This document shows, in pieces, positions 1 through 64,000 of a DNA stretch of 64,000 nucleotides. Within the stretch, counting starts at the first letter, position 1, and every line of letters starts with the position of its first letter. The notes below the pieces were generated by a model. That model saw only the letters and a list, made by a program, of their open reading frames with translations. It was not told the origin of the DNA and did not search any database. A program made the translations under genes and the position numbers. The DNA is from a virus, in the IMG/VR virus record IMGVR_UViG_3300033233_000009, positions 60,598 to 124,597 of that record; one strand, 5' to 3'.

Positions 1-2
1 AG

Positions 3-158
3 GTGGGGGCGGATCGGATCTGGCTGAACCCGCGGGACCAGAGCACGGTCGTGGTGGCGGGCAGCGTCACTACCGAGGACTGGATCCGGTGCCCCGGGCT
101 CGGCTGCACATGGGTGTTCAAGATCGACGACTCGGTGGTTCACACCCGGGGGCCCTGA
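3..158 (+). CDS. C-terminal part of an unidentified protein (cut by window edge)
   Basis: An open frame enters from the left edge and stops at TGA 156-158, sharing TGATG with the next start. The visible 51 residues contain CPGLGC, so a small zinc-binding or disulfide site is possible. The tail resembles small phage proteins with a CxxxxC pair. The start and the rest of the protein lie outside the window, so no function is assigned. Confidence 0.6.
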   Translation: MGADRIWLNPRDQSTVVVAGSVTTEDWIRCPGLGCTWVFKIDDSVVHTRGP

Positions 159-538
159 TGGCGGGCATCTTCGACCACGAGACCGAGCAGGCCACCGACG
201 CGGCCGCGCAGGAAGCTGACAGCCAATCGGCGGACCTGATCCAGCAGGCGGTGCAGACGATGCAGGCCGTGCAGGCGAGCCTGCCGCGCGATCAGGGCAT
301 GGGCGTGTTCGCGTACGGCGCCCCGAGTGCGCCGGGCTGGCCGGCTGCGCCCCAGCCGTTCGTGCCGGCCACCCCCGTGCAGCCGATCCCAGTCCCATCG
401 CTCTGGATGGACCCGCCGCCGCCGCACGCCGATGCGGAGTTCGCGGCGCTGGGCAAGATCCTGGACGCCCTGGCTGGCCTTCCGCCCGAGGCGCAGAAGC
501 GGCTCGTGCGCTACCTCGCGTCGAGGTACGAGCCGTGA
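158..538 (+). CDS. Unknown 126-aa protein with Pro/Ala-rich centre
   Basis: The ATG at 158 overlaps the upstream stop (TGATG). The first 50 residues are acidic and Gln-rich and look helical. Residues about 65-105 are a proline-rich linker, and the C-terminus (LPPEAQKRLVRYLASRYEP) is a short amphipathic helix. This layout resembles small phage proteins that carry a helix-forming interaction tip, but I recognise no family. Confidence 0.6.
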   Translation: MAGIFDHETEQATDAAAQEADSQSADLIQQAVQTMQAVQASLPRDQGMGVFAYGAPSAPGWPAAPQPFVPATPVQPIPVPSLWMDPPPPHADAEFAALGKILDALAGLPPEAQKRLVRYLASRYEP

Positions 539-662
539 CGGCTTGTGCTACCTTGCTCTGCAAGGCGTGGCGGCTCAATGGGTCCCCCCCCTCCTGTTGC
601 CTGTCGCGCCCAGCCTGTCCGTCGGGGAACCCCTGGCGGGCAGGCGCTTTGGGGGGAAGACG

Positions 663-905
663 GTGAGCGCGCGGGAGCCGCCTGCGTGGCTGGAGGCGCT
701 GGACACCGTGTTCTTCGGCATCGACTGGGCGGTGCTACTCGCGACGGTGGCCTTCGTGGTGCACGCGCTCGGCTGGAAGTCGCTGCCGGTCGTGTTCCTG
801 CCGCTGTTCTGCGCGTACTCGGTGGGCAAGCGGCTTGCGACCGACAAGTGGATGCGGGCGATGGACGCGAAGGTCGCCGAGCTGAAGAAGCGGGAGGAGC
901 GGTGA
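663..905 (+). CDS. Small membrane protein, 80 aa
   Basis: GTG start at 663, with a purine-rich GGGGGGAAGA sequence just upstream. Residues about 20-55 are hydrophobic (AVLLATVAFVVHAL, then LPVVFLPLFCAYSVG), giving one or two membrane segments, followed by a basic cytoplasmic tail ending KKREER. Its stop overlaps the next start. It is one of many tiny membrane proteins in this phage; function unknown. Confidence 0.6.
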   Translation: MSAREPPAWLEALDTVFFGIDWAVLLATVAFVVHALGWKSLPVVFLPLFCAYSVGKRLATDKWMRAMDAKVAELKKREER

Positions 906-1141
906 TTGCGCGCAAGCGCAAGAAGGCGCCGCGAGCGCGCCTCGTGGTGAAGACGCCGGTGCGGTTCCGGGTGCACGCGATCATCAGCGAGAAGGTCGAG
1001 CAGGGTGTGCGCTACGGGTACAGCCGCGCGCACAAGCACACGAACACGCCGAACGCGGAGGCGTTCACCGAAGCCATCGAGCAGGCCGTCATGGACGCGC
1101 TGTCGGAGGTGATCGACTTCGAGCCGGAGTTCGACGAGTGA
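902..1141 (+). CDS. Small basic protein, 79 aa
   Basis: GTG start at 902 overlaps the previous stop (GTGA). The N-terminus is strongly basic (ARKRKKAPRARLVVK), the middle has HAIISEKVEQGVRYGYSRAHKHT, and the end is acidic (DFEPEFDE). A basic-to-acidic polarity of this kind is common in small phage regulatory or packaging-associated proteins, but no family is recognised. Confidence 0.6.
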   Translation: MIARKRKKAPRARLVVKTPVRFRVHAIISEKVEQGVRYGYSRAHKHTNTPNAEAFTEAIEQAVMDALSEVIDFEPEFDE

Positions 1142-1162
1142 AGACATCCGCGCGGCAGGCCC

Positions 1163-1191
1163 TTGCGTGCCCACCGAGCAGGTGTTATAGC
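1163..1191 (+). promoter_or_regulatory. Promoter for the XRE regulator gene, leaderless type
   Basis: TTGCGT (1163-1168), a 17-bp spacer and TATAGC (1186-1191) form a sigma-70-like promoter. The ATG at 1201 is 15 bp from the start of the -10, so the transcript should begin within a few bases of the start codon, as is known for lambda cI expressed from PRM. Confidence 0.65.
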
Positions 1192-1200
1192 GTCTGTACG

Positions 1201-1407
1201 ATGAAACAACGGTGGACGGCCGCGCGCGTACAGGCGGCCCGGAAGCGCCTGGCGCTGACGCAGGAGCAGTTTGCAGGGCTGCTCGGGGTCACGTTCGCGA
1301 CGGTCAATCGCTGGGAAGCCGGCCACTCCTCGCCGAGGGGGCTGTCCGTGCGGGCGCTGGATGCGCTGGCGATGCCGGGCGACGCCGGCAGCGGGAAGGG
1401 GCGGTAG
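1201..1407 (+). CDS. XRE-family helix-turn-helix regulator, 68 aa
   Basis: The protein is almost only an HTH domain. Residues about 8-45 read RVQAARKRLALTQEQFAGLLGVT then ATVNRWEAGHSSP, the usual XRE pattern in which QEQFAGLLGV is helix 2 and ATVNRWEAG covers the recognition helix. Proteins of this size bind DNA as dimers. A leaderless promoter just upstream suggests independent, possibly autoregulated expression. It is a candidate repressor for the repeated operators of this phage, but nothing visible proves that link. Confidence 0.8.
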   Translation: MKQRWTAARVQAARKRLALTQEQFAGLLGVTFATVNRWEAGHSSPRGLSVRALDALAMPGDAGSGKGR

Positions 1408-1458
1408 GGGCAGTGCGGGCGACCCACGAGGCCGTGCAAGGGGCGCCGCCGAACTGAC

Positions 1459-1845
1459 ATGACGGACTTCGGAGGCATGGGCGGCGTGCAGGGCGGCCGA
1501 CCGCGGAACCCGGACGACCCGTTCGAGGCGGCGGTGGAGCGGGCGCTCGGCGAGCGGCTGCGCAAGGAACATGTCGGAGTGCCGCGCCTCGGCTGGTACG
1601 AGGGCAGGGCCATCGGCAATCGCCTGTGGGGCTCGCTCGCGAACGTGGACTGGACGCACGAGAACGGCGACACGGCGAGCTACTCGTTGCGGGCGGCCGG
1701 CGACCTGATCGCGGCCATCGTCGGCGAGGGCGACTACATGACCTACTACTGCTCCGCGGAGCACGGCGTCATCGACGAGGAGATCGCCGATGCGATGGCG
1801 CGCGAGGGCTGGACGGCGAGCGTGATGGAGGCGGAGGGAACATGA
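1459..1845 (+). CDS. Unknown 128-aa protein
   Basis: ATG start at 1459; the stop overlaps the next gene (ATGA). The protein is mixed alpha/beta with a Gly-rich N-terminus, a Trp/Tyr-rich middle (RLWGSLANVDWTHENGD) and an acidic end. No motif or family is recognised. Codon use and position suit the small-gene operon that leads into cas12. Confidence 0.6.
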   Translation: MTDFGGMGGVQGGRPRNPDDPFEAAVERALGERLRKEHVGVPRLGWYEGRAIGNRLWGSLANVDWTHENGDTASYSLRAAGDLIAAIVGEGDYMTYYCSAEHGVIDEEIADAMAREGWTASVMEAEGT

Positions 1846-2123
1846 GCGTCACGACGATCACTGGGCTGTTGCTCGCTGCCGCGTGGGGTTGGTTGGGCTA
1901 CCGCCACGGGCGACGGAGCGGCATCCGGGCCGAGCGGCTGCGCGTGCTCTACGGCATGGACGTCGCCTTGAACCTCCTGTCGAGCCCGGCGCTCCACTAC
2001 CTGAACGGCTGGATTCGCGGGGACATCGACGAGGACTATCTCCGCGCCGGGGTCCGCGACTACGCGAAGCGGAAGCAGGAGAAGCACGAGGCGGAGCGCA
2101 AGCAGTGGAGGGGGCCACTATGA
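1842..2123 (+). CDS. Small N-terminally anchored membrane protein, 93 aa
   Basis: ATG at 1842 overlaps the previous stop. One hydrophobic helix (TTITGLLLAAAWGWLGYRHG, residues 4-23) is followed by a basic cytoplasmic helix rich in Lys, Arg and Glu. The layout matches another small protein at 6749-7018 (helix, YRYG, then RR-rich helix), so the two may be distant paralogs. Function unknown. Confidence 0.6.
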   Translation: MSVTTITGLLLAAAWGWLGYRHGRRSGIRAERLRVLYGMDVALNLLSSPALHYLNGWIRGDIDEDYLRAGVRDYAKRKQEKHEAERKQWRGPL

Positions 2124-2515
2124 GCCCGACTGCTGCCGCTGAGGCCGCGGAGCTACGCGCCGCCGAGCTAGCGCTCGGGAACCTGCCCGAGCGAGCGCTC
2201 ACGCTGCTGTACCGCTCGCTCGTGCAGAACCGCCACCTGAGCCCGCTGGAGCACCCGGCCCGGCCGATGACCGAGTGGGAGCTGGACGCCTTCCGTCAGG
2301 TCGAGGCGGAGTTCTTCACGCCGGACGGCACGCGCACGCTGCGCGTTGCCCCGGCCTTCGTGGACGCGGTGAACGCCGGGAACGTCCCTGTGCGACTGAC
2401 GGGCACGCCTCGGGATGTCTACTACTGCGGAAATTACAACGGCTGGGTCCAGCTACGGAAGCTGATCCCCGGCGAAGCGGTGTACGTGGACACGGAAAGA
2501 AAGGATCGAACATGA
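2120..2515 (+). CDS. ThyX C-terminal fragment, translationally coupled to cas12
   Basis: This 131-aa reading frame matches only the C-terminal half of the full thymidylate synthase at 7920-9167. SPLEHPARPMT (from residue 41) corresponds to SPLEHVARPMT there, and GNYNGWVQLRKLIPGEA (from residue 104) corresponds to GNYDGWVQHRKLVPGEA. The N-terminal HR-x2-S-x-N flavin/nucleotide motif is absent, so it cannot be a complete enzyme. Its stop overlaps the cas12 start (ATGA), so the two are translated together. It may be a relic of a duplication or recombination event, or a small protein kept for another role. Confidence 0.75.
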   Translation: MSPTAAAEAAELRAAELALGNLPERALTLLYRSLVQNRHLSPLEHPARPMTEWELDAFRQVEAEFFTPDGTRTLRVAPAFVDAVNAGNVPVRLTGTPRDVYYCGNYNGWVQLRKLIPGEAVYVDTERKDRT

Positions 2516-4629
2516 AACGTCGAACGTCCCAAGCATTGGTCGGTATCTGGACTGGATTCGCACGGCCGCCCGTGGAGGGGGCCGCTCTGGTGCGGCGAGA
2601 GCTGGAGAAGGCGCACGACTACTACAACCAGATCGTGCAGTTGGAGCTGGACAGGCGGACCCTGTACCGCGCTGCGCGCGGGACGGTCGGGGAGACCCTC
2701 ACCGCCCTCCAGGCGGAGATGGACGCGCTGAACGAGAAGATCACGGCGGAGGTCGGCGGCCTGCGCGCAGTGCGCCAGGCGGCGCGGACGCGCGTCGAGG
2801 ATCCCGCGGCGAGTGCCAGGATCAAGGCGGTGAAGGAGGAGCGGCGGGCGCTCGCCGAGCGGCTCAAGGCGGCGCGCGCGGAGGCCGAGAAGGTCTACGG
2901 GCCGGGCAACGAGGAGCTGAGCCAGCGGAGCGCCCGTCTGGCGGAGGGGAACACGGCGTCGCGCATCCGGGAGAAGACGAACCGCGCGGCGCTGGAGGAA
3001 ATGCTCACGGAGCCGGAGTGGGCTGACGAGTGGAAGATGGTCGCGCGGATCAATCACGACGCGAACGAGGTGAAGAAGCAGATCCGGGCCGCCTGTGGCC
3101 TCACCCCCGGCACGTACCTGCTGGTCGAGAAAGCGGTCGAGGCTGCGTTCGCGCCGCCGCCGAAGGGGCGGCCGCCGCGGCCCGACCCGCGCCCGAAGGA
3201 GCGGTTCATCGGCGAGGGGCGCCTCGGTGTGCAGGTGCACCGGCTGCCGGTGGCAGACCTGCTGGCGGGTCGCAACGGGCAGATCGCCCTGCGCATGAGC
3301 GACCGGCTCCCGAACGGAGCGAAGGCGGCGCAGCGGTACGGCACGCTGCGCATGCGGGTCACCACCGACGGTCAGTACGCCGAGTTCCCGGTGAAGCTCC
3401 ACCGGCCACTGCCGCAGGACGGGTTCATCACGCAAATCTGGATCCGCGCAGAGCGGCAAGGACCGCGGACGCTGTATTCGCTCCAGTGCGTCGTGGAGTC
3501 GCCGCAGTGGGCGAAGCCTGGCCCGGTCGAGGGTGCCGGGACGATTGCCATTGACACCGGCTGGCGCGTCATGGATGGCGGCATCCGGGTGGCCTACTGG
3601 ATGGACGACCACGGGCGGCACGGGCAGCTCCTCGTCCCGGAGGGGGTGCGGAAGGCGATCGACTACGCCGACGTGCTGCGCGGCCGGGCGGACGATCACT
3701 TCAACGCCGCGTGCGCGGAGTTGCGCGCGTGGATGGTCGCCAACCCGGGGCACGTCCCGGCCTGGATGCAAGCCGCGACGGCGACGATGCCGTACTGGCG
3801 CGCGCACGGGAATCTCATCCGGGTGGCCCGGCGGCTGGGGGCCGACCACGGCCTGTGGAAGCAGTGGCGCATCGACCGGAAGGCGGCGGGGCTCGACCTG
3901 TTCGGCACGTTCGCGGAGGTGAGCGCGTGGCTCCAGCAGAGGCATGCCGCGACGACGGCCCCCGTCCACCCGCTCATGCAGATCGCCGTCTACCTGGAGT
4001 GGTGGCGGCGGAAGGACGCGCACCTCTACGACTGGGAGATCCGCGAGCGGCGCTACGCCGAGAACGCGCGGACCGAGATGTTCCGCAAGGTCTGCCAGGT
4101 CGCCCGGCAGTACGAGCACGTGCTGGTCGAGAAGATCGACCTGCCGAAGTTCGCCAAGAACGCCTCGGCCGAGGAGAAGGTGAACCGGGACTGGCTGCAC
4201 CGGGTGGCGCGCATCGCATCGCCCGGCGACCTCGCCGCACGGCTCATGGAGACGTGCAAGGGGCAGGCGGAGAAGATGGCGCCGCACAACAACACGCGCA
4301 CGTGCCACAAGTGCGGTCACGTGAACAATGCGTGGGAGCGGCAGGCGGATAGGGTCCAGACCTGCGCGGGGTGTGCGGCGAGCTGGGACCAGGACGAGAA
4401 CGCTTGCCGGGTGATGCTGGCGCTGTGGCACGGGCATGCGCCCGGTGGCGAGCGCGAGCGGTCGGGTGATGCACCGACCACGGCACCCGCTCGCAGCGCG
4501 GAAAACAAGCCCGCTCGCAGCGGGGAAGTGGCAGATCGGCAGCCCACGGGGTCTTCCGATCTGGGGCGCCCGAGGGACCGCTCGCAAGGCGGTCGCCAAG
4601 GGCCCGAAAGGATAGCAGGGCCCGGATGA
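2512..4629 (+). CDS. cas12: Compact Cas12 effector, Cas12m (C2c4, V-M)-like, 705 aa
   Basis: RNA-guided effector of a class 2 type V system. ATG at 2512 has AAAGGAT upstream and overlaps the ThyX fragment stop. The N-terminus (RPPVEGAALVRRELEKAH) recalls Cas12m/C2c4; residues 45-195 are a long helical, coiled-coil-like lobe. RuvC-I is IAIDTGWR with D348, RuvC-II is VLVEKID with E540, and RuvC-III is WDQDENAC with D628, so an acidic triad appears intact. Between II and III a zinc ribbon uses C598, C601, C618 and C621, as in TnpB and Cas12f. Residues 641-705 are a low-complexity Arg/Gly/Pro tail read from DNA that must also hold the array leader. Cas12m proteins are known mostly as DNA binders that silence rather than cut. 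The subtype is my recollection, not a search; a TnpB is unlikely because of the array and size. Confidence 0.88.
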   Translation: MKRRTSQALVGIWTGFARPPVEGAALVRRELEKAHDYYNQIVQLELDRRTLYRAARGTVGETLTALQAEMDALNEKITAEVGGLRAVRQAARTRVEDPAASARIKAVKEERRALAERLKAARAEAEKVYGPGNEELSQRSARLAEGNTASRIREKTNRAALEEMLTEPEWADEWKMVARINHDANEVKKQIRAACGLTPGTYLLVEKAVEAAFAPPPKGRPPRPDPRPKERFIGEGRLGVQVHRLPVADLLAGRNGQIALRMSDRLPNGAKAAQRYGTLRMRVTTDGQYAEFPVKLHRPLPQDGFITQIWIRAERQGPRTLYSLQCVVESPQWAKPGPVEGAGTIAIDTGWRVMDGGIRVAYWMDDHGRHGQLLVPEGVRKAIDYADVLRGRADDHFNAACAELRAWMVANPGHVPAWMQAATATMPYWRAHGNLIRVARRLGADHGLWKQWRIDRKAAGLDLFGTFAEVSAWLQQRHAATTAPVHPLMQIAVYLEWWRRKDAHLYDWEIRERRYAENARTEMFRKVCQVARQYEHVLVEKIDLPKFAKNASAEEKVNRDWLHRVARIASPGDLAARLMETCKGQAEKMAPHNNTRTCHKCGHVNNAWERQADRVQTCAGCAASWDQDENACRVMLALWHGHAPGGERERSGDAPTTAPARSAENKPARSGEVADRQPTGSSDLGRPRDRSQGGRQGPERIAGPG
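4592..4601 (+). repeat. Truncated repeat head upstream of the array
   Basis: GTCGCCAAGG, identical to the first 10 bases of the CRISPR repeat, lies inside the 3' end of cas12, 41 bp before the first full repeat. It could be a decayed leader-end repeat or part of the leader. The bases after it do not follow the repeat. Confidence 0.45.
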
Positions 4630-4632
4630 CGG

Positions 4633-6289
4633 GTCGCCAAGGCAGCGCGGGGCCTTCGACGCCGCGACCCGCGCGTCCGTCCATGCGTAGTGCGCGCCGC
4701 TGGGTCGCCAAGGCAGCGCGGGGCCTTCGACGCCGCGACCCGCTGCCGCTCGCCGGGGCCGGCTCGGAGGAGCTGCCGTCGCCAAGGCAGCGCGGGGCCT
4801 TCGACGCCGCGACGCGCGATCGACGTCCTTCCGCGCGGCCTCCACCTTGTCGCCAAGGCAGCGCGGGGCCTTCGACGCCGCGACTGTGCGCCCGTTAGTC
4901 TACTCCATGCGCCTCCGGCGGTCGCCAAGGCAGCGCGGGGCCTTCGACGCCGCGACTGGCGGCCCGCCTCCCTCCGGTGCGGTGCGCTCCGGGTCGCCAA
5001 GGCAGCGCGGGGCCTTCGACGCCGCGACAACGAGGCGCCGCCCGACGGCATCGACGACATCGCGGAGGAGGTCGCCAAGGCAGCGCGGGGCCTTCGACGC
5101 CGCGACTGGGGCAGGGAGCCGGATCGGGTGTATGCTTGGGCTTGGGTCGCCAAGGCAGCGCGGGGCCTTCGACGCCGCGACTGCTCTCTCTCTCTCCTTC
5201 TCTATTTTTCTCCTCTCTCTGTCGCCAAGGCAGCGCGGGGCCTTCGACGCCGCGACGCGTGCTCCGTGTCGGGGGACGGCTCCTCCGTTGCGTCAAGTCG
5301 CCAAGGCAGCGCGGGGCCTTCGACGCCGCGACGACAGGCGCTTCGGGAGCACATGATTCGCGAGCTGGGTCGCCAAGGCAGCGCGGGGCCTTCGACGCCG
5401 CGACAAGCCGGTTTGGTCCTCCCGGCTGGCGGCCCTGCTCGGGTCGCCAAGGCAGCGCGGGGCCTTCGACGCCGCGACCTTTCCTGTTGGTGCGACGGGC
5501 ACGGAGACCCGTCCAGTCGCCAAGGCAGCGCGGGGCCTTCGACGCCGCGACCTCCCGTGGACAGCCCCGTGTGCTTGGCAACTTCGAGGTCGCCAAGGCA
5601 GCGCGGGGCCTTCGACGCCGCGACTAGTCGCTCGGCTGCAGCAGCAAGTCGGAGAGGACGACGGTCGCCAAGGCAGCGCGGGGCCTTCGACGCCGCGACC
5701 TCGCAACATGCAGAGGGTCAGGGGACGCCCCTCGCCGAGGGTCGCCAAGGCAGCGCGGGGCCTTCGACGCCGCGACTATCCGCTCCGCCCGATCAGACGC
5801 TGCGCCCGTCGGAGTCGCCAAGGCAGCGCGGGGCCTTCGACGCCGCGACGAGATCCTCGGCGAGCAAGACCCGGTGGCCCCTCACCAGTCGCCAAGGCAG
5901 CGCGGGGCCTTCGACGCCGCGACCATCCCGCCCTGGAGTGAGTCCGACCTGCGCCACAAGGTCGCCAAGGCAGCGCGGGGCCTTCGACGCCGCGACGAGC
6001 ACGCCGTCGGTGAAGAGGCGGATTTCTACTTCGTCGCCAAGGCAGCGCGGGGCCTTCGACGCCGCGACCGAGGGTCCGAGTGGAGCTGGGGTCGCTGATG
6101 CCGGAGTCGCCAAGGCAGCGCGGGGCCTTCGACGCCGCGACCGGGGCTGGATACTGTGACAATCGCCCGGGCAGCAATGCATGTCGCCAAGGCAGCGCGG
6201 GGCCTTCGACGCCGCGACCCGTGCTTGCCGACGAGGATGCGGCGCGCGTCGGAGTCGCCAAGGCAGCGCGGGGCCTTCGACGCCGCGAC
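4633..6289 (+). CRISPR. CRISPR array: 23 identical 36-bp repeats, 22 spacers
   Basis: The repeat begins GTCGCCAAGG, contains CAGCGCGGGGCCTTC and ends GACGCCGCGAC. All 23 copies appear identical. The ends are inverted (GTCGC and GCGAC), and GCGG/CCGC near the 3' end can form the usual type V stem. Spacers are 35-42 bp, all different from one another. The array starts 4 bp after the cas12 stop and is read in the same direction, so no separate noncoding leader exists on that side; transcription probably comes through cas12 or from a promoter within its 3' end. No cas1 or cas2 is in the window, so spacer acquisition is absent or supplied in trans. Open frames across the array are artefacts of stop-free GC-rich repeats. 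Confidence 0.97.
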
Positions 6290-6313
6290 TGGTAAGCGCT
6301 GGCGGGGGGCGCC

Positions 6314-6342
6314 TTGACGCCGGTGCTGCCACCGGCTAAGGT
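6314..6342 (+). promoter_or_regulatory. Promoter with a dyad in its spacer, directly after the array
   Basis: TTGACG (6314-6319), 17-bp spacer, TAAGGT (6337-6342), then 6 bp to ATG 6349, so leaderless. The spacer is a perfect dyad CCGGTG-CTGC-CACCGG, a natural repressor site. A near-exact copy of this promoter lies on the minus strand at 45743-45771 in front of degenerate CRISPR repeats. Confidence 0.75.
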
Positions 6343-6348
6343 GCCGCC

Positions 6349-6558
6349 ATGTACCGTGACTTCGGGGAGAACATCCAATTCCCGCGTGGCGTCGCCGCAG
6401 AGGTCGAGAACCGGGCCGACGACGCGATCGTGCGCCTGTGCTTCACGACCCTGGAGCAAGGGGAGGCATGCGTGCAGACGCTGCGTGAGGCCGCCGACCG
6501 GATGGAGAAGGAGCTGACGCTGTGGCGGAAGGCCCAGAGCGAGGGGAAGTGGCTGTGA
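6349..6558 (+). CDS. Small helical protein, 69 aa
   Basis: First gene after the array, with its ATG 6 bp beyond the -10 of its own promoter. The second half (LEQGEACVQTLREAADRMEKELTLW, split by charge heptads) should form a coiled coil. No family is recognised. Its stop overlaps the next gene start (GTGA), so it heads an operon of small membrane proteins. Confidence 0.6.
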   Translation: MYRDFGENIQFPRGVAAEVENRADDAIVRLCFTTLEQGEACVQTLREAADRMEKELTLWRKAQSEGKWL

Positions 6559-6752
6559 AGCTCGTCGAACGCTGGCCACTCACGATCCTTTACCTGCTGC
6601 TCCTCGGAGTGACGGCGGTTCTCGGAAGCGTCTTCGCGGCGATACTGTGGAAGCTGGGCCCGTGGTGGACCGGAGGGGGCCTGGTCGTCTCGATGTTCTG
6701 TGCGTTCGTGGAGATCGACCGACGGGCGCAGCGGCGAGGAGGACGGCGATGA
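6555..6752 (+). CDS. Small membrane protein with two helices, 65 aa
   Basis: GTG at 6555 overlaps the previous stop. Hydrophobic segments LTILYLLLLGVTAVLGSVFA and GGGLVVSMFCAFVEI flank KLGPWWT, giving a two-helix hairpin with a basic C-terminus (RRAQRRGGRR). The size and layout resemble holin-like or superinfection-exclusion proteins, but neither role can be shown. Confidence 0.6.
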   Translation: MKLVERWPLTILYLLLLGVTAVLGSVFAAILWKLGPWWTGGGLVVSMFCAFVEIDRRAQRRGGRR

Positions 6753-7018
6753 CTGAGGTTACTCTCCTCTGGAGCTTGGCATGCATCTTCACGGGGCTCG
6801 CATGGTACCGGTACGGGCTTCGTAAAGGCCGCCGAGAGGTCCGCGATGCCGCGCTGACGGCCATCGTCTCCGCGCTGCACGAGGTGCGGACGAGAGAGGC
6901 AGTCGCGACGGTCGGCAGCCTCTACCGGGTCGTCGATGGCGAGTGGACCGACGAGCAGATGCGGGATCAGATACGGGCGATACAGTCGGAAACACGGGAG
7001 ATCGGGAGGCAGCGATGA
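6749..7018 (+). CDS. Small N-anchored membrane protein, 89 aa
   Basis: ATG at 6749 overlaps the previous stop. One N-terminal membrane helix (LLWSLACIFTGLAWYRYGL) precedes a charged helical domain. Layout similar to the protein at 1842-2123. The stop overlaps the following start. Function unknown. Confidence 0.6.
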   Translation: MTEVTLLWSLACIFTGLAWYRYGLRKGRREVRDAALTAIVSALHEVRTREAVATVGSLYRVVDGEWTDEQMRDQIRAIQSETREIGRQR

Positions 7019-7320
7019 GGGGCTTGGCGTTAGGTCTGTTCAGCGTGCTCGGGGTCGTGATCATCGGGTCCATGGTCGTTGGAGTCCACGAACTGCTCGA
7101 CCGCCTTGCGCGCGACGCGGCCGGCTCCTGCTGGGTGGACCCGCGCCCCGAAGTGCGACTCGACTTCGACTTCTACACCGGCATCGACGGGCAGCTGTCG
7201 CGCTGCGGGTACTCGCGGGGCACGCTGGGTAGGGCGCAAGCCATCGCTGGAGATCCGCGTGAGGGCTTCGTCGATGTCGTCCGCTGCTACCCGCTCGCCA
7301 GGAAGGAGTGCCCGAAGTGA
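7015..7320 (+). CDS. Membrane-anchored small protein with three Cys, 101 aa
   Basis: ATG at 7015. A signal-anchor (LALGLFSVLGVVIIGSMVVG) is followed by an exposed domain with DPRPEVRLDFDFYTGIDGQL and Cys in SCWVD, SRCGYS and VVRCYP. The cysteines suggest an extracytoplasmic, disulfide-bonded domain. No family is recognised. Confidence 0.55.
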   Translation: MRGLALGLFSVLGVVIIGSMVVGVHELLDRLARDAAGSCWVDPRPEVRLDFDFYTGIDGQLSRCGYSRGTLGRAQAIAGDPREGFVDVVRCYPLARKECPK

Positions 7321-7565
7321 AGGTCGCGCTGAACATCGTGCTGTTCTCGGCATTCATCTTTCTCGGCTTCATGCTCGGGCGCGTCCACGAGATGAATGAC
7401 CACGCCGAGCGTGACGTGAAGGAGTGCTTCGCTTGCGGTCAGACGCAGGCGTGCGCATTCGGTCCCGGCATCGTTGGCGTGCAGTCGTGCGAGGTCGGCT
7501 ACAAGTGGGGCCGCTGCGAGCCGGACCCGCGGTTCAAGGTGCCGCGCGAAGGAGAGGTCAAGTGA
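7317..7565 (+). CDS. Membrane-anchored Cys-rich protein, 82 aa
   Basis: GTG at 7317 is preferred over GTG 7308 because AAGGAG then lies at proper spacing. After an N-terminal membrane helix (ALNIVLFSAFIFLGFMLG) comes a Cys-rich tail: CFACGQTQAC, then VQSCEVG and GRCEPD. The pattern suits a disulfide-stabilised outer domain; it recalls Cys-rich extracellular repeats of myxobacterial proteins, but this is only an impression. Confidence 0.55.
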   Translation: MKVALNIVLFSAFIFLGFMLGRVHEMNDHAERDVKECFACGQTQACAFGPGIVGVQSCEVGYKWGRCEPDPRFKVPREGEVK

Positions 7566-7642
7566 CCCAGACCGAAGAAGAAGCCACGCAGAAGTACGCG
7601 CGTGAACTGGACGTGCGAACCGTCGGGAGCATCCGGTACTGA
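7562..7642 (+). CDS. Possible 26-aa peptide
   Basis: GTG 7562 overlaps the previous stop (GTGA), and the stop overlaps the next ATG (TGATG), so it fits exactly into the chain of coupled genes. The product is VTQTEEEATQKY and a short remainder. Too short for functional inference. Confidence 0.4.
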   Translation: MTQTEEEATQKYARELDVRTVGSIRY

Positions 7643-7923
7643 TGCGCGAGCGAACGATCCTCGCGCCAGGTGCCTACGCGGTGCCGCTGGCGGACTACCC
7701 GAAGTGCAAGCACTGCGGCGCGCTCAAGTACGCGGTCTTCGACGCGTCGCCCGGCGGCTTCAGCGGCGGCTCGGAGCACATCCACGCCCCGCACTGCCCC
7801 GAGCTTCGGTGCGAGCACGGCGTCCTCTGGGCCTACGAGTGCGAGAAGTGCGAGGCCGCGGACGAGGCACGCAGGAAGCAGGAAGCGGAGTTGTCCCGGT
7901 TCCGGGACGAGGAGTACCAATGA
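7642..7923 (+). CDS. Small zinc-ribbon protein, 93 aa
   Basis: ATG at 7642. CKHCG (about residue 22) and CEKCE (about residue 71), with further Cys/His between (HCPELRCEHG), suggest one or two zinc knuckles. The tail is a Lys/Glu-rich helix. The stop overlaps the thyX start. Many phages carry such ribbon proteins near nucleotide-metabolism genes; role unknown. Confidence 0.6.
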   Translation: MRERTILAPGAYAVPLADYPKCKHCGALKYAVFDASPGGFSGGSEHIHAPHCPELRCEHGVLWAYECEKCEAADEARRKQEAELSRFRDEEYQ

Positions 7924-9167
7924 GCTACGACGCGAAGATCCTGGCAGACTCGATCACGGAGCACGGCGAGCGCCTGACCACGTTCGAGGTCACGTTCCCG
8001 CGCATCGTGCTCGCTGAAGTGAATACGCACCGGATGCTGAGCCGGAACAGCGCCTCGTCCCGGGCCACCCCGGTCGCGAAGAAGATCGCGCAGATCGAGG
8101 TCGATCCGTTCATCCCGGCGGCGTTCATCAAGAACCAGAAGGGGATGCAGGGCGCGGAGGCGCTGGACGACGCCATGGCGCTGGAGGCCGAGGCGTGGTG
8201 GCGGCAGGGAGTGACCGGCGCGCTCAGTGTCGCCAGGGCGCTGTCCGGCGCGGGGCTACACAAGGCGCTCGCGAACCGCGTGCTCGAACCCTACGCCTGG
8301 CACACCGCTATCCTGTCGGCGACCGACTGGTCGAACTTCTGGCACCTGCGTGTGAACCCGGACGCGCAGGGGGAGTTCCGCACGGCGGCGGAGATGATGC
8401 TCGCGCTCTACGAGAAGCACGAGCCGACGTTGCTCGGGGACGACGACTGGCATCTGCCGCTGGTATCGGAGGAGGAGCGCGACGCCGCGCTGCCAGGTAC
8501 GCCGGCAGAGGTGCATGCAGCAGATCAGCGCCTCGTGAAGATCAGCGTGGCCCGTTGCGCTCGCGTCTCGTACCTCACGCACGACGGAGTCCGGGACCAG
8601 GCGGAAGACCTGGCTCTCTACGAGAAGCTCGTCACGGGCGGCCACCTGAGCCCGCTGGAGCATGTGGCGCGGCCGATGACGACCTACGAGCGAACACGGT
8701 TCGAGCAGATCCCTCACATGTGGGACGGACGTGTCTGGATCTGGGCAGGCCAGCGGACGACGCACTACCTCGGCAACTACGATGGGTGGGTCCAGCACAG
8801 GAAGCTCGTCCCCGGCGAGGCGGACATCCTCGGGTACCGAGCGCGAGTCGAGAAGGACTGCGAGCAGATGGGGGCCATGTGCGCCGCGTACGAGGAGAAG
8901 TTCAAGATGCAGCGCGAGATCGTCTGCGCTGCGCAGGACTGGCGGAAAGAGGACATGGATCGGGAGGCAGAGGCGCACGAGGAGACGGGACGCGGCCTGC
9001 TCGACACGCTCGCCGACGCCGTGGACGCTCTGAACGAGTGGGTGAAGGAGCGCGCCGCGGAGCGCGCGGGGTCGTTCACCTGTCCGACCTGTGGCCCCCA
9101 CGTCAAGGCGGACGAGGACGGATGCTGCGCGACGTGCGGCGCGGATTGCAAGATGGAGGGCGCGTGA
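7920..9167 (+). CDS. thyX: Flavin-dependent thymidylate synthase ThyX with C-terminal zinc ribbon
   Basis: Makes dTMP from dUMP using methylene-tetrahydrofolate and FAD, supplying thymidine for phage replication. The N-terminal part has HRMLSRNSASSRA (residues 37-49), a variant of the ThyX signature RHR-x7-S. SPLEH (244-248) and GNYDGWVQHRK (285-295) are the usual C-terminal FAD/dUMP-binding segments. At 415 aa it is longer than typical bacterial ThyX (about 220-260), like other phage forms with an inserted helical region. The last 30 residues add a zinc ribbon (CPTC from residue 388, then a CxxC near the end), unusual for ThyX. A second, partial ThyX copy lies before cas12. Confidence 0.88.
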   Translation: MSYDAKILADSITEHGERLTTFEVTFPRIVLAEVNTHRMLSRNSASSRATPVAKKIAQIEVDPFIPAAFIKNQKGMQGAEALDDAMALEAEAWWRQGVTGALSVARALSGAGLHKALANRVLEPYAWHTAILSATDWSNFWHLRVNPDAQGEFRTAAEMMLALYEKHEPTLLGDDDWHLPLVSEEERDAALPGTPAEVHAADQRLVKISVARCARVSYLTHDGVRDQAEDLALYEKLVTGGHLSPLEHVARPMTTYERTRFEQIPHMWDGRVWIWAGQRTTHYLGNYDGWVQHRKLVPGEADILGYRARVEKDCEQMGAMCAAYEEKFKMQREIVCAAQDWRKEDMDREAEAHEETGRGLLDTLADAVDALNEWVKERAAERAGSFTCPTCGPHVKADEDGCCATCGADCKMEGA

Positions 9168-9364
9168 ACGAAGGCCCGAAAGTCCGTGTCGAGGCGTCCT
9201 GCTCGGACTGCGTCCACTGTCGGAACGACAGGTACGTGTGCCAGGGCGACTCCGGCTTCGACGTCTCGTGCGGACATCCCGACGTGAAGGGTGACCGGCG
9301 CATCGGGGACACGACGTGGAAGACGCCTGCGTGGTGTCCGTTCCTGGGAGGACAGCAACCGTGA
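9164..9364 (+). CDS. Small Cys-rich zinc-binding protein, 66 aa
   Basis: GTG at 9164 overlaps the thyX stop. CSDCVHCRND, CQGDSG, VSCGHPD and AWCPF give at least six Cys and one His in 66 residues. The pattern CxxCxxC...C...CxH resembles short zinc ribbons common in phages. Function unknown. Confidence 0.6.
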   Translation: MNEGPKVRVEASCSDCVHCRNDRYVCQGDSGFDVSCGHPDVKGDRRIGDTTWKTPAWCPFLGGQQP

Positions 9365-9690
9365 CCGACGAGGAGTGGGCTGCCTCAATCGTGAACGTGG
9401 ATCTGCTGGAGGCCTACGCGGAGTCGGCAGCGGCGCTGGGCACTACGGACCTAGTCATGTGTCTCAACGTCGCGGAAGACGGCCTCGTGGCTTTCCGGCG
9501 CGAAAAGCTCCAGGCCGACTGGCGCAAACTGTTCCCGGATCCGAGCACCTTCTCGAAGCAGCTGTCGGAGCCCGCGACCGATCACACCGCTCTGCAGATG
9601 GCCTTCTGGTTCGTCGTGCAAGCGCCTGGTGGCGTCGTGTGCATCGCGGTGGGTTGCCAGCGTGCGCCACGAAAAGCAGCGACGGCCTGA
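9361..9690 (+). CDS. Unknown 109-aa protein
   Basis: GTG at 9361 overlaps the previous stop. The sequence is mixed alpha/beta with no membrane segment and no clear motif; the end (VCIAVGCQRAPRK) holds two Cys. Part of the thyX operon by overlap. No family recognised. Confidence 0.55.
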   Translation: MTDEEWAASIVNVDLLEAYAESAAALGTTDLVMCLNVAEDGLVAFRREKLQADWRKLFPDPSTFSKQLSEPATDHTALQMAFWFVVQAPGGVVCIAVGCQRAPRKAATA

Positions 9691-9716
9691 GTACGGGAAC
9701 CACCGAAGGAGAGAGC

Positions 9717-10922
9717 ATGGAGCACGAGCAGACGACGAACGATGACCTGAACGACCACGCGGTCGAGCGGGCGATGCGCGAGGACGCGGAGGCCAACGAC
9801 CCGGTCAACCACCCGAAGCACTACCGGAGCCACCCGAGTGGCGTGGAGTGCATCACCGTCGTCGAGCACTTCAACTTCAACCGCGGGAACGCCATGAAGT
9901 ACATCTGGCGCGCCGGGGAGAAGGGCGACGTGATCGAGGATCTGAGGAAGGCCGCGTGGTACGTACAGCGCGAGATCGAGCGGCTGACGCGACCAGCGGT
10001 ACCCGTCCCTGACGTGCATGTCGCGGCGTCACCGGAGACGATCGACGAGGTGCTGGCCCCGGCCGGCCCGATCACCTGCCTCGTCTGCAACTTGACGTTC
10101 GGCACCGCGGAAACATTCCAGGCGCACCGCGAGATGGTCCACGGCGAGGAGGAGATCCCGCCGGCCCTGGACTGCCCCATCTGCCGCGCCCTCGCGCGGA
10201 TGCCAGGGACTGACTGGATCTGCGCGCACCACAAGAAGACTCCCGCCATCGACTCCACGTGCGATGGCGTTCTAGCCGGTGCCGGCCACGGTGGAGAAGA
10301 CCGGCGCTCTGACGCGGCGCTGTTCGCCGGTGGCGAGGAGGATGACGGGTGGGACCCGATGGACCTGGAGCGCGCGCTGGATCGAGCGCGGCTGGTGGAA
10401 GTCGGCTCGCGCCGATTCATCAACAGCGTGCGCGGGCTGCGATCTGTGATCGTGGCGCTGCTGCGAGCGTACACGACGGTGCAGGCACTGGAGCACCAGG
10501 AGGCTGCGAAGGCGGCCGAGCGGCTGACCGTGCAGCTAACGGCACGGACAGCGAAGCTCGAACACGTGGAGACCGAGATGACCGCCGCCTACGCGGCTGC
10601 CGGCATCAGCGACATGGAGAACCTGGCGAGGCACATCACCCGGCTGCGCACCATGGCAGCGAGCGCGGAGGACTACCGCGACCGGGCAACCGTCGCGCAG
10701 GCGGAACGACAGACCGCCGAGGCCCGTCGTGGTTCCCTGCTGGCGCTCGTCGAGCGCGTCGGCGCACTACTCGCGTACCTGGACGGCCGCTGCCGCTCGG
10801 ACGGCTCCGAGAACGAGACGGAACGCGCCGCGCTCAACGCCTACGGCTACGTGCGCGCACGGTTGCAGTCCGCCATGGCCGCGCTGCCGCAGGATCTGCG
10901 GGAAGAAGCGTGCGGCGCGTGA
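9717..10922 (+). CDS. DUF3310 protein with C2H2 finger and coiled coil, 401 aa
   Basis: ATG at 9717 with AGGAGAGAG-type RBS. Residues about 28-90 are a DUF3310 domain (NHPKHYRSHPSGVECI, then FNRGNAMKYIWRAGEKG and DLRKAAWYVQREIERL), a domain widespread in phages and placed near nucleotide metabolism genes. A C2H2 finger follows (C121, C124, H137, H142), then CPIC. The last 160 residues are a long charged coiled coil. The combination of DUF3310, zinc finger and coiled coil is unusual, since DUF3310 is normally a short stand-alone protein. A solo CRISPR repeat begins three bases after its stop. Confidence 0.85.
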   Translation: MEHEQTTNDDLNDHAVERAMREDAEANDPVNHPKHYRSHPSGVECITVVEHFNFNRGNAMKYIWRAGEKGDVIEDLRKAAWYVQREIERLTRPAVPVPDVHVAASPETIDEVLAPAGPITCLVCNLTFGTAETFQAHREMVHGEEEIPPALDCPICRALARMPGTDWICAHHKKTPAIDSTCDGVLAGAGHGGEDRRSDAALFAGGEEDDGWDPMDLERALDRARLVEVGSRRFINSVRGLRSVIVALLRAYTTVQALEHQEAAKAAERLTVQLTARTAKLEHVETEMTAAYAAAGISDMENLARHITRLRTMAASAEDYRDRATVAQAERQTAEARRGSLLALVERVGALLAYLDGRCRSDGSENETERAALNAYGYVRARLQSAMAALPQDLREEACGA

Positions 10923-10924
10923 AG

Positions 10925-10960
10925 CAACCCAAGGCAGCGCGGGGCCTACGACGCCGCGAC
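10925..10960 (+). repeat. Solo CRISPR repeat outside the array
   Basis: Matches the 36-bp repeat at 31 of 36 positions. Mismatches are the first four bases and one T-to-A change in the middle (CCTACGACGCC instead of CCTTCGACGCC). The 3' GCCGCGAC end and hairpin are kept. The same T-to-A change occurs in two minus-strand repeats at 45.6 kb. It sits in the 93-bp gap after the DUF3310 gene, on the transcribed strand. Confidence 0.85.
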
Positions 10961-10978
10961 AAGGTCCAATCCACCCAG

Positions 10979-11007
10979 TTGACAGCAGCGGCAGCACGCT
11001 GTACGCC
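10979..11007 (+). promoter_or_regulatory. Promoter, leaderless type, inside the spacer position of the solo repeat
   Basis: TTGACA (10979-10984), 17-bp spacer with CAGCGGCAGC, and TACGCC (11002-11007); the ATG at 11016 is 14 bp from the start of the -10. The -35 starts 19 bp after the solo CRISPR repeat, where a spacer would lie. Confidence 0.6.
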
Positions 11008-11015
11008 TACAGAAG

Positions 11016-11393
11016 ATGACCGACGACGACGCCAAGAGCCCCAAGGCCCCCGCTCCGCTGAACCGCCAGCAGCGCCGCGCCCTGAAGCGCGGCCGGATGA
11101 AGCTGATCGAGGGCGGCAAACCGGCGGACGCCCCGTCGGTGGACATGAGCCAGCCGGCCGGGCGCTTCGCCTACCACCTGCACGAGTTCATCGTGCGGTA
11201 CTTCGCGGCAAACCCGGATCTGGAGCGCACGGCGGCGTGCGCGGCCGCGTTGCAGATCGCGGCGAAGTTCGCTGTCGAGCTGGGCGGGGACACCGATCAG
11301 TTCGCCATGGCGGCGTCGCACTTCTTCGACGGCGAGGCCGCGGCGCGCCGGAAGCCGGGCGGCGGTACGCCTGGGCCGGGCAGGGCAGGATGA
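11016..11393 (+). CDS. Unknown 125-aa protein with basic N-terminus
   Basis: ATG at 11016 directly after its promoter. The N-terminus is Pro/Lys-rich (RQQRRALKRGRMK), the middle is helical (RFAYHLHEFIVRYFAANPDLE), and the C-terminus is a Gly/Arg/Pro tail. It resembles helical phage proteins that follow small adaptor genes, but no family is certain. Confidence 0.6.
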   Translation: MTDDDAKSPKAPAPLNRQQRRALKRGRMKLIEGGKPADAPSVDMSQPAGRFAYHLHEFIVRYFAANPDLERTAACAAALQIAAKFAVELGGDTDQFAMAASHFFDGEAAARRKPGGGTPGPGRAG

Positions 11394-11400
11394 GCGCGCC

Positions 11401-12717
11401 ATGAGCGAACCGCGACCGGAACAGCCGACCATCCCAGCCGAGGACTACTTCGGCCCGGGGGACGCCGCGACGTACGACTACGGTGTCCTGTACCAGGCGG
11501 AGTGGGAGACGCCGTGGGACGCGACGGCCATCGCTGCGCGCCTGCACGCGCGGGCGCTGGCGGCGCAGGGGGTCCCGGTGCTGCTCAAGTCGTTCTCGGG
11601 CATCATCGTGAACGACGCGGGGATCCCCGAGCCCGTGTTCGCGCCGGGGGGCCTGCCGGACGTGGTGAAGGCCGAGGTCGGCACGCTGCCCGACACGTCG
11701 ATCCGTACGCTGGCCGTCTTGCTCCGGCACATGGTGGTGCACGGCCAGGGCACGCTGGAAAACCATCTGATGCCGCGCCAGGTGGTGGCCTCCGACCCGG
11801 AGCTGCTGCTGGCCCTGCGGCGCGCGGTGTACGACTCGACGATCACCTACACGGTCTGGGAACGGGACCGCGTGGCACCCGGCATTGCGGCGCAGCTTGC
11901 CCGGTGCGGGCAGGCGTGGGTCCCCTGCCACCAGAACGCGGCGATGCTGATCCGGTCGGGCGTGCCGGCGGAGAAGGTCCACGTCGTGCCGCACCCGTAC
12001 GAGCCGAGCGACCCGATCTGTCGGCTGGTCGAGCGGCGGCCGTTCGCGGAGCGCCGCTTCTACACCATCGGGCGCTGGGAGCCGCGCAAGGGCCTGCATG
12101 AGCTGGTCGGCGCGTTCCTGGAAGCGTTCCGGCCGGGCGACGACGTCCGGCTCACGATCAAGACCAGTCCGGGCACGTGGAGGGGGTACCCGACGCCCGA
12201 GGAGAGCCTCGCCGAGTGGCTCAAGCGGTACGACTACTGGCGGAACCCGGAGACGATGGCGGCGCACCTCACGGTGGACACGCGGCGGTACCCGCGGAGC
12301 AAGATCCTGAAACTGCACTTCGACCACAACCTGTACGTCTCCGCGTCGCATGGAGAAGCGTGGGCCCTGGGGGCATTCGAGGCGAAGCTCGCGGGCAATC
12401 GCGTGGTGCACGTGCCGTATGGCGGCACGGCGGACTTCTGCGAGCCGGAGGACGTGCCGGTGGCCTACGGTATGGAGAAGGTGCACCCGAGCTACGGCTG
12501 GGAGCCCGACGCCGAGTGGGCGAGCGTCACGAGTGAGGCGCTCGTGCGCGCGCTGCGCAAGGCGACGCCGCCTGTCGCGTTCGCGCGGCCGGCGCACTAC
12601 GAGCGCGTGTTCGGCTTTCCGGCCGTCGGGCGGCAGATGGCCGACTTGATCCTCAAGCGGCTTGACGGAGTGGACCCAAAGGCGGCCGCGTGGCTGCGGG
12701 AGCGGGTGAAGACATGA
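11401..12717 (+). CDS. GT4-family glycosyltransferase, 438 aa
   Basis: Transfers a sugar from a nucleotide-sugar to an unknown acceptor. The fold is GT-B: an N-terminal acceptor domain, then VPHPYEPSD, GRWEPRKGLHEL (start of the second Rossmann domain) and the retaining-GT EX7E motif at E319 to E327 (EAWALGAFE). Phage GT4 enzymes modify host surface sugars or phage proteins or DNA. A second GT4 follows at 13827 and an FkbM-type methyltransferase at 18229, so these may act on the same glycan. Start ATG 11401 lies 8 bp after the previous stop. Confidence 0.85.
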   Translation: MSEPRPEQPTIPAEDYFGPGDAATYDYGVLYQAEWETPWDATAIAARLHARALAAQGVPVLLKSFSGIIVNDAGIPEPVFAPGGLPDVVKAEVGTLPDTSIRTLAVLLRHMVVHGQGTLENHLMPRQVVASDPELLLALRRAVYDSTITYTVWERDRVAPGIAAQLARCGQAWVPCHQNAAMLIRSGVPAEKVHVVPHPYEPSDPICRLVERRPFAERRFYTIGRWEPRKGLHELVGAFLEAFRPGDDVRLTIKTSPGTWRGYPTPEESLAEWLKRYDYWRNPETMAAHLTVDTRRYPRSKILKLHFDHNLYVSASHGEAWALGAFEAKLAGNRVVHVPYGGTADFCEPEDVPVAYGMEKVHPSYGWEPDAEWASVTSEALVRALRKATPPVAFARPAHYERVFGFPAVGRQMADLILKRLDGVDPKAAAWLRERVKT

Positions 12718-12977
12718 AGATCGCGAGCGAGCAGGACGAGTCAAAGAAGGATGCACTGCTCCTGGCGGTGCACGCCGTGAGCACGCAGGCATACGGGGAC
12801 CTCGTGCTGCGGCTGGGCCTGGAGCCCGAGGATGCTGTTGGCCTGATCGGGATGGCGATGTTCGAGGAAGCGGCGGCGATGACGCAATCCCATCGGCTGT
12901 CGCGGGAAGAGTTCCTGACGGCAGCGGGTCTGTGCTGGGACGCAGTGGCCGCGGTGCGCGAGAAGGGGGCAGCGTGA
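12714..12977 (+). CDS. Unknown helical protein, 87 aa
   Basis: ATG at 12714 overlaps the glycosyltransferase stop (ATGA). The protein appears all-helical with no Cys or membrane segment, rich in Ala, Glu and Met (GLIGMAMFEEAAAMTQ). Probably expressed with the glycosyltransferase. No family recognised. Confidence 0.6.
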   Translation: MKIASEQDESKKDALLLAVHAVSTQAYGDLVLRLGLEPEDAVGLIGMAMFEEAAAMTQSHRLSREEFLTAAGLCWDAVAAVREKGAA

Positions 12978-13555
12978 GCACCGGACGACCCAGCGACGAT
13001 GCCTCCACCGAGGAGTGGCAGCTCTATGTACTTCACCGGGTGGCGCCGCTCATCGCGGAGCGCGATGTAGAGTTTCAGGGGGCGCTGCCGCTGTTTACGG
13101 CGCTGGCCGCACAGATGGACGTCGAGACCGCGCGGTTCGCGCCCGTCGTGAGGGAGATGCTGGCTCTCGCGCAGGCTGCGGCAGTGAGTGTCGAGGGCCT
13201 GCTCGACACCCTGAAGGCGGCGTTCGCTCCCGACCCGATGCCCTGGCCACTGTGGCTCGGGCGTCCGCGTCAGGCGGAGGGCGGCGACGGCAGCGAGGCG
13301 TACTTTGCGCCGCCCGCGTGGGAGGCTCACTGCGAGCGGGTCTACCTGCGAGAGTGGGAGCGACGCCGTCTGGAGGCGCAGGGCCTGGACTTCGCGACGA
13401 TCGAGCGGGCGAAGAATCGCGGGACGGCTGACGAGCGCGCGATCATGGCGCAGGCGGGGCTCGGGAGCCTCGGCGGTGGCGTGGTCGTGGTGGTGGAGCG
13501 AGCGCCGCAGGGCGAGGGGGCTACGGACGATCCGGCGGAGCGGACGGGGCCATGA
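12974..13555 (+). CDS. Unknown 193-aa protein
   Basis: GTG at 12974 overlaps the previous stop. Helical N-terminal 90 residues, then a Trp/Pro-rich segment (PMPWPLWLGRPRQ), an Arg/Glu helix, and a short hydrophobic stretch GGGVVVVVE near the end. No recognisable domain; belongs to the same overlapping chain. Confidence 0.55.
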   Translation: MSTGRPSDDASTEEWQLYVLHRVAPLIAERDVEFQGALPLFTALAAQMDVETARFAPVVREMLALAQAAAVSVEGLLDTLKAAFAPDPMPWPLWLGRPRQAEGGDGSEAYFAPPAWEAHCERVYLREWERRRLEAQGLDFATIERAKNRGTADERAIMAQAGLGSLGGGVVVVVERAPQGEGATDDPAERTGP

Positions 13556-13830
13556 CGAGGCTGACCCGAGAGGAAGCGATCCAGAAGATGCGCGAGGGGC
13601 AGACCGTGCGCCACGTGACCTGGGCACACGGTGCCGTCATCTTCATGGAGGACGCTGCCGGTCGAGATCCGTGGCTGGTGCGGCGTGAGCGGCTCTCCGA
13701 CGCTTTGAAAAGCACGCCCAACGGGGGCAACGGGCTCAACTGGGAGGTGGTGCTCAAGCCCTGTGAGCCGGAGGAGGAGCCCCGGTGTGGCGCCATCCCG
13801 GCAGCGGTGGCGACGAAGGCGGGGTCGTGA
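13552..13830 (+). CDS. Small protein, possibly DUF2829-like, 92 aa
   Basis: ATG at 13552 overlaps the previous stop. LTREEAIQKMREGQTVRHVTW followed by a predicted strand and a later LNWEVV is the layout of small beta-rich phage proteins such as DUF2829. The match is loose, so this is a suggestion only. Confidence 0.45.
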   Translation: MTRLTREEAIQKMREGQTVRHVTWAHGAVIFMEDAAGRDPWLVRRERLSDALKSTPNGGNGLNWEVVLKPCEPEEEPRCGAIPAAVATKAGS

Positions 13831-14948
13831 CGCCCACGGTCCGCCTCTACGGCCGCGTGCTCGGCTACGGATCGCACGCGCAGGTCACGGATGGATTTGC
13901 CGGCGTGCTGCGCGACGCGGACCTGCTCGCCGGCATCGTCGCGTTCGATCGCGACCTGCCGCCCGACTCGCCCCAGCCCGGCGGCGCGCTCGCGCCGCAT
14001 GCCGTATTCACCGGGCCACTCGGCCACCTGCGCGCCATGCGGAGCGGTGCGCGCCACCGGGCACGGTACGCGATGCTGGCACCGAACAGCTCGGCGGTGC
14101 CCCCGCTCCTGCTCCGGGCGCTGGAGAGCGAGTGCACGGAAATCCTCGTGCCGTCGGAGTGGGCGCAGGAAGTCGTCGAGGAGCTGACAAGCATTCCGGT
14201 GCGCGTCGTGCCGCACGGCATTGCCCCGGGGTTCGTTCGGAGCCCGTCCCTGCGCGAGGTGGCCGCGGAGGCGTATCGACGTGGCGCCTTCAACGTGCTG
14301 CACCTGTCGTCGAGTGACCGGGAGCGCAAGGGCACGCACGCCTTGCTGGAGGCGTGGGGGATGCTGATGGCGAAGGGGGAGCTGCCCGCGGAAGCGAAGC
14401 TCCGCCTGGTGCTCGACGTGGAGGCGCTCTCGAAGACCGTGGCGTGGATGGCGGAGCGTGCGGGGCCAGGTATGCGCCTCGATTCCGTCACGGTGACGGC
14501 ACGGCTGGAGGCGCGTCCGACAGCGCTCGCGCAGGTCTACGGCGTGCAGCACGTCGTGTGCCAGCCCTCACGTGGGGAGGGCTTCGGCTGCTGCCCCCTC
14601 GAAGGGCTCGCGTGCGGGGTGCCGATCGTGGCCACGGCCTGCACGGGGCATTCGCAGTGGTTCCGCCCTCTCAGTCTTCAGCCCAGCCTCCCGGGCGCCG
14701 TGCGGGTCGAGCATGGCCCGGACGCGCGAATCGACGACCTGCCGGGGGCCATGGCGCCGACGGTCGAGCCCGACGCCGTTGCGGTGGCGCTGCGGCGCGC
14801 GTACGCGGAGTGGGAGGCGCTCGACGCCGCGGCTGCATCCGGGGCCGCGGCCCTGCGCGAGACCTGGGCGTGGGGCAGACAGATCGCGCCCTTCGTGGAG
14901 TATCTGCGTCAATCGGACGCCAACCAGCAGGAGACGACGACCCCATGA
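13827..14948 (+). CDS. Second GT4-family glycosyltransferase, 373 aa
   Basis: GTG at 13827 overlaps the previous stop. GT-B fold: VVPHGIAPGF ends the N-terminal domain, LHLSSSDRERKGTHAL starts the nucleotide-sugar domain, and PSRGEGFGCCPLEGLACG carries EX7E at E251 and E259. It differs enough from the enzyme at 11401 to suggest another substrate. Located in one operon with the first glycosyltransferase. Confidence 0.85.
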   Translation: MTPTVRLYGRVLGYGSHAQVTDGFAGVLRDADLLAGIVAFDRDLPPDSPQPGGALAPHAVFTGPLGHLRAMRSGARHRARYAMLAPNSSAVPPLLLRALESECTEILVPSEWAQEVVEELTSIPVRVVPHGIAPGFVRSPSLREVAAEAYRRGAFNVLHLSSSDRERKGTHALLEAWGMLMAKGELPAEAKLRLVLDVEALSKTVAWMAERAGPGMRLDSVTVTARLEARPTALAQVYGVQHVVCQPSRGEGFGCCPLEGLACGVPIVATACTGHSQWFRPLSLQPSLPGAVRVEHGPDARIDDLPGAMAPTVEPDAVAVALRRAYAEWEALDAAAASGAAALRETWAWGRQIAPFVEYLRQSDANQQETTTP

Positions 14949-15409
14949 ATGACCCTACCGATCCGCCCGCCACCTCGACCGAGCCCGGCATCACTCCCAC
15001 CTCGCAGCCGGCCAGCAAGCCCACCGACGACCGGCTCGCGCCGTTCCGTGCGCTGTTCGGGATGCCGGTCGCCGTGCAGTTCGCGCAGCAGGTGCCCTAC
15101 GTGCAGATCGCTCCGCTGATGGACAAGAACGGGGAGCCGCAGACGGTGCGGGTTCCGGGCTCCGACCGCGTGATCGGGCTGCCGGGCATCGTGGAGCCCA
15201 TGCAGCCCACCGCCGTCGCCGTCGGCGTGCTCCGGGCGTCGGAGTGCGGCACGTGGCTCGTCATCGAGGAGCGGCTCGGCATCCCGCGCACGGCGGAGTC
15301 GCTCGGCGGGCAGGCGCTGATGGACGTGTACGTGCGACCGGAAATGGTCACGCACGTCAGCTTCGTCCGCGCGGTCGAGTTGCGGCCGCGGCGCGACGGG
15401 GGCGGATGA
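14945..15409 (+). CDS. Unknown beta-rich protein, 154 aa
   Basis: ATG at 14945 overlaps the glycosyltransferase stop. Residues 1-35 are a Pro/Thr/Ser-rich disordered head; the rest alternates short strands (VAVQFAQQVPYVQIAPL, TWLVIEERLG). No catalytic motif seen. Could be a structural or host-surface protein; unknown. Confidence 0.55.
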   Translation: MNDPTDPPATSTEPGITPTSQPASKPTDDRLAPFRALFGMPVAVQFAQQVPYVQIAPLMDKNGEPQTVRVPGSDRVIGLPGIVEPMQPTAVAVGVLRASECGTWLVIEERLGIPRTAESLGGQALMDVYVRPEMVTHVSFVRAVELRPRRDGGG

Positions 15410-15768
15410 CCTCGCCGCAGGCGCGCCTTCGCGCCATCGAGAAACAGATCCGATCCTGCGAAGCCGCGCTCAACCGCGCCCAGGAGGCGAAGTACCGGTT
15501 CTACCGGTCGTACTGCAAGCAGCACCCGCTGACGGCGAAGCAGTACGATTGGCTCGTCGCGCGGGTAGCGGCGGGCGGAGCACTCTGCTGCGACGAGGGC
15601 CGTAAGTTCCTGCTGAGCACGGTGCCGCCCATCTGGGCAGCGCTCATCAACCACTGGGCGTACGAGGCGCTGAGTTGCAAGGGCAACTCGAAGAACCACG
15701 GGGAGGACGTAGCGAAGGTCCGGCTCCAGCTTCGGCGGGATGTGCCGCCGCCGGGCTACCACGCCTGA
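15406..15768 (+). CDS. Unknown 120-aa helical protein with four Cys
   Basis: ATG at 15406 overlaps the previous stop. N-terminal helix RLRAIEKQIRSCEAALNRA, then YCKQH, LCCDEGRKF and LSCKGNSK. The Cys are spread rather than in a tight CxxC pair. No family recognised. Confidence 0.55.
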   Translation: MTSPQARLRAIEKQIRSCEAALNRAQEAKYRFYRSYCKQHPLTAKQYDWLVARVAAGGALCCDEGRKFLLSTVPPIWAALINHWAYEALSCKGNSKNHGEDVAKVRLQLRRDVPPPGYHA

Positions 15769-15778
15769 GCGTGCCGTC

Positions 15779-16444
15779 ATGCCGGAGCCCCCGCCGAAGG
15801 AGGAGGACCACGCCCGCTTCCGGCGCTGGCTGATCGAGAAGGTCAAGCGGTCGCGCTGGGTGACCTACCCGACGGACAGTCTGGAGGCGGTCGCGCGTCG
15901 TGTCGGTGTGCAGCCCGACGTGCTCGTGCAGGCGCAGGCCGAGCTGTCGGCGGAACGGCGCAGCGCGGGCCAGCGAGCGGTCGTGCTGGGCACCGGGAAG
16001 ACCGTGCACGGTCGGCGCAAGCAGATCGACCTCGACCTGCCGAAGGCGCTGAACGACGACTGGCTCGCGTACTGCCGCGCGCGCGACCTGTCCAGCTCGG
16101 TGGTGCTGCGGAGCATCATCCACACGCTGCTGTCGGGGCCGGAGAATCCCGGCTGGACCGGCCGCTCGTGGTGGTACCGCGGCAAGACGCACCGGCTGAG
16201 CAACTTCAAGGAGGTCGCGGCGAAGGGGTGGTGGCCGTACAACGCCAAGACCGACGTGACACCGGGGGCCTTCCGGGCGCTGGTGCTGCGGGCCCAGCGG
16301 CTCCGTTGCACGTACACGGGCCTGGTCCGGGGGGCCATCATCGATCTGCTGGAGGGGCGCACGAAGCGGCTGAACGTGGTCACCGTGGCCTCGGAGATGT
16401 GGGAGGACGAGAACCGCTACTGGACGGGGAAAGAGCCCCCTTGA
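15779..16444 (+). CDS. Possible DNA-binding protein, 221 aa
   Basis: ATG at 15779. The N-terminal half contains SLEAVARRVGVQPDVLVQAQ, a helix-turn-helix-like pair, and KQIDLDLPKALNDDWLAYCRAR, which reads like the strand-helix start of a ribbon-helix-helix domain. The second half is Trp/Arg-rich and basic. A DNA-binding role is plausible from charge and motifs but the family is not known. Confidence 0.55.
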   Translation: MPEPPPKEEDHARFRRWLIEKVKRSRWVTYPTDSLEAVARRVGVQPDVLVQAQAELSAERRSAGQRAVVLGTGKTVHGRRKQIDLDLPKALNDDWLAYCRARDLSSSVVLRSIIHTLLSGPENPGWTGRSWWYRGKTHRLSNFKEVAAKGWWPYNAKTDVTPGAFRALVLRAQRLRCTYTGLVRGAIIDLLEGRTKRLNVVTVASEMWEDENRYWTGKEPP

Positions 16445-16469
16445 CAGCCGGTGGCGGGAGTGGCAGCGT
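16441..16469 (+). promoter_or_regulatory. Promoter, leaderless type
   Basis: TTGACA (16441-16446), 17-bp spacer ending GAGTGG, and CAGCGT (16464-16469), then TGGCGGC and ATG 16477. The GTGGCAGC(A/G)T sequence recurs at the promoters near 31.8, 40.2 and 43.9 kb. Confidence 0.7.
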
Positions 16470-16476
16470 TGGCGGC

Positions 16477-16665
16477 ATGGAACCATGTGCCTGGTACAGC
16501 GTCACAGCGGGCCAGGGCCTGGCCCTGCTCAGCACGGACGAGTGGGACGGGGGGAGCGAGTTCGTGCTCGTGGTCGGCGGCCGCGTGGCGGCGCGCTCGG
16601 GCGCCCCGGCGGTGCAGAAGGCCGAGCCGGCGCAGTGGCCCAGCGGATGGGGGCAGGGCCCATGA
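16477..16665 (+). CDS. Small protein, 62 aa
   Basis: ATG at 16477 lies 7 bp after the -10 of its promoter. The middle (EFVLVVGGRVAARS) is beta-like. Its stop overlaps the next start. Unknown function. Confidence 0.55.
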   Translation: MEPCAWYSVTAGQGLALLSTDEWDGGSEFVLVVGGRVAARSGAPAVQKAEPAQWPSGWGQGP

Positions 16666-17015
16666 CGGAGGGGACCAAGGCCGAGCTGGCCGCACTCGTC
16701 GAGCGCATGGATGAAGTTGCGTGCCGGACCTACGGTCTGTTCTTCGGCGCGAACATGGGTGGGGAGGTGCATGCCTTCATCGAGTTCAACGGGCTGCTCG
16801 GCAAGTACGTCGAAGTGTGCGCGCGGTGCGCCGCGCAGGGGATCGACTTCCGCTTCCTGAACACGCACACGGGGCAGGCGCTGCCGGTGGCCGTGCACGA
16901 CATGGAGTACCTCGGGGAGAAGCTCCGGTGCATCTTCGGCCCGATCATCGACGCGAACCCGGCAGCGCGCGAGGCGCTGAAGAAGGCGCTGTTCGGGGAG
17001 GGGCCGCAGCCATGA
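16662..17015 (+). CDS. Unknown 117-aa protein
   Basis: ATG at 16662 overlaps the previous stop. Contains CARCAAQGIDFRFLN and MDEVACRTYGLFFG; the sequence looks like a single alpha/beta domain. No family recognised. Part of the operon started at 16441. Confidence 0.55.
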   Translation: MTEGTKAELAALVERMDEVACRTYGLFFGANMGGEVHAFIEFNGLLGKYVEVCARCAAQGIDFRFLNTHTGQALPVAVHDMEYLGEKLRCIFGPIIDANPAAREALKKALFGEGPQP

Positions 17016-17272
17016 CCTGGGCGGAGGCGTACGCGCTGTGGCAGCGGCTGGATGGGTCGATCTGGTTCGGCGTCGCCGTGTACCCCTACCTGTCGCGGCG
17101 CCGCATCCAGGAGCGGCTCGACCTGGCGGCGGAGGCGGTACGCGACCAGGAGACGACCATCCGGGGGCTGCTGGTCGCTACCGGGCTCAGCGGCGTGGAT
17201 CTGCATCGGGTGCGGCGGCGGATGCGGCTGCTGCTGACGGACGACGAAGACAGCACGGAGGCGCGGCACTGA
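17012..17272 (+). CDS. Small protein with possible membrane or amphipathic helix, 86 aa
   Basis: ATG at 17012 overlaps the previous stop. A short hydrophobic stretch (IWFGVAVYPYL) is followed by basic amphipathic helices (RRRIQERLDLAAEAVRDQE). Ends with an acidic patch. Unknown. Confidence 0.5.
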   Translation: MTWAEAYALWQRLDGSIWFGVAVYPYLSRRRIQERLDLAAEAVRDQETTIRGLLVATGLSGVDLHRVRRRMRLLLTDDEDSTEARH

Positions 17273-17526
17273 TGCGAGCGTTCCGTCTAGGGAGTCGCGT
17301 CGTGGTCCGGCGGACCGCGGAGGGCCACGTCGTCAACGCCGCGGGCAGGGTCGCGCGGCTGCGCCGCTGCGACGACGGGGCGTGGATCGCGCTGGACCGG
17401 CGGCTGCCGGACGAGGCGCCGCATCCGTTCCCTGCGGGCGACCAGCGCGGCACGCACGTGCTCGCCTTCCCTGATGACTGCGAGCCGGCGCACCTGCGCG
17501 CGGTGGCGGCAGCGGAGCGTGGGTGA
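17272..17526 (+). CDS. Small beta-rich protein, 84 aa
   Basis: ATG at 17272 (TGATG with the previous stop). RLGSRVVVRRTAEGHVVNAAG and GAWIALDRRLPDE resemble an SH3-like or KOW-type barrel often seen in small phage proteins. Assignment is by strand pattern only. Confidence 0.5.
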   Translation: MRAFRLGSRVVVRRTAEGHVVNAAGRVARLRRCDDGAWIALDRRLPDEAPHPFPAGDQRGTHVLAFPDDCEPAHLRAVAAAERG

Positions 17527-17532
17527 CATGCC

Positions 17533-17811
17533 GTGAGGTGGCGTCCCTTCACCCTGCGCGCCGTGCGTCTCGAAGGAGAGCCGGACCCCGGCGGCGAGTC
17601 CGACCACTGGCTCACGTGTCTGCTGTGCGAGCAGCCGACGCGGGGCGACCTGGCAGGCAAGCGGCCGAGTGGCAAGCCGGTGGAGTACACGGTGACGCTC
17701 CTCGGTGACGGTCAGGTGCGCGGCTTCGGGCTGCACTTACGCTGCCTGGAGAAGATGGAGCGGTGGCAAGAGAAGATGGCGATCGGAGAGGACGAGCATG
17801 GACACGAGTGA
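17533..17811 (+). CDS. Small zinc-binding protein, 92 aa
   Basis: GTG at 17533. TCLLCEQPTRG and LHLRCLEKME give a CxxC...HxxC arrangement likely to bind zinc, within an otherwise alpha/beta domain. The stop lies after the next start, so translation is coupled. Unknown role. Confidence 0.55.
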   Translation: MRWRPFTLRAVRLEGEPDPGGESDHWLTCLLCEQPTRGDLAGKRPSGKPVEYTVTLLGDGQVRGFGLHLRCLEKMERWQEKMAIGEDEHGHE

Positions 17812-18232
17812 ACCTCAGCACCTCCTCTGGGTCCGCCTGCGGCCCGAGCAGGGGAACTGCGACCAGTTGCCCGAGTGGCTCGACCCGAAGGTCGGCTGCC
17901 CCGAGTGCGGGAGCGCCTGGACGGACGTGCGCGCGGTGGCGTGTGCCGCCACCTGCATGCACGGGCAGTTCGAGGAGGAGCACTGGTTCATCCGGCAGAT
18001 CGGTACTCCCGAGCCGATCCTCGCGGTGCGCCTCTGCTGCTTCAACGGCCACTTCGTCGAGTACGACGGCACCAGGCTGAAGGTGATCCCCCCGACGCCC
18101 CACTGGGCGCTCCTCGCTGCGGCCACCTACATGATCGGCGCGTTCGCGTTCCGGAGCGCGATGACGGCGCGCGGGCCGATCGTGGAGCACCTTCGGGTGA
18201 GCAGCGGCAACACCGGAGACCCCAACCCATGA
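17798..18232 (+). CDS. Unknown 144-aa zinc-ribbon protein
   Basis: ATG at 17798 overlaps the upstream gene by 14 bp. CPECGSAW, then ACAATCMH and LCCFNG form probable zinc ligands. A C-terminal hydrophobic stretch (WALLAAATYMIGAFAF) could be a membrane helix or buried core. No family recognised. Confidence 0.5.
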   Translation: MDTSEPQHLLWVRLRPEQGNCDQLPEWLDPKVGCPECGSAWTDVRAVACAATCMHGQFEEEHWFIRQIGTPEPILAVRLCCFNGHFVEYDGTRLKVIPPTPHWALLAAATYMIGAFAFRSAMTARGPIVEHLRVSSGNTGDPNP

Positions 18233-19086
18233 GAATCGTCGAATCCATCGCCTTTTCGGACCGCGGATTGCTGGAGCGCGCGTTCGAGCAGCGCTGCAAG
18301 ACCGTCTACCTCGGCAACCACGTCGCGCTGACGCGCGTGCTCGGCGACCTGCTGCTGTACGTGGACACGCGCGACCTGATCCTGGCGCCCCACCTGCTGA
18401 TGAACGGCTGCTGGGAGTTCTGGGTCACGCAGGCCATCGCACGGCACCTGCAACCCGGCATGGTCTGCGCCGACGTGGGCGCGAACGTCGGCTACTACAC
18501 GCTGCTGATGGCGGCGCGCGTCGGCGCGGCGGGGCGCGTGCACGCCTTCGACATCCTGCCCGCCCACTGCCGCCTGGTCACGCGCAGCGCGGAGATCAAC
18601 GGGTTCCGCGGCACGGTCACCGTGCACCAGTGCGCGGTGGCGGAGCGGGATGGCGAGGCGCGCATCCTCGTGCCGCAGTCGGGGGATACGTTCGCTCACC
18701 TGGGGAACGCGGCCATGGCCGACGTGAACACGCGGTCGCCGCCGGGCGAGATGATGCAGCCGGGGGTCGTGGCGTCCCGCAAGCTCGACTCGGTGGACTT
18801 CTGGCCCGCCGGTGCGCCGCTTGCCGACCGCAGGCTCGACTTCATCAAGGTGGACGTGGAAGGCGCGGAGCCGCTCGTGTGGGAGGGCTCGCTCGCGGTG
18901 CGCGACACGTACCGCCCGGTCATCTGCATGGAGTACGAGGGCTGGCGCCAGGGCTACCCGGAGTTCCTCACGCGGGTGAGGGAGCACGGCTACCGCGTGC
19001 GCTACATCGAGTACGACAGCAGCCTCGTCGAGCTGCCGAAGGAGCCGGCCCCGGAGCGGCTCTACATGCTGTGGGTGACCAAGTGA
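18229..19086 (+). CDS. FkbM-family SAM-dependent methyltransferase, 285 aa
   Basis: Likely O-methylates a sugar or other small acceptor using SAM. Motif I is VCADVGANVGYYTLL (residues 79-93); FIKVDVEGAEP further on is the FkbM signature after motif III; HAFDILPAH sits at the motif II position. The ATG overlaps the previous stop. With two GT4 glycosyltransferases 4-7 kb upstream it fits a glycan-modifying set. About 285 aa matches the family. Confidence 0.85.
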   Translation: MRIVESIAFSDRGLLERAFEQRCKTVYLGNHVALTRVLGDLLLYVDTRDLILAPHLLMNGCWEFWVTQAIARHLQPGMVCADVGANVGYYTLLMAARVGAAGRVHAFDILPAHCRLVTRSAEINGFRGTVTVHQCAVAERDGEARILVPQSGDTFAHLGNAAMADVNTRSPPGEMMQPGVVASRKLDSVDFWPAGAPLADRRLDFIKVDVEGAEPLVWEGSLAVRDTYRPVICMEYEGWRQGYPEFLTRVREHGYRVRYIEYDSSLVELPKEPAPERLYMLWVTK

Positions 19087-19313
19087 CGGGTCGGGGCAAG
19101 GGCCCGACGGCACGGGTCAAGATCACGTTCGCGACCATCGCGGAGACGCGCGACCGGATTGCCGCCGCGGCGAAGCAGGCCGGGACGGACGTGGAGAGCG
19201 TGATCGCCGAGGCGCTCTACGTGCACCTGCACCGGCTGGAGACGAGCGGCAAGCGGGCGTACCCGGACGCGACGGACAAGCTGGCACGGCGCGTGCAGCG
19301 AAGGAAGCCATGA
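19083..19313 (+). CDS. Possible ribbon-helix-helix protein, 76 aa
   Basis: GTG at 19083 overlaps the FkbM stop. KITFATIAETRDRIAAAAKQAGTDVESVIAEAL reads as a short strand followed by two helices, the RHH pattern of small DNA-binding repressors. The basic tail (RRVQRRKP) overlaps the lipoprotein start. DNA binding is inferred. Confidence 0.55.
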   Translation: MTGRGKGPTARVKITFATIAETRDRIAAAAKQAGTDVESVIAEALYVHLHRLETSGKRAYPDATDKLARRVQRRKP

Positions 19314-20251
19314 CAACCTTTACCCTGAACATCGTTTCTCTGTGCGTGGTGCTCGCCGGCTGTGGCGGCGACTCGTTTGGCGGCGCTGCTGCCAGTGACG
19401 GCGGCGTGGGCGAGGCGGACGGCGCCCGTGTCACGGCGGACGCGGTCGGTGCGGGCGGCGGGACGCAGGCCCGCGAGGGCGGTGCCGGGGGGCCGGGGGC
19501 GGGCGGACACGCCGGTACCGGTACGGGGGGCGAGGCAGCGGACGGCGGCACGGTCACCCCGGGAGCAGGCGGGGCGACAACGGAGGGCGGCTTCGGTACG
19601 GGCGGAGCGGCGCCGGGGGCCGGCGGGACCGTCCCGGGTGCGGGTGGGATGACGGCCGAGGACGGCCCCGGGGCAGGCGGAGCGGCGCCGGGAGCCGGCG
19701 GAGCCAGCCAGGGCGCAGGCGGAGCGGCGCCGGAGGCCGGCCCCGGCTGCAAGCCCCCGGTGGTGGACGAGACGAACCTGCCGCCCACGGTGGTCTGGGA
19801 GTCGTACCTCACGAAATACGGGACGTACTGCCTGACGTGCCAGCACAGCCCGTGCACGATCTGCCCGCTCACGTGGTGGCCGGTCACGCAGAGTGCGGAC
19901 GGGCTGACCGTCACGGCGACGATCAACAAGGGCGTCTGCGACCCCCTGCCGCTGAACATGGGCCTCTGCACCAGCGACCTGACTGCTGGAAGCTGTACGA
20001 CGCTGAATCCCAGCGTCGAGGCGACGTTTGTGCTCCGCCTGGAGCCGAAGCCGGACGGTACGGGCTACCGCGTGGCGGACGCCAGCGGCGAGCAGGCCCG
20101 CGTCACCCGTCTGTACGGTTCGTGTACCGGGGGCACCATCCAGGGCGCCACGACGTTCGACAACGCCTGGGCGGCCTACCCCGCCGATCGGAGTCTGCTC
20201 GCGGCGACGCGTGCCACGATGCTGGCAGCCGAGTGGCCCTGTGGGCGATAG
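19310..20251 (+). CDS. Secreted lipoprotein with long Gly/Ala-rich linker, 313 aa
   Basis: ATG at 19310 overlaps the previous stop. The N-terminus (FTLNIVSLCVVLAGCGG) ends in a lipobox LAGC with Cys18; the usual basic n-region is missing, which is odd. Residues 19-145 are a Gly/Ala-rich linker with repeated GAGG and GTGG, a design very common in myxobacterial outer-membrane lipoproteins. The C-terminal 165 residues form a Cys-rich domain (YCLTCQHSPCTICP and later pairs). In a phage such a protein may act at the host surface, for example in superinfection exclusion, but this is inference. It is the clearest host-type signature in the window. Confidence 0.8.
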   Translation: MTTFTLNIVSLCVVLAGCGGDSFGGAAASDGGVGEADGARVTADAVGAGGGTQAREGGAGGPGAGGHAGTGTGGEAADGGTVTPGAGGATTEGGFGTGGAAPGAGGTVPGAGGMTAEDGPGAGGAAPGAGGASQGAGGAAPEAGPGCKPPVVDETNLPPTVVWESYLTKYGTYCLTCQHSPCTICPLTWWPVTQSADGLTVTATINKGVCDPLPLNMGLCTSDLTAGSCTTLNPSVEATFVLRLEPKPDGTGYRVADASGEQARVTRLYGSCTGGTIQGATTFDNAWAAYPADRSLLAATRATMLAAEWPCGR

Positions 20252-20290
20252 GGCACGATTTCTGCTGTCCTGGGCCTGACCGCCGTTTTC

Positions 20291-20318
20291 TTGACGGCAC
20301 GGCTCGGCGAGCGATAGC
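20291..20318 (+). promoter_or_regulatory. Promoter, leaderless type
   Basis: TTGACG (20291-20296), 16-bp spacer and GATAGC (20313-20318); ATG 20327 follows 8 bp later. Confidence 0.65.
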
Positions 20319-20326
20319 CTCCCCAC

Positions 20327-20761
20327 ATGGCGTTCGTTCTCGGTGACGTGGTGTCCATGACCCTGTTCGCGCAGGAGAACCTGTCCGGGCTGCTCGGACC
20401 GCTCGTGCAGGCGCAGCCCCCGAAGTTCGGCATCGTGCAGGCCCTCGGCATGGGGGCCACGGTGGACGTGCTGTGGGAGGACGGTCGCGTCGTGACCGCG
20501 GTGCCCAACACCGCGCTCGACAAGATCGGCGCTCCCGACTCGGGCGTCGTCGCGAGCTTCCAGGGCTTCGTGCTCAAGACCGACCCCGGCGTCGCGGCGC
20601 AGGCGGAGAGCCCGGAGTACCAGGGCGTGGATGTCACGTTCTACACGCGCGACAACGCCGCTGCCGGTACGCCGACCGACACGCTGTGCCTCATGCTGAC
20701 GAACGCCGGGCTCTACCGCGAGCTGCTGGCCTCGACGCTGAAGGTGGTCGGAGGACGGTGA
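20327..20761 (+). CDS. Unknown 144-aa protein
   Basis: ATG at 20327 directly follows its promoter. GATVDVLWEDGRVVTAVPN and the flanking strands look like a small beta barrel; no catalytic motif is seen. Its stop overlaps the next gene. Unknown. Confidence 0.6.
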   Translation: MAFVLGDVVSMTLFAQENLSGLLGPLVQAQPPKFGIVQALGMGATVDVLWEDGRVVTAVPNTALDKIGAPDSGVVASFQGFVLKTDPGVAAQAESPEYQGVDVTFYTRDNAAAGTPTDTLCLMLTNAGLYRELLASTLKVVGGR

Positions 20762-21156
20762 GCGAGGCGGTCGCCAGCGCGCAGCCGGACCCGAGCGCGC
20801 TCCGCGCTCCGCTTGCCGCGTGTCTGGCCGGGCTGCGGGCGGCAATCGAGCACGCCCGCGCCGCCGCCGATGCGTGGAGCGCCGGGGGCGACCCGCACGG
20901 GCCGCTGGACGCTGCGGACGGTGCCGTGCGCCGTGCCCGTGCGCAGACGGTGGCGCTGCGCTCGGTGCTCCCGGGCCACTCGCGCCGGGTGCGCCTGGCC
21001 GACCGGGCAGTGGAGCGCGCGGGCGAGCTGGTTGCCGTCGTCCGCGGGCTGCCACCGGCGGACTCGACCGATGTCGAGGAGACCCTCCTGATCGTGGTCG
21101 AGCGCGCCTTCGGTGCAGCCGAGAGGGCGGTACGGGCGGCGGACGGCGGCGCCTGA
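20758..21156 (+). CDS. Helical protein, 132 aa
   Basis: GTG at 20758 overlaps the previous stop. Almost entirely Ala/Arg-rich helices (RAAIEHARAAADAW, AERAVRAADGGA), likely coiled coil or helical bundle. No family recognised. Confidence 0.55.
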   Translation: MSEAVASAQPDPSALRAPLAACLAGLRAAIEHARAAADAWSAGGDPHGPLDAADGAVRRARAQTVALRSVLPGHSRRVRLADRAVERAGELVAVVRGLPPADSTDVEETLLIVVERAFGAAERAVRAADGGA

Positions 21157-21161
21157 TCGCC

Positions 21162-21344
21162 GTGTCACGGGTGACGCAGCGTTGCGTCACTGCTGCCACT
21201 GGCAGCACCCTGGCACGGGACCGGACCTGCCGCACCGACGGCGAGGCCATCTGGTCCTACGCCCTCCTGATCGCCGTGCGGGCCGGCTCCATCGTCTACG
21301 TGCTCGACCTGGCCGAGTCGCCCAGCCGACGCCCTGCCCCGTAG
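21162..21344 (+). CDS. Possible small protein over a dyad-rich region, 60 aa
   Basis: The middle (TDGEAIWSYALLIAVR) resembles small phage proteins that contain a TDG-xAI-xSYA segment. The N-terminal third is read across two perfect DNA dyads, so the real start may lie downstream. Uncertain. Confidence 0.4.
   Translation: MSRVTQRCVTAATGSTLARDRTCRTDGEAIWSYALLIAVRAGSIVYVLDLAESPSRRPAP
21171..21207. promoter_or_regulatory. Two adjacent perfect dyads
   Basis: GTGACGCA-GCGT-TGCGTCAC (21171-21190) is followed without a gap by TGCTGCC-ACT-GGCAGCA (21191-21207). The first belongs to the CGTCAC-type dyads near the GGCAC-N5-GTGC elements; the second is the best copy of the GCTGCC-N3-GGCAGC operator. 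Confidence 0.65.
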
Positions 21345-21363
21345 CGGTGTCTCCCTGGCCGGC

Positions 21364-21450
21364 ATGTGGCAGGCGGGCCACGGGGACGAGGACGACGACC
21401 GCGGCTTCCCCGTCCGCGGCGACCGGGAGGACTTCCACGCGGACGGGTGA
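21364..21450 (+). CDS. Possible 28-aa acidic peptide
   Basis: ATG 21364 to TGA 21448-21450 encodes a peptide with GDEDDDRGF and GDREDFHADG. Its charge and codon use look coding, and acidic micro-proteins are common in phages, but length prevents certainty. Confidence 0.35.
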   Translation: MWQAGHGDEDDDRGFPVRGDREDFHADG

Positions 21451-21451
21451 G

Positions 21452-21506
21452 GCGTCACACGTGACGCTACGTGACGGCCGGGTTACGCCCGGCCGTTCGC
21501 GTTTTG
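21452..21506 (+). terminator. Rho-independent-type terminator after a CGTCAC dyad
   Basis: GCGTCAC-AC-GTGACGC (21452-21467) precedes a 9-bp stem ACGGCCGGG / CCCGGCCGT with a TTACG loop (21474-21496), followed by TCGCGTTTTG. The stem and T run suit a terminator that insulates the next promoter. The tract between 21157 and 21580 otherwise holds two doubtful micro-ORFs. Confidence 0.6.
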
Positions 21507-21531
21507 TGGGCTTCGGGGCTTGATCTTGCGC

Positions 21532-21546
21532 GCTGCCGGTGGCAGC
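21532..21546. promoter_or_regulatory. GCTGCC-GGT-GGCAGC dyad operator
   Basis: Perfect 6-3-6 dyad lying 7 bp upstream of a GGCAC-N5-GTGC promoter-like element (21553). One of at least seven copies of this operator in the window. Confidence 0.55.
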
Positions 21547-21552
21547 ATGGGC

Positions 21553-21568
21553 TGGCACGACGGGTGCA
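21553..21568 (+). promoter_or_regulatory. Candidate sigma-54 promoter (GG-N10-GC)
   Basis: TGGCACGACGGGTGCA has GG and GC separated by 10 bp, as in the -24/-12 consensus TGGCACG-N4-TTGC. ATG 21581 lies exactly 27 bp after the first G; a second in-frame ATG at 21614 has an AGGAG RBS. Confidence 0.5.
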
Positions 21569-21613
21569 AGGCAGGTAGGCATGACCAGTAAGCCGGCCAC
21601 CAGGAGAGACCAG

Positions 21614-22474
21614 ATGACCACCGCCACGACGACCCCGATCCAGGACGCTCTCGCTCTGCTCCCCGAGTCCGCCGACGACTGCCCGTGTGTGGAGGCAGCC
21701 CTGGCCGCCTACGAGGCCGCGGCCCCGGGCTCACCGGAGGAGACCGGTGCGGACCTCGCCCATGATGCGCTCCGCGCGGAGGTGCAGGCCGGCCTCGACG
21801 CCTGGCGCGCCTATGGCATCGACCTACTCACCGGCTCGGACGAGCCCCGTGAGTGGCAGCTCGACGAGGACGAGGGCCGCGGGTATGACACCTGCGTCGC
21901 CTCCTCAGCCGCCGAGGCGCTCGCCGTCGCCCGCGGCAACGTTGACCGCGACAACTACACGACGGACCCGGACGCCGGCACCATCTACGTCGATTACGGC
22001 GTCCGCTGCGTGCTCACCGGCGAGCACGACGAGGACGGAGCCACGCTCGCCCCGGAGGAGCCCTACTGCGACTCTGAGGCGGGCTCCCACGAGTGGGTGA
22101 CGCCCGTCTGGCTCGTCGGTGGCATCGGCGAGAACCCCGGATGCTGGGGCCACGGTGGGGGCGTCATCTGCGCCGAGGTCTGCCGGCACTGCGGGTGTCG
22201 GCGGACGACCGACACATGGGCTCAGCGCCGCGACACCGGGGAGCAGGGCCTCACCGAGGTGAGCTACGACGCGGATCACTACCTCGATTCCATCGCCGAG
22301 CACGCCGAGCGCATCGCCACGCGGCTCCGCCGGGACATCGGCGAGGACACGTTCGCCTCGCCCGAGGCTCTCCGGGAGTACGTGGAATCCTGCTCCACGC
22401 GAGCGACGGAGATGCCCGTGCTCTGCGCCCAGGTGGTCGGGCTCCTCGCCGATCTGATCTCGGAGGCAGCGTGA
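21614..22474 (+). CDS. Unknown acidic 286-aa protein with zinc-ribbon centre
   Basis: ATG 21614 is chosen because AGGAGAG lies 8 bp upstream; ATG 21581 in the same frame would add 11 residues and be leaderless. The protein is strongly acidic, has CPCVEAALAAYE near the start, and a Cys/His cluster CAEVCRHCGCRR near residue 195 that should bind zinc. The end is helical. This layout resembles DUF-type proteins abundant in actinophages and myxophages, without known function. Confidence 0.6.
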   Translation: MTTATTTPIQDALALLPESADDCPCVEAALAAYEAAAPGSPEETGADLAHDALRAEVQAGLDAWRAYGIDLLTGSDEPREWQLDEDEGRGYDTCVASSAAEALAVARGNVDRDNYTTDPDAGTIYVDYGVRCVLTGEHDEDGATLAPEEPYCDSEAGSHEWVTPVWLVGGIGENPGCWGHGGGVICAEVCRHCGCRRTTDTWAQRRDTGEQGLTEVSYDADHYLDSIAEHAERIATRLRRDIGEDTFASPEALREYVESCSTRATEMPVLCAQVVGLLADLISEAA

Positions 22475-22798
22475 TCCGCCTCGCCTCCCTCACCCCCGAC
22501 GCCGTGGCTCGCGAGGTGGAGCTGACGGTGAGCGGCGGCGAGGTCACTGGCGGAGTTCATCGCGACGCTGACCGGGCTCGCCGTGCCGGCCCTCGGGGAC
22601 CTGGCACGCGGCGCCGTGGTCGGAGCGATCACGATCACGGACTGTGTGCAGAAGTCCGAGTCTCGGTGGTTCTTCGGGCCGTACGGATTCGCGCTGGCGA
22701 ACCCCGTGGCGTTGTCCACCTCGGTCCCGTGTCCGGGCAGGCTCGGGTTCTTCGATGTGCCAGCGGACGTGGCCGAGCAACTGCGGAGGGCAGCGTGA
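22471..22798 (+). pseudogene. ASCH-like domain fragment with frame switch
   Basis: From about 22540 to 22798 one frame encodes a clear ASCH-type C-terminal half (ARGAVVGAITITDCVQKSE, then WFFGPYGFALANPVAL and GRLGFFDVPADV). ASCH proteins bind RNA or modified nucleotides. In that frame two stops lie at 22523-22531 and only GTG 22583 is available as start, giving 71 aa. The coupled GTG 22471 opens a different frame. The normal N-terminal half of the domain is missing in both, so the gene is truncated and probably frameshifted. Confidence 0.55.
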
Positions 22799-23097
22799 AC
22801 GGTGTCAGAGACGCCATTGTGGCTCGTCCCACTGGTATGCAGCCAATGCAGTCAACCGCCTACCGCATCGTACGACTCTTTCGCGGGCACGTCAGGCCGG
22901 ACGGCTGGGGCGGCCCCTACGGCGAAACCGTGCGCGACGACGTGTCTCTCGCGGAGGCGCAGGCGCACTGCTCCGGCCCGGAATCGAGCAGCGAGACGTG
23001 CACGAGCGCGGCCGGCAAGCGGCTGACACAAGAGCGTGGGCCCTGGTTCGACTCGTACCTGGGGCCCGAGGACGAGGACGACTCGTTTCTGGACTGA
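22795..23097 (+). CDS. Unknown 100-aa protein
   Basis: GTG at 22795 overlaps the previous stop. STAYRIVRLFRGHVRPDGWGGPYGETVRDDVSLAEAQAHC is alpha/beta, and the C-terminus (GPWFDSYLGPEDEDDSFLD) is acidic. It matches a recurring small phage protein type (strand, YG-ET, then helix AQ-HC), of unknown function. Confidence 0.6.
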   Translation: MNGVRDAIVARPTGMQPMQSTAYRIVRLFRGHVRPDGWGGPYGETVRDDVSLAEAQAHCSGPESSSETCTSAAGKRLTQERGPWFDSYLGPEDEDDSFLD

Positions 23098-23111
23098 GAG
23101 GCAGCAACCGC

Positions 23112-23333
23112 ATGGACAAGGACCGAACCGAGTACGTGGTGGTCTGCCGCGGCGACGCCGATCCGGGCTCGCCCTACGTCTACGGCGCGTACGAGCTTGC
23201 GACGCGCACGGTGTTTCCGACGCGCGAGGCGGCGCTGGCGTACAGCGTCGGGATCGCGGCGGAGCGTGCGCCACTGGTCGTCGCCGGGCGCTGGAGTGGT
23301 CTGCGCCGGGATGCGGCGGAGCGCTTTCCGTGA
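23112..23333 (+). CDS. Unknown 73-aa protein
   Basis: ATG at 23112. Short alpha/beta sequence (TEYVVVCRGDADPGSPYVYG, then REAALAYSVGIAAERAP). The stop overlaps the next start. No family recognised. Confidence 0.55.
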   Translation: MDKDRTEYVVVCRGDADPGSPYVYGAYELATRTVFPTREAALAYSVGIAAERAPLVVAGRWSGLRRDAAERFP

Positions 23334-23632
23334 GCGTCACCGGTTGGAAGCGGCGCCTGGCGAAGCGTGGGCTGGCGCTGAGCCTGCGGCCCGGCAACCG
23401 CGACTGCTGGATCGCCTACGTGACGGCGCCGGACGCGCCCGTGGACCAGCGCTTCTCGCCGCTCGTCGGGGTCGGCTGGGCAGATAGCTACGACGAAGCG
23501 ATCGACGCGGCGGTCCGCGCCTTCGATGCGAAGCGTGAGGACCAGCAGCATGAGCGGGTGGTGCTCGCCCTGGCCGAGCCGGAGACGGCGCGAGCTAGGA
23601 GGAACAGAGCCAATGCCGGGCAGCCCGCGTAA
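23330..23632 (+). CDS. Unknown 100-aa protein
   Basis: GTG at 23330 overlaps the previous stop. Basic N-terminus (WKRRLAKRGLALSL), aromatic middle and a charged C-terminal helix. Unknown. Confidence 0.5.
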   Translation: MSVTGWKRRLAKRGLALSLRPGNRDCWIAYVTAPDAPVDQRFSPLVGVGWADSYDEAIDAAVRAFDAKREDQQHERVVLALAEPETARARRNRANAGQPA

Positions 23633-23813
23633 GCGCTCCTCTCGCGTCCTGAAGCCTGGGTCTGGTGACACTCCCGCGGCCGTCCGTCGCGCGGGCTGGT
23701 GCTACGAGTGCAAGGAGGCCCTGGCGGATTGCGTGTGCGGGCTGGACGAGCCGGTGGACTTCCAGACACGTCGAGCGGCGTGGTGCGTGCAGGATGACGG
23801 CAACGACGACTGA
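23613..23813 (+). CDS. Small zinc-binding basic protein, 66 aa
   Basis: ATG at 23613 inside the end of the previous gene; AGGAGGA RBS 9 bp upstream. Basic head (SPRKRSSRVLK), then WCYECKEALADCVCG, a compact C-x2-C-x6-C-x-C zinc site. Unknown role, possibly nucleic acid binding. Confidence 0.55.
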   Translation: MPGSPRKRSSRVLKPGSGDTPAAVRRAGWCYECKEALADCVCGLDEPVDFQTRRAAWCVQDDGNDD

Positions 23814-23818
23814 ATACT

Positions 23819-23833
23819 GGCAGCGTTGCTGCC
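23819..23833. promoter_or_regulatory. GGCAGC-GTT-GCTGCC dyad operator
   Basis: Perfect 6-3-6 dyad 15 bp upstream of the -35 at 23849. Same half-sites as the 21191-21207 dyad but in opposite orientation. Confidence 0.55.
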
Positions 23834-23848
23834 GTCGGACCCGATACG

Positions 23849-23877
23849 TTGACGACGCCGCGGGCGTCCGGTAGGTG
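23849..23877 (+). promoter_or_regulatory. Promoter, leaderless type
   Basis: TTGACG (23849-23854), 17-bp spacer with a GACGCCGCGGGCGTC dyad spanning it, and TAGGTG (23872-23877); ATG 23886 is 8 bp beyond. Confidence 0.65.
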
Positions 23878-23885
23878 AAATCCTC

Positions 23886-24413
23886 ATGGCCAAGACGCAG
23901 ACCGAGAGCGCACTCACCCTCCTCGAAATGGCCGCCTCGGAGGTCGAGTCGCTCCAGGGGGAAATGACCGACTGGCAGGGCAACATGGAGGGGGCCAACA
24001 TGGACCACCTGCCGAAGTACGAGCAGGTGACCGAGTGCGTGGACGCGCTGGAGAATGCCGACGTGCGCTCGCGGGTGGACGAGCTGGCGACGCTCGTCGA
24101 GATGGCGGGGTCGCTCGGCGACCTCGGAGCGGTCATGGCGACCTACGTGCAGAGCACGGCGAAGCGCAAGACCCGGGCCGATCGGCTGGGCGAAGCGCAG
24201 GGCTGGCTGGAGCAGGCGCTGGCCGCGCTCGACGACCGTCTGCAAGACCTGAAGGACCAGGACGACCTGCGGGTGAAGGCCGACGAGGAAGCCAACCCCG
24301 AGACCGAAGCGGAGCCGGACCCGCGCATCGAGGAGGTGCAGGCCGCCCTGTCCGACCTGCGCGACGCGATGGACTCGCTGTCGGACGTGTCGTTCCCCGG
24401 CATGTACGGATGA
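23886..24413 (+). CDS. Acidic coiled-coil protein, 175 aa
   Basis: ATG at 23886 directly after its promoter. Long acidic helices (LLEMAASEVESLQGEMTDW, GWLEQALAALDDRLQDLKDQ) predict an extended coiled coil with a short acidic, Pro-containing hinge before the last helix. Small acidic phage proteins under early promoters often act on host factors; nothing more specific is visible. Confidence 0.6.
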   Translation: MAKTQTESALTLLEMAASEVESLQGEMTDWQGNMEGANMDHLPKYEQVTECVDALENADVRSRVDELATLVEMAGSLGDLGAVMATYVQSTAKRKTRADRLGEAQGWLEQALAALDDRLQDLKDQDDLRVKADEEANPETEAEPDPRIEEVQAALSDLRDAMDSLSDVSFPGMYG

Positions 24414-24425
24414 GCGCCGCTGGCG

Positions 24426-24454
24426 TTGACAGCACTGCTGCCGCCTGATAGGAC
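24426..24454 (+). promoter_or_regulatory. Promoter overlapping a CAGCACTGCTGCC operator
   Basis: TTGACA (24426-24431), 17-bp spacer and TAGGAC (24449-24454). The near-perfect dyad GACAGC-ACT-GCTGCC (24428-24442) overlaps the -35. AGGGAGG lies between the promoter and ATG 24469. Confidence 0.65.
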
Positions 24455-24468
24455 AGGGAGGTAAACCG

Positions 24469-24807
24469 ATGCCCACGCAGATGGACCTGAAATGGGAGAG
24501 CCCGCGGGCTGCAATCCGGGCGCGCGACCGCGCCATCGATCAAGTCGAGCGCGGCTCGGGTGAGTGGCAGGTGGAGGCGCTCACGGCGATCCGCCAGGTG
24601 GCGCGCACGCAGCCGGAGCTGACAACGGATGACGTGTGGCGGGCGCTCGGGCGGGACCCCGATGTCGAGGGCCGAGCGATGGGCGCTGCCATGCGCCAGG
24701 CAGCGAAGCTGGGGCTCATCGAGCGCACGGACCGGACGACCAAGAGCGCGCGCGTCGCGTGTCACCGGCGCGACCTGCGCGTCTGGGTATCGAGACTCGG
24801 CCGATGA
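24469..24807 (+). CDS. Winged-helix-like protein, 112 aa
   Basis: ATG at 24469 with AGGGAGG RBS. PELTTDDVWRALGRDPDVEGRAMGAAMRQAAKLGLIE reads as helix, turn and recognition helix, then RTDRTTKSARVACHRRDLRVW as the wing, a pattern recurrent in phage proteins. Probably binds DNA; target unknown. The stop overlaps the next ATG. Confidence 0.65.
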   Translation: MPTQMDLKWESPRAAIRARDRAIDQVERGSGEWQVEALTAIRQVARTQPELTTDDVWRALGRDPDVEGRAMGAAMRQAAKLGLIERTDRTTKSARVACHRRDLRVWVSRLGR

Positions 24808-24968
24808 CGCGCCTGCGCAAGGCGGAGCCGGTGCGCCACGAGCGCTCGGTGGCCTTCGTGACCCGCTCCCGCCGTGCGGCGGAGTGGTCGGGAGTCGAGC
24901 GGGGGAGCCTGGTGCCCGAGTCGATGGACGACTGGAACGCCTTGCGGAAGGCGGCGGAGGCGCCGTGA
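24804..24968 (+). CDS. Small basic protein, 54 aa
   Basis: ATG at 24804 overlaps the previous stop. Begins MTRLRKAEPVRHERS, basic; no motif. The first 15 bases of the gene (TGACGCGCCTGCGC) recur at the start of the following gene, a small local duplication. Confidence 0.45.
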   Translation: MTRLRKAEPVRHERSVAFVTRSRRAAEWSGVERGSLVPESMDDWNALRKAAEAP

Positions 24969-25153
24969 CGCGCCTGCGCTGCTGGAAGCACGCGCGGCGC
25001 GTGGCGGTCGCCTGCGGAACTACCACACGCCGCGGGTACTGCCGCCACTGCTGGCCGGAGCGCGCGGAGTGTCCGGCGGACACGCTCCACGTCCTGCTGG
25101 CCATCCACTGGCCCCGCACCCCCCGCGACGCCACCCTGGCGCTCGCCATGTGA
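24965..25153 (+). CDS. Small zinc-binding protein, 62 aa
   Basis: GTG at 24965 overlaps the previous stop. CWKHARRVAVACG and GYCRHCWPERAEC provide several Cys/His for one zinc site. Unknown role. Confidence 0.5.
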   Translation: MTRLRCWKHARRVAVACGTTTRRGYCRHCWPERAECPADTLHVLLAIHWPRTPRDATLALAM

Positions 25154-25173
25154 CCGGCATGGTACGCTCGGAA

Positions 25174-25187
25174 GCGTCACGTTACGC
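25174..25187. promoter_or_regulatory. CGTCACGTTACG site
   Basis: GCGTCACGTTACGC lies about 150 bp upstream of the GGCAC-N5-GTGC element at 25328. The 200-bp gap 25154-25355 also contains GCC/CCAGG-rich imperfect inverted repeats and no convincing gene. Confidence 0.45.
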
Positions 25188-25327
25188 CTGCCCGCCTTCC
25201 GCCCTGGCGGCACGCCAGCCAGGGGCGGCACCGCCGCCAGGCAGGCCAGGGGCGCCAGGGTAGCCAAATCCGCCGGTTCCATCGGTTCCGCCAGGGGCGG
25301 AAGGGGCTGCATTGGCAGCGCGCGGGC

Positions 25328-25343
25328 TGGCACGGAGGGTGCA
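25328..25343 (+). promoter_or_regulatory. Candidate sigma-54 promoter (GG-N10-GC)
   Basis: TGGCACGGAGGGTGCA; ATG 25356 lies exactly 27 bp after the first G of GG. If real, transcription starts about 2 bp before the start codon. Confidence 0.5.
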
Positions 25344-25355
25344 GGGTAGGTTGGC

Positions 25356-25979
25356 ATGTCCAAGACGATCCACTCCATCACGCTCGGAACCGAAACCTTC
25401 ACCCGCGAGTCCGCCTCGCGGAAGTACGGGGCCTGCCTCGTGGCGACCATCACAGAGGAGAGCCAGCGCGTCGAGAACGCGCGGGCGGCACGGACGGCGG
25501 AGCAGGCGACGAAGCTGGAGGCCGAACTGGCCGCCATGCTCGCGGAGCGGGGGACGACGCTGGAGAAGGCGCAGGCGGAGTATGACGCGCGGCACGTCGC
25601 GTCTGACGCGACGCACGAGAAGGTGCTCGACTACATCGGCGCGCATCGCGAGGATGATGGCATGTACCAGGCGCCGCAGTACCTCGCGCTTCGGGCAACG
25701 CACCGCGCGGCGCACGACTTCACGTTCGCCAAGAGCGGCCCCTTCGGCGTGCTCGAACTGGCCGAGCAGGCGAAGCGGGAGCGCGCTGCATCGGTGGCCC
25801 ACTGCCTCCCGATCGGCGGGCAGGGGGTCGTTTCCTGGCACCACACGGTCGCCCTGGCCGAGAAGGCGGCGGCTCACGAGGCGGCCGTGAACGCCCGCTG
25901 CGCGCGGTACAGGGCCTTCTCCGTCCGCACGGACTTCACGACCCGCGAGCGCGCCGTCCGCAAGGCGAAGGTCGCGTGA
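25356..25979 (+). CDS. Unknown 207-aa helical protein
   Basis: ATG at 25356. Residues 30-80 are coiled coil (RVENARAARTAEQATKLEAE, AMLAERGTTLEKAQAEYD). The centre has HREDDGMYQAPQYLALR and the C-terminus is basic. No family recognised. It stands alone behind a candidate sigma-54-type element. Confidence 0.6.
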   Translation: MSKTIHSITLGTETFTRESASRKYGACLVATITEESQRVENARAARTAEQATKLEAELAAMLAERGTTLEKAQAEYDARHVASDATHEKVLDYIGAHREDDGMYQAPQYLALRATHRAAHDFTFAKSGPFGVLELAEQAKRERAASVAHCLPIGGQGVVSWHHTVALAEKAAAHEAAVNARCARYRAFSVRTDFTTRERAVRKAKVA

Positions 25980-25980
25980 C

Positions 25981-25996
25981 CGGCACGGCGCGTGCA
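25981..25996 (+). promoter_or_regulatory. Candidate sigma-54-like element
   Basis: CGGCACGGCGCGTGCA keeps GG-N10-GC and the GCAC-N5-GTGC dyad; ATG 26009 is again 27 bp after the first G. It begins at the last bases of the upstream gene and is preceded by CGTGACC. Confidence 0.4.
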
Positions 25997-26008
25997 ACGG
26001 AGGAAGCC

Positions 26009-26242
26009 ATGAAGAACAAGAACGCTGGAATCCCGAAGTCTGCGCCGGAGACGACCCGTGAGGCGTACGGCCGCATCCTGGAACTAGCGGAGGCGGTCGG
26101 CGCGCTCCGCGTGGCGGGAGCGAGCGAACTGCACTCGCTCCGGCTGCCGCCGGAGGCGGTCCGCGCCCTGGGCGAGGCGCACCAGGCGCTTCTGGCGGCG
26201 CACAGGGCGGTCGAGGCAGCGGTGCTCGGGGGTGCGTCGTGA
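26009..26242 (+). CDS. Small helical protein, 77 aa
   Basis: ATG at 26009 with GGAGGAAG RBS. Basic start (MKNKNAGIPK) then Ala/Leu-rich helices (AYGRILELAEAVGALRVAGA). Unknown. Confidence 0.55.
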   Translation: MKNKNAGIPKSAPETTREAYGRILELAEAVGALRVAGASELHSLRLPPEAVRALGEAHQALLAAHRAVEAAVLGGAS

Positions 26243-26694
26243 GTGCTGTGGCCCTGGGCGTGAGTCCCGCGGGCGTCGAGTGGGTCGTGTACCCGCGCGG
26301 CGGAGAGACGCCGGAGCGGTTCGCCTGGCGCGTCCAGCGGGGCCAGGAGCGGCTCGCGGCGCTCGCGGCACGGCTGGCCGCCAGAGCGGAGCCGGAGGCC
26401 CCGTCGGCCGATCTGGCGCGGCTGCGCGCCCGTCACGCGGCAGCCCGGCGCGAGGTGTTCCGCCTGCTCGGACAGGACCGGGCAGCGCGGGCACGGGGGC
26501 GCTACGCGCGGGCCTGGGATCGCCCGGAGTACGTCGCAGCGTACGAGCGGCTGCAAGCGTCCCGGAAGGGCGACCGCTACGGCGAGGTGGTCAAGGTCGA
26601 GCCTGAGCGCGTGCGCGTCCGCCTCGACAAGTCGGGCAAGTCGTTCTGGTTCCGGCGCGAGGACGTGCTGCACCCGGGGAATCGAGCGCCATGA
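26239..26694 (+). CDS. Unknown 151-aa protein with possible SH3-like end
   Basis: GTG at 26239 overlaps the previous stop. Helical Ala/Arg-rich middle, then KGDRYGEVVKVEPERVRVRLDKSGKSFWFRREDVLHP, a strand pattern typical of small KOW/SH3-like domains. Possible nucleic-acid interaction; unproven. Confidence 0.55.
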   Translation: MSAVALGVSPAGVEWVVYPRGGETPERFAWRVQRGQERLAALAARLAARAEPEAPSADLARLRARHAAARREVFRLLGQDRAARARGRYARAWDRPEYVAAYERLQASRKGDRYGEVVKVEPERVRVRLDKSGKSFWFRREDVLHPGNRAP

Positions 26695-27014
26695 GCCTGC
26701 CAGAAGTGATCCGGGGACCGTGCGCGCCTGAGCCGGATGGCGGCTGGCGCCAGCAGGTACTCGTGGACGGCCTGAGGTTCGATCTGGCGCTCACGCGCGA
26801 AGGGACGTACCGGCAGCCCTGCCTGGAGTACGGCAAGGCGGCGCAGAAGGGCGTGCGCTACCGCGCCGCGGATCGCTGGCAGGGCGTGGTCCGAAACGCA
26901 GGGGGCAGCGTGGTCTGGACCGGGATGGTATCCAGAAGCTGCGGACCGGCCCGGCTCCTTTGGCGGGCAGGCATCGTCCCGGCGGGGTACACAGTGCCCG
27001 GGGCAGTGCCATGA
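26691..27014 (+). CDS. Unknown 107-aa protein
   Basis: ATG at 26691 overlaps the previous stop. Beta-rich (WRQQVLVDGLRFDLALTREG, WQGVVRNAGGSVVWTG), several Cys without a tight zinc pattern. Unknown. Confidence 0.5.
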   Translation: MSLPEVIRGPCAPEPDGGWRQQVLVDGLRFDLALTREGTYRQPCLEYGKAAQKGVRYRAADRWQGVVRNAGGSVVWTGMVSRSCGPARLLWRAGIVPAGYTVPGAVP

Positions 27015-27424
27015 GCAAGACAGACGCCGAGTGGCGGAACTGGCTCACGGAGCGGAAGCTGCCGCCTGCCCCCGAAGGCGTGGTCACCAACGTGCGTTGG
27101 ATTGCTCGGCATGACGACTGGTACGTCCGCGTTGGTGCCCCAGTGGTACTGGCTCGACCCGCGCGGCGCTCAGTGGAAGCGAACTTCGTTCGAGCCATGA
27201 TGGAACCCATGAGCCGCTACCTGAACGTGATCAGCACTGGGCCGCTGATGATCTTGCGCCTGCCGGAGCCAGAGCCGTCGTGGAGGCAGGTGCTCAAGGC
27301 GTTCGCCCCGGTCAAGCGCGGGCACAAGCTGCGCTGGAAGGACGTGTTCGCGTTGGAGCAGCCGCACGCTGACATGGCGGACCGGCTGGACGGCGTTTTC
27401 GTGCTCGTCCGGGGAGCTACGTGA
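27011..27424 (+). CDS. Unknown 137-aa protein
   Basis: ATG at 27011 overlaps the previous stop. Aromatic, mixed alpha/beta; no motif recognised. Translationally coupled to neighbours at both ends. Confidence 0.5.
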   Translation: MSKTDAEWRNWLTERKLPPAPEGVVTNVRWIARHDDWYVRVGAPVVLARPARRSVEANFVRAMMEPMSRYLNVISTGPLMILRLPEPEPSWRQVLKAFAPVKRGHKLRWKDVFALEQPHADMADRLDGVFVLVRGAT

Positions 27425-27639
27425 CCGACCCGACCCTCACCGCGAGCGACGTGCGCGCCCTGCGCGGGCTGCACCAGCGTGGCGGCGGCCCGCTATCTCC
27501 GGGGCGCTCGGCGCGCCTGATCGGCCTTGGGCTCGCGGAGCCGCACCCGAGCGACCCGGAGCGGCGCTACCGGCTGACGGGCAAGGCGCGCGTGCTGCTC
27601 CACAACCGGGGCAAGCTGCCCGGCGCGACGGGGATGTGA
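27421..27639 (+). CDS. Small winged-helix-like protein, 72 aa
   Basis: GTG at 27421. SARLIGLGLAEPHPSDPERRYRLTGKARVLL has the recognition-helix-plus-wing pattern (LI.LGLAE...YRLT..G) of small phage wHTH proteins. Likely DNA binding. Confidence 0.6.
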   Translation: MTDPTLTASDVRALRGLHQRGGGPLSPGRSARLIGLGLAEPHPSDPERRYRLTGKARVLLHNRGKLPGATGM

Positions 27640-27941
27640 CCGGGACGCGGCGCGAGCCGAGCGAGCGCCAGCGCGCGCTGTGGGCGCTGGCCGGCTACGT
27701 CGTCCCGAGGGTCGGCGACGAGGGTCGGTGGGGGCCCTCGACCGGCAACGCCTTCCGCGTCCGCGTGTCGCGCGTTTCTGGCGACGGCATGGCGATCTGG
27801 GTGCGCTTCCTCTGGACGGCGACGTATGGGCCCGGCTTCGGCCCCGAGCGCAAGTTCGGCCGGCAGGCAAACGGCCTCTACTGGGGCCGACAGGACGATC
27901 TGTACGATCCAGCCAGGGCGCTCCCGTTGCACTTCCGGTGA
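27636..27941 (+). CDS. Unknown beta-rich protein, 101 aa
   Basis: GTG at 27636 overlaps the previous stop. The pattern FRVRVSRVSGDGMAIWVRFLW then Trp/Gly-rich C-terminus suggests a small beta barrel. Its first 70 bases are duplicated just downstream at 27956-28030. Confidence 0.55.
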   Translation: MTGTRREPSERQRALWALAGYVVPRVGDEGRWGPSTGNAFRVRVSRVSGDGMAIWVRFLWTATYGPGFGPERKFGRQANGLYWGRQDDLYDPARALPLHFR

Positions 27942-28079
27942 CTCAACGCCAACCCAGCGAGCGCCAGCGCGCGCTGTGTGGGCGCTGTGGGCGCTGGCCG
28001 GCTACGTCGTGCCGAGGGTAAGCGACGAGGGCTGCGGGGCCGCCTGGAGCGGGAGGGGCTCCAACTTTCATGTGGCCGA
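27938..28079 (+). pseudogene. Broken tandem copy of the preceding gene
   Basis: From about 27956 the DNA repeats the start of the gene at 27636 (SERQRAL, then ALAGYVVPRV). An 11-bp tandem repeat of GTGGGCGCT-type sequence (27977-27995) shifts the frame, so translation from GTG 27938 ends at 28021 after 27 residues. A decayed duplicate. Confidence 0.55.
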
Positions 28080-28122
28080 GGCTGACTCCCGCGCAACCGC
28101 GCGGCCTACCAAGCTCTGGACC

Positions 28123-28347
28123 ATGGAAACCATGACGTTCAATCTACTCCGTCGCCGCCACGGCCTCACCCTCACCCGCGTCGCCAGGGAAGCGCGCTGC
28201 GCCCCGCGCACGGCCCGGCGGTTTGAGCGGGGCCTTGCAGTGCGCGATGCCAGCGCTGAGCGCCTCCGGGCTGCGTACTGGCGGCTCACCACTCCCCGCT
28301 ATTTCGACGACAGCGGAACGCTCCTTCGTCCGATCCGTCCGGCATAA
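28123..28347 (+). CDS. Small XRE-like HTH protein, 74 aa
   Basis: ATG at 28123. FNLLRRRHGLTLTRVAREARCAPRTARRFERGL reads as a helix-turn-helix of the XRE type (LTLTRVAREARCAPRTARRFERG). It is basic and small like the regulator at 1201. Its promoter is not obvious. Confidence 0.6.
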   Translation: METMTFNLLRRRHGLTLTRVAREARCAPRTARRFERGLAVRDASAERLRAAYWRLTTPRYFDDSGTLLRPIRPA

Positions 28348-28390
28348 TCGGTAATACGCAGGAGGGTAGCAACGTGCTACGGTGGGCCGG

Positions 28391-28786
28391 ATGCCTCGCC
28401 CGGCCCGGAGCTACGAGCGCGCCGCACTAAAGGCTGGCCTGCTCGCCGTGGACGCCGAGGGCAGGGTCTGGCGCCTGCGGCGCTTCGGCCGCCCCTGCGC
28501 GCCGTACCGGGCCGAGAGCCCGCGGGCCGACGGGTACCTCGCGGCGCCCCTGTCGCTGGCCGGGCGCCGCGTCCGGGTGCTCGCGCACCGGCTGGTGTTC
28601 GAGGCGCGCGTCGGCCGGATCCCCGGGGGCTGGGTTGTGCGCCACCGGAACGGCCAGCGCGCCGACAACCGCCCCGAGAACCTCGTGGCCGCACCGCATC
28701 CGGTGCCAGGGAAGCGTCGGACGCCGGCCAGCGTACAACCCGAACGGTTGGCCGGAGGCGAGCCTTCCGGCAGGATGACCCCATGA
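28391..28786 (+). CDS. HNH endonuclease, 131 aa
   Basis: Probable homing endonuclease. ATG 28391 follows TACGGT by 7 bp. LAHRLVFEARVGRIPGG then WVVRHRNGQRADNRPENLVAA is the HNH_3 pattern: H in AHRL, H in RHRNG, N in NRPENL. Such genes are mobile and lie free-standing between phage genes. The end overlaps the next ATG by 4 bp. Confidence 0.85.
   Translation: MPRPARSYERAALKAGLLAVDAEGRVWRLRRFGRPCAPYRAESPRADGYLAAPLSLAGRRVRVLAHRLVFEARVGRIPGGWVVRHRNGQRADNRPENLVAAPHPVPGKRRTPASVQPERLAGGEPSGRMTP
28748..28776 (+). promoter_or_regulatory. Possible promoter inside the HNH gene end
   Basis: TTGGCC, 17 bp, CAGGAT, then GACCCC and ATG 28783. Matches the spacing and leaderless distance of the other promoters. 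Confidence 0.45.
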
Positions 28787-29988
28787 GCACAGTCCTACGT
28801 CACGTCGGCTGGTGTCCCGTCTGCGAGGGCACGTTCAAGGTGCGGAACAAGCTGCTCGTGCACCACGGGTACGAGCGGCCCGGCCACGGGTACATCGTGG
28901 GCGACTGCTTCGGCGTGAACCGCCCGCCGCACGAGCTATCGCCGCGCACAGCCGAGGAGTACCTGTCCGACGCCGTGGTCCCCCGCATCCGCGCGGTCGA
29001 GAAGTCGATCCAGCACCTGGGGCCGCCCGGCGAACCGAAGGAACTGTTCTTCGATGAGTACGACCGGGTGAGCCGCCAGTACGTGCCGGTGATGAAGCGG
29101 CGCTCCGAGGTGAAGGACTACGACTGGACGAACCGGCTTCGGCGCATCCGCGAGCAGGCGGCCGACGAGCTTGCGTCGTGGCAAAAGGAAGCACGGCAAC
29201 TGGAAAAGCTGATCGCAGAGTGGCAGCCGCAGCCGCTGCGCACGGTCGAGGAGGAGGAGGCGGCGCACCGCGAGGTCAAGGCGGCGCAGCACTCCCGCGT
29301 CAGCGCCGACCGGGAGCAGCGCTCTGCGCACGCGCTCGTGAACCTCCAGCAGCAGATCGACCGGGCTGTGAAGAAGCGGGACGTGTACGACCTGACCGGC
29401 CTGTACGCCCGCGCCTGGGAGAAGGTTTCCGGCCCGCTCGGGCGAGAGGCCGAATTGACCCGCGATCAGGTGCTCAAGCTGGTGGACCGGGACGAGGTCT
29501 GGGGCGCCCTCGGCTTCATGCGCGGCCGGGAGTACCTCCCATGGCGGGAGGCCGAGGCCATGGACAAGTGGCGCACGGACATCGACTGGCCGGAGCCGCG
29601 CGCCGTCTCGCGGGAGACGCTCGCCCAGGTGAAGGCCGAACGCGCAGCCAAGAAACAGGCGAAGGAGCAGGCGTCTATCGACAGTGCGCACGCTCAGCAC
29701 GCAGCGCGGGTCGAGAAGGCTCTCCGTACCCGCAACATGAAAGCGTTGATGCAGGCGTTCCTGGGTGCGGAGCTTCCGTACGACCTCGGCCGCAAGCTCC
29801 CCGACCGTGGCCGCAGCCAGATGATTCCTCTGCTCGGCATGGACGACCTGTGGGCGTCCCTCGGCTGGGTTCACCCGGACGGGGCCTACTGGTCCACCAA
29901 GGACTTCGAGACAGCTATCGGAGTGCCCTACTACGACAACGACCGCTTCGACCCGACCGGGGTCTTCGAGTGGCCGGAAGGCTTCTGA
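28783..29988 (+). CDS. Zinc-finger plus coiled-coil protein, 401 aa
   Basis: ATG at 28783. Residues 8-45 hold a zinc site (CPVCEGTFKV, HHGYERPGHG, GDCFG). This is followed by a long charged coiled coil (about residues 125-190) and a C-terminal alpha/beta part with two similar blocks: RDQVLKLVDRDEVWGALGF and RSQMIPLLGMDDLWASLGW. The two blocks suggest an internal duplication. No enzyme motif is seen; a scaffold or nucleic-acid binding role is possible. Confidence 0.65.
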   Translation: MSTVLRHVGWCPVCEGTFKVRNKLLVHHGYERPGHGYIVGDCFGVNRPPHELSPRTAEEYLSDAVVPRIRAVEKSIQHLGPPGEPKELFFDEYDRVSRQYVPVMKRRSEVKDYDWTNRLRRIREQAADELASWQKEARQLEKLIAEWQPQPLRTVEEEEAAHREVKAAQHSRVSADREQRSAHALVNLQQQIDRAVKKRDVYDLTGLYARAWEKVSGPLGREAELTRDQVLKLVDRDEVWGALGFMRGREYLPWREAEAMDKWRTDIDWPEPRAVSRETLAQVKAERAAKKQAKEQASIDSAHAQHAARVEKALRTRNMKALMQAFLGAELPYDLGRKLPDRGRSQMIPLLGMDDLWASLGWVHPDGAYWSTKDFETAIGVPYYDNDRFDPTGVFEWPEGF

Positions 29989-30133
29989 GCGCTGCCACTT
30001 GCGCCACCGCCGCCACTGGTGTACCTGACCGGAGTGACGCCCGTGACGGGCCTGGCCTACCTGGCGGCGCTGCCGCCGCCGTCGTGAATACAAGCGTACC
30101 CGCGAACGTCGTTCGGAGGAAGGACCACCGGAA

Positions 30134-30514
30134 GTGCAGCACCTGCCGCTAGTAGCCGACCTGTACGAGGAGAAGGAAGGGCAGCGCACGCTGCTCGGCT
30201 CGTACCCGGTCCACGTGCGGCGCCGGAGCCCCGGTTACCTGACTGCGGAGGTGCGCCACTCGTGTGGCTTTCTGCGCACGCTCATGGACCATCCGAAGCA
30301 CTGCTGGGTGGTGCGGCGCGGCGCGGCCGTACTGGAGACCCGGCCCGTGTCGTCGTACGTGCTCGGTGCGCCTCCGCCGGGCACGGCGCCCGACGCCACG
30401 CTGCAAGCCTGGCAGTTCGAGCAGATCGCGGTCTGGGCGTGGAACTCGACCGACGACGGATGGCGCGAGCGCTTCGGCGTCGAGGCATTGCAAGGACAGG
30501 AAGACCTCCCATGA
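30134..30514 (+). CDS. Unknown 126-aa protein
   Basis: GTG at 30134 with GGAGGAAGG RBS. Preceded by a 145-bp gap (29989-30133) containing TTGCGC-N17-TACCTG and GTGACG repeats. The protein is beta-rich (LVADLYEEKEGQRTLLGSYP) with a Trp-rich helical end. No family recognised. Confidence 0.55.
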   Translation: MQHLPLVADLYEEKEGQRTLLGSYPVHVRRRSPGYLTAEVRHSCGFLRTLMDHPKHCWVVRRGAAVLETRPVSSYVLGAPPPGTAPDATLQAWQFEQIAVWAWNSTDDGWRERFGVEALQGQEDLP

Positions 30515-30738
30515 GCGAGAAGCACTACACCATCAGGCAGGCGATCTTCGACGCCTTCGGGATCGTCGCGAAGGGACTGGAGGAGCCGAGGGACCTCGCC
30601 AGGCTGGCGCTGCTGCTGCGCACCGCGGGGCACTCGCTCACCCTGATGTGCAGGGGCTGGGCGTTCGAGGCGATCGAGAAGGCCGCCGAGGAGGCTGAAC
30701 GGCTGCTGCGCGAACCCGGGAGGGAGGACGTGCCATGA
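30511..30738 (+). CDS. Small helical protein, 75 aa
   Basis: ATG at 30511 overlaps the previous stop. Two long helices (EPRDLARLALLLRTAGHSL, AFEAIEKAAEEAERLLRE). Immediately upstream of and coupled to the HD phosphohydrolase. Unknown. Confidence 0.55.
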   Translation: MSEKHYTIRQAIFDAFGIVAKGLEEPRDLARLALLLRTAGHSLTLMCRGWAFEAIEKAAEEAERLLREPGREDVP

Positions 30739-31331
30739 CCTGGATCGAGACGTTCAGCGGTAAGCGGTTCGACCTGCTGGAACCAACGCCCGAGCAGGTG
30801 GACCTGAAGGACATCGCCCACGCGCTCGCCCGGATCAACCGGTTCACGGGCCACACCACCGTTCCGTACTCGGTTGCAGAACACGCCATGCACGTCGAGT
30901 GGTGCGTCCGGGAGATCGGGAACGGCGACCCGCTCCTGAATGCGCTCGCGCTGCACCACGACGACGCGGAGGCGTACGTGGGGGACGTGTCGGCGCCGAT
31001 GAAGGCGGCGCTACGGGAGTCGGCGTACGACGGGCGCACGTGGTTCCACTCCATCGAGGATGGCGTGCAGGAGACCATCCTGAAGGCCCTGAGCCTGCCG
31101 GAACCGACGTCCGAGCAGGAGGCCATCATCAAGGAGGCCGACCTCTGGTGCCTGGCAGCCGAGCGCATGGTGCTCATGCCGAACACCGGCGAGCACGAGT
31201 GGTACCTGAAGGCGCAGGCGCCACCGGAGCTTGTCCAGCGGCTCCGAGAGCCGTACTGGCGCCACGCCCGGGTGGAGGAGATCGGGGCGCGGTTCTACGA
31301 CGCGGCCAAATCCCTGCTGGCCCAGCAGTGA
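30735..31331 (+). CDS. HD-domain phosphohydrolase, 198 aa
   Basis: Likely a metal-dependent deoxynucleotidase of the YfbR/phage HD type. VPYSVAEHAMHVEW gives the first His, ALHHDDAEAYVGDV gives H74-H75-D76-D77, and EADLWCLAAERM gives the last Asp. Such enzymes dephosphorylate dNMPs and adjust nucleotide pools; thyX in the same phage fits. ATG overlaps the previous stop. Size matches the family. Confidence 0.85.
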   Translation: MTWIETFSGKRFDLLEPTPEQVDLKDIAHALARINRFTGHTTVPYSVAEHAMHVEWCVREIGNGDPLLNALALHHDDAEAYVGDVSAPMKAALRESAYDGRTWFHSIEDGVQETILKALSLPEPTSEQEAIIKEADLWCLAAERMVLMPNTGEHEWYLKAQAPPELVQRLREPYWRHARVEEIGARFYDAAKSLLAQQ

Positions 31332-31789
31332 GCGTCCCGCGGTGCCCCTCGAAGGCTGGGCACCGCCGCTGGACCTGCCCGTACTGCCGACGGCGGTTCG
31401 CGGCGCGGTCCCAGGAGGACCCGGAGCAGTTTGCGGCGCGCTGCGGCGCGCACCAGCGAAGCCGCCTCTGTGGCGCGCTCGACCTGGCTGACCGGCTGGG
31501 TGCGCGGGAGCTGGAGCGCCTGATCGGTCGCACCGGCGACTTCCTGGAAGGGCACGCGGCGCTGAAGGAAGCGGGTCTCGTCGAGACGCACCGTACACGC
31601 CTCGTCGAGCCCGACTCCCTGCGGCCCGAGCCGTGGGCGCCGATCTGGGCCATCGAGTACGAGCGGTACCTGCGGCGGAAGCCGCGGCGCCCGTTCAGTG
31701 AGCGCGTTGCCGAGCTACGGGCGGCGGCGGAGAGTCCCGAGAGCGTGGAGCGGGCCCGTGCGTTTCTCGCGCTCGTTGACAAGGGCTGA
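31328..31789 (+). CDS. Zinc-binding protein, 153 aa
   Basis: GTG at 31328 overlaps the HD gene stop. CPSKAGHRRWTCPYCRRRF and RCGAHQRSRLCG at the N-terminus look like paired zinc knuckles; a basic helical C-terminal part follows. Nucleic-acid binding is plausible. Confidence 0.6.
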   Translation: MSVPRCPSKAGHRRWTCPYCRRRFAARSQEDPEQFAARCGAHQRSRLCGALDLADRLGARELERLIGRTGDFLEGHAALKEAGLVETHRTRLVEPDSLRPEPWAPIWAIEYERYLRRKPRRPFSERVAELRAAAESPESVERARAFLALVDKG

Positions 31790-31804
31790 CCCCTGTGGCA
31801 GCAT
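31776..31804 (+). promoter_or_regulatory. Promoter, leaderless type
   Basis: TTGACA (31776-31781), 17 bp, CAGCAT (31799-31804), then CGGCAGC and ATG 31812. Contains the recurring GTGGCAGCAT element. Confidence 0.7.
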
Positions 31805-31811
31805 CGGCAGC

Positions 31812-32012
31812 ATGATGAAGACTGAGCAGCCCGACAGCCGCGACTGGATCCCCCCGGAGGATATGCGCCGCATCTTCGTGGCGCTCAAGTACGCGAGGGC
31901 TCACATGAGCATCGACGGTGACGGGCAAGCGGCGGCGATCGAGTGCCTGGCCGACGCCGTGGAAGACCTGGCGACCTACGTGGCCAACAGCAGAGGCAGC
32001 CGTGGCCTGTGA
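31812..32012 (+). CDS. Small protein, 66 aa
   Basis: ATG-ATG at 31812, directly after a leaderless promoter. Helical (MRRIFVALKYARAHMSIDG). Its stop lies after the next GTG start. Unknown. Confidence 0.6.
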   Translation: MMKTEQPDSRDWIPPEDMRRIFVALKYARAHMSIDGDGQAAAIECLADAVEDLATYVANSRGSRGL

Positions 32013-32658
32013 TCGCATCGTCAGGTTTTCGGCGTACCCGAAGCCGAGCCGCGAGGACATCGCCAATCTGCTCCAGGATTACTTCGGGCTCGGCGGCGCA
32101 ACATCGATCAAGTGGAATACGGACCGGTTCGACGTGCTTATGGTCGGCAACTGCTCGTCGCCCCGGGCGCGCTACCGCGCGCGGCTCGGGCTCCCTGGCT
32201 CGGACCTGAAGATTATCGCGCGGCTCTCCTCGTACCGAGCGAACGGTGGCGTCACCGGTGTGTGTCGGACGTGCTCACGGACGAGGGCGAAGGAACTGTA
32301 CCCGCTCCCCGGGAAGGAGCCCGTCACGACGCGGACCAAGCGCGCGAGGAGTGCCGACGGGTTCGTTCGCGGGCTGCACAAGAAGGCGGTTTTGCTGCGC
32401 ATGCAGGGACGGGAGCGAGAGGGCCTTTTGCGGGACGCGCTGGAGCGTCTGCGTCACAATCGCGGCCCGTGGACGGAGCGCTACGACATTGCGAGCCGCG
32501 CACTCGCGGAGACGGCGCCAAAGGCGAGTAACCCCGAACCCACCACCGGTGCAACCGTGAAGCAGTACACCATCGTGGTCTGCGCGCCCCGAGTCGTGAC
32601 CACCTACGCTCGCACCTGGGACGGCTACGTTGCGCTCCAGCTCTGGTGGACGACATGA
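32002..32658 (+). CDS. Unknown basic protein, 218 aa
   Basis: GTG at 32002 within the end of the previous gene. The N-terminal half is alpha/beta; the middle holds CRTCSRTRAKELYPLPG and KRARSADGFVRGLHKKAVLL, strongly basic; the C-terminus is a separate beta segment (VKQYTIVVCAPRVVTTYART). DNA or RNA binding is plausible. No family recognised. Confidence 0.5.
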   Translation: MACDRIVRFSAYPKPSREDIANLLQDYFGLGGATSIKWNTDRFDVLMVGNCSSPRARYRARLGLPGSDLKIIARLSSYRANGGVTGVCRTCSRTRAKELYPLPGKEPVTTRTKRARSADGFVRGLHKKAVLLRMQGREREGLLRDALERLRHNRGPWTERYDIASRALAETAPKASNPEPTTGATVKQYTIVVCAPRVVTTYARTWDGYVALQLWWTT

Positions 32659-32714
32659 CCGCGTTCTTCCGCTACCTGTTCGGCCTCCTGATCCCGCGCG
32701 GTTGGGGGCACTGA
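32655..32714 (+). CDS. Possible 19-aa hydrophobic peptide
   Basis: ATG 32655 overlaps the previous stop; product MTAFFRYLFGLLIPRGWGH; TGA overlaps the next ATG. It fits the coupling pattern exactly and could insert in the membrane. Very short. Confidence 0.35.
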   Translation: MTAFFRYLFGLLIPRGWGH

Positions 32715-33193
32715 TGGCTGCACCCACCGTTGCTGTCTCGGCAGTGATCCTCGACGCGCTGCGACGGCGCGCGACAGAGGCGCGGTGGGAGCTGGGCCGG
32801 CTTCTGCTCGACCTGCTGCGCGCCGGGGCGGAGACGGTCCGGTTCGACGATGTGCGCGTAGCGGACGCCGTAGCCTCGGTCAGGGAGGCCGAGGCGGCGG
32901 TGACCGAAGCGGAGAGCGCGGCTGCCGAGCTGGAGCGGCTGCGGCAGGAGAACGCCGTGCTGCGCGGCGAGCTGGACGGGTTCCTGCCCCCGATGGACGG
33001 CCGCGGCACGACGGCGTCCGGGGAGGCGCTCCAGACCAACGCGGCGCTCCGCTCGCTCGTCGCCGCGTGGCAGCCGGTCGTGCGGGCAGCCGATGCGTGG
33101 CAGGGGGCCGGTGGGGGAGACCGAGCTGCCGAGGCGAAGCTGTTGGAAGCCCTGTACGGGCTCACCGACGCGCAGCGGGAGGCGGCCCGGTGA
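32714..33193 (+). CDS. Coiled-coil protein, 159 aa
   Basis: ATG at 32714. Residues 45-90 (DAVASVREAEAAVTEAESAA, ELERLRQENAVLRGELDG) form a clear leucine-zipper-like coiled coil, followed by a helical Trp-containing tail. No catalytic motif. Confidence 0.6.
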   Translation: MAAPTVAVSAVILDALRRRATEARWELGRLLLDLLRAGAETVRFDDVRVADAVASVREAEAAVTEAESAAAELERLRQENAVLRGELDGFLPPMDGRGTTASGEALQTNAALRSLVAAWQPVVRAADAWQGAGGGDRAAEAKLLEALYGLTDAQREAAR

Positions 33194-33303
33194 TCGGCAG
33201 CGTTCTGGGCGCGGTCGCGGCCATGGTGCTCGTGGTCGGCATCCGGGCAGCGGTCTACTACCCGTTCTGGAAGCGGCACCAATCGGAGCGGCACCATGAC
33301 TGA
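33190..33303 (+). CDS. Single-helix membrane micro-protein, 37 aa
   Basis: GTG at 33190 overlaps the previous stop. VIGSVLGAVAAMVLVVGIRA is one membrane helix with a basic C-terminal tail. Resembles spanin-like or holin-accessory peptides only in size. Confidence 0.5.
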   Translation: MIGSVLGAVAAMVLVVGIRAAVYYPFWKRHQSERHHD

Positions 33304-33508
33304 AAGCGCCGGCACCGGCCCGGACGTGACCACGCTCCGGGCGGCCATCGCGAAGGCCGACGCGCTGATCGCGCACTACCACCAGGGCATCACGCTCGCG
33401 CAGAGCCTGAAGCGGACGCTCGTGCTACGTCTGCTCCACGCGCAGTTCCAGAACCTCACCGTGTTCGAGCAGAACAAGCTGCTGCGTGGCTACGGGCTCG
33501 AACCGTGA
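33296..33508 (+). CDS. Small helical protein, 70 aa
   Basis: ATG at 33296 overlaps the previous gene by 8 bp. Two helices (LRAAIAKADALIAHYHQG, LKRTLVLRLLHAQFQNL). Unknown. Confidence 0.55.
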   Translation: MTESAGTGPDVTTLRAAIAKADALIAHYHQGITLAQSLKRTLVLRLLHAQFQNLTVFEQNKLLRGYGLEP

Positions 33509-33520
33509 AAGGGCTGTAGG

Positions 33521-33871
33521 ATGGCGACATCGAAGAAGCGAATCAGGCGACGGCGGAGCGAGTCGGAGGTGTCCGTGGCCATCAACGAGCGTGTCCACTC
33601 GCTGGAGGACGCCGTGTTTGCAGCGATGGACGCCGTCGAGCGTCACGCCGGGCTGCGCGCGGCAACGGAGATCGTGCCCGTTGCGCTGACCATGTTCGCG
33701 GCGCAGATCGCCTGGCACGAGACGCTGGCCACCGAGGAGGACTTCGTGAACGAGGCGCGGCGCTGCTTTCAGAAGATCGCGATCGCGCACGCGGGCTGCC
33801 GGCGCAGGACGCAAGGCCAGCCCGCGCACGGGGCGCCGGTGCACGGGGCACGGCGGGACGATCTGAATTGA
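33521..33871 (+). CDS. Basic helical protein, 116 aa
   Basis: ATG at 33521. Strongly basic head (MATSKKRIRRRRSE) then helices (VHSLEDAVFAAMDAVERHAG) and a basic tail. TGTAGGAT 11 bp upstream may be a -10. Probably binds nucleic acid. Confidence 0.5.
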   Translation: MATSKKRIRRRRSESEVSVAINERVHSLEDAVFAAMDAVERHAGLRAATEIVPVALTMFAAQIAWHETLATEEDFVNEARRCFQKIAIAHAGCRRRTQGQPAHGAPVHGARRDDLN

Positions 33872-34221
33872 GCGTGGCCGCACTGCGCGAGGAGTTGCAG
33901 CGCGAGCAGGTCGTCTGGGCGCTCGGATCCATGCGCCCTGTGAAGGACTGGGAGCGCTGGGGCCTGGCCAAGGCGGCACTGGAGGCGCACCTGCCACCCG
34001 GCACGCCGATGCGGCTCCCGCTCGGGCTCATGCCGGACTGGTACCGCCAGACGTTCGCCGACCCGACGCAGATTGATGGCCGCGTCGCGCTGATCGAGGC
34101 GAACTCGGCGGTGGTGACGGTGATCACTGCCACGCACTGGAACGGCGGCACGAGGTACTCGGTCGAGTCCGTCGCCTTCCTCGACGCGGTGCTGGCAGGC
34201 CAGGTAGGGGACGCCTCGTGA
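33868..34221 (+). CDS. Unknown 117-aa protein, paralog of next gene
   Basis: TTG 33868 overlaps the previous stop; GTG 33874 is an alternative start. Helical N-terminus, then beta end with VESVAFLDAVLAGQVGDAS. The following protein ends with MPTERFIDAVFDGTARDAS in the same position, so the two are likely tandem paralogs. Confidence 0.55.
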   Translation: MSVAALREELQREQVVWALGSMRPVKDWERWGLAKAALEAHLPPGTPMRLPLGLMPDWYRQTFADPTQIDGRVALIEANSAVVTVITATHWNGGTRYSVESVAFLDAVLAGQVGDAS

Positions 34222-34544
34222 CGCTCGCTTCCCTGAAAGAGGACAGCGAGTACGAGCTGATCGTGCGGACGCTGGCGGCCGGAACCACCGTGCGCGTATG
34301 GGGCTGGTTGAACGAAAGCATCGCGCGGCACGTGCCGAGCGGCACGCGCGTTCTGCTGGACGCTCCGGTGGTGCCGATCCTGCTCCGCGACCTGTCGCCC
34401 GAGCCACAGGGCCAGGTCGCCACGGTGCTCGATTGGGATGCGTACAACGTCCGGTTGCTGTTCAGCGACGGCCAGCAGGTCTGGATGCCGACCGAGCGCT
34501 TTATCGACGCGGTGTTCGACGGCACGGCAAGGGACGCCTCGTGA
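34218..34544 (+). CDS. Unknown 108-aa protein, paralog of previous gene
   Basis: GTG at 34218 overlaps the previous stop. Helix, then VLLDAPVVPILLRDL and QVATVLDWDAYNVRLLF strands, ending FIDAVFDGTARDAS. Shares architecture and last 15 residues with the upstream gene. Unknown role. Confidence 0.55.
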   Translation: MTLASLKEDSEYELIVRTLAAGTTVRVWGWLNESIARHVPSGTRVLLDAPVVPILLRDLSPEPQGQVATVLDWDAYNVRLLFSDGQQVWMPTERFIDAVFDGTARDAS

Positions 34545-35422
34545 CGCTCGCGGAGATTCGCGCGGAGGTCGAGCGGCACCTGGCGGTGTCGGCCCTCTCG
34601 GGCGCGAGCCGGGCGGTGAGCGAGGGGACGGCCCAGCGCGTCCTGGCGGCCCTGCTGCGCGCACACCTGCGGCCGCGGTGCACCCTGCTTTGGTACGGCG
34701 AGCCCTGGCTGCTGGAGCGGTTCGAGCACGGCGACCTGATCTTCCACCGCCCCCGGAGCGTGATCCGTCTCGATCGACTTCCTGACGGCGCTCCGGCGGG
34801 GCGGCGTGCGGGACGACCCGGCCGGCGCGGAAGCGCCCGTAACGTGACGGTTGCTGCGCGTCACGTTACGCCCGTCCGTTACGCCTTCGGTTGCAGCCAG
34901 GACGGAACGAAGGTTGCGCCGGGGGCTGCCTACGCTGCCAGTGCCGCCAGTGGCGTTGGCACGGCGGGTGCAGGCTGGGGGAGCATGACGAACATGAAGC
35001 TGGCCGATGGCGAGTACCGGGTGCGAGAGACGACGCGGAACCCGCTCCCTGCGAGGGAGCACCGGAAGGAAGGCGGCTGGCTCCGCGCCGCCGTGTGGGA
35101 CCGTGGACTGCAAATCACGGTCAAGGATGGCCGACTGAGCGGCTACCCCGGCCACGGTCGGCACCCGCCGCCGCTCACCGCTGCGCAGCAACGACTGGTC
35201 TGTCAGGCAATCACCCCGATGCTGACGCCGTGGGCGCCAAGCGTGCCGAGTGAACTTCACGAGCTTCCCTACCAGGGCGCAAGTCGGGTTCTCGATGCCC
35301 TCGCACTCGCGGGGAAGATCACGCTCGACGACGTGCGCGAGGCGTGCGCGGTCGTCAAGGCAGTGCGAGACATCGACGAGGTGTTCGAGGGCCTCCGCGC
35401 TCTGCACGGGGGTGCGTCGTGA
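34541..35422 (+). CDS. Two units read as one 293-aa frame across a promoter region
   Basis: GTG at 34541 overlaps the previous stop and opens a frame with no stop until 35422. Residues 1-85 look like the two preceding proteins, residues 86-148 are low-complexity Arg/Gly/Ala sequence read through DNA dyads and a promoter, and residues from Met149 (ATG 34985) form a separate domain (KLADGEYRVRETTRNPLP onward). Expected biology is two genes; the stop of the first seems lost, or a fused protein plus an internal start at 34985 are both made. Confidence 0.5.
   Translation: MTLAEIRAEVERHLAVSALSGASRAVSEGTAQRVLAALLRAHLRPRCTLLWYGEPWLLERFEHGDLIFHRPRSVIRLDRLPDGAPAGRRAGRPGRRGSARNVTVAARHVTPVRYAFGCSQDGTKVAPGAAYAASAASGVGTAGAGWGSMTNMKLADGEYRVRETTRNPLPAREHRKEGGWLRAAVWDRGLQITVKDGRLSGYPGHGRHPPPLTAAQQRLVCQAITPMLTPWAPSVPSELHELPYQGASRVLDALALAGKITLDDVREACAVVKAVRDIDEVFEGLRALHGGAS
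34838..34870. promoter_or_regulatory. 12-bp perfect inverted repeat CGTAACGTGACG
   Basis: CGTAACGTGACG (34838-34849), 9-bp loop, CGTCACGTTACG (34859-34870), then CCGTCCGTTACG as a further half-site. About 90-120 bp upstream of the GGCAC-N5-GTGC element at 34957, the usual distance of a sigma-54 activator site. Confidence 0.6.
34957..34972 (+). promoter_or_regulatory. Candidate sigma-54 promoter (GG-N10-GC)
   Basis: TGGCACGGCGGGTGCA, preceded by GCTGCCAGTGCCGCCAGTGG operator-like half-sites; ATG 34985 lies exactly 27 bp after the first G of GG. Confidence 0.55.
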
Positions 35423-35697
35423 GCCGCGCCGTGGCGGGGCAGGCGCGCCGCAAGATGCGCGCGGCGGAGGCGTCCGAACGCGCCGAAGCGAAGGCGCTGG
35501 CAGCTTGCGCGGACGGCTGGGCGCCGTTCCCCGGCTCCGGCGTGCAGCTTGCGACGCTGCGCCGCCTGGAGGCGCGGGGACTGATCGAGTACCGCTCTGA
35601 GGTCACTGACGGGCGCATCACGGCCCGGTACCGGAAACTTGCCGCCGAGGCTGAAGGCACTGCGGGGCCGCTGAACGCGCCATGCTCGTCCGCCTGA
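35419..35697 (+). CDS. Small winged-helix-like protein, 92 aa
   Basis: GTG at 35419. Basic N-terminal helix, then VQLATLRRLEARGLIEYRSEVTDGRITARYRK, a recognition helix and wing typical of small phage wHTH proteins. Likely DNA binding. Confidence 0.6.
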   Translation: MSRAVAGQARRKMRAAEASERAEAKALAACADGWAPFPGSGVQLATLRRLEARGLIEYRSEVTDGRITARYRKLAAEAEGTAGPLNAPCSSA

Positions 35698-35897
35698 TGC
35701 CACGCACGGAATTCGTCATGCTGCACCCGACGACCGAGAACGCCGCGCTCTACCACTGGCGGCCCGTCGGCGAGACGGTGCGCGGCGCACGCACGACGTG
35801 GTGCTCGGGAGTGCGATGTGCCCGGCGGCGCAGGATCGCGCGCGGCGGGCGGGGCGGCTCGGTCACGTTTCGTGACCGGCACGGCGGGTGCAGGTAG
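35682..35897 (+). CDS. Doubtful small protein, 71 aa
   Basis: ATG at 35682 overlaps the previous gene. The first 45 residues look plausible (ENAALYHWRPVGETVRGART), but the last 25 are Arg/Gly-rich and read across dyads and a promoter. Could be a truncated gene. Confidence 0.35.
   Translation: MLVRLMPRTEFVMLHPTTENAALYHWRPVGETVRGARTTWCSGVRCARRRRIARGGRGGSVTFRDRHGGCR
35861..35893 (+). promoter_or_regulatory. GGTCACG-TTT-CGTGACC dyad abutting a sigma-54-like element
   Basis: The perfect 7-3-7 dyad (35861-35877) touches GGCACGGCGGGTGC (35878-35891), which keeps GG-N10-GC. ATG 35917 follows after AGAGG. Here the 27-bp rule does not hold (39 bp). Confidence 0.5.
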
Positions 35898-35916
35898 GAT
35901 GCTACAGAGGCAAGCC

Positions 35917-36234
35917 ATGAAGCACACGCTGACGCAACCACAGGCCGCCGCGCTGCGCATCCTGGTGCAGGAGGGGAGCGTGCCCTACGGGTACGGGCGG
36001 TTCGGTCGCTCCATGGCACGACTGGTGCGCGAGGGCCTGGCCGTGGTGCGCGGCGCCACCGCCGAGCCGACCGCAGCGGGCATCGCTTGGGTCGAGCGCG
36101 CGCTCGCGAAGCGCATGGCGGAGGCGACGGCGGCGCACGGTACGCACCTGCCAAGCCACCTGCGCGGCGACTTCGACGAGAGCATTGCCGCGCTCGCGCG
36201 GGCGCATGATCGGCTGGCGGGCAGGGCGTCGTGA
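35917..36234 (+). CDS. Winged-helix-like protein, 105 aa
   Basis: ATG at 35917. LTQPQAAALRILVQEGSVPYG, SMARLVREGLAVVRGATAEPTAAG is a helix, recognition helix (MARLVREGLAVV) and wing. Probable DNA binding. C-terminus is helical. Confidence 0.6.
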   Translation: MKHTLTQPQAAALRILVQEGSVPYGYGRFGRSMARLVREGLAVVRGATAEPTAAGIAWVERALAKRMAEATAAHGTHLPSHLRGDFDESIAALARAHDRLAGRAS

Positions 36235-36704
36235 GCAAGGCGGCGAAAGCCTCGACCATGACGGACGAGCGTAGCCTGGTCTGGTGGCAAGCCGAGGCGC
36301 TCCGCCTGCAACGTGCCCTGGACGCGGTGCTGCCCCGCCCGCAGGTGTGCCTCCCGCTGCCGGAAGTGCCAGAGCCGACCAGCGGTGCGGCGCCGAGTCG
36401 CACCAATCGCTACGTGCGCCTGACCGCGCGGGAGCTGGCCACGCTGGAGCTGGTCTACGTGGAGCTACTCAGCGGCGGCCGGTTCGCGCGCGTGCTGCCC
36501 GCCTCGTACGACCCGCTGCCCGCCGACGAATCGGAGGTCGATGACTTCATCGCGCGGCGCACCGAGGAATGGCGCGAGGGGCTCGCGCGGCGGCTGGAGC
36601 GGATCTTCATGCGCCACGACCGGCGGGAGCGCGTCGTGCGCGCCCTGGAGGGCAAGCTGCTGCCCTACGATGACGACGACGACGATCCGGGGGAGACACC
36701 GTGA
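36231..36704 (+). CDS. Unknown 157-aa protein
   Basis: GTG at 36231 overlaps the previous stop. Helical, Arg-rich (ARRLERIFMRHDRRERVVRAL), with an acidic Asp run near the end (YDDDDDDPGETP). No family recognised. Confidence 0.5.
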   Translation: MSKAAKASTMTDERSLVWWQAEALRLQRALDAVLPRPQVCLPLPEVPEPTSGAAPSRTNRYVRLTARELATLELVYVELLSGGRFARVLPASYDPLPADESEVDDFIARRTEEWREGLARRLERIFMRHDRRERVVRALEGKLLPYDDDDDDPGETP

Positions 36705-37069
36705 GCGCTCGCGATCCGCGCTCTCTCCCGCCGGGCGCCTTCGCGCTGTCCGCGGACGGCGAGTGGACGACCGCGCCGGGGTTCGGTGGGAAGCGCAAGC
36801 GCCCGCGCACCACGATCATCCATGTGAACCAGCACGTCATCCGTCGCAACGGAAAGACGGGCGAGCGGAACCCGACGCTGACCGTGAAGCAGGGGAAGCG
36901 GAACCGCTACGCGCAGAAGGTCATCATCGAGGGCCCCTCCCGCGTCGTCTACAGCCCGGACAAGCCGCTGAGCTGCGGCGCCAAGGTCTGGATCGCCACG
37001 GAGAGCCCGGTGACCCTCGTGGGCGAGCAGGCTGTGCCGGCGCGAGGGCGCCGCGTCTGCAAGACGTGA
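36701..37069 (+). CDS. Unknown 122-aa basic beta-rich protein
   Basis: GTG at 36701 overlaps the previous stop. Lys/Arg-rich strands (TTIIHVNQHVIRRNGKTGE, RYAQKVIIEGPSRVVYS). The pattern (IHVNQHVIRRN, then CGAKVWI near the end) is a recurrent small phage protein of unknown role. Confidence 0.55.
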   Translation: MSARDPRSLPPGAFALSADGEWTTAPGFGGKRKRPRTTIIHVNQHVIRRNGKTGERNPTLTVKQGKRNRYAQKVIIEGPSRVVYSPDKPLSCGAKVWIATESPVTLVGEQAVPARGRRVCKT

Positions 37070-37084
37070 ATAGACCGCCCCCGC

Positions 37085-37113
37085 TTGCCGTCAGTCCTGC
37101 CAGCGGCTACACT
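37085..37113 (+). promoter_or_regulatory. Promoter with CTGCCAGCGGC in its spacer
   Basis: TTGCCG (37085-37090), 17-bp spacer, TACACT (37108-37113), then GCCGCC. AGGAAGGA precedes ATG 37139, so this transcript has a short leader. Confidence 0.65.
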
Positions 37114-37138
37114 GCCGCCAGCCCCAGGAAGGAACACC

Positions 37139-37876
37139 ATGGCCGAGGTCACCATTTCCATCGAACGTGCACGGGGGTGCGGGTACCGGAAACCAAGCAA
37201 GGGCGGCGTGGGCATCTACCTCGTCGCCGACGGGACCGAGGCGCCGTGCGGGCTGCTCCCCTACCCGCTGGAGGTCTGCCCGTGCTGCGGCGGCGGGATC
37301 AAGGCGACCCGCGGCTGGCAGTGGATCACGCCCCAACTGATGTTCGTTGGCGACGTGATGAGCGCGCTCGCTGGGACCGCGCGGGACTGCGAACGATCCA
37401 CGCAGATCCAGCGCTTCAAGGTGGACGGGCAGCGCCTGACGGGCTGCTCGCTGTGCCCGATCGGCACGCCGCCGCCCGGCCTGCACGGCCTTCTGTGGGT
37501 CGGCGAGAAGTTCTACGCGACGCCCGACGACTTCCAGCGCGAGGCGGGAGCGATGGGGGTCTCGCGCAAGATCAAGGCGGTCCCCCGCGGCTTCGTGCTC
37601 GGGGAGACGTGGGTGTTCCTGGCGCACCGGCGGAGCGTGCGGAACCCCGCGACGGGCGAGTGCGAGTTCGCTGGCGTCTTCACCGCGTTCAAGCCGCGGC
37701 AGGTCGATCTGGTGATCGCGGACGAGCACGACGTGCCGGAAGCGGCGGAGAACCTGGCGGAACGCCTCGGCGAGGGCGCGCGGATCGTCAAGGTCGTGCG
37801 CGACGTGGACGCGCAGCTCGACCTCGGCGCTCCCGCGGTTCCGGCCCCGGCGGCGCAGCCGACGGTGAGCCCGTGA
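37139..37876 (+). CDS. Unknown 245-aa zinc-ribbon protein
   Basis: ATG at 37139 with AGGAAGGA RBS. GCGYRKPSKGGVGIYLV, then CPCCGGGIKATRGWQW and CSLCPIG provide zinc ligands, and VGEKFYATPDDFQREAGAMGVSRKIKAVPRGF is a conserved-looking core. A large recurrent phage protein of this type exists without assigned function. It heads its own transcription unit. Confidence 0.65.
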   Translation: MAEVTISIERARGCGYRKPSKGGVGIYLVADGTEAPCGLLPYPLEVCPCCGGGIKATRGWQWITPQLMFVGDVMSALAGTARDCERSTQIQRFKVDGQRLTGCSLCPIGTPPPGLHGLLWVGEKFYATPDDFQREAGAMGVSRKIKAVPRGFVLGETWVFLAHRRSVRNPATGECEFAGVFTAFKPRQVDLVIADEHDVPEAAENLAERLGEGARIVKVVRDVDAQLDLGAPAVPAPAAQPTVSP

Positions 37877-38202
37877 GCGGCCCGGCGCTAGTCCTGGTCA
37901 TCGGGTCGGACCGGGCGCCGCACGGGCTGTCCGCCCTGGAGGAGCGCCTGGGTGTCTGGGTCGAGTGGATCGAAGGGTCCACCCGGACCGTGGACCAGGC
38001 CGTGCGGCGGATCCGGTCCGCCTCGGTGGCCGGGCTGATCGTGCTCGACGGGTTCATGCCGCACCGCCTGTTCGGTGTGCTGCTGACGGCCAGTCGGGAA
38101 GCCGGCGTGCCCCTGGCCTACGCCGGGCGGGGCGGCAAGGCGGCGCTGGCTGCCGCGGGGCGGGCCCTGGCTGCCGCCCTGGCCGCGCGGCGCGGGGCAT
38201 GA
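37873..38202 (+). CDS. DUF2325-like protein, 109 aa
   Basis: GTG at 37873 overlaps the previous stop. ALVLVIGSDRAPHGLSALEE, then VEWIEGSTRTVDQAVRRI and GLIVLDGFMPHRL have the Rossmann-like strand and position pattern of DUF2325 proteins, which occur in several phage and genomic-island contexts. Assignment is by pattern only. Confidence 0.6.
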   Translation: MSGPALVLVIGSDRAPHGLSALEERLGVWVEWIEGSTRTVDQAVRRIRSASVAGLIVLDGFMPHRLFGVLLTASREAGVPLAYAGRGGKAALAAAGRALAAALAARRGA

Positions 38203-38654
38203 CGGCAGCGCGTCGCCGGACGGCGGCGGGCGCGTCCTGGCGCCACCGGGGACCGCTCGTGGTCCCGGAGCCGGCCGCTCCCTGGCCGACCACCTACCTG
38301 GCCCGGCTCGACGCCCTGGCCGCGCAGCAGGATGCCCTTCAGGCCCGCCTGCGGCCCCTGCGCGACGCAGCGCGTGCCTTCCACGTGCTCGGCGCTCTCG
38401 GGCCTGGCGAGGGAATCGAGGTGCAGGCCCGCTGGCCCCTGCCGGCGGGCGCCGTCCTCGTCGTCCGGGCGGGCTACAAGCTGCACACCGACGTCGGCGC
38501 CATCGGTGCGGGCGTGGTGCCGCAACCCGATCCCCTGGTGTGCCTGGCGTCGGCCCTGCACAGCCCCGCGCTGTGGGCCGAGGCGATGGGCGTCTTCCGC
38601 GAGGCCGCAGCCTGGGCTGCCGAGCAGGCAGCGATCTACGCCGTACCCGAGTAG
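38199..38654 (+). CDS. Unknown 151-aa protein
   Basis: ATG at 38199 overlaps the previous stop. N-terminal basic tail, then a coiled-coil helix (LDALAAQQDALQARLRPLRD) and an alpha/beta end. Ends 15 bp before the integrase. Unknown. Confidence 0.55.
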   Translation: MTAARRRTAAGASWRHRGPLVVPEPAAPWPTTYLARLDALAAQQDALQARLRPLRDAARAFHVLGALGPGEGIEVQARWPLPAGAVLVVRAGYKLHTDVGAIGAGVVPQPDPLVCLASALHSPALWAEAMGVFREAAAWAAEQAAIYAVPE

Positions 38655-38669
38655 ACTCTCGCGGAGAGC

Positions 38670-39707
38670 ATGGCCTCTCCGTCGCGTCCCCTCGACCCGC
38701 CCAGCAGGGATCTGCTTCGCCTCGACGCACGCGGCGCACTCGACCCGGCGAAGGCCGCGGAGCTGCTGACCGCCGTGGACGACGCCGCGGCATTCGTCCA
38801 GGCGGCCCGGTCGAAGGGAACCCGCGACGCCTACGCCTCGGACTGGCGACAGTTCGCCGCGTGGATCGAGTCGCACGGGCTCGACGCGCTGCCCGCCGAT
38901 CCGCGCATGGTCGCGCTCTGGCTCGGCCACATGGCGCGCGCGCTCAGCCGCAGGCCCGCCAGTATCCGCCGGATGCTTTCGACGATCGGCACCGTCCACA
39001 AGCGCGCCGGTCACCCGAACCCCTGCGAGCAGGAGGTGGTCCGCGAGGCCATGCGCGGCATCGCGAACACGCTCGGCGTTCGCCCGAAGCGCGCGGCGCC
39101 GCTCCTGATCCCCCACCTGGAAGCGCTCGTCGGAGGCATGGGGGCTGACCTCCGCGGCGTGCGCGACCGCGCGATCCTGCTCACCGGGTGGAGCGGTGCG
39201 CTCCGCCGAAGCGAGATCGCGGGACTCCTGGCCGAGGATCTGACCTTCCTCGACAAGGGCGTGAGCGTGCTGATCCGCCGGAGCAAGACCGACCAGCAAG
39301 GCGAGGGGCAGCACGTCGCGCTGTTCTACGCGACCCGCACGGCGCTCTGCCCGGTGCGGGCCCTGCAAGAGTGGATGGAGCGCGCCGGCATCACCGAGGG
39401 GCCCGTGTTCGTGCGACTCAGCGGGCACCGGAAGGACCCGCAGTTGATCGCGGACCCGCTCGCGCCCGAAATGATCCGCTACATCGTCCAGACCTGGACG
39501 AAGCGGGCGGGCGTGCAGCCCGAGCAGCTCGGCGCGGTGTTCAGCGCGCACTCGCTCCGCGCGGGCTTCATCACCGAGGCGGCCCGGAGCGGCAAGGCCG
39601 AGTGGATGATCGCCAAGCAGTCGCGCCACAAGAGCGCCGACGTGCTCCGCAGCTACATTCGCGTGGCCGACACGTTCCAGGGCAACGCGGGCGAGGGGCT
39701 GCTGTGA
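38670..39707 (+). CDS. int: Tyrosine recombinase (integrase), 345 aa
   Basis: Catalyses site-specific strand exchange, probably phage integration and excision. Two domains: a SAM-like core-binding region (residues about 40-140, with TRDAYASDWRQFAAWIESHG) and a catalytic domain with R179 (SGALRRSEI), K206 (RRSKTDQQ), H294 and R297 (HSLRAGF), H320 (SRHKSADVL) and nucleophile Y329. All key residues are present. An initiator-like tRNA gene lies 410 bp downstream. The presence of an integrase argues for a temperate lifestyle. Confidence 0.92.
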   Translation: MASPSRPLDPPSRDLLRLDARGALDPAKAAELLTAVDDAAAFVQAARSKGTRDAYASDWRQFAAWIESHGLDALPADPRMVALWLGHMARALSRRPASIRRMLSTIGTVHKRAGHPNPCEQEVVREAMRGIANTLGVRPKRAAPLLIPHLEALVGGMGADLRGVRDRAILLTGWSGALRRSEIAGLLAEDLTFLDKGVSVLIRRSKTDQQGEGQHVALFYATRTALCPVRALQEWMERAGITEGPVFVRLSGHRKDPQLIADPLAPEMIRYIVQTWTKRAGVQPEQLGAVFSAHSLRAGFITEAARSGKAEWMIAKQSRHKSADVLRSYIRVADTFQGNAGEGLL

Positions 39708-40075
39708 AGCGGAAGGACGCGGAGGCGCTCCTCGGCTCGCGCGTGAGCGTCTGGACCGCCATGAACGGCGAGTACGTCGGGACGCTCGTGGACGTGGTCG
39801 GGAGCCCCTGGCGCGCAAAGGTGCAGATCACCGGCGTGCTCGCGCCCGCGGCGTTCGAGTGGAGCCGTGGGAGCCGGCAGCGCCCCGGCTTCCGCCCGGG
39901 ACAGGTCGTCGAGGTGGGCGGCGCGAGCGTGCGGCCAACGGCCGACCCCGGCACGACGTACGAGCAGGCGCTCCGCGTCGCCGCCGAGGTGGCGGAGGCG
40001 TCGGCAGCGACCGCCGGACCGCGCGACGTGTCCACGCTGCTCCGCGTCGCGGCGCACTACCGTGGTCAGCTCTAG
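39704..40075 (+). CDS. Small SH3-like protein, 123 aa
   Basis: GTG at 39704 overlaps the integrase stop. SRVSVWTAMNGEYVGTLVDVVGSPWRAKVQITGVLAP is a beta-barrel-type pattern; the end is helical. Coupled to the integrase, so it might be a recombination accessory factor, but no motif proves it. Confidence 0.55.
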   Translation: MKRKDAEALLGSRVSVWTAMNGEYVGTLVDVVGSPWRAKVQITGVLAPAAFEWSRGSRQRPGFRPGQVVEVGGASVRPTADPGTTYEQALRVAAEVAEASAATAGPRDVSTLLRVAAHYRGQL

Positions 40076-40116
40076 CCCCGGCTTGCCACGGGCCTCCCGC
40101 CTGGTACTCTCCCCGC

Positions 40117-40191
40117 CGCGGCAGAGTGGCACGGTCCCACGCCAGGCCCATACCCTGGAGACAGTCGGTTCGACTCCGGCAGCCGCAACCA
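40117..40191 (+). tRNA. tRNA-Met(CAT), initiator-like
   Basis: A full cloverleaf can be drawn: acceptor 40117-40123 with 40181-40187, D stem GTGG/CCAC, anticodon stem CCAGG/CCTGG with loop CCCATAC (anticodon CAT at 40149-40151), 5-nt variable loop, T arm GTCGG-TTCGACT-CCGGC, discriminator A and encoded CCA. Position 1 is C and position 72 is A, the unpaired C1-A72 typical of bacterial initiator tRNA. Unlike initiators, the anticodon stem lacks three GC pairs, position 33 is C instead of U, and position 7 is mismatched. It may be a divergent phage initiator tRNA or an attachment-site tRNA remnant. Confidence 0.8.
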
Positions 40192-40214
40192 TCCCTGGGA
40201 GTTTCTTGCTCTGC

Positions 40215-40243
40215 TTGACGCCCGGTGCCGCCTCTGGCAGCGT
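40215..40243 (+). promoter_or_regulatory. Promoter, leaderless type
   Basis: TTGACG (40215-40220), 17 bp, CAGCGT (40238-40243), then TGGCGGCACGC and ATG 40255. Confidence 0.7.
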
Positions 40244-40254
40244 TGGCGGCACGC

Positions 40255-41985
40255 ATGACCTCCATGGCCGCCGTCGTCCAGGGCACCGAGCGCTGGCACG
40301 TGCAGCACGCCGATTGCCGGTTCGCGCTCTCGTGCCTGCCCGATGCGTGCGTTGACGCGATCGTGTGCGATCCACCGTACGACCTCACGGCGGGCAAGAA
40401 GGGCGGCACCGGCGTCGCATCGCTGAACCTGAACTCACCCGCAGGTCGCGCGCGCATCTCGACCGGCTTCATGGGCAAGGCGTGGGACGGCACCGGGATC
40501 GCATTCGACCCGGCGATGTGGGCCGAAGCTCTCCGCGTTCTCAAGCCCGGCGGTCACCTGCTCGCGTTCGGCGGGACGCGGACCTACCACCGCATGACGT
40601 GTGCGATCGAGGACGCCGGCTTTGACGTTCGGGACTGTTTGGCATACATGTACGGCACCGGCTTCCCCAAAAGCCTCAACGTGCACGAGTCGGCGCGTGG
40701 GCTATACTGCGAGTGTGGTGACAGCGACGTGCACGGAGTGCGGGGCTCGGTACGAGACGCAAGCTTGCTGGCTCAAGCGAGTGAAGCGACCGAAGTGCTC
40801 CAGGGAGTGCAACGGAGCGGAGCGCGGTCGTCAGTGGGCGACGTTCGGTCACATGGGCCCGAAGGCGAAGACGGCGGAGTCGCTCAGGCGAGCGGCGGAC
40901 AAGATGCGTGGGCCACGGAACCCGGCCTGGAAGGGCGGGGCGACGTACTTCCGGAAACACGGGAATTACAAGCCGATCCGATACGTCAGATGTCCAGCGG
41001 AGCTAGCGTCGATGGCCCGCAAGGACGGATACGTGATGGAGCATCGGCTGCTCATGGCGCGGATGGCGAAGCGCCCGCTCGACCGCGTCGAGGTCGTGCA
41101 CCACGTGGACCACGACCCGCAGAACAATACGCCGACGAATCTGGAGCTGTGGCCAGACAACCGGTCACACAAGTTGGCGGAGCATGGCCGACATGTGGAA
41201 GGTGCGGCAAACCGCGTATCCCCTCCGGTTTCGGTACCGCGCTCAAGCCCGCCTTCGAGCCGGTCGTCCTCGCGCGAAAGCCCCTCGGCGGAACCGTCGC
41301 CGCGACGTTCATGGAGCACGGGACGGGCGCGCTGAACATCGACGGGTGCCGGATCGGAACGACCGTGGAAACATGGCCAGAGAGTCGCACATGGGGGCGT
41401 CCGCCGGTGCCAACGGACTGCAGCACCGGCAGCCCCGGCAGCACCGGCAGCCCGCCGCCCGGCCGCTGGCCTGCCAACGTGCTCCTCGACGCGGACGCGG
41501 CCGAAGTACTCGACGAGCAGGCGGGCGCTGTCACGCGCAACGGCGGCGGCCGGCAAATCTGGGGCGCGAGGAACACGAACGGTCCTGTACCAGACAGCGG
41601 TTACGCGGACTCCGGCGGACCATCGCGGTTCTTCTACACGGCGAAGGCGTCCAGATCCGAGCGCGACGCCGGTCTCGACGACTTCGACGCGCGGGCCGCT
41701 GGCGAGGCGACCGGGCGCAAGGACGGCAGCGCGGGACTCACGCCGCGAGCCGGTGCGGGTAGAGCTACCCGCACCGGCGTCCGCAACACTCACCCGACGG
41801 TCAAGCCCGTCGATCTGATGCGCTGGCTCGTGCGACTCGTCTGTCCGCCCGGCGGCATCGTGCTCGACCCGTTCGCTGGCAGTGGGACCACCGGCGTCGC
41901 CACGATGCTGGAAGGCTCCGGCCGACGCTTCATCGGCCTGGAACTCGACCCGCTGCACGTCGATGCGATCGGGGGAACGCCGTGA
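40255..41985 (+). CDS. Beta-class DNA methyltransferase interrupted by an HNH gene
   Basis: SAM-dependent N4-cytosine or N6-adenine methyltransferase. Motif IV DPPYDL (D39-Y42) precedes motif I DPFAGSGTT (538-546), the beta-class order. WAEALRVLKPGGHLLAFGGTRTYHRM and TALKPAFEPVVLARKPL are family landmarks. Between GFPKSLNV (about residue 145) and GFGTALKP (about residue 330) a block of about 170 residues of low-complexity, unnatural sequence is the out-of-frame reading of an inserted HNH gene. The frame stays open through the insertion, so either a long protein with a nonfunctional insert is made or the insert is removed as part of an intron. Confidence 0.82.
   Translation: MTSMAAVVQGTERWHVQHADCRFALSCLPDACVDAIVCDPPYDLTAGKKGGTGVASLNLNSPAGRARISTGFMGKAWDGTGIAFDPAMWAEALRVLKPGGHLLAFGGTRTYHRMTCAIEDAGFDVRDCLAYMYGTGFPKSLNVHESARGLYCECGDSDVHGVRGSVRDASLLAQASEATEVLQGVQRSGARSSVGDVRSHGPEGEDGGVAQASGGQDAWATEPGLEGRGDVLPETRELQADPIRQMSSGASVDGPQGRIRDGASAAHGADGEAPARPRRGRAPRGPRPAEQYADESGAVARQPVTQVGGAWPTCGRCGKPRIPSGFGTALKPAFEPVVLARKPLGGTVAATFMEHGTGALNIDGCRIGTTVETWPESRTWGRPPVPTDCSTGSPGSTGSPPPGRWPANVLLDADAAEVLDEQAGAVTRNGGGRQIWGARNTNGPVPDSGYADSGGPSRFFYTAKASRSERDAGLDDFDARAAGEATGRKDGSAGLTPRAGAGRATRTGVRNTHPTVKPVDLMRWLVRLVCPPGGIVLDPFAGSGTTGVATMLEGSGRRFIGLELDPLHVDAIGGTP
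40715..41335 (+). CDS. HNH homing endonuclease nested in the methyltransferase gene
   Basis: Read in another frame of the methyltransferase. Starts at GTG 40715 or 40718; TATACT (40702-40707) lies 8 bp upstream like the leaderless promoters. TATCTECGARYETQACW is a zinc ribbon, then NPAWKGGATYFRKHG (a common AP2/HNH-associated segment) and MEHRLLMARMAKRPLDRVEVV, HHVDHDPQNNTPTNLELW, the HNH core (H, H, N, N). Similarity to HNH proteins ends around 41215; the remaining 40 residues are read across the methyltransferase. A mobile endonuclease inserted in a conserved host gene is the classic homing situation. Confidence 0.85.
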   Translation: MVTATCTECGARYETQACWLKRVKRPKCSRECNGAERGRQWATFGHMGPKAKTAESLRRAADKMRGPRNPAWKGGATYFRKHGNYKPIRYVRCPAELASMARKDGYVMEHRLLMARMAKRPLDRVEVVHHVDHDPQNNTPTNLELWPDNRSHKLAEHGRHVEGAANRVSPPVSVPRSSPPSSRSSSRESPSAEPSPRRSWSTGRAR

Positions 41986-42083
41986 CCACCTGCCACCACT
42001 GCCTCGCCCAGTTCGCCCCCCGACGAGTGCTGGCCGAGGCGCGGCGATTGTGCGACCGGCGGAGACGGGGTGTGCGGTGCTGA
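41982..42083 (+). CDS. Truncated copy of the zinc protein at 43243, 33 aa
   Basis: GTG at 41982 overlaps the methyltransferase stop. TCHHCLAQFAPR equals the start of the protein at 43243; 32 bp (41991-42022 and 43249-43280) are identical. After that the sequences differ and a stop comes early. It is a decayed duplication flanking the D12 methyltransferase. Confidence 0.5.
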   Translation: MTTCHHCLAQFAPRRVLAEARRLCDRRRRGVRC

Positions 42084-43246
42084 CGAATCTGCAGAAGACG
42101 CCCTTTCCATGGTTCGGCGGGAAATCCGACGCTGCCCCATCCGTGTGGACCGCGCTGGGCGATGTCGATCACTACGTCGAGCCGTTCGCCGGCTCGCTCG
42201 CGGTGCTCCTCCGCAGGCCGCACCCGTGCAATCGGAGCTACTTCTCCGAGACCGTGAACGACCTCGACGGCCTGCTCGTGAATGCGTGGCGCTCCATGCA
42301 ACTCTCGCCCGACGCAATGGCTGATGCGGCGTCGTGGCCCGTCTCTGAGGCGGACATGCATGCGCGGCACTTGGCGCTCGTGAAGTGGCGGAACGAACGG
42401 CAGCTGGAGCACCTGATGGGCGACCCGGCGTTTCACGATCCGGTCATGGCCGGCTGGTGGTGCTGGGGCCAAGCGTGCTGGATCGGCTCGGGCTGGTGCG
42501 ACGGCGGAGGCGGGTGGATCGTGGGCGCGGACGGGCGGATTACGAAGGCGGCGCGCGAGCCGAACGGCATCGGGAAGCGCCAGCTCCCCCACCTCAGCAA
42601 CGACGGCCAAGGCGTGAACCGGCCGCAGGCACGCGAGCCGGGCGTGTCGCGCCAGCTCCCCCACCTCGGCGACGACGGCCAAGGCGTGAACCACGCCGGA
42701 GCGCGAGAGCCGGGCGTCGAGATCGACCACGAGTATCACCCGATGACGATGCCGGAACTGACCCGCTGGTTCCGCTTCCTGTCCGCGCGGCTGCGCCACG
42801 TGCGGATCCTCAATGGCGACTGGAAGCGCGCGCTGACCAACGGCGCAGCGAAGACGCTCCCTGTCCGCATGGGCGGGGCGTGCGGCGTGTTTCTCGATCC
42901 GCCCTACGCCGACACGGCCAAGCGCCAGAGTAACCTGTACGCGCACGACTCGGGAACGGTGGCGCACGAGGTCCGCGAATGGGCGCTCGCGCACGGGGAC
43001 GATCCGCAATTCCGGATCGTGCTCGCCGGGTACGCGGAGGAACACGTCATGCCGGACGGGTGGCGCGAAGTGGAGTGGTTCCGCAAGGGGTTCCTCAAGG
43101 GCGGCATGGGCAATCAGAGCGAGGGGCACGAGTCGCACCAGCAGCACAAAGAGAGGCTGTGGATGAGTCCGCATTGCCTCGCGCCGGAACTCGCGAAGCC
43201 GGCGGCACAGATGGCGATGTTCGACGCGCTCGGAGCCGCCCCATGA
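42077..43246 (+). CDS. D12-class (Dam-like) adenine methyltransferase, 389 aa
   Basis: Methylates adenine N6 in DNA. KTPFPWFGGKS (residues 7-17) and DHYVEPFAGSLAVLLRRP form the SAM-binding motif I region, and FLDPPYAD (D274-Y277) is motif IV, the alpha-class D12 order. In the target-recognition region a 21-residue unit (RQLPHLSNDGQGVNRPQAREPGV and a near copy) is tandemly repeated. GTG 42077 is preferred; it overlaps the short upstream frame. Two phage methyltransferases side by side may protect DNA from host restriction. Confidence 0.85.
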   Translation: MLTNLQKTPFPWFGGKSDAAPSVWTALGDVDHYVEPFAGSLAVLLRRPHPCNRSYFSETVNDLDGLLVNAWRSMQLSPDAMADAASWPVSEADMHARHLALVKWRNERQLEHLMGDPAFHDPVMAGWWCWGQACWIGSGWCDGGGGWIVGADGRITKAAREPNGIGKRQLPHLSNDGQGVNRPQAREPGVSRQLPHLGDDGQGVNHAGAREPGVEIDHEYHPMTMPELTRWFRFLSARLRHVRILNGDWKRALTNGAAKTLPVRMGGACGVFLDPPYADTAKRQSNLYAHDSGTVAHEVREWALAHGDDPQFRIVLAGYAEEHVMPDGWREVEWFRKGFLKGGMGNQSEGHESHQQHKERLWMSPHCLAPELAKPAAQMAMFDALGAAP

Positions 43247-43458
43247 CCTGCCACCACTGCCTCGCCCAGTTCGCCCCCCGCAAGGCCGGCCAGCGCTTCT
43301 GTTCCGCCGAGTGCCGCTGCGCCGAGCGGAACGAGACGAAGCGCGCCGCCCCCGGGCACGACCACGCGACGCTGGACGAGGTTGCCGCCGCGATGGGGCT
43401 GGCGCAGGGCACCGCGCTGCAGAGGCTCACGACGCGCGGCCTGGAGGCGGACTACTGA
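43243..43458 (+). CDS. Small zinc-finger protein with helical C-terminus, 71 aa
   Basis: ATG at 43243 overlaps the methyltransferase stop. CHHCLAQFAPRKAGQRFCSAECR is a four-Cys zinc knuckle of the kind found in DUF2256-like and phage HNH-associated proteins. The tail DEVAAAMGLAQGTALQRLTTRGLEADY reads like a small HTH. Probably DNA binding. Confidence 0.65.
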   Translation: MTCHHCLAQFAPRKAGQRFCSAECRCAERNETKRAAPGHDHATLDEVAAAMGLAQGTALQRLTTRGLEADY

Positions 43459-43586
43459 TGCTGACCCCGAAGGACGACGTGATGCTCCGCGACATCCTGC
43501 GCGCCCAGGTGGCCCCGCCGTGGCAGCTCGTCACCGTGCTCCTGGAGCAGGTGCGGCAGGACGCCAAGGAGGACGGGCGAAGGTGA
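43458..43586 (+). CDS. Small helical protein, 42 aa
   Basis: ATG at 43458 (TGATG with previous stop). MLTPKDDVMLRDILRAQ onward is a single amphipathic helix pair. Its stop overlaps the next GTG. Confidence 0.45.
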   Translation: MLTPKDDVMLRDILRAQVAPPWQLVTVLLEQVRQDAKEDGRR

Positions 43587-43858
43587 CGCTGTCCGTTGCA
43601 CTGGCGCTCGTGCTCGCGGGCCTACCGGCCGGCTACGGGCTCCGCTGGCTTCACGAGGCCCATCAGCGGCGCCAGCGGGAGCGGGTGCTGCGCGCGCTCG
43701 GCGGCGCCCTGCCGGACTGGGAGGTGGACGCCCGCGCCCTGGAACACAAGGCGCACGAGTGCACACTCCACGGGAACATCTACGGCGCCGCCGACATGCA
43801 CCGCGCCGCTGATACGACCCGGGCCCGCGGCCGGAAGCGGGATCGCGAGTGGGCTTGA
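43583..43858 (+). CDS. N-anchored membrane protein, 91 aa
   Basis: GTG at 43583. VTLSVALALVLAGLPAGYGL is a membrane anchor or signal; a charged helical domain with two Cys/His follows. Unknown. Confidence 0.5.
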   Translation: MTLSVALALVLAGLPAGYGLRWLHEAHQRRQRERVLRALGGALPDWEVDARALEHKAHECTLHGNIYGAADMHRAADTTRARGRKRDREWA

Positions 43859-43883
43859 CGGCATCGTTCGCCAGTGGCAGCAT
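43855..43883 (+). promoter_or_regulatory. Promoter, leaderless type
   Basis: TTGACG (43855-43860), 17 bp, CAGCAT (43878-43883), then TGGCGGCAC and ATG 43893. Carries GTGGCAGCAT. Confidence 0.7.
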
Positions 43884-43892
43884 TGGCGGCAC

Positions 43893-43967
43893 ATGACCGA
43901 GTACACCCTCGTTGCGGTGTTGAACGACAACCTCGTGCGCGCGAGCAGCCAGTACGGCCCCGAATGA
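43893..43967 (+). CDS. 24-aa peptide with its own promoter
   Basis: MTEYTLVAVLNDNL then VRASSQYGPE; ATG 9 bp after the -10, stop overlapping the next ATG. A strong promoter for so short a gene suggests it initiates the downstream operon by coupling. Confidence 0.5.
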   Translation: MTEYTLVAVLNDNLVRASSQYGPE

Positions 43968-44176
43968 AGCTCCTGAACTGCCGCCAGTGCGACGACGTGA
44001 TCAAGATCGTGGACAAGGCCCGCTCCTGCGAGTGCGGCCGCTGCACGGGTATGCTCGACGCCGTTGGCGGCACACTGCTGGTCACCGGCCCGGCGCGTGT
44101 GTTCGAGATACCATGGCCCGAGTACGACCAGGCGGCGGGCGGTGAGTGGCAGCGGTGGCGGATGGTGCCGCGATGA
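43964..44176 (+). CDS. Small zinc-binding protein, 70 aa
   Basis: ATG at 43964 overlaps the previous stop. NCRQCDDVIKIVDKARSCECGRCTG gives CxxC and CxCxxC, a tight zinc site; the rest is beta-rich. Recurrent small phage protein type; unknown role. Confidence 0.6.
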   Translation: MKLLNCRQCDDVIKIVDKARSCECGRCTGMLDAVGGTLLVTGPARVFEIPWPEYDQAAGGEWQRWRMVPR

Positions 44177-44418
44177 GCACGGTGGGCCCGGAGTACGCCA
44201 CGACGCACCGTCTGGTCGCGCTGGAGCAGAGGGTCGGGCCCCAGCCGGTCCCGGTGCCCCCGGGTCCCCACGGGTGGCGGCTCTGTGCGGCCACCGCGGT
44301 GATGTGGGTCGTGGACGAGGCCCAGAACAGCCACCAAGTGCTCTACACGTGGTTCTGGAGGCGCGCCGGCCGGGAACGTGTCGCCGGAGCGCTCGGGGGC
44401 GACGGAGATCCCCAATGA
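44173..44418 (+). CDS. Unknown 81-aa protein
   Basis: ATG at 44173 overlaps the previous stop. Pro-rich middle (QPVPVPPGPHGW) and Trp-rich helix (VLYTWFWRRAG). Unknown. Confidence 0.5.
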   Translation: MSTVGPEYATTHRLVALEQRVGPQPVPVPPGPHGWRLCAATAVMWVVDEAQNSHQVLYTWFWRRAGRERVAGALGGDGDPQ

Positions 44419-44693
44419 GCCTACGGGACGACGTGCGCTGGGTCCGCGAGGCGGCCGACGGCTTGCTCGTCGGTTGGCTGCCCGGTCGCCTGCCGCGGTG
44501 GTCCACGACGGAGGGCGAACAGCTCGGCTGGCTCGTGCTGCTGCTCTGGCACAAGTTCTACGACGCGAGCATGGCCCGCATCATGCTGGAGGCGCGTGTG
44601 CAGAGCCTGGAAGGCGACGTGGACGGGCTCCGCGAGACGAACCGCATCCTCACCGACCTGCTGGAGGCGTGCGAGCACCGTGGCGACCCGTAA
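44415..44693 (+). CDS. Helical protein, 92 aa
   Basis: ATG at 44415 overlaps the previous stop. Trp-rich helix (EQLGWLVLLLWHKFYDASMA) then coiled coil (EARVQSLEGDVDGLRETNR). Possibly membrane-associated. Unknown. Confidence 0.5.
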   Translation: MSLRDDVRWVREAADGLLVGWLPGRLPRWSTTEGEQLGWLVLLLWHKFYDASMARIMLEARVQSLEGDVDGLRETNRILTDLLEACEHRGDP

Positions 44694-45099
44694 GGGGCCG
44701 CCCTGCCCGGAGTGCGGCAAGCTCGGCTGCAAGTCGCAGTCCACGTTCGCCTGCTGGGTCCGGTGCCACAAGCTCGCCCTCGCCGAGCACGGCTACGCCC
44801 GGTGTGGCAGCAATACGGTGATGCTCCGCAAGGCGGGGGTGCACCTTCTGCTCGCGCCGCAGCCGGCGGGCAACGAGGTCTGGTACGGGCCCGACTGGGC
44901 GGTACGGAAGCTCGCGGACCTGCGCAAGCAGGCCAGCTCCGCGGAGCGGCGCCTGTACGGCTTGCGTGTCGAGCAGGCACTCCGCTCCGACCCACGATTC
45001 GGTCCCCTGCCGGCCGCAATGACGGACCGCCTGGAGGTGCTGCGCGCCTTCGCCGTTCTGCGAGGCTGGCGTCTCCACCGCGGCTCGTGGCATAAGTGA
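44680..45099 (+). CDS. Zinc-finger protein, 139 aa
   Basis: GTG at 44680 within the previous gene end. CPECGKLGCKSQSTFACWVRCH gives several zinc ligands; the rest is basic alpha/beta. Unknown; nucleic-acid binding plausible. Confidence 0.5.
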   Translation: MATRKGPPCPECGKLGCKSQSTFACWVRCHKLALAEHGYARCGSNTVMLRKAGVHLLLAPQPAGNEVWYGPDWAVRKLADLRKQASSAERRLYGLRVEQALRSDPRFGPLPAAMTDRLEVLRAFAVLRGWRLHRGSWHK

Positions 45100-45106
45100 C
45101 GGCACA

Positions 45107-45589
45107 ATGCTCCAGGCCACACGCATCGCATCTCGCATGTACCAGGGGCCCTGCCCCCCATCGACCGATGCCGTGCGGGGACACCGGTTCACCGTGCTCG
45201 TGTTCTGCGCGCGCGAGATTCAGCCGTACCTGCCGGACCACCTGCTCCGCGGGCTCGACGTGCTGTACGTGCCGCTGAACGACAGCTTCAACGAGCCGAT
45301 GACCGACGCCGAGTGGGACCTCGCGCACGGCGCGGGCAGGGAGGTGGCCCGACTCACTGCGCTCGGTGGGCGCTCGCTAGTGACGTGCGCGGCGGGCCTG
45401 AACCGCTCGGGCATCGTGAACGCCATCGCGCTCCACTACCGCTTCGGCTGCTCGGGCGCCGGGGCCATCGCTCAAATCCGCGCGACGCGCGGACCGCAGG
45501 CGCTGAGCAATCCGAGCTTCGAGCGCCGCCTGGTCAAGCTCGGTTCACGACGGCGCAGACCCCATGCCGCCGCGGGGCCGGCGTCGTAG
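45107..45589 (+). CDS. Dual-specificity phosphatase-like protein, 160 aa
   Basis: Cys-based phosphatase fold. The P-loop is VTCAAGLNRSG with C94 and R100 (CX5R), preceded by VLYVPLNDSFNEPM where the general acid Asp lies. Substrate could be protein or RNA 5' phosphate. Its TAG stop is inside the degenerate CRISPR repeat at 45575-45610. Confidence 0.8.
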   Translation: MLQATRIASRMYQGPCPPSTDAVRGHRFTVLVFCAREIQPYLPDHLLRGLDVLYVPLNDSFNEPMTDAEWDLAHGAGREVARLTALGGRSLVTCAAGLNRSGIVNAIALHYRFGCSGAGAIAQIRATRGPQALSNPSFERRLVKLGSRRRRPHAAAGPAS

Positions 45590-45610
45590 GCCCCGCGCTG
45601 CCTTGGTGCT
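45575..45610 (-). repeat. Degenerate CRISPR repeat 3 of the antisense mini-array
   Basis: Read on the minus strand it keeps CCAAGGCAGCGCGGGGCCT and ACGACGCC; the last bases diverge. Carries the T-to-A variant of the solo repeat. Only 14 bp separate it from repeat 2, so no full spacer. Confidence 0.75.
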
Positions 45611-45624
45611 CTCGACAAGACGAC

Positions 45625-45660
45625 GTCGCGGTGTCGTAGGCCCCGCGCTGCCTTGGGAAT
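45625..45660 (-). repeat. Degenerate CRISPR repeat 2 of the antisense mini-array
   Basis: Minus strand: CCCAAGGCAGCGCGGGGCCT then ACGACACCGCGAC, about 30 of 36 positions matching. The 3' CGCGAC end is intact, so a processed crRNA-like 3' part is conceivable. Confidence 0.82.
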
Positions 45661-45696
45661 GGGGACCGGCATGGGGCCGTCAAGCCTGTACTGCTC

Positions 45697-45732
45697 GCCG
45701 TGACGTTGGAGGCCCCACGTTGCCTTGCAGGC
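45697..45732 (-). repeat. Degenerate CRISPR repeat 1 of the antisense mini-array
   Basis: Minus strand: GCAAGGCAACGTGGGGCCT then CCAACGTCACGGC. More decayed than repeats 2 and 3. The distance to repeat 2 is 72 bp, the same period as the main array (71-78 bp), leaving a 36-bp spacer-like interval. Confidence 0.65.
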
Positions 45733-45742
45733 ACATGGCGGC

Positions 45743-45771
45743 ACCTTAGCCGGTGGCAGCACCGGCGTCCA
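45743..45771 (-). promoter_or_regulatory. Promoter copy driving the antisense mini-array
   Basis: Minus strand: TGGACG, the same 17-bp dyad spacer CCGGTG-CTGC-CACCGG plus C, TAAGGT, GCCGCC, ATG. Thirty-seven bases are identical to the promoter at 6314-6342 and its start codon. The ATG opens only an 18-codon frame, so an RNA product is more likely than a protein. Confidence 0.75.
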
Positions 45772-45790
45772 GGCGACCCACCGGCCCCAC

Positions 45791-46810
45791 TCAGAACGGG
45801 ACCTCGTCGTCGGCCAGCTCTTGCTCCCCGTGCGCTTCCGTCGCCCGCAGCGAGGCTTCCCGGGCCGCCTCGCTCTCCTGCGCCTGGCGCCACTCGGCCT
45901 CACTCTGCTCCAGCCGCTCCGACAAGATCGCGGTCACCTCCTCGGGGTGTTCCTCGACCCATTGCAGGAACGTCTCGGTGCGGCTCCGCTTCGGGGACGC
46001 GGTGATCCCTCGCTTCACCGCCTTCCACACGGGAAGCAGCTCGGGATCGATGTCGCTCTCGACCGTGGAGTCCGATTCCGAGGCGGCTTCGCTCCGCCGG
46101 ATTCCGCGGAGCGCGCTACTGGCCTTCCGCCCGGTATGAGTCTGAAGGGCGGTGAGGTCGCGGGTAAGTTCAATCTCGGCGCGCAGCCGCTGCTCTCTCT
46201 CCTCGATGGGATCCACTGCCCGGTGGCGGCGCGCGTCGTAGAACGCATCGACCTCGGCTCGAAGCTGCCGCGCCCGCTCCTCACCGACCACCTGGCAGCG
46301 GTCACCTCGCACCAGCGTCGTCGGCTCGATGATGGTGCGGGCGCGCGCCGCCTTCGTGAACGGGGCGAGCTGCTTCCCCACCGCTCGCTTGTCGGCCTCC
46401 AGATCCGCGATCTGCTCACGCAGCCGGCTGATCTTCTGCTGGGCGGTTCGGCGCACGCCGCTCGCGTACATGCGTTCGGCCTCCAGTTGCCGCGCGCTCT
46501 TGTTCGGCTGTAGCTCACCGAGCCCCAGGTCGAGCCACGCCTCGGTGATCTGCCGGTCGTCGCGCCACTCCTCGGGGTGGTGGCCCATGCGGCGGAGCAG
46601 GCCCTTCTTCTCCATGGCCCGCACCGTGTGCACGGTCGTGTACCACCGCGGCAGCCGATACGGCTCGTGCCCGATGTCCTTCTGCCACCGCCACTCGATC
46701 CCCGGCGTCGTCCAGAAGCCGCCAGGCCAGCGCTCCAGCACGCCGTCGGAACCCGGCTCGGTCAGCTTCTCGATGACCTCAAGCTGGGCGAGGGATGGGC
46801 CGGACGCCAT
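45791..46810 (-). CDS. Helical protein ending in an SSB-like acidic tip, 339 aa
   Basis: ATG 46810 overlaps the stop of the GHKL ATPase gene, so the two form an operon. Residues 1-90 look like a winged-helix region (LPRWYTTVHTVRAMEKKGLLRR); residues 110-200 are a coiled coil (TAQQKISRLREQIADLEADK). The last residues, GEQELADDEVPF, copy the C-terminal tip of single-stranded DNA binding proteins (consensus DDDIPF) that recruits repair and replication partners. No OB-fold is evident, so this is not an ordinary SSB. Confidence 0.65.
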   Translation of the reverse strand: MASGPSLAQLEVIEKLTEPGSDGVLERWPGGFWTTPGIEWRWQKDIGHEPYRLPRWYTTVHTVRAMEKKGLLRRMGHHPEEWRDDRQITEAWLDLGLGELQPNKSARQLEAERMYASGVRRTAQQKISRLREQIADLEADKRAVGKQLAPFTKAARARTIIEPTTLVRGDRCQVVGEERARQLRAEVDAFYDARRHRAVDPIEEREQRLRAEIELTRDLTALQTHTGRKASSALRGIRRSEAASESDSTVESDIDPELLPVWKAVKRGITASPKRSRTETFLQWVEEHPEEVTAILSERLEQSEAEWRQAQESEAAREASLRATEAHGEQELADDEVPF

Positions 46811-49800
46811 CAGCGCCGCCGGCCCGGGTGCGCGGTGGCAAACAGTCGCCCCGCCTTCGCCGACATCTGCATCGGATGCCCCGGGTCGTCCTGTCCCGCG
46901 AAGAACTCGTGCGACGTTTCGTAGTCGCGAACCGGTACCTGCCAGCGAGCCACGAGCGCGTACGCCGTCGGCGCCGACACGACGGCCTGCTCGCGGCCGA
47001 GCACGAGCCTCCAGGGAGAGCCGCGGTCGTACGGATGCTCCAGGTACAGCCCAGCCTGTCCGGTGTCCTCCTGGTTCGGCGTCCACCCGTGCGGCGTTGC
47101 GTCGTCCTCGTCCTCCTCGTCGGGATCCTCCTCCTCCGGCTCGGGCTCCATTTCCGCAACCGACACGTGCATCCCCTGGAAGGCGCGGTTCGCCGCGTGC
47201 GACGGCGCGAGCCGCAGCCCGAAGTTGTCGCTGCGCCAGACGGGCAGACCGGTCGCCGTGCTCCGAATCTCGAAGTAGATGTCGTCGTTCGTGATGTCCT
47301 CGGTGCTGCGCCGGATCAGCGTGTCCAGGCTGCCCGCGTAGTCCCACACCGCCCCGCTGTCTTCCTTGAACGACGCCCAGGTCACGCCGACGCCTTCCAT
47401 TTCGCGCGCGCGATCGTAGCGGGCCTGCTCGTCGTACTTGTCAGCCAGGGGCGGCAGGTAGTCATCAGCGTCGCTCCCTGCTGGGGCCGGGGCGGCACCC
47501 GCGAGCGGCAGCCCGAAGCGCTTGTCGCGCCAGACGGCGCGGCCATCGGCTTCCTTGTCGCGCCACTCCACGTCGCGGAGCCCATGACCACGCGCCATCT
47601 GCTCGCTGGTCAGGTCGTCGGTGAAGTACTCTCGGTCTGCCATCTCTCCGACGAACATCGAGTAGCGGTATCCGCTTGCGCGCGTTGTCCGCTGGCGCTC
47701 CTCCTCCAGCACCGCATCAGCGAGCGGAGGGAACGCGGCGGGCTTCTTGCCACGCGCCCGTCCCTCGGCCAGCGGCAGAGAGAAGCCCTCGGTCCGCCAG
47801 GCGACCTTGCCGCCACGCGCAGACCCCAGGGCCCGCGCCGCCACTGCCTTCCGAATCTCCCGGATCTGCCGCTCCTTGCCCGCGCACCGCGCGACGTTGC
47901 GCGTGAACGCCGACGCGAACGCCTCGTCGTGCTTCTCCTTCTGGATGCCCTCGTCCTCGGGCTCGCAAAACGAGTAGTAGATCCCGTCCGCCATGTGCGT
48001 GACCTCGTGGATGGCCAGCGCGTAGAGCGTGTTCAGATCCTCCTCGTCCACGATGCCGTACAGTTCGTCCTTCGCCGGCTTCTTCCCGCGCTCCGTCGGT
48101 ATCGCGCTCGGGATGCGGTACGGGTTCAGCAGCAGCCAGTGCTCCCCGGTGTTGGAGTCCCGCTGGTAGGCGGCAAGCATGCCGTGGTCGAAGATGAAGC
48201 CGACGCCGTAGGGCTCGGGGCTGCCGACCTGGATCAGCACGAAGCGGCACAGCTCCGCCCAGAACCGCGCGAGCTTCTTCATCGTGGGGCTCATGCCCTC
48301 GGGCCAGAACATCTTGGGCACGTGGTAGCCGGGCACGACGTTGACCAGCAGGAAGTCCGGCTCCCAGACGAGCTGCTTCACGGCAGCCTCGACCGCGGTG
48401 GGGCCCGGCATGATCGTCCCGTCGAGCATCGCACTCACCAGCCCGCCGAAGGCGCGGAGATTGAGTCCGGTGTGCCCGATATCCATGAAGCGCGGCTCGC
48501 TGCCAGCTCCGGGCGCTTCCCACTGCGGCTCGCCACCGGCTCCCGGCTCGCCCCACTGCGGCTCACCGCCCGCCCCTGGCTCGCCCCACTGCGGTTCGTC
48601 GCCGCCAGGCGCGCCGCGCGGCGCTCCATGCACCGTCTCGGTGACCTCCCCGCCGCCCTCCTGGTCGATGACCTGGCGGATCAGGTCGCGCTGCGCCTCG
48701 CTCAACGCGGGCCCGCCGCGCGTCTTGCCGGCGGGCACCACTTCCTCCAGGTGCTTGAGCACGTTCGCTTGCAGCGCCTTCTCCGGGGCGCCGTGAAACT
48801 TGCCGGTGCCGTGGAACTTCTCGCGGATGATCCCCTGCTTCTTCTTCAGTGCGCTCCGCACGTCCGCCGACAGCGACGTGGTGAACTTCTCGATGGACTG
48901 CTTCAGTCCCCAGTCGCGGAAGCCGTCGCGGTTGTCGGTGAGCAGATCCACCGACGCCCCGGTCAGCTCGATGATCAGCATCCCCTTCACCGACTCGGAC
49001 ACGTCCAGCTCGAACATGAACAGGCCCATCGTGCGGACCAGCAGCCGCCCCGGCTTCTTGCTCTTGTCGTGGTAGAGCGTCGCCTTGCCGCCGCCGAACG
49101 TGCGGATCTCCTCACCCGGGGCCAGGTCCGCCTTGTGCGTCTTGCCGTTGACGGTAAGCCGGACGCCCGGCAGGTAGCACTTCTCGATATACGCGATGGC
49201 GCACGACTCGTGCGTGGTCTGGTCGGGCGCCATCACGACGCGCAACTCGGTCCCCTGACGGAACGGGGAGTCGTCGCGCACCGGAGGCGTGCCGCCCTGG
49301 CCGACCATGCGCTGGCCCAGCGAGTCGATGCTCCACGCGAGCCAGGGCATCACGAGCAGCTCCTTGGCCTTCCCGAAGCCACCCGCGGTGCCAGCGCTCG
49401 ACGTTTTCGAGGTACCCCCGAGCATCAGAAACTTCTCCATGATCGGCACGGCCATGCCCTTGCCGTTGTCCGTGACGGACGCCGCAAAGCCCTCGGGCAC
49501 GGGCTCGACTCGGCAGTCGATCCTCGTCGCGCCCGCGTCGGCACTGTTCTGGATGGCCTCGCGCCACCACTTCTCCTGCCAGTCGTGGTAGGTCTTGAGC
49601 GCGCTGCTGTAGAAGTTCTCGTCGATGCCCCACTGCATCGTCACCGGGGGGTTCGGCGCGAACCGGGAACCCTCGGTGACGCGCACCGCGATCCACTTCG
49701 ACCCATCGACCTCGTACCGCTCGCCGATGTAGGTCGCGCGCTCGTCCGCGACCATGGCCTCCAGGCCGCCGTAGGCCGGGTCCTGCGCGCGCGCCGAGTA

Positions 49801-49869
49801 GACGCCGGGGCGCAGCACCGCGTCGTCGGCCAGCGGCTCGACCAGGATGTTCGCGTGCACCTCGCCCAT
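46810..49869 (-). CDS. GHKL-type ATPase fused to an HEXXH-containing region, 1019 aa
   Basis: The N-terminal 300 residues are a Hsp90/MutL/histidine-kinase-like ATPase: N box REAIQNSADAGAT (E104, N108, D111), G1 box VTDNGKGM (D134, G136, G138) and G2 box GTSKTSSAGTAGGFGKAKE. The region around 620 has IHEVTHMADGIYYSF with H621-E622-H625, a zinc-metalloprotease motif. Between them (about residues 425-460) lies a tandem GGEPQWGEPGA repeat. The last 300 residues repeat a WR.DKRFGLPLA-like unit three times (EGFSLPLA, KRFGLPLA, DNFGLRLA), suggesting a small repeated domain. Such ATPase-peptidase fusions occur in conflict systems; its target is unknown. Confidence 0.8.
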   Translation of the reverse strand: MGEVHANILVEPLADDAVLRPGVYSARAQDPAYGGLEAMVADERATYIGERYEVDGSKWIAVRVTEGSRFAPNPPVTMQWGIDENFYSSALKTYHDWQEKWWREAIQNSADAGATRIDCRVEPVPEGFAASVTDNGKGMAVPIMEKFLMLGGTSKTSSAGTAGGFGKAKELLVMPWLAWSIDSLGQRMVGQGGTPPVRDDSPFRQGTELRVVMAPDQTTHESCAIAYIEKCYLPGVRLTVNGKTHKADLAPGEEIRTFGGGKATLYHDKSKKPGRLLVRTMGLFMFELDVSESVKGMLIIELTGASVDLLTDNRDGFRDWGLKQSIEKFTTSLSADVRSALKKKQGIIREKFHGTGKFHGAPEKALQANVLKHLEEVVPAGKTRGGPALSEAQRDLIRQVIDQEGGGEVTETVHGAPRGAPGGDEPQWGEPGAGGEPQWGEPGAGGEPQWEAPGAGSEPRFMDIGHTGLNLRAFGGLVSAMLDGTIMPGPTAVEAAVKQLVWEPDFLLVNVVPGYHVPKMFWPEGMSPTMKKLARFWAELCRFVLIQVGSPEPYGVGFIFDHGMLAAYQRDSNTGEHWLLLNPYRIPSAIPTERGKKPAKDELYGIVDEEDLNTLYALAIHEVTHMADGIYYSFCEPEDEGIQKEKHDEAFASAFTRNVARCAGKERQIREIRKAVAARALGSARGGKVAWRTEGFSLPLAEGRARGKKPAAFPPLADAVLEEERQRTTRASGYRYSMFVGEMADREYFTDDLTSEQMARGHGLRDVEWRDKEADGRAVWRDKRFGLPLAGAAPAPAGSDADDYLPPLADKYDEQARYDRAREMEGVGVTWASFKEDSGAVWDYAGSLDTLIRRSTEDITNDDIYFEIRSTATGLPVWRSDNFGLRLAPSHAANRAFQGMHVSVAEMEPEPEEEDPDEEDEDDATPHGWTPNQEDTGQAGLYLEHPYDRGSPWRLVLGREQAVVSAPTAYALVARWQVPVRDYETSHEFFAGQDDPGHPMQMSAKAGRLFATAHPGRRR

Positions 49870-49872
49870 GGC

Positions 49873-50580
49873 TCAGTCCTCTCCGACGGCGTCGGCCGAC
49901 GCCTGCGCGACGCGCTCCCACTCCGCGGGATCGGTCACGTCGTCCACGCCCCACTCGTAGCTCACGAGGTACTGGCCGTGCTTCAGCGTCGTGTGGCCGA
50001 TCTGCGTCAGGTCCGCCTCCGCAGCCTCGACCACCTTCAGGAACTGCGGGTCGTCCCAGTCGGACCACCGTGGGTCCGACCATTCCGGGTTCCACGGGAT
50101 GCCCTCGGCCTCCGCTGCTTCCTTCAGCTCGGCTTCGGCCACGTCGGTGAAAAACCCGGCGTAGTCGTTGTCGTCGAGCCACTCGACCGCAGCCTCGAAA
50201 GCGGACTCCAGGTGGTCGCCCCAGGCGTACACGATCGTCGTGCCGATCTGACCGAACCAGAAGCGGTAGAGCGACTTGGCGTCCGCCGCATCGTGCGGGT
50301 TCGCCACGTTGAGTTCCTCGTCCGCCTGCCAGGTGTCGGGCGGCGCGTTCGGCGTGTGTCTCGGCGTGTGCATCCCCCTGAGATCCCTGATCAGCAACCA
50401 TTTGCGGGTGCCGGAAGCATCAAACCCTCTTGCCTCCGCCGCTGCAACGACCCGTTCTATCTGCTCTCGCGTCAGCGCGGACACGTCGAGCGTGACTTCG
50501 CTTTTGCGGGCCTCCACCCGATCCAAGATCAGGTCCAGCATGGTCCGCCCGGCGGACGCGGGCGCCTTCGCACGGCTCAC
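49873..50580 (-). CDS. Unknown acidic 235-aa protein
   Basis: GTG 50580 with GGAGGG RBS; ATG 50541 is possible. It ends 3 bp before the GHKL ATPase start, so they are probably co-transcribed. Residues 15-55 contain ALTREQIERVVAAAEARGF; the rest is acidic with many Trp (WNPEWSDPRWSDWDD). No family recognised. Confidence 0.6.
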   Translation of the reverse strand: MSRAKAPASAGRTMLDLILDRVEARKSEVTLDVSALTREQIERVVAAAEARGFDASGTRKWLLIRDLRGMHTPRHTPNAPPDTWQADEELNVANPHDAADAKSLYRFWFGQIGTTIVYAWGDHLESAFEAAVEWLDDNDYAGFFTDVAEAELKEAAEAEGIPWNPEWSDPRWSDWDDPQFLKVVEAAEADLTQIGHTTLKHGQYLVSYEWGVDDVTDPAEWERVAQASADAVGED

Positions 50581-50720
50581 CGCGCCCTCCGCGTCCTGAG
50601 CATCTTCGGGAGGAACACCGCGGCGACGAGCAGGGCCGCGCCTGCCACCCACGGGGTGGGGTTCACCGTCGGGACGATACCCTCGCCAAGCGAGCGGCGG
50701 TGCAAGGTGGGGACGTACAT
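50577..50720 (-). CDS. 47-aa single-helix membrane protein
   Basis: ATG 50720 to TGA 50577-50579, overlapping the next GTG. The helix TPWVAGAALLVAAVFLP is followed by a basic tail (KMLRTRRAR). TAGCCT lies 6 bp before the ATG, matching the leaderless promoter spacing. It is shorter than usual ORF cutoffs. Confidence 0.55.
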   Translation of the reverse strand: MYVPTLHRRSLGEGIVPTVNPTPWVAGAALLVAAVFLPKMLRTRRAR

Positions 50721-50729
50721 GCCGACAGG

Positions 50730-51263
50730 CTACCGGCTACGCCCCCCGGGACGCCACTTTTCGGTCGGCGCGACCCGCGCGCCCGCCAGAGCCACGGCGG
50801 CCGCATCGGCGGCGTGCTCGCTCAGGGTGCCAGGCCAGGGCCCGATCCGCGCCAGGACCGCGCGCTTGACCTGCGCCTTGGGCGCCGTCCGGGGGAGCCC
50901 CAGACACGCCCGCCACGTCGCCGGCTCGACCTCGACCAGGGGGACGCGGTACTGCCACGCCAGGGCCCGTAGGAGCCCCGTCACTTCCCGGACGGCCAGC
51001 GCCCCGTCCGAGGTGGTCCCGCGCTCCCGGTGGCCCGCCTGGGCGCGCGCCTGGGCCTCCACGGCGAGCAGGTCCACGGGGCCATCGACGGACACCAGGA
51101 TCTGTCGCACCCGCTCCCAGATGACGTGCAGCCGAGCCGCAAGCGGCTGGTCCGGCCGGGTGCGGATCGTTTCGAGCAAGGTCGGCACCCACCGCTGTCC
51201 CTCGCTCCGTAGCAGGGCCAGCCCGCAGGTCGCGAAACCGGGGTCGGTCGCCAAAACTCTCAC
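50730..51263 (-). CDS. ruvC: RuvC-type Holliday junction resolvase, 177 aa
   Basis: Cuts four-way junctions during recombination or packaging. VRVLATDPGF gives D7, DLLAVEAQ gives E69 and SEHAADAAAVA gives H150/D153, the RuvC acidic set. Length matches bacterial RuvC. GTG 51263 overlaps the upstream HNH remnant stop. Confidence 0.87.
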   Translation of the reverse strand: MRVLATDPGFATCGLALLRSEGQRWVPTLLETIRTRPDQPLAARLHVIWERVRQILVSVDGPVDLLAVEAQARAQAGHRERGTTSDGALAVREVTGLLRALAWQYRVPLVEVEPATWRACLGLPRTAPKAQVKRAVLARIGPWPGTLSEHAADAAAVALAGARVAPTEKWRPGGRSR

Positions 51264-51806
51264 TTGTACGATCGCCGTGTTACGATCATCCAGATCGCGT
51301 CTAGCGTCACGCCGTGTTCCCGCGCAAGCGCTGTTTGCTTTTCACCCGAAGCGACCCGGCGCCGCACGTCCTCGGCTACTGTTCGCGAGAGCCGTTTCTG
51401 GGGTCCCCTAAGCCCCTTTCGATACCGACCCTTCGCCATCATATCCGCATTGTTCTCTCGCACCGTGCCGAGAAAGAGGTGTTCCGGCCTGACGCAAGCA
51501 GGGGTGTCGCACTTGTGGAGTACGCAGAGCAACCCGGTGGGCGAGCGCCGCGGTCCGCGCGGGTCGCCTCCTCCCGTCCACCATGAATTCCCCGTAACCT
51601 TTCGGATTTCTGTGGGCAACCCACAACCAGCAGGTATCCGACTTCTGCACCTTCGCCCAGAAGCGCCGAGACGGTTCGCGAACCTCGCGCGTCTTTGAGT
51701 GCTGCGTCAGAACGCTGCACCGAATGCTACAAAACTTCGCGACCATCGCCAGGTACGGCGGGACGCGACGCTCTTTTCCGCACCACTGGCACGTGATGAT
51801 CGGCAT
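51260..51806 (-). pseudogene. HNH endonuclease gene broken by a frameshift
   Basis: From ATG 51806 one frame gives CQWCGKERRV, FCSIRC, CWLWVAHRNPKGYGEFMVDG and ALAHRVAL, the usual first half of a phage HNH protein. The second half (LCVLHKCDTPACVRPEHLFLG, then NNADMMAKGRY and a C-terminal HTH) is in another frame. The short segment that normally joins AHRV to LCVLH is missing, so a deletion near 51540-51560 probably caused the shift. Confidence 0.7.
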
Positions 51807-51863
51807 CTTTTCGATAGACGGTACTGGCCGCGAACCCATCCACAAAGTGATACTGTGGCGCCC

Positions 51864-52160
51864 GTGCAGCGCCACCCCGCCGTCCAGTGGATCGTGTTCC
51901 AGCCCGTTCCGGGCGGCGTGCACATCCGCTGCGAGGCGTGCGGCGCGACCGCCACGCTCGCTCCCACGCAGGCTGACGCCTTCAGCCGACAGCACGCGCA
52001 GCATCGGAGCGCGTCGCCCTCACACCTCGGGCTCGGTGATGTGGTCGCCCGGGTCGCGCAGCCCGTCGCTCGGATGCTCGGGCGCCCCGAGACCTGCACC
52101 CCCTGCGAGCGTCGCAAGCACGCGCTGAACTCCGTCCTGCCTGCCGTATGGCGGCGCTGA
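51864..52160 (+). CDS. Zinc-binding protein, 98 aa
   Basis: GTG at 51864, 15 bp after GATACT. RCEACGATATLAPTQADAF and CTPCERRKHALN give two CxxC pairs, with a helix between. The final 141 bp are antisense to the end of the gene at 52020-52697. Confidence 0.55.
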   Translation: MQRHPAVQWIVFQPVPGGVHIRCEACGATATLAPTQADAFSRQHAQHRSASPSHLGLGDVVARVAQPVARMLGRPETCTPCERRKHALNSVLPAVWRR

Positions 52161-52697
52161 GCCCATGCCCATGCCCTCGACCTCGTCGAGCAGCGCGTCG
52201 AAGTCGGCGTCGTCGCTCTCCGCCAGCGACGCCGCCTTCGCCTTCCTCGCCAGCCGGTCGCGCATGAGGCGGTCCATGAGCGTCTGCTGCTGCTTGACCT
52301 CCGTCCAAGGATCCGGCTGCGCGGGCTTCGGCGGACCCGCCAGTGCCGCGACCGCTTGCTCGCGCTCCCATTCCTCCGTGCAGTGGGCGAACCAGTCGTC
52401 CGCCATCTTGATCACGGCGCGCACGACTTCCGCCCGGCTGCGGCCCGCCCAGTCGGCGAGCATGCGCTTGCGCTGGGGCACGAGGACGCCCAGAACCCAC
52501 TCGAAGTCGATCCAGCCGACTCCAGACGATGGCACGATGGAAGCGGTCACCTTTGCGCCGGGCACTCCGATGCCTCGGCGCTCGTTCCAGATCGCCTCGA
52601 CGGCAGCGCCGGCATCGGCGCCCACCGCGACGTGCTCACTCGACCCGCTCTGCCACACGCTGACCTCGTAGCTCAGGGCCGAAGTCCCTCGATCCAC
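52020..52697 (-). CDS. Unknown 225-aa protein
   Basis: GTG 52697 lies inside the end of the RHH gene. N-terminal alpha/beta part (EVSVWQSGSSEHVAVGADAG), then helices and an acidic region (ESDDADFDALLDEVEG). No family recognised. Overlaps a plus-strand gene at its 3' end. Confidence 0.55.
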   Translation of the reverse strand: MDRGTSALSYEVSVWQSGSSEHVAVGADAGAAVEAIWNERRGIGVPGAKVTASIVPSSGVGWIDFEWVLGVLVPQRKRMLADWAGRSRAEVVRAVIKMADDWFAHCTEEWEREQAVAALAGPPKPAQPDPWTEVKQQQTLMDRLMRDRLARKAKAASLAESDDADFDALLDEVEGMGMGSAPPYGRQDGVQRVLATLAGGAGLGAPEHPSDGLRDPGDHITEPEV

Positions 52698-52909
52698 TCG
52701 ATGATCGCGCGGTTGAAGGACATCTGCTTGCCCTCTTGCTTCGCGCGACGGGCGCAGTGGTCGAGCAGGCGCGCCTTGTGCGCCCGGTCGATGCGGAGCG
52801 TGATGACCTCGTAGTCCTTCACGACGGCGCCGTTACCGTGTCCGTTCGGCCTCGCCCTCGCGGGCTTCCGGGGGTTACTCTTGCGTGCGATAGCGGATCT
52901 GACTGCCAT
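52673..52909 (-). CDS. Ribbon-helix-helix type DNA-binding protein, 78 aa
   Basis: ATG 52909 lies 6 bp after its -10. A basic head (RKSNPRKPARARPNGHG) is followed by YEVITLRIDRAHKARLLDHCARRAKQEGKQMSFNRAIIEWIEGL (written in parts: strand VITLRI, helix HKARLLDHCARRAK, helix FNRAIIEWI), an RHH fold. It may repress its own promoter and the divergent one. Confidence 0.65.
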   Translation of the reverse strand: MAVRSAIARKSNPRKPARARPNGHGNGAVVKDYEVITLRIDRAHKARLLDHCARRAKQEGKQMSFNRAIIEWIEGLRP

Positions 52910-52915
52910 GGCGCC

Positions 52916-52944
52916 ACCCTAGCCCCTGGCAGCAGCGCCGTCAA
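52916..52944 (-). promoter_or_regulatory. Promoter of the RHH gene, leaderless type
   Basis: Minus strand: TTGACG (52944-52939), 17-bp spacer with GCTGCTGCCAGG, TAGGGT (52921-52916), GGCGCC, ATG 52909. Closely similar to the promoters at 6314 and 45743. Confidence 0.7.
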
Positions 52945-52949
52945 CCGCC

Positions 52950-52978
52950 TTGGCAGCCCGGCCGAAACCGGCTATCCT
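52950..52978 (+). promoter_or_regulatory. Divergent promoter, leaderless type
   Basis: TTGGCA (52950-52955), 17-bp spacer GCCCGGCCGAAACCGGC, TATCCT (52973-52978), ATG 52990. It starts 6 bp from the -35 of the opposite promoter, so one operator could control both. Confidence 0.65.
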
Positions 52979-52989
52979 GCCGGGGCCGG

Positions 52990-53172
52990 ATGACCTACGA
53001 GTATCAGTGCACGGATCTGGCCTGCCAGCACAAATGGGAGGCCGAGCAGCGCATCACCGAGCCCGCCATGACGGTCTGCCCGGCCTGCGGCAGGGACACG
53101 GCGCGGCGTCTGATCTCGCAGACCACGTTCATCCTGAACGGGACCGGATGGGCGAACAAGGGAGGGTACTGA
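52990..53172 (+). CDS. FmdB-type zinc-ribbon protein, 60 aa
   Basis: ATG at 52990. MTYEYQCTDLACQHKWEAEQ, CPACGRDTARRLIS and FILNGTGWANKGGY follow the FmdB/CxxCG_CxxC_SSSS pattern (YEY.C...C.H.WE, CP.CG, LIS.T.FIL.G.GW). The first Cys pair is CTDLAC instead of CxxC. Role unknown; such ribbons are frequent in phages. Confidence 0.75.
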   Translation: MTYEYQCTDLACQHKWEAEQRITEPAMTVCPACGRDTARRLISQTTFILNGTGWANKGGY

Positions 53173-53175
53173 GAG

Positions 53176-53505
53176 ATGAGCACCGTGTCGAACTACATCC
53201 TGTCCATCTCGGGCATGGAGGAGGACGGGGACGACGAGTACCCGAACGTCGCGGCGCTCAACGAGCGGCTCGTGAACGAGCACGGCGGCTCGGTGGGCGA
53301 CGGCTTCCAGCTTGCTCGCTACGGCGGAACGAAAGGCAAGGCGTGGGAGGCGTCGATCTTCATGCTCGCCGCGAACTACGTCGGCGCGGCGGAAGTGGCT
53401 CATGCCATTCGTGAGGTGCCCTGGACCGATCCCGACGAAGTGCAGCTATTCGCGAAGCACCAGGAAGCCCTGACCTTCGTCGAGGTCGAGTGGTGGGTCC
53501 CATGA
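53176..53505 (+). CDS. Unknown 109-aa protein
   Basis: ATG at 53176. Acidic, alpha/beta (NYILSISGMEEDGDDEYPNV, FMLAANYVGAAEVAHAI); ends VEVEWWVP. Resembles small phage proteins with a ferredoxin-like layout; not identified. Confidence 0.55.
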   Translation: MSTVSNYILSISGMEEDGDDEYPNVAALNERLVNEHGGSVGDGFQLARYGGTKGKAWEASIFMLAANYVGAAEVAHAIREVPWTDPDEVQLFAKHQEALTFVEVEWWVP

Positions 53506-53705
53506 GGACGACGTACCTCATTACCGCCGTAGAGGACGTCGAGGACGGCTGGCTTCTCGGTGTTGAGGGCGCGACCTTCGTCGCGTGCCCCTCCTACCTC
53601 TGTCGGGTACGTCCTGCCGTCGGAGAGGTGATGGTTGTGCAGGACGGCGCCATCACGATCGGGGACCGGGTGTACCGCTCTTTGGACGTGGCCGGTGTTA
53701 CATGA
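53502..53705 (+). CDS. Small beta-rich protein, 67 aa
   Basis: ATG at 53502 overlaps the previous stop. Strands TYLITAVEDVEDGWLLGVEG, VMVVQDGAITIGDRVY form a likely small barrel. Unknown. Confidence 0.5.
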   Translation: MRTTYLITAVEDVEDGWLLGVEGATFVACPSYLCRVRPAVGEVMVVQDGAITIGDRVYRSLDVAGVT

Positions 53706-53947
53706 CGGGTGGGCGAAGGATGGCTACTAACTGCACTCCCAGCGCCCAGGCCGACTCCTGTCAGGATCTCATCCATCCGGTGACCCACGCCGCGAGCGCC
53801 GCTGGTACGCCGCTCTGTCGGCCGCATCCAGACTCCAGTCGGAATGGGCCGTACGTGGAAGGGCCGGTCGTTCCGGGTGTGGACTTCGACGACGTGCACG
53901 TGTCGCACGCCTGTCGGCGGTGCAAGTACATAAGGCTGTGGACGTGA
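53702..53947 (+). CDS. Small Cys-containing protein, 81 aa
   Basis: ATG at 53702 overlaps the previous stop. NCTPSAQADSCQDL, LCRPHPD and HACRRCKYIRLWT supply five to six Cys; the last CRRC pair may bind zinc. Unknown. Confidence 0.5.
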   Translation: MTGGRRMATNCTPSAQADSCQDLIHPVTHAASAAGTPLCRPHPDSSRNGPYVEGPVVPGVDFDDVHVSHACRRCKYIRLWT

Positions 53948-54378
53948 TGGCCCAGAAGCAGACCGTCTTCGTCAAGCATATCCCGACGGCGCTCACCGAC
54001 GTGCTGGAGCGCCTGATGAAGAAGGACGAGGCGCAGCGCGGCTTCGTCATCGTCGAGCACGACCCGACGGGGCGGTACTTGCAGTTCTGCACGGAACCCG
54101 TGACAGGGAAGCTCCTGTTCGACGAGGGCGGCTTCACGAACAGTGTACGGCTGCCGCCGTACGTGATGAAGCCCATGCCGACCGTGCGCTCCGCCGTGCT
54201 CAGTGCGGAGATGCTCGTGCGGAGCATGAACGGGCCGGGCTGGTCCCTCCGCGGCGACGACGAGGTCACGATCACGGAGGACGACAGTGAAAGTCGCTGG
54301 CGCGGCCTGAAGCGCAAGGTGAAGTCCTGGCTCGCCGGCCCCGAGGGCGCGCCAGAGCCGGAGCCAACGGAGGCGTGA
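53947..54378 (+). CDS. Unknown 143-aa protein
   Basis: ATG at 53947 (TGATG); GTG 53944 is an alternative. Helical start (IPTALTDVLERLMKKDEAQ), then beta segment (RGFVIVEHDPTGRYLQFCTE) and acidic tail. No family recognised. Confidence 0.55.
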   Translation: MAQKQTVFVKHIPTALTDVLERLMKKDEAQRGFVIVEHDPTGRYLQFCTEPVTGKLLFDEGGFTNSVRLPPYVMKPMPTVRSAVLSAEMLVRSMNGPGWSLRGDDEVTITEDDSESRWRGLKRKVKSWLAGPEGAPEPEPTEA

Positions 54379-54704
54379 TGCGCGCGCGCGACCCCGACCA
54401 CGTCTTCTCGCTCTCCTGGGCGACGCCGTGCTTCCTGGGGTTCACAGGGCTCCTCGTCTACCTCGCCCCCTACGTCACGACGGCGTTCGTCCTTTGCTTT
54501 GCGTACTGGGTGGGCGGGGACGGGGCCGGCTCGGTCACCCGGGCCCGAATCTCCTCGCTCGCGCTGCTCCTCACGTTCACCCTGGCGGCGAGCACGCTTC
54601 ACATGGAGAACGTCCGTCACCGGGAGCTGATGCTGAGCCCGGTTCTGTTCCTGACCTTCGCCTCGGCGGCGGTGCGGAAGCGGTCCCGGATCTGGCCCGG
54701 GTAG
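54378..54704 (+). CDS. Membrane protein with three to four helices, 108 aa
   Basis: ATG at 54378. Hydrophobic segments at about 15-35 (ATPCFLGFTGLLVYLAPYV), 36-48, 60-76 (SSLALLLTFTLAASTL) and 84-97. Could be a holin-like or exclusion protein; no specific motif. Confidence 0.6.
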   Translation: MRARDPDHVFSLSWATPCFLGFTGLLVYLAPYVTTAFVLCFAYWVGGDGAGSVTRARISSLALLLTFTLAASTLHMENVRHRELMLSPVLFLTFASAAVRKRSRIWPG

Positions 54705-54711
54705 CACGGCG

Positions 54712-54897
54712 ATGTACCTGCTCATCGCGTACCTGCTCGTGACCGGAGCGCTCGCGCTCTTTCTGCTGCCCGGCTTCCTCGCCGACCTGCACGAGCCTGG
54801 GGACGATCCCGTGTGGGTGCTCGTCGTGGGCTACGTCGCCTGCGTCGTCGCGTGGCCGGTCATGCTTCCGGTGCTGCTGAAGTCCAAAGGCGAGTGA
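54712..54897 (+). CDS. Membrane protein with two helices, 61 aa
   Basis: ATG at 54712. YLLIAYLLVTGALALFLLPG and VLVVGYVACVVAWPVMLPVL flank an acidic loop (DLHEPGDDP); basic C-terminus (KSKGE). Holin-like topology next to another membrane protein, but no lysis gene is seen nearby. Confidence 0.6.
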   Translation: MYLLIAYLLVTGALALFLLPGFLADLHEPGDDPVWVLVVGYVACVVAWPVMLPVLLKSKGE

Positions 54898-55130
54898 TGG
54901 GGCGCGCGCGGGTGGACTGGTCGGCCACCGACGCGGCGATCCTCGCCGTACTCCGGCAAGCGCAGCAGCCACTCCGCAGCCGGGAGATCAAGCAGCGCAG
55001 CGGAGTCCCGCCGCTGCACTTCGACATCCGGCTACAGATGCTGAAGCGCCGCGGCCTCATCGTATGTGATGGCCGCACGACGGCTGGCAGGTGGAAGATA
55101 TGGCGATGGCCCGCGAGTACCAGGCGCTGA
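54897..55130 (+). CDS. Winged-helix protein, 77 aa
   Basis: ATG at 54897 (GTGATG at the previous stop). AAILAVLRQAQQPLRSREIKQRSGVPPLHFDIRLQ then LKRRGLIVCDGRTTAGRWKIW (split at the turn) is a complete winged helix with recognition helix and wing. Likely transcriptional regulator. Confidence 0.65.
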   Translation: MGRARVDWSATDAAILAVLRQAQQPLRSREIKQRSGVPPLHFDIRLQMLKRRGLIVCDGRTTAGRWKIWRWPASTRR

Positions 55131-55573
55131 CGAAGGCCAAGTTCGGACCCGGTGGCCCCGGTTGCCGATGCTGCCAGCCGCATCACACCAAGCTCACCGC
55201 GCGCCGCGTGGTGCGTCGTAAGTCTCGGCAGGAGACAAGGCTGTTGACCAGCCACCCGCCCGAGTACGAGCCGGACCCGTGGGACGACTACCTGCTCTCG
55301 TACGACTGGGAGGAGGACCGCCTTTGGGGACCGAATGCCGGCGTTACCTGGCGCATGACAGAATCGCCGTTCCGGCTGGTGCCCGCGTGGGTGCGTGACG
55401 ATGCCGCGGAGGCGTACGAGAGAGAGCGCGCACTCTGGGCGCTCGCAGGAGAGCCGCTCTGCTTGACCTGGGGCGTCCCAGTGTCGCTGTGCGACGAGAT
55501 GCGATTCTTCCTTCAGACGCTCGTTACCGCGCACGATGACCTGCTCATCGTGACCGGCTGCTGGCACGACTAG
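55100..55573 (+). CDS. Unknown 157-aa protein
   Basis: ATG 55100 preferred (GGAAG just upstream); GTG 55091 possible. CRCCQPHHTKLTARRVVRRK is basic and may bind zinc; the rest is acidic and Trp-rich. Ends overlapping the convergent minus-strand gene by 4 bp. Confidence 0.5.
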   Translation: MAMAREYQALTKAKFGPGGPGCRCCQPHHTKLTARRVVRRKSRQETRLLTSHPPEYEPDPWDDYLLSYDWEEDRLWGPNAGVTWRMTESPFRLVPAWVRDDAAEAYERERALWALAGEPLCLTWGVPVSLCDEMRFFLQTLVTAHDDLLIVTGCWHD

Positions 55574-56145
55574 GACAGCCACTGCCAGAGCGCGCCGGCC
55601 CAGCCCGCGTAGCCCGCCACCGTCGGCTGCACCCCGTCCGGGCCGCGCGGCAGCGTCAGCGCCGTGGCGGTCGGGAAGTACCGCGGCGACGGCTCGCCCT
55701 CACGCGCCCGCACGCTGGCCGGTGGTGCCACCGGCGGCCCGATCCAGACGACCTCGGCGCCCGCTGCCTGGATGGCGGTCAGCAGACCCTTCAGCGCCGT
55801 CGCCTGCTTGGCCCCCGCCGCGCCGTTCGCTGCCGGCACGTCGAGCGCCACGACCACGAGCGTCGGCTTGAACGCCGCGAGCTTCGCTGCCAGCTCCGGC
55901 CGCACGGCCCACTCGTCGGTGCGCAGCGGCTTCGTGCCGCTCGGGACGCCCACCGAGTCGAACGGTACCTTCTGCTCCTTCGCGAGTGCGCCGAGCGGGG
56001 GACCGAGCCCGCTCGCGAACGCCCCGCCCACGAGCAGCAGGCGCGTTGCACCCCCGGGCACGATCTTGGGCCCACGGCGCACCAGGCGCGCAAGGCCGAC
56101 GCCTGCCACCACGGCCAATCCACCGTACAGCCAGCGGCGATCCAT
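55570..56145 (-). CDS. Membrane-anchored SGNH/GDSL-hydrolase-like protein, 191 aa
   Basis: ATG 56145. An N-terminal helix (WLYGGLAVVAGVGLARLV) anchors a flavodoxin-like domain: RLLLVGGAFASGLGPPLG resembles SGNH block I with Ser in GGAFASG, LVVVALDVPAANG resembles block III, and VVWIGPPVAPP block IV. The C-terminal SXDXXH is not clear (PDGVQPTVAGYAG has D without H), so activity is uncertain. It may modify cell-wall or glycan acyl groups. Confidence 0.65.
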   Translation of the reverse strand: MDRRWLYGGLAVVAGVGLARLVRRGPKIVPGGATRLLLVGGAFASGLGPPLGALAKEQKVPFDSVGVPSGTKPLRTDEWAVRPELAAKLAAFKPTLVVVALDVPAANGAAGAKQATALKGLLTAIQAAGAEVVWIGPPVAPPASVRAREGEPSPRYFPTATALTLPRGPDGVQPTVAGYAGWAGALWQWLS

Positions 56146-56169
56146 CGTCGCCGTGCAGCCTACCTGCGG

Positions 56170-56370
56170 CTACTGCGTCGCCGCAAGTTTTGCGCAGCGT
56201 CGCTCACGGCGCTCGACCGGCGGCGGCTCACTCAGCGGCTCGGCAAGCGTCGTGCGACAGGTACAGTGTCGCAATTCCAACCAAGTTCCGTCGCCCGCGT
56301 CCTGGTAGCCGCACAGCGGCAGGCTGGTCCACTCGACGGTCTGCCCACAGCATCGACAGCGGCGCTTCAT
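56170..56370 (-). CDS. Small zinc-binding protein, 66 aa
   Basis: ATG 56370. KRRCRCCGQTVEWTSLPLCG and LRHCTCRTTLAE give CxCC and CxC clusters for zinc. Basic. Unknown. Confidence 0.6.
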   Translation of the reverse strand: MKRRCRCCGQTVEWTSLPLCGYQDAGDGTWLELRHCTCRTTLAEPLSEPPPVERRERRCAKLAATQ

Positions 56371-56747
56371 GGCGAAACCGTCCCAATAGCGCGTTCGATG
56401 GTCGTGAGCAACTTCTCCGCGGCCACCGGATCGTCCTTCACGGCGTCGTGCAGGATCAGTGCGGCGCCGGGCATTTCGTACGAGCGCACGAGCGCGTTGT
56501 TCGCGTCGCACTCCTCGACCACGCGCCCCTCCCCCTCGCCCAGGATCAGAAGGAACCAGTGCCCCCCGTATTGCAGGAGCAGCTCCGCGGCGTACGGCCG
56601 CGGGGAGCGCCTGCACGCCTCCACGTGGTCGTCGAGCGCCTCACGGATCAGCCAGAGCAGCGGCAGTTGTCCGAGGACGGCCCCGGCCAGTGCAGCGACC
56701 GCGGCACGCCGGTCGAGTGCAGCCTGCGCGGCACTCACCGCCGACAT
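56367..56747 (-). CDS. Unknown 126-aa protein
   Basis: ATG 56747 with GGAAGGG RBS. Ala-rich helices at the N-terminus, then YAAELLLQYGGHWFLLILGEGEGRVVEECDANN, and a C-terminal helix pair. Overlaps the next gene. Unknown. Confidence 0.5.
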   Translation of the reverse strand: MSAVSAAQAALDRRAAVAALAGAVLGQLPLLWLIREALDDHVEACRRSPRPYAAELLLQYGGHWFLLILGEGEGRVVEECDANNALVRSYEMPGAALILHDAVKDDPVAAEKLLTTIERAIGTVSP

Positions 56748-56776
56748 TCTGGCGGCCCTTCCGCGCCGTGCCGCTC

Positions 56777-56992
56777 TCAGGTGCGAGATGACCACGTGGG
56801 GGGCCAGCACCTTGCCGAACGTGCACTCCCAGAGATCCCAGCCCGGGTGTGCAGCATGCCGTACTCGACCGGATCCGCCTTGTGGGCTTCTTCCACCGTC
56901 TTCTGCTCGGCTTCGGTGAGGGCGCCTCCCGTGAACGCCTTGAGCATCAGTCGCTCCACGGCCGCCCACCGGATCTGCTTCTGCTGCTTCAC
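56777..56992 (-). CDS. Small helical protein, 71 aa
   Basis: GTG 56992 with GAGAGGA RBS. IRWAAVERLMLKAFTGGALTEAEQKTVEEAHKADPVEYGMLHT matches a small phage protein pattern (GALT..EQ..VEEAH..DP..Y..LH). The last 20 residues are Ser/Arg-rich and may be frameshifted. Confidence 0.5.
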   Translation of the reverse strand: MKQQKQIRWAAVERLMLKAFTGGALTEAEQKTVEEAHKADPVEYGMLHTRAGISGSARSARCWPPTWSSRT

Positions 56993-57007
56993 GGGCTCGG
57001 TCCTCTC

Positions 57008-57385
57008 TTAGCGTCGCTCGCGGCGCCCGCGCTCCAGTAAGCACTGCACCTCGTGCAGCACATGCTGGTGCCCGCAGTCTGTCTCGGGAATCTCGCGAAG
57101 CACTGCAACGATGCGCTCGGCACTCCCCCGGAGCGTCACCTTCAGCTCCAGGTCTCGCCGCAGGTAGGCGATGGCTGCCTCCGGCGAATGGCCGCAGGCG
57201 CGGTCATTGCCTACCTGGACGGTCCACTCGACCTCGGCCCAGTTCTGACTCGGCATGTTGTTGTCGTGGCGTTCCCCCACGCGGTACATGAGACGTACCT
57301 CGGTGAGCACCGCATCCGGGAACTCCCGTTGCAGCAAAGCTAGCGCGGCGCGCGCCGCCTCCCTGGTCTCTCGGTGCTGGGTCAT
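57008..57385 (-). CDS. Unknown 125-aa protein
   Basis: ATG 57385 overlaps the upstream gene stop. N-terminal helix then beta segment (AEVEWTVQVGNDRACGHSPE), helix and Cys/His tail (DCGHQHVLHEVQC). Unknown. Confidence 0.55.
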   Translation of the reverse strand: MTQHRETREAARAALALLQREFPDAVLTEVRLMYRVGERHDNNMPSQNWAEVEWTVQVGNDRACGHSPEAAIAYLRRDLELKVTLRGSAERIVAVLREIPETDCGHQHVLHEVQCLLERGRRERR

Positions 57386-57615
57386 CGCGTCACCTCTTTC
57401 TTCCGCTCGGCCACGAGCACGTCGCGCAGTAGAGGAGTCCCCGTCAATCGGCGCTGAAGGCGTGCCCGAGAGGAGTCGCTGGCGACCAGCAACCCGTCAC
57501 GTAGCGCGACCCACCGGCCCGCGAACTCTCCCCGATGCGACTCCACCCATCGCATGTTGTCCCGGAGGTCTCCACGGCCACTCGCCGGAAGAAGTCTAGT
57601 CGGCGCGGTCGTCAC
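57382..57615 (-). CDS. DUF5678-like small protein, 77 aa
   Basis: GTG 57615. NMRWVESHRGEFAGRWVALRDGLLVASDSSRARLQRRL carries the pattern of DUF5678 (hydrophobic helix, G.WVAL.dG.lvA.a). The domain occurs in bacteria and phages without known function. Confidence 0.6.
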   Translation of the reverse strand: MTTAPTRLLPASGRGDLRDNMRWVESHRGEFAGRWVALRDGLLVASDSSRARLQRRLTGTPLLRDVLVAERKKEVTR

Positions 57616-57914
57616 GCCCGCCTCCGCAGCCGCAGCCGCCGGCCGATTCGTACCCCGCGCACGGCGGCGAGGAGCTTCCGCGCATCGTCGCCACCGGGCA
57701 CCGCGAAGGACAGGCGCCCCTTACGCACCAGGAGCGCGAGCCGCAGGCAGCCGTCGCCCTCCGGCAGTGCGTCGCCGGCCAGGCACGCCATCGCGCGCTC
57801 GGCGTCTATCTCGGCGAACGCCCCCGGGTGCGCGTGGAAGCAGAGGTGCCCCTCGTCGTCCATCGTCACGACGTGGATCGCGTCGCCGCAACGAACTCGG
57901 TACCGCCCGCTCAT
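57612..57914 (-). CDS. Unknown 100-aa protein
   Basis: Minus-strand ATG at 57914 overlaps the upstream VWA gene stop. Beta-rich with HLCFHAHPGAFAEIDAERAM; basic C-terminus (IGRRLRLRRRA). Unknown; in the MoxR-VWA operon by overlap. Confidence 0.55.
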   Translation of the reverse strand: MSGRYRVRCGDAIHVVTMDDEGHLCFHAHPGAFAEIDAERAMACLAGDALPEGDGCLRLALLVRKGRLSFAVPGGDDARKLLAAVRGVRIGRRLRLRRRA

Positions 57915-60436
57915 GCGGCCGCCTTGCTCTTGCCCTTGGGGTCACGGATCGCGAGCACGCGCTTCGCGTACGGCGGGGGCGGGTAGGACTTCTCCCAGTC
58001 CACGGCGGGGTCGAGCACGCCGACCACGAGCTGACAGCCGCGCGGCGGCTCCTTCGGCCAGGGCGTCGCGCCGTCAGTGAGCACGATGATCACCTTGCTC
58101 TGGAGCTTCTGGGCGGCGGCGATCCCGACGCCCATGTCCGTGCCGCCACCGCCCGCCAGCTCCACGTCGAGCGCGCTCGATACGCGCTGCGCCCCACCGT
58201 GTACCGCCGCATCGCAGCAGAGCACCGGCACCTTGCGCTGCCCGACCACGCGCAGGATGCCCTGCACCTCGCAGAGCGCGCGCGCGAGCAGGTCGCCGCC
58301 CATGCTGCCCGACGTGTCCAGCACGACCGACGCCTCCGGGCAGGGTCGGACCAGCGCAGGCATGAGCACGCCACCGAAGCTGCCGCGGCGGCTCACCTTC
58401 GTGTACGAGTAGTCCACCGCGCCGCGCGCCATGGTGACGGCGGTCTTGACCAGGGCCGACAGCTCGCGCTCCCAGGGCACGACGGCCGGCTCCAGCAGGG
58501 TTTCGGCCCAGCGCTTCCAGCCGGCCGGCACGCTGCCGGGCGCCCGTTGCGCGGCGGACTGAATCTCCGCTGCGACCTGGCGCCGGAGCAGGTCGCCCTC
58601 GGCCTCACCGATACCGGGCGCCTTCTTGCCCGGCTCACCGGTGCCCGGCGCGGGCAGCTCGTACGGCCGCGCCACGCCGTGCGCGCCACTCCCGCAGTCG
58701 CACTTCTCGGGCAGCGAGCCGTCCCCCGCGGGTTTGCCGGGGGCCGGGTGCCTGCCCGACGGCTGGGGCTTGCCCAGGCCCTGGCCGGGGCTCCCTCCGC
58801 CCGGCTGGCCACTTCCCGCCTTGCCGCCGCCACGCTTCGGCGGCGGGTTAGCGAGCATCATCTGGTAGTACTCCTCCCACAGCTTGCCGTCGGGCCAGCC
58901 GAACTTGCGCGGCAGCGGCGGGTCCCCGGGGAGGTGCAGCTTCATCTCCGGCGCCTCTTTCTCCGCCTCGAAGTCGTCGTTGATCTCCAGATCCTCGCAG
59001 TTATGAACGAGTAGCCCTTCGGCGACGTACGTGTGGTCGCTCGTCTCCATGTTGTAGACAGGCCCACTGTAGGGCTCACTCGTAACGCTGCGCACCGGCA
59101 CGGCGATTCCACCATCGACCGGTTTCCATCGGCGTGCGTACGAGGAGAACGTGCGCCCCTTGAACGTACGGGGAGATTGGGCTGGCTCCCAGCGCCAGCC
59201 CACACTGAACAGCTTGTTCGCTGATTGGATGAGTTTGCCGAGAATCCTCCGACCCGCCTTCTGCACTCTGCTCGTCTGCCACGTACCGAGGCCCAGCCGG
59301 CAGAGGAGCAAGCGTACCTGTACGGCAAGGCCAGCACTTGCTGTCGATAGGACAACGTGCTGGTTCGATGTGGAGCCGTCTCCGGCCAAGAGCCCCTCTA
59401 GGTAGGCACGTACGATAGCGAGGTCCGTGTGGTGCACGATGAACCAAGGCACCTTCTTCTGGAGAGCGCCGTCGCCGCACCACTCCTTGAGCGCCCGCGC
59501 CAGCACGGGGCCGCTGAGGTAAACGGTGATGGAGCCCGCGGCACCCGCTTTACCGGCGTGGCTTGTGACGGTCCCCGCAAACCCATGCGCGACCGCAATA
59601 CCAGCAGCCCGAGCCACGAGTGCCTGTTCTCGCGGGCCCAGCGATAAGTTCGCCGACCGCCTTCCGCTGCCTTCTGCCGTGTAGAGGCCCAGCAGCCATG
59701 CTGTTTCCGTATTCAACACGAACTCGCGCTGCGTGCAGCGGGACGCAAGCGAGTTGCCGCCTTCTCGCATGTACGGCTCCAGGCTGAACACCGTGTCCGT
59801 CACGGTGCCCGGAAGGCTCGGGATGACCACGTAGTCTGTCTCGGTCAGCGTTCCGGCTTCTGCCCACTCTGGCTCCTTGAGCCGAATCGGTGTCAGCCCC
59901 TTCTTGTGACGCCGCCGTACGACGCGCAGAGGATGCTCCGGTGTGCACCGTAGGACGGCACCAGCCGCACGGATCGTCAGCAGCGGCCCCTCGTACTGAC
60001 GCACCATCGGCGTCACCACCCGCACCCGTCCCGCGGCACCGACGGTTTCGGTACGCGGCGCCTCAACGGGCAGGCCATCCCCCAAGATCGTACCTGGTGG
60101 GAAGCAGACGTTGACCCGGTACGCCGTCTCCTCGACCTCCTCGATCGGCGCCTGGCGGATGAGATGCTCCGCGCGCTCGTGGTGCTTGCGGAGCCAGTGC
60201 CCCAGCTCGTGCACGAGCACCGCCGCGCACTGCTCCGCGGTCCACTGCTCTCCCGACGCGGTGCTGCCGGTGCCGATGCGGGCCGGGTTGATGTAGACCC
60301 GCCCGTACTTGTCCACCGCCATGGTCTCGACGCGAGACTCGGCGACGAGGTGCATGGCGAACAGCGCAGTCGCGAAGTAGGGCCGCTTGTGCGCGGCCAG
60401 GAAGCGAACCGAGGCGATCTTGGTGCTGTCGTCCAT
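57911..60436 (-). CDS. Metallopeptidase/VWA protein containing an intein, 841 aa
   Basis: After removal of the intein (residues 111-479) the host protein has 472 residues. The N-terminus has the zinc site VLVHELGHWL (H76, E77, H80), in the style of DUF2201 proteins; a Pro/Gly-rich linker follows; the C-terminus is a VWA domain with MIDAS VVLDTSGSMGG (near residue 705) and GGGTDMGVG. DUF2201-VWA proteins pair with MoxR AAA+ ATPases, and such a gene (61198-62349) lies just upstream in the operon. VWA-MoxR pairs act as chaperone-like modules that remodel protein complexes. The phage target is unknown. Confidence 0.85.
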   Translation of the reverse strand: MDDSTKIASVRFLAAHKRPYFATALFAMHLVAESRVETMAVDKYGRVYINPARIGTGSTASGEQWTAEQCAAVLVHELGHWLRKHHERAEHLIRQAPIEEVEETAYRVNVCFPPGTILGDGLPVEAPRTETVGAAGRVRVVTPMVRQYEGPLLTIRAAGAVLRCTPEHPLRVVRRRHKKGLTPIRLKEPEWAEAGTLTETDYVVIPSLPGTVTDTVFSLEPYMREGGNSLASRCTQREFVLNTETAWLLGLYTAEGSGRRSANLSLGPREQALVARAAGIAVAHGFAGTVTSHAGKAGAAGSITVYLSGPVLARALKEWCGDGALQKKVPWFIVHHTDLAIVRAYLEGLLAGDGSTSNQHVVLSTASAGLAVQVRLLLCRLGLGTWQTSRVQKAGRRILGKLIQSANKLFSVGWRWEPAQSPRTFKGRTFSSYARRWKPVDGGIAVPVRSVTSEPYSGPVYNMETSDHTYVAEGLLVHNCEDLEINDDFEAEKEAPEMKLHLPGDPPLPRKFGWPDGKLWEEYYQMMLANPPPKRGGGKAGSGQPGGGSPGQGLGKPQPSGRHPAPGKPAGDGSLPEKCDCGSGAHGVARPYELPAPGTGEPGKKAPGIGEAEGDLLRRQVAAEIQSAAQRAPGSVPAGWKRWAETLLEPAVVPWERELSALVKTAVTMARGAVDYSYTKVSRRGSFGGVLMPALVRPCPEASVVLDTSGSMGGDLLARALCEVQGILRVVGQRKVPVLCCDAAVHGGAQRVSSALDVELAGGGGTDMGVGIAAAQKLQSKVIIVLTDGATPWPKEPPRGCQLVVGVLDPAVDWEKSYPPPPYAKRVLAIRDPKGKSKAAA
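59000..60106 (-). mobile_element. Intein with LAGLIDADG endonuclease, 369 aa
   Basis: Starts at Cys111 (CFPPGTILG), ends at VHN479, followed by Cys480. Block B is LRCTPEHPL. LAGLIDADG-like motifs are WLLGLYTAEG and YLEGLLAGDG, so the homing endonuclease seems intact. Blocks F and G read VYNMETSDHTYVAEGLLVHN. Removing it joins AYRVN-V to CEDLEINDD, next to the HELGH zinc site, a conserved position as expected for inteins. Confidence 0.9.
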
Positions 60437-60449
60437 GGCAGATCCTACG

Positions 60450-60920
60450 TCAGAGCCAGCGGGTAGCTTCCTCGGAAAGTTCGTAGCACCGCCGCCGGGC
60501 GCGTTCGATGCCGAGCAGGATGCGGGTCGCTGCCTCGACGTTGGTGCCTGCGCGACGGGCCAGGTCAGCCGCGGCCGTCCGCACGTCGAAGAACTTGCGC
60601 GGCTCGCCCTGCACCGGGACCACCGTGAGCAGGGGGACCAGCATGTGCTCCGGGCGCCCTGGTTTCACCCCGCCCTGAGAATGCGAGGGTGTCAGGTGCA
60701 GCCGTGCCATTACGCCGCGCGGCAGCGCGACCCGCACGTACTCGCGACCGGTCTTGCTGGCTCGCATAGCGATGCCGGCGAGGAGCCCCGCGTCACGCAG
60801 CGACGCACGTGTGTCCCGGAAAACCCCCAGGCCCTTCGTGATCGGCGCCAGGACGGCCGCGCCGCCGCCCGCTCCGCCGAGCGTCGCGGCGACAATCTCC
60901 CGTTGCAGGTTCGCGCGCAT
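60450..60920 (-). CDS. Unknown 156-aa protein
   Basis: ATG 60920 overlaps the upstream stop. An Ala/Gly-rich N-terminus (LGGAGGGAAVLAPI), then a basic middle with MRASKTGREYVRVALPRG and a helical C-terminus. In the MoxR-VWA operon. Unknown. Confidence 0.55.
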   Translation of the reverse strand: MRANLQREIVAATLGGAGGGAAVLAPITKGLGVFRDTRASLRDAGLLAGIAMRASKTGREYVRVALPRGVMARLHLTPSHSQGGVKPGRPEHMLVPLLTVVPVQGEPRKFFDVRTAAADLARRAGTNVEAATRILLGIERARRRCYELSEEATRWL

Positions 60921-61198
60921 CACGCCGCTCCCCGCACGGCGACCCGCTCCCACCCGAAGGCGGCGCAGTACCACGCCTCGCCGGTGGCTACGTCGATGGC
61001 CACGTCGCCGACGCTCATGGAGCGCACCCGAAGGCGGCAGCACGTCTCCGTGCCGCCCACCGCGTTCATCTCGCGGAACAGCGCCTCCAGGTCGGCTGCC
61101 TCGACCCGGGCGACCTCCCGGTAGGCCGCCGGATCCACCTCGGCCGGAGCCGCGGAGGGGCCGAAGGCCGAGCCGTACAGGACTCGATAGGTGGCCAT
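60920..61198 (-). CDS. Unknown 92-aa protein
   Basis: ATG 61198 overlaps the MoxR gene stop. Contains RVEAADLEALFREMNAVGG, a recurring phage pattern (VE...LE.LFR.MNAV.G.E), and CCRLRVRSMSVGDVA. Between MoxR and the VWA protein, perhaps a linker component. Unknown. Confidence 0.6.
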   Translation of the reverse strand: MATYRVLYGSAFGPSAAPAEVDPAAYREVARVEAADLEALFREMNAVGGTETCCRLRVRSMSVGDVAIDVATGEAWYCAAFGWERVAVRGAA

Positions 61199-62349
61199 CA
61201 GATCAGCCCCGCGATCTTGAGGATCGGAACGAAAGCAGACACTTCCTTCGGGAGCCGCGTGTCGGGCGGCCGGTGCGCCGCGAGCAGCCGCGCCGACGAG
61301 GCGGCGATGTCCGGCCGCCCCTGGCTGGTCGCCTTGGCGAGCACGTGCCACGCCGCGTTCCAGCGCTTGGGCGTGTTGTTGGCGAGCACTGCCGAGACGA
61401 CGGCCGTGAGCACCGCGAACGCGCGGTCCCCTCGCTCGGGCAGCTTCAGGCTCGCGGGATCCGCGAGCACGGCCTCGGGATCGGGCAGGTCCAGTTCGCC
61501 GACGTAGGTGAGCCACTCCCGCGCCGCGCCGGGCCCGACGCACCCCCCGACGCACTTCACGAGCACGTCATGCGGCAGCGCGCCCTTCGTGTCGCCGATT
61601 CCGTAGCCGAGCGCGCGGCAGCCCGCGATCAGCCGCTCCGCTTGCGTCCACGACCGCATGGACGGGAACGGCTTGCTGCGCAACGCCGCTTCCGCGGGCA
61701 TCTTGCGAATCGCGTCGGGCTTCGCGTTAGCGAACGCGGCCACGAGCGTCCTGGCCCACAGGAGGTGCTTCTCCCAGTCCGCGGGGAGCGCCTCGCCCGC
61801 GTCGGGCGCCGGGAAGCCCGCGATGTGCGCCTGGTTCCAGTACTCGACCGGCATGTCCCAGCCGAGGTGGCAGAACCGGTTGCTGAGCGGCGCGCTCAGC
61901 TCGTAGCCCGACTCCGCGATGTCCGCGGGGTTCATGGCCACGACGGTCGCGAGGTTCGGGATCTTCGTCTCGCCCCACACGCCGTCGAGCACCCCGCGCA
62001 TCGTGGCCGAGCGCGTCGCGGGCGCGCCGTTCGAGAACTCGTCGAGCAACAGGCCGGGGCGCTTCGCACGCGCCAGCCGGGCGACCCAGCCCACCGGGAG
62101 CATCCCGACGCCGGCTGGTTGCGTGATGCGCCCCTCCTTGTCGCTCACCGCCGCCTGCGGCACCGGGTAGCCGCCGTACTCGGGCGGCTCGTGGAGCGCC
62201 ACGATGCTCACCTGATAGTCGTCGCAGTGCGCCGCGAACAGCGCCTCGACGATCGCCGTCTTGCCCTCACCGACCCCCCCCTCCAGTAGGGCGGGCACTC
62301 GGGTCTGGATGCACATAGCGAGCGCCTTGATGGTTGCGTCGAAGTTCAT
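61198..62349 (-). CDS. MoxR-type AAA+ ATPase, 383 aa
   Basis: Walker A GGVGEGKT (residues 24-31), Walker B GLLLDEFSNG (D103, E104) and sensor region ATVVAMNPADIAESGYEL. MoxR ATPases work with VWA partners to remodel proteins or metal centres; the VWA/metallopeptidase gene lies two genes downstream. ATG 62349 has AAAGGAC upstream. Phages with this gene pair are known, but its role there is not. Confidence 0.85.
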   Translation of the reverse strand: MNFDATIKALAMCIQTRVPALLEGGVGEGKTAIVEALFAAHCDDYQVSIVALHEPPEYGGYPVPQAAVSDKEGRITQPAGVGMLPVGWVARLARAKRPGLLLDEFSNGAPATRSATMRGVLDGVWGETKIPNLATVVAMNPADIAESGYELSAPLSNRFCHLGWDMPVEYWNQAHIAGFPAPDAGEALPADWEKHLLWARTLVAAFANAKPDAIRKMPAEAALRSKPFPSMRSWTQAERLIAGCRALGYGIGDTKGALPHDVLVKCVGGCVGPGAAREWLTYVGELDLPDPEAVLADPASLKLPERGDRAFAVLTAVVSAVLANNTPKRWNAAWHVLAKATSQGRPDIAASSARLLAAHRPPDTRLPKEVSAFVPILKIAGLI

Positions 62350-62660
62350 CGTCGTCCTTTCGTTTCCGTTCCAGTGCCTCCGACGGCAGCAGTGCTGCCA
62401 GCATTCACCAACTGCGCCGCGCAGTCCAGCGCGTCGGCTCCGGGGTCCCCGAGCACGCGCCACACCGTGACCGCCACCGGGTGACTCGGGCGCCGCGACC
62501 AGTCGCGAATGTCGGCCGCCGCCTCCGCCAGCTCCGCCGGGGCCACGCCGTGGCGCCGGGCCACGGCGGCGATCCGTTCGGCGTCCTCGCTCGGGGAGGT
62601 CGCGGGGTTGCCCTTTCGCAGGGCTCGTTCCAGTGCGGTCAATGCTGCCATGCTCGCCAT
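62346..62660 (-). CDS. Small helical protein, 104 aa
   Basis: Start at ATG 62660 or 62651 (the latter better spaced from GGGAAGG). Helical (ALERALRKGNPATSPSEDAE, RRHGVAPAELAEAAADIRDW) with a Gly/Thr tail whose DNA carries a GGCAGC-AGT-GCTGCC dyad. The stop overlaps the MoxR start. Confidence 0.55.
   Translation of the reverse strand: MASMAALTALERALRKGNPATSPSEDAERIAAVARRHGVAPAELAEAAADIRDWSRRPSHPVAVTVWRVLGDPGADALDCAAQLVNAGSTAAVGGTGTETKGRR
62385..62399. promoter_or_regulatory. GGCAGC-AGT-GCTGCC dyad operator
   Basis: Perfect 6-3-6 dyad inside the 3' end of the preceding gene, 36 bp before the MoxR start codon on the minus strand. Confidence 0.5.
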
Positions 62661-62673
62661 CCTTCCCTTAGAC

Positions 62674-62724
62674 GGTAGCAGTGCTGCCGTTATTCAATGG
62701 CACCGTTCTGCTGCCAGTGGTAGC
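62674..62724 (-). promoter_or_regulatory. Promoter region with two GCTGCC operators
   Basis: GGTAGC-AGT-GCTGCC (62674-62688) and GCTGCC-AGT-GGTAGC (62710-62724) flank TTGAAT on the minus strand in the gap before the 62660 gene. The second dyad continues into GCCGCC half-sites at 9-bp steps. Confidence 0.5.
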
Positions 62725-62752
62725 AGCGCCGCCACCCGGGCGCAAGCCCTGC

Positions 62753-63232
62753 CTACTGGAGCGCGTCGAACGCGGGTAGCTGGTCGAAGCTCGGAGCCGC
62801 CTGGGGGGCCGGCGGGGGCGGCAGCACCTGAACGCCATCGGGGGCTCCGTTTCCGTCGAAGGCCGTGGGCGCGGGCACGTGCGGGGGCCGGCGCGGGGGC
62901 GCGGCGGCCGCAGGGGGCGGCGCCGCGCGCGCCGCGGGGCGCGGGGCGCGGGCCGGAGGGAGGCTCGCCTCGATGCGGTGCGTGACCTCGGTGCGCTGCA
63001 CCGCTTCCTTGAACCCGTCGATGTACGCGCGCAGCGCGAGGTCGTCCTCGTGCATCTTCTGGATCTGCTCGTCCTGCTTGGCGATGCGCGCAGCCACGAC
63101 CGAGTACACCTTGCGCGTCGCCACCAGCTCCGCCTGCGCCTGGCTGTCGGTGCAGCTCTTGATCGCCGTGGCCAGGCCCGCGCACGCCGTGACGATCGCG
63201 ACGAGGTGCTTGGTGTTGTCGCGCGTCAGCAT
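62753..63232 (-). CDS. Protein with N-terminal helix and Pro/Ala-rich tail, 159 aa
   Basis: Minus-strand ATG at 63232. N-terminal hydrophobic segment (LVAIVTACAGLATAIKSC) could be an anchor; residues 30-90 form a coiled coil; the last 65 are Pro/Ala-rich. Located beside probable virion genes, it might be a structural accessory or inner-membrane protein. Confidence 0.55.
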   Translation of the reverse strand: MLTRDNTKHLVAIVTACAGLATAIKSCTDSQAQAELVATRKVYSVVAARIAKQDEQIQKMHEDDLALRAYIDGFKEAVQRTEVTHRIEASLPPARAPRPAARAAPPPAAAAPPRRPPHVPAPTAFDGNGAPDGVQVLPPPPAPQAAPSFDQLPAFDALQ

Positions 63233-63244
63233 GGCGGCCTCCAG

Positions 63245-63622
63245 TCAGACGATCTCGCCGGCCGGGATCTTGCCCAGCGTTTCGAGCAGGTTGTAGAGCG
63301 CGGTCTTGGTGGCTCCGTACACGGACATGCCCGGCGGCACCGGCGCGTTCATCGCGTCGAGCAGGGGCTGCCCTGCCGTCGGCACGTCGAGCCTGGTGTG
63401 CTCCTGCTGGACAGGGAACAGGACCGTGCCGTCGAGGTAGCAGAGCGACCACCAGACCTCGATCGCGATGCCGGCCGGGTTGTTCAGCGGCATGTGGACG
63501 TTGAAGTCGTCGATGCTGACGTGATCGACCGTCCGGGTCGCCGCCACGTCCACGAACGTGTTGTTGATCCGAAGCGTCTGGACGACGGTCCTGGTCTCGG
63601 GCTCGCTGATGACGTAGGGCAT
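63245..63622 (-). CDS. Possible virion protein, 125 aa
   Basis: Minus-strand ATG at 63622. Beta-rich with RTVVQTLRINNTFVDVAATRT and GIAIEVWWSLCYLDGTVLF, and helical end (TKTALYNLLETLGKIPAGEIV). The pattern suits tail or head accessory proteins. No family certain. Confidence 0.55.
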   Translation of the reverse strand: MPYVISEPETRTVVQTLRINNTFVDVAATRTVDHVSIDDFNVHMPLNNPAGIAIEVWWSLCYLDGTVLFPVQQEHTRLDVPTAGQPLLDAMNAPVPPGMSVYGATKTALYNLLETLGKIPAGEIV

Positions 63623-63629
63623 GGCTGGC

Positions 63630-64000
63630 TCACTCCCATCCGTAGTCGAAGGTGATGCAGTTCGTGATGACGCCGGATGTACCGACCGTGCCGAGGTACT
63701 TCTTCGAGACGGCCACGAACTCTCCCGGGTTCACGTAGACGGGCTCGGCGAACCTCACGTCGATGTCGGCGAGTTGCGTGTTCACGGCGGCAGCGGCGCC
63801 GATGGCGTGGCTCCCGAGCACGATGCGGCGTGCCGCCTTGGTCGTGGCGTTCCCGAAGCTCGCGCTTTCTGCTGTGGCGAGAGACACGGCCGTGTGACCG
63901 AAGTTGAGCGCCCAGATGGCGTTCGATGGGCCTCCGGCCAGGACGGTCGAGACGAACGCGCTGATGCGGACGCCATGGATGCGGAGCCGGCGACCTCCCA
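63630..64000 (-). CDS. C-terminal part of a probable virion fibre-type protein (cut by window edge)
   Basis: The frame runs in from the right edge without a start and ends at 63630. It is beta-rich and Thr/Ala-rich (RISAFVSTVLAGGPSNAIWA, PVYVNPGEFVAVSKKYLG, GVITNCITFDYGWE). C-termini ending FDYGWE with such strands are seen in phage structural proteins and capsid decorations. Probably the start of the structural gene region. Confidence 0.6.
   Translation of the reverse strand, partial: GGRRLRIHGVRISAFVSTVLAGGPSNAIWALNFGHTAVSLATAESASFGNATTKAARRIVLGSHAIGAAAAVNTQLADIDVRFAEPVYVNPGEFVAVSKKYLGTVGTSGVITNCITFDYGWE

Follow-up and report, generated by a model that had tools for sequence, protein, structure and literature searches.

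TldR proteins are nuclease-dead TnpB RNA-guided repressors that work with a single guide RNA located beside their own gene. The Cas12m effectors of type V-M process their own pre-crRNA without a tracrRNA and silence via binding, and the members with a D-E-D triad characterised so far bind dsDNA without cleavage (PMC11013384). The crRNA scaffold of Cas12m2 consists of a pseudoknot plus a stem with a disordered 5' end, and its guide forms a duplex of 17 bp (PMC10442227). Degenerate repeats at ectopic sites have been described in CreTA modules (PMC9458426, PMC8501985), and solitary repeats of phages in Racrs (PMC10651486); phage V-M systems as well as viral orphan arrays have already been listed (PMC12607003, PMC11656645). 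The literature searched gives no account of phage V-M systems whose guide units are dispersed, or compact and covarying; the novelty of such units is provisional.

The window analysed here is a stretch of 64,000 nucleotides, which corresponds to positions 60598-124597 of a phage contig with a length of 124,597 bases (IMGVR_UViG_3300033233_000009). It contains a cas12m gene with its array and, elsewhere, a small group of degenerate repeats that is probably an ectopic V-M mini-array giving guide RNAs for the phage's own Cas12m.

The phage effector and its main array

The effector gene and the main array are located at the following positions:

2512-4629, plus strand: effector Cas12m, 705 aa, with the RuvC residues D348, E540 and D628 (from alignment)
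4633-6289, plus strand: main CRISPR array with 23 identical repeats (from repeat search)

The product of 2512-4629 matches Cas12u1 in PADLOC (E 4.8e-71) and Cas12m chains in the PDB (E down to 7.5e-37). By its sequence, this effector is a Cas12m of type V-M (formerly V-U1; Cas12u1 is the old name). The RuvC triad D-E-D is retained, and the CRISPR system of the phage should silence DNA, not cut it. The main-array repeat is the 36-nt sequence GTCGCCAAGGCAGCGCGGGGCCTTCGACGCCGCGAC. The spacers of this array gave no convincing match against phage and plasmid records. The spacer A05 (window 4957-4992) displays a perfect 36-base match to position 54153 of its own contig (L011 14153), within a predicted gene. 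The adaptation gene cas1 is absent from the seven searched contigs of such Cas12m phages.

Degenerate repeats outside the main array

The repeats found outside the array, their guides and the neighbouring genes are given below:

45107-45589, plus strand: left convergent gene, dual-specificity-phosphatase-like (phrog_10650, E 6e-11)
45569-45610, minus strand: degenerate repeat R3 in its 42-nt form, CCTACGAC variant (29/36 over 45610-45575)
45607-45624, minus strand: guide 2, GTCGTCTTGTCGAGAGCA, the 18 nt preceding the R3 core, in a compact 50-nt unit
45625-45660, minus strand: degenerate repeat R2, CCTACGAC variant (31/36 versus the main repeat)
45661-45696, minus strand: guide 1, GAGCAGTACAGGCTTGACGGCC..., 36 nt between R1 and R2, placed by its position after the scaffold end
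45697-45732, minus strand: degenerate repeat R1 (26/36 versus the main repeat)
45791-46810, minus strand: right convergent gene, 339 aa, with normal codon-position GC
10925-10960, plus strand: solo degenerate repeat, CCTACGAC variant (31/36 versus the main repeat)

The first-pass annotation had described three degenerate minus-strand repeats between two convergent genes, the first two holding the 72-bp period of the array. Both observations are confirmed over 45732-45575, with scores above those of shuffled sequences. In the 36-nt comparison, unrelated positions reach at most 23/36; over the 32-nt core, R1, R2, R3 and the solo repeat score 24, 30, 28 and 31, respectively, against a shuffled-genome maximum of 22/32. 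The spacing is 72 between R1 and R2 and 50 between R2 and R3, the latter period being absent from the earlier description. R3, which is probably the terminal repeat of the mini-array, overlaps the final codons of the left gene. Codon-position GC makes the minus-strand frame 45791-46810 the likelier gene on the right; it lies immediately upstream of the mini-array, on the same strand.

The solo repeat is intergenic, a few bases past a same-strand stop codon, and is followed by the guide AAGGTCCAATCCACCCAG...; the start of guide 1 is also given as GAGCAGTACAGGCTTGAC.... As in CreTA/CreR-type loci, degenerate repeats stand outside the array in the same orientation with a guide after each. The proposal that off-array repeats form a variant class of their own applies to R2, R3 and the solo (CCTACGAC), but R1 carries CCTCCAAC. 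The first four repeat bases are missing from all off-array copies (R1, R2, R3 and solo).

A putative promoter copy upstream of the mini-array

A putative promoter directly precedes R1, and its counterpart follows the main array:

6314-6351, plus strand: post-array promoter, either the source of the mini-array copy or its sister (from sequence comparison)
45734-45771, minus strand: copy of the post-array promoter, TGGACG-17-TAAGGT-GCCGCC-ATG (37/38 versus 6314-6351)

The two copies, 39 kb apart, share 37 contiguous identical bases through ATGT, exactly as had been claimed, and their sole mismatch falls in the -35 box (TGGACG versus TTGACG). The ATG behind the mini-array copy opens merely an 18-codon frame, which agrees with the earlier view that no real ORF follows. 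A third copy (32/38) is found before an ATG at 52944-52907 on the minus strand. With TTGACN or NTGACA, N16-19 and TANNNT as the pattern, six promoter-like sites of this genome stand 3-12 bases before a start codon, versus 0-2 in shuffles. A strict sigma-70 scan did not score the mini-array copy; its repeated use before start codons suggests that it would function as a promoter. The copy that was first proposed as a dedicated promoter belongs to a small family of such sites in the phage, and it has a weakened -35 box. A palindrome, CCGGTG-CTGC-CACCGG, lies between the -35 and -10 boxes at 6314-6342, 45743-45771 and 52944 (minus strand) and could be an operator.

The arrangement of a promoter and then repeats is similar to that of the phage solitary repeats which act as Racr anti-CRISPRs against type I-F (PMC10651486). 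Here, such a decoy RNA would mimic the repeats and jam a V-M system of the host, a reading that we hold to be very improbable. The RNA would load the phage's own effector too, since its repeats match the array of this phage, and a scaffold-plus-guide unit exceeds what a decoy needs. Furthermore, solitary repeat units are described as having no cas gene association (PMC10651486), and a Racr is a repeat without cas genes that mimics a host system, whereas Cas12m and its array are in the same contig here.

A tracrRNA or anti-repeat function, considered because the locus lies antisense to the main array, was rejected: an RNA starting at the promoter would contain the repeats in sense orientation, and type V-M works without a tracrRNA.

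Scaffold structure and unit length

A topology search recovered the Cas12m2-type pseudoknot in every main V-M repeat tested. The H-type pseudoknot is kept in R1, R2 and the solo repeat, and in R3 only given a 6-nt insertion, the pairing of R3 appearing solely in its 42-nt form. Despite 8 core differences, 9/10 scaffold pairs are intact in R1, including a compensated C-G to U-A change in the second stem. This retention has a P of ~0.06 versus random placement of the same substitutions, and is no more than suggestive. The four lost repeat bases fall within the disordered segment of the Cas12m2 structure. The R2 unit is composed of the 32-nt core and 18 nt, the length of a mature guide RNA; as a scaffold with an 18-nt guide, the 50-nt R2-R3 unit fits the 17-bp R-loop of Cas12m2.

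The main rival for the mini-array is the decay of a relocated fragment: an older array fragment and the neighbouring promoter would have been copied by recombination and would now drift without function. The differences of R1 (10/36), the broken stem of R3, the mutated -35 box and the running of R3 into a gene end are all compatible with such debris, as are the older-looking variant common to R2, R3 and the solo, and the covariation across the four off-array copies of this genome, which is not above shuffles. However, R2 and the solo repeat are nearly intact, R1 retains its scaffold pairs, and the promoter is oriented into the repeats at the mini-array but lies downstream of them at the main array. 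We consider this decay rather unlikely, also in view of the units found in other phages.

Dispersed units in other Cas12m phages

No close relative was found in IMG/VR, either by repeat core or by promoter. The alignment of Cas12m brought in 18 phage loci, and those of their proteins that were aligned are 25-33% identical to the effector of the window. In the genome G002 (3300024054_000269, 36% GC), cas12m is followed by a 3-repeat main array, and a degenerate mini-array of 5 units with a 46-50-nt period is located ~3 kb off, on the opposite strand and between convergent genes. This is the layout of the mini-array described above, in an unrelated genome. In the scaffolds of G002 (main repeats included), 98.6% of cells are paired versus 87.2% in shuffles, and 6/10 pairs are changed on both sides (slid controls 10-53%). 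The genome G005 (3300024243_000005) has 28 compact units, mostly of 45-51 nt, behind cas12m (L039 11789-13117). All 28/28 scaffolds are distinct, and 96.8% of cells are paired versus 84.2% in shuffles, with 45 double-change cells versus 13.6 in shuffles (slid controls 33-48%). Two near-duplicate guide pairs (YCAGRCTTCTCTCCTA and CGCCAYCATGARCAT) occur in G005, as if directed against variants of one target.

Whole-contig scans detected off-array units distant from cas12m in G003, G006, G008 and G011, whereas none were detected in G001, G010, G013 and G015, and G014 gave one weak match. Dispersed units are therefore frequent, but not universal, among phage V-M loci. They take the form of solos, pairs and arrays spread genome-wide; G006 has them at about ten places besides its main array, on both strands. 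Among the distant off-array clusters of five genomes, 13/16 are intergenic versus 2.1 expected, and many sit shortly after a same-strand gene. Covariation in the off-array units of G006, G008, G011 and G001 is not clearly above shuffles. In two phages, comparable units are under strong structural selection; this and the intergenic placement in five argue against debris, and scattered guide units look like a recurrent design of phage V-M systems.

Several other loci were observed. G006 (IMGVR_UViG_3300032770_000005) has two cas12m genes in one phage. In G016, a spacer of the array C1 at 18303 has a perfect 30/30 match to its own cas12m (target 11495, L090), as an autoregulatory or accidental guide would look. 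In G001, a spacer of C1 (~44159-44194, L014) reads in reverse complement as a repeat with a foreign guide, as if directed at a related CRISPR array. In two Polyangiaceae contigs (L110 ~2200-2330; L111 ~11490-11560), only one scaffold stands behind a cas12m-like gene, in a single-guide arrangement; the guides start similarly in both contigs (ACTGACGATRTYKTTTT) and have no clear target. Finally, KX853510.1 (Virus Rctr197k, L112) contains a V-M effector annotated as transposase adjoining a CRISPR array (locus 19932-23348); next to another transposase-like gene it has a second array, whose repeat is different (12975-14870).

Guide targets

Guides 1, 2 and solo match nothing in their own contig above chance, and against the region around the cas12m start they perform no better than shuffled guides. 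In exact searches of IMG/VR, guide 1 has one 18-mer match, guide 2 has five 17-mer matches with no common flank, and the solo guide has none; these matches are at about the chance level, given a rough estimate of the size of the collection. In two Polyangiaceae assemblies, the solo guide has nothing but many weak matches, and the 28 guides of G005 have no target in the G005 genome. Because the guides match no own or IMG/VR sequence beyond chance, the target would be external, in the host or in a rival element.

These results bear on a CreR-/CreA-like self-regulation, in which guides partly matching the phage's own cas12m promoter or a linked toxin would repress it. In cellular type I systems, degenerate repeats at ectopic sites act in this way (PMC9458426, PMC8501985), and self matches exist in the spacer of G016 against its own cas12m and in A05 at contig position 54153. 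The three guides of the window have no such self target, although a short seed-only match could escape the search, and the mini-array is 39 kb from cas12m. Self-regulation appears improbable, and autoregulation of cas12m by the mini-array is not supported.

Proposed function of the mini-array

The guide-unit reading is preferred because Cas12m and a matching array share the contig, because the Cas12m2-type pseudoknot is found in the main repeats, R1, R2 and the solo, because the same layout occurs in G002, with covarying units in G005 and G002 and intergenic clusters elsewhere, and because Cas12m self-processes pre-crRNA and silences by binding (PMC11013384). The weak pairing evidence in this genome, the absence of a normal stem in R3 and the mutated -35 box count against it, as do the phage V-M loci that lack such units and the failure to find, in IMG/VR, a close relative with conserved guides. 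On balance, the mini-locus most likely yields RNA for the phage's own effector, and with the solo repeat at 10925 this genome would have two or more dispersed guide loci.

The first-pass annotation had proposed an RNA product that binds the effector. The scaffold kept in R1, R2 and the solo, and the recurrence of similar units in other Cas12m phages, speak for an RNA that would serve the effector, but the product would consist of ordinary guide units (scaffold and guide) and not of a special non-guide RNA. The whole mini-array transcript has no special fold, its predicted folding being no stronger than that of shuffled sequences (z -0.3), and an Rfam search gave only a weak spurious match.

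In the following scheme for the mini-array, all steps from transcription through processing and loading to silencing are inferred, as is the external target. The phage promoter, or read-through from the gene 45791-46810, would drive synthesis of an RNA that contains two or three of the degenerate repeats and that Cas12m would cut upstream of each pseudoknot, retaining scaffold and guide. The complexes would bind matching DNA outside the phage genome, in the host or a competing element, and block transcription of the target without cutting.

A broader scheme is conceivable, but doubtful. Phage Cas12m would be a general RNA-guided silencing system with dispersed, structure-conserved guide units, many in gene 3' UTRs and some exactly a scaffold with a ~17-nt guide. 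These would be released from phage mRNAs in step with their carrier genes, and would reprogramme host or rival transcription during infection.

Expression of the dispersed units would mean that V-M phages have a programmable means of silencing transcription, coupled to the expression of their own genes, and that these genomes already contain the minimal natural V-M guide (a scaffold of ~30 nt and a 17-18-nt guide).

Comparison with known systems

The system of the window resembles type V-M in the sequence of its effector, in the pseudoknot of its scaffold, in the ends of its repeats, in having an array next to the effector gene and in that no Cas1 was found. Contrary to the described V-M loci, where one array adjoins cas12m, its degenerate repeats are found up to 39 kb away, and one repeat group is antisense behind its own putative promoter.

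With CreTA/CreA, the mini-array has in common a few degenerate repeats outside the array that are predicted to guide the resident effector, and a first repeat that is more diverged, as R1 is. CreTA, which belongs to type I, is associated with cas genes as well as a toxin and has a self target, whereas no self target or toxin was seen for the mini-array. As in Racrs, solitary repeat units and viral mini-arrays, phage repeats stand outside an array behind a promoter; however, Racrs and viral mini-arrays mimic or use the host CRISPR, while the phage of the window encodes the matching effector and array. Ectopic degenerate repeats have so far been mainly cellular and of type I, for regulation or toxin guarding, or phage decoys; here, phages owning a cleavage-deficient effector keep scattered extra guide units, which in two cases are compact and strongly covarying. 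In comparison with TldR, the likeness is a protein of TnpB/Cas12 type that is cleavage-deficient and has a natural guide which is fixed, and the difference is that TldR has a single guide RNA whereas this phage has multiple CRISPR-type units.
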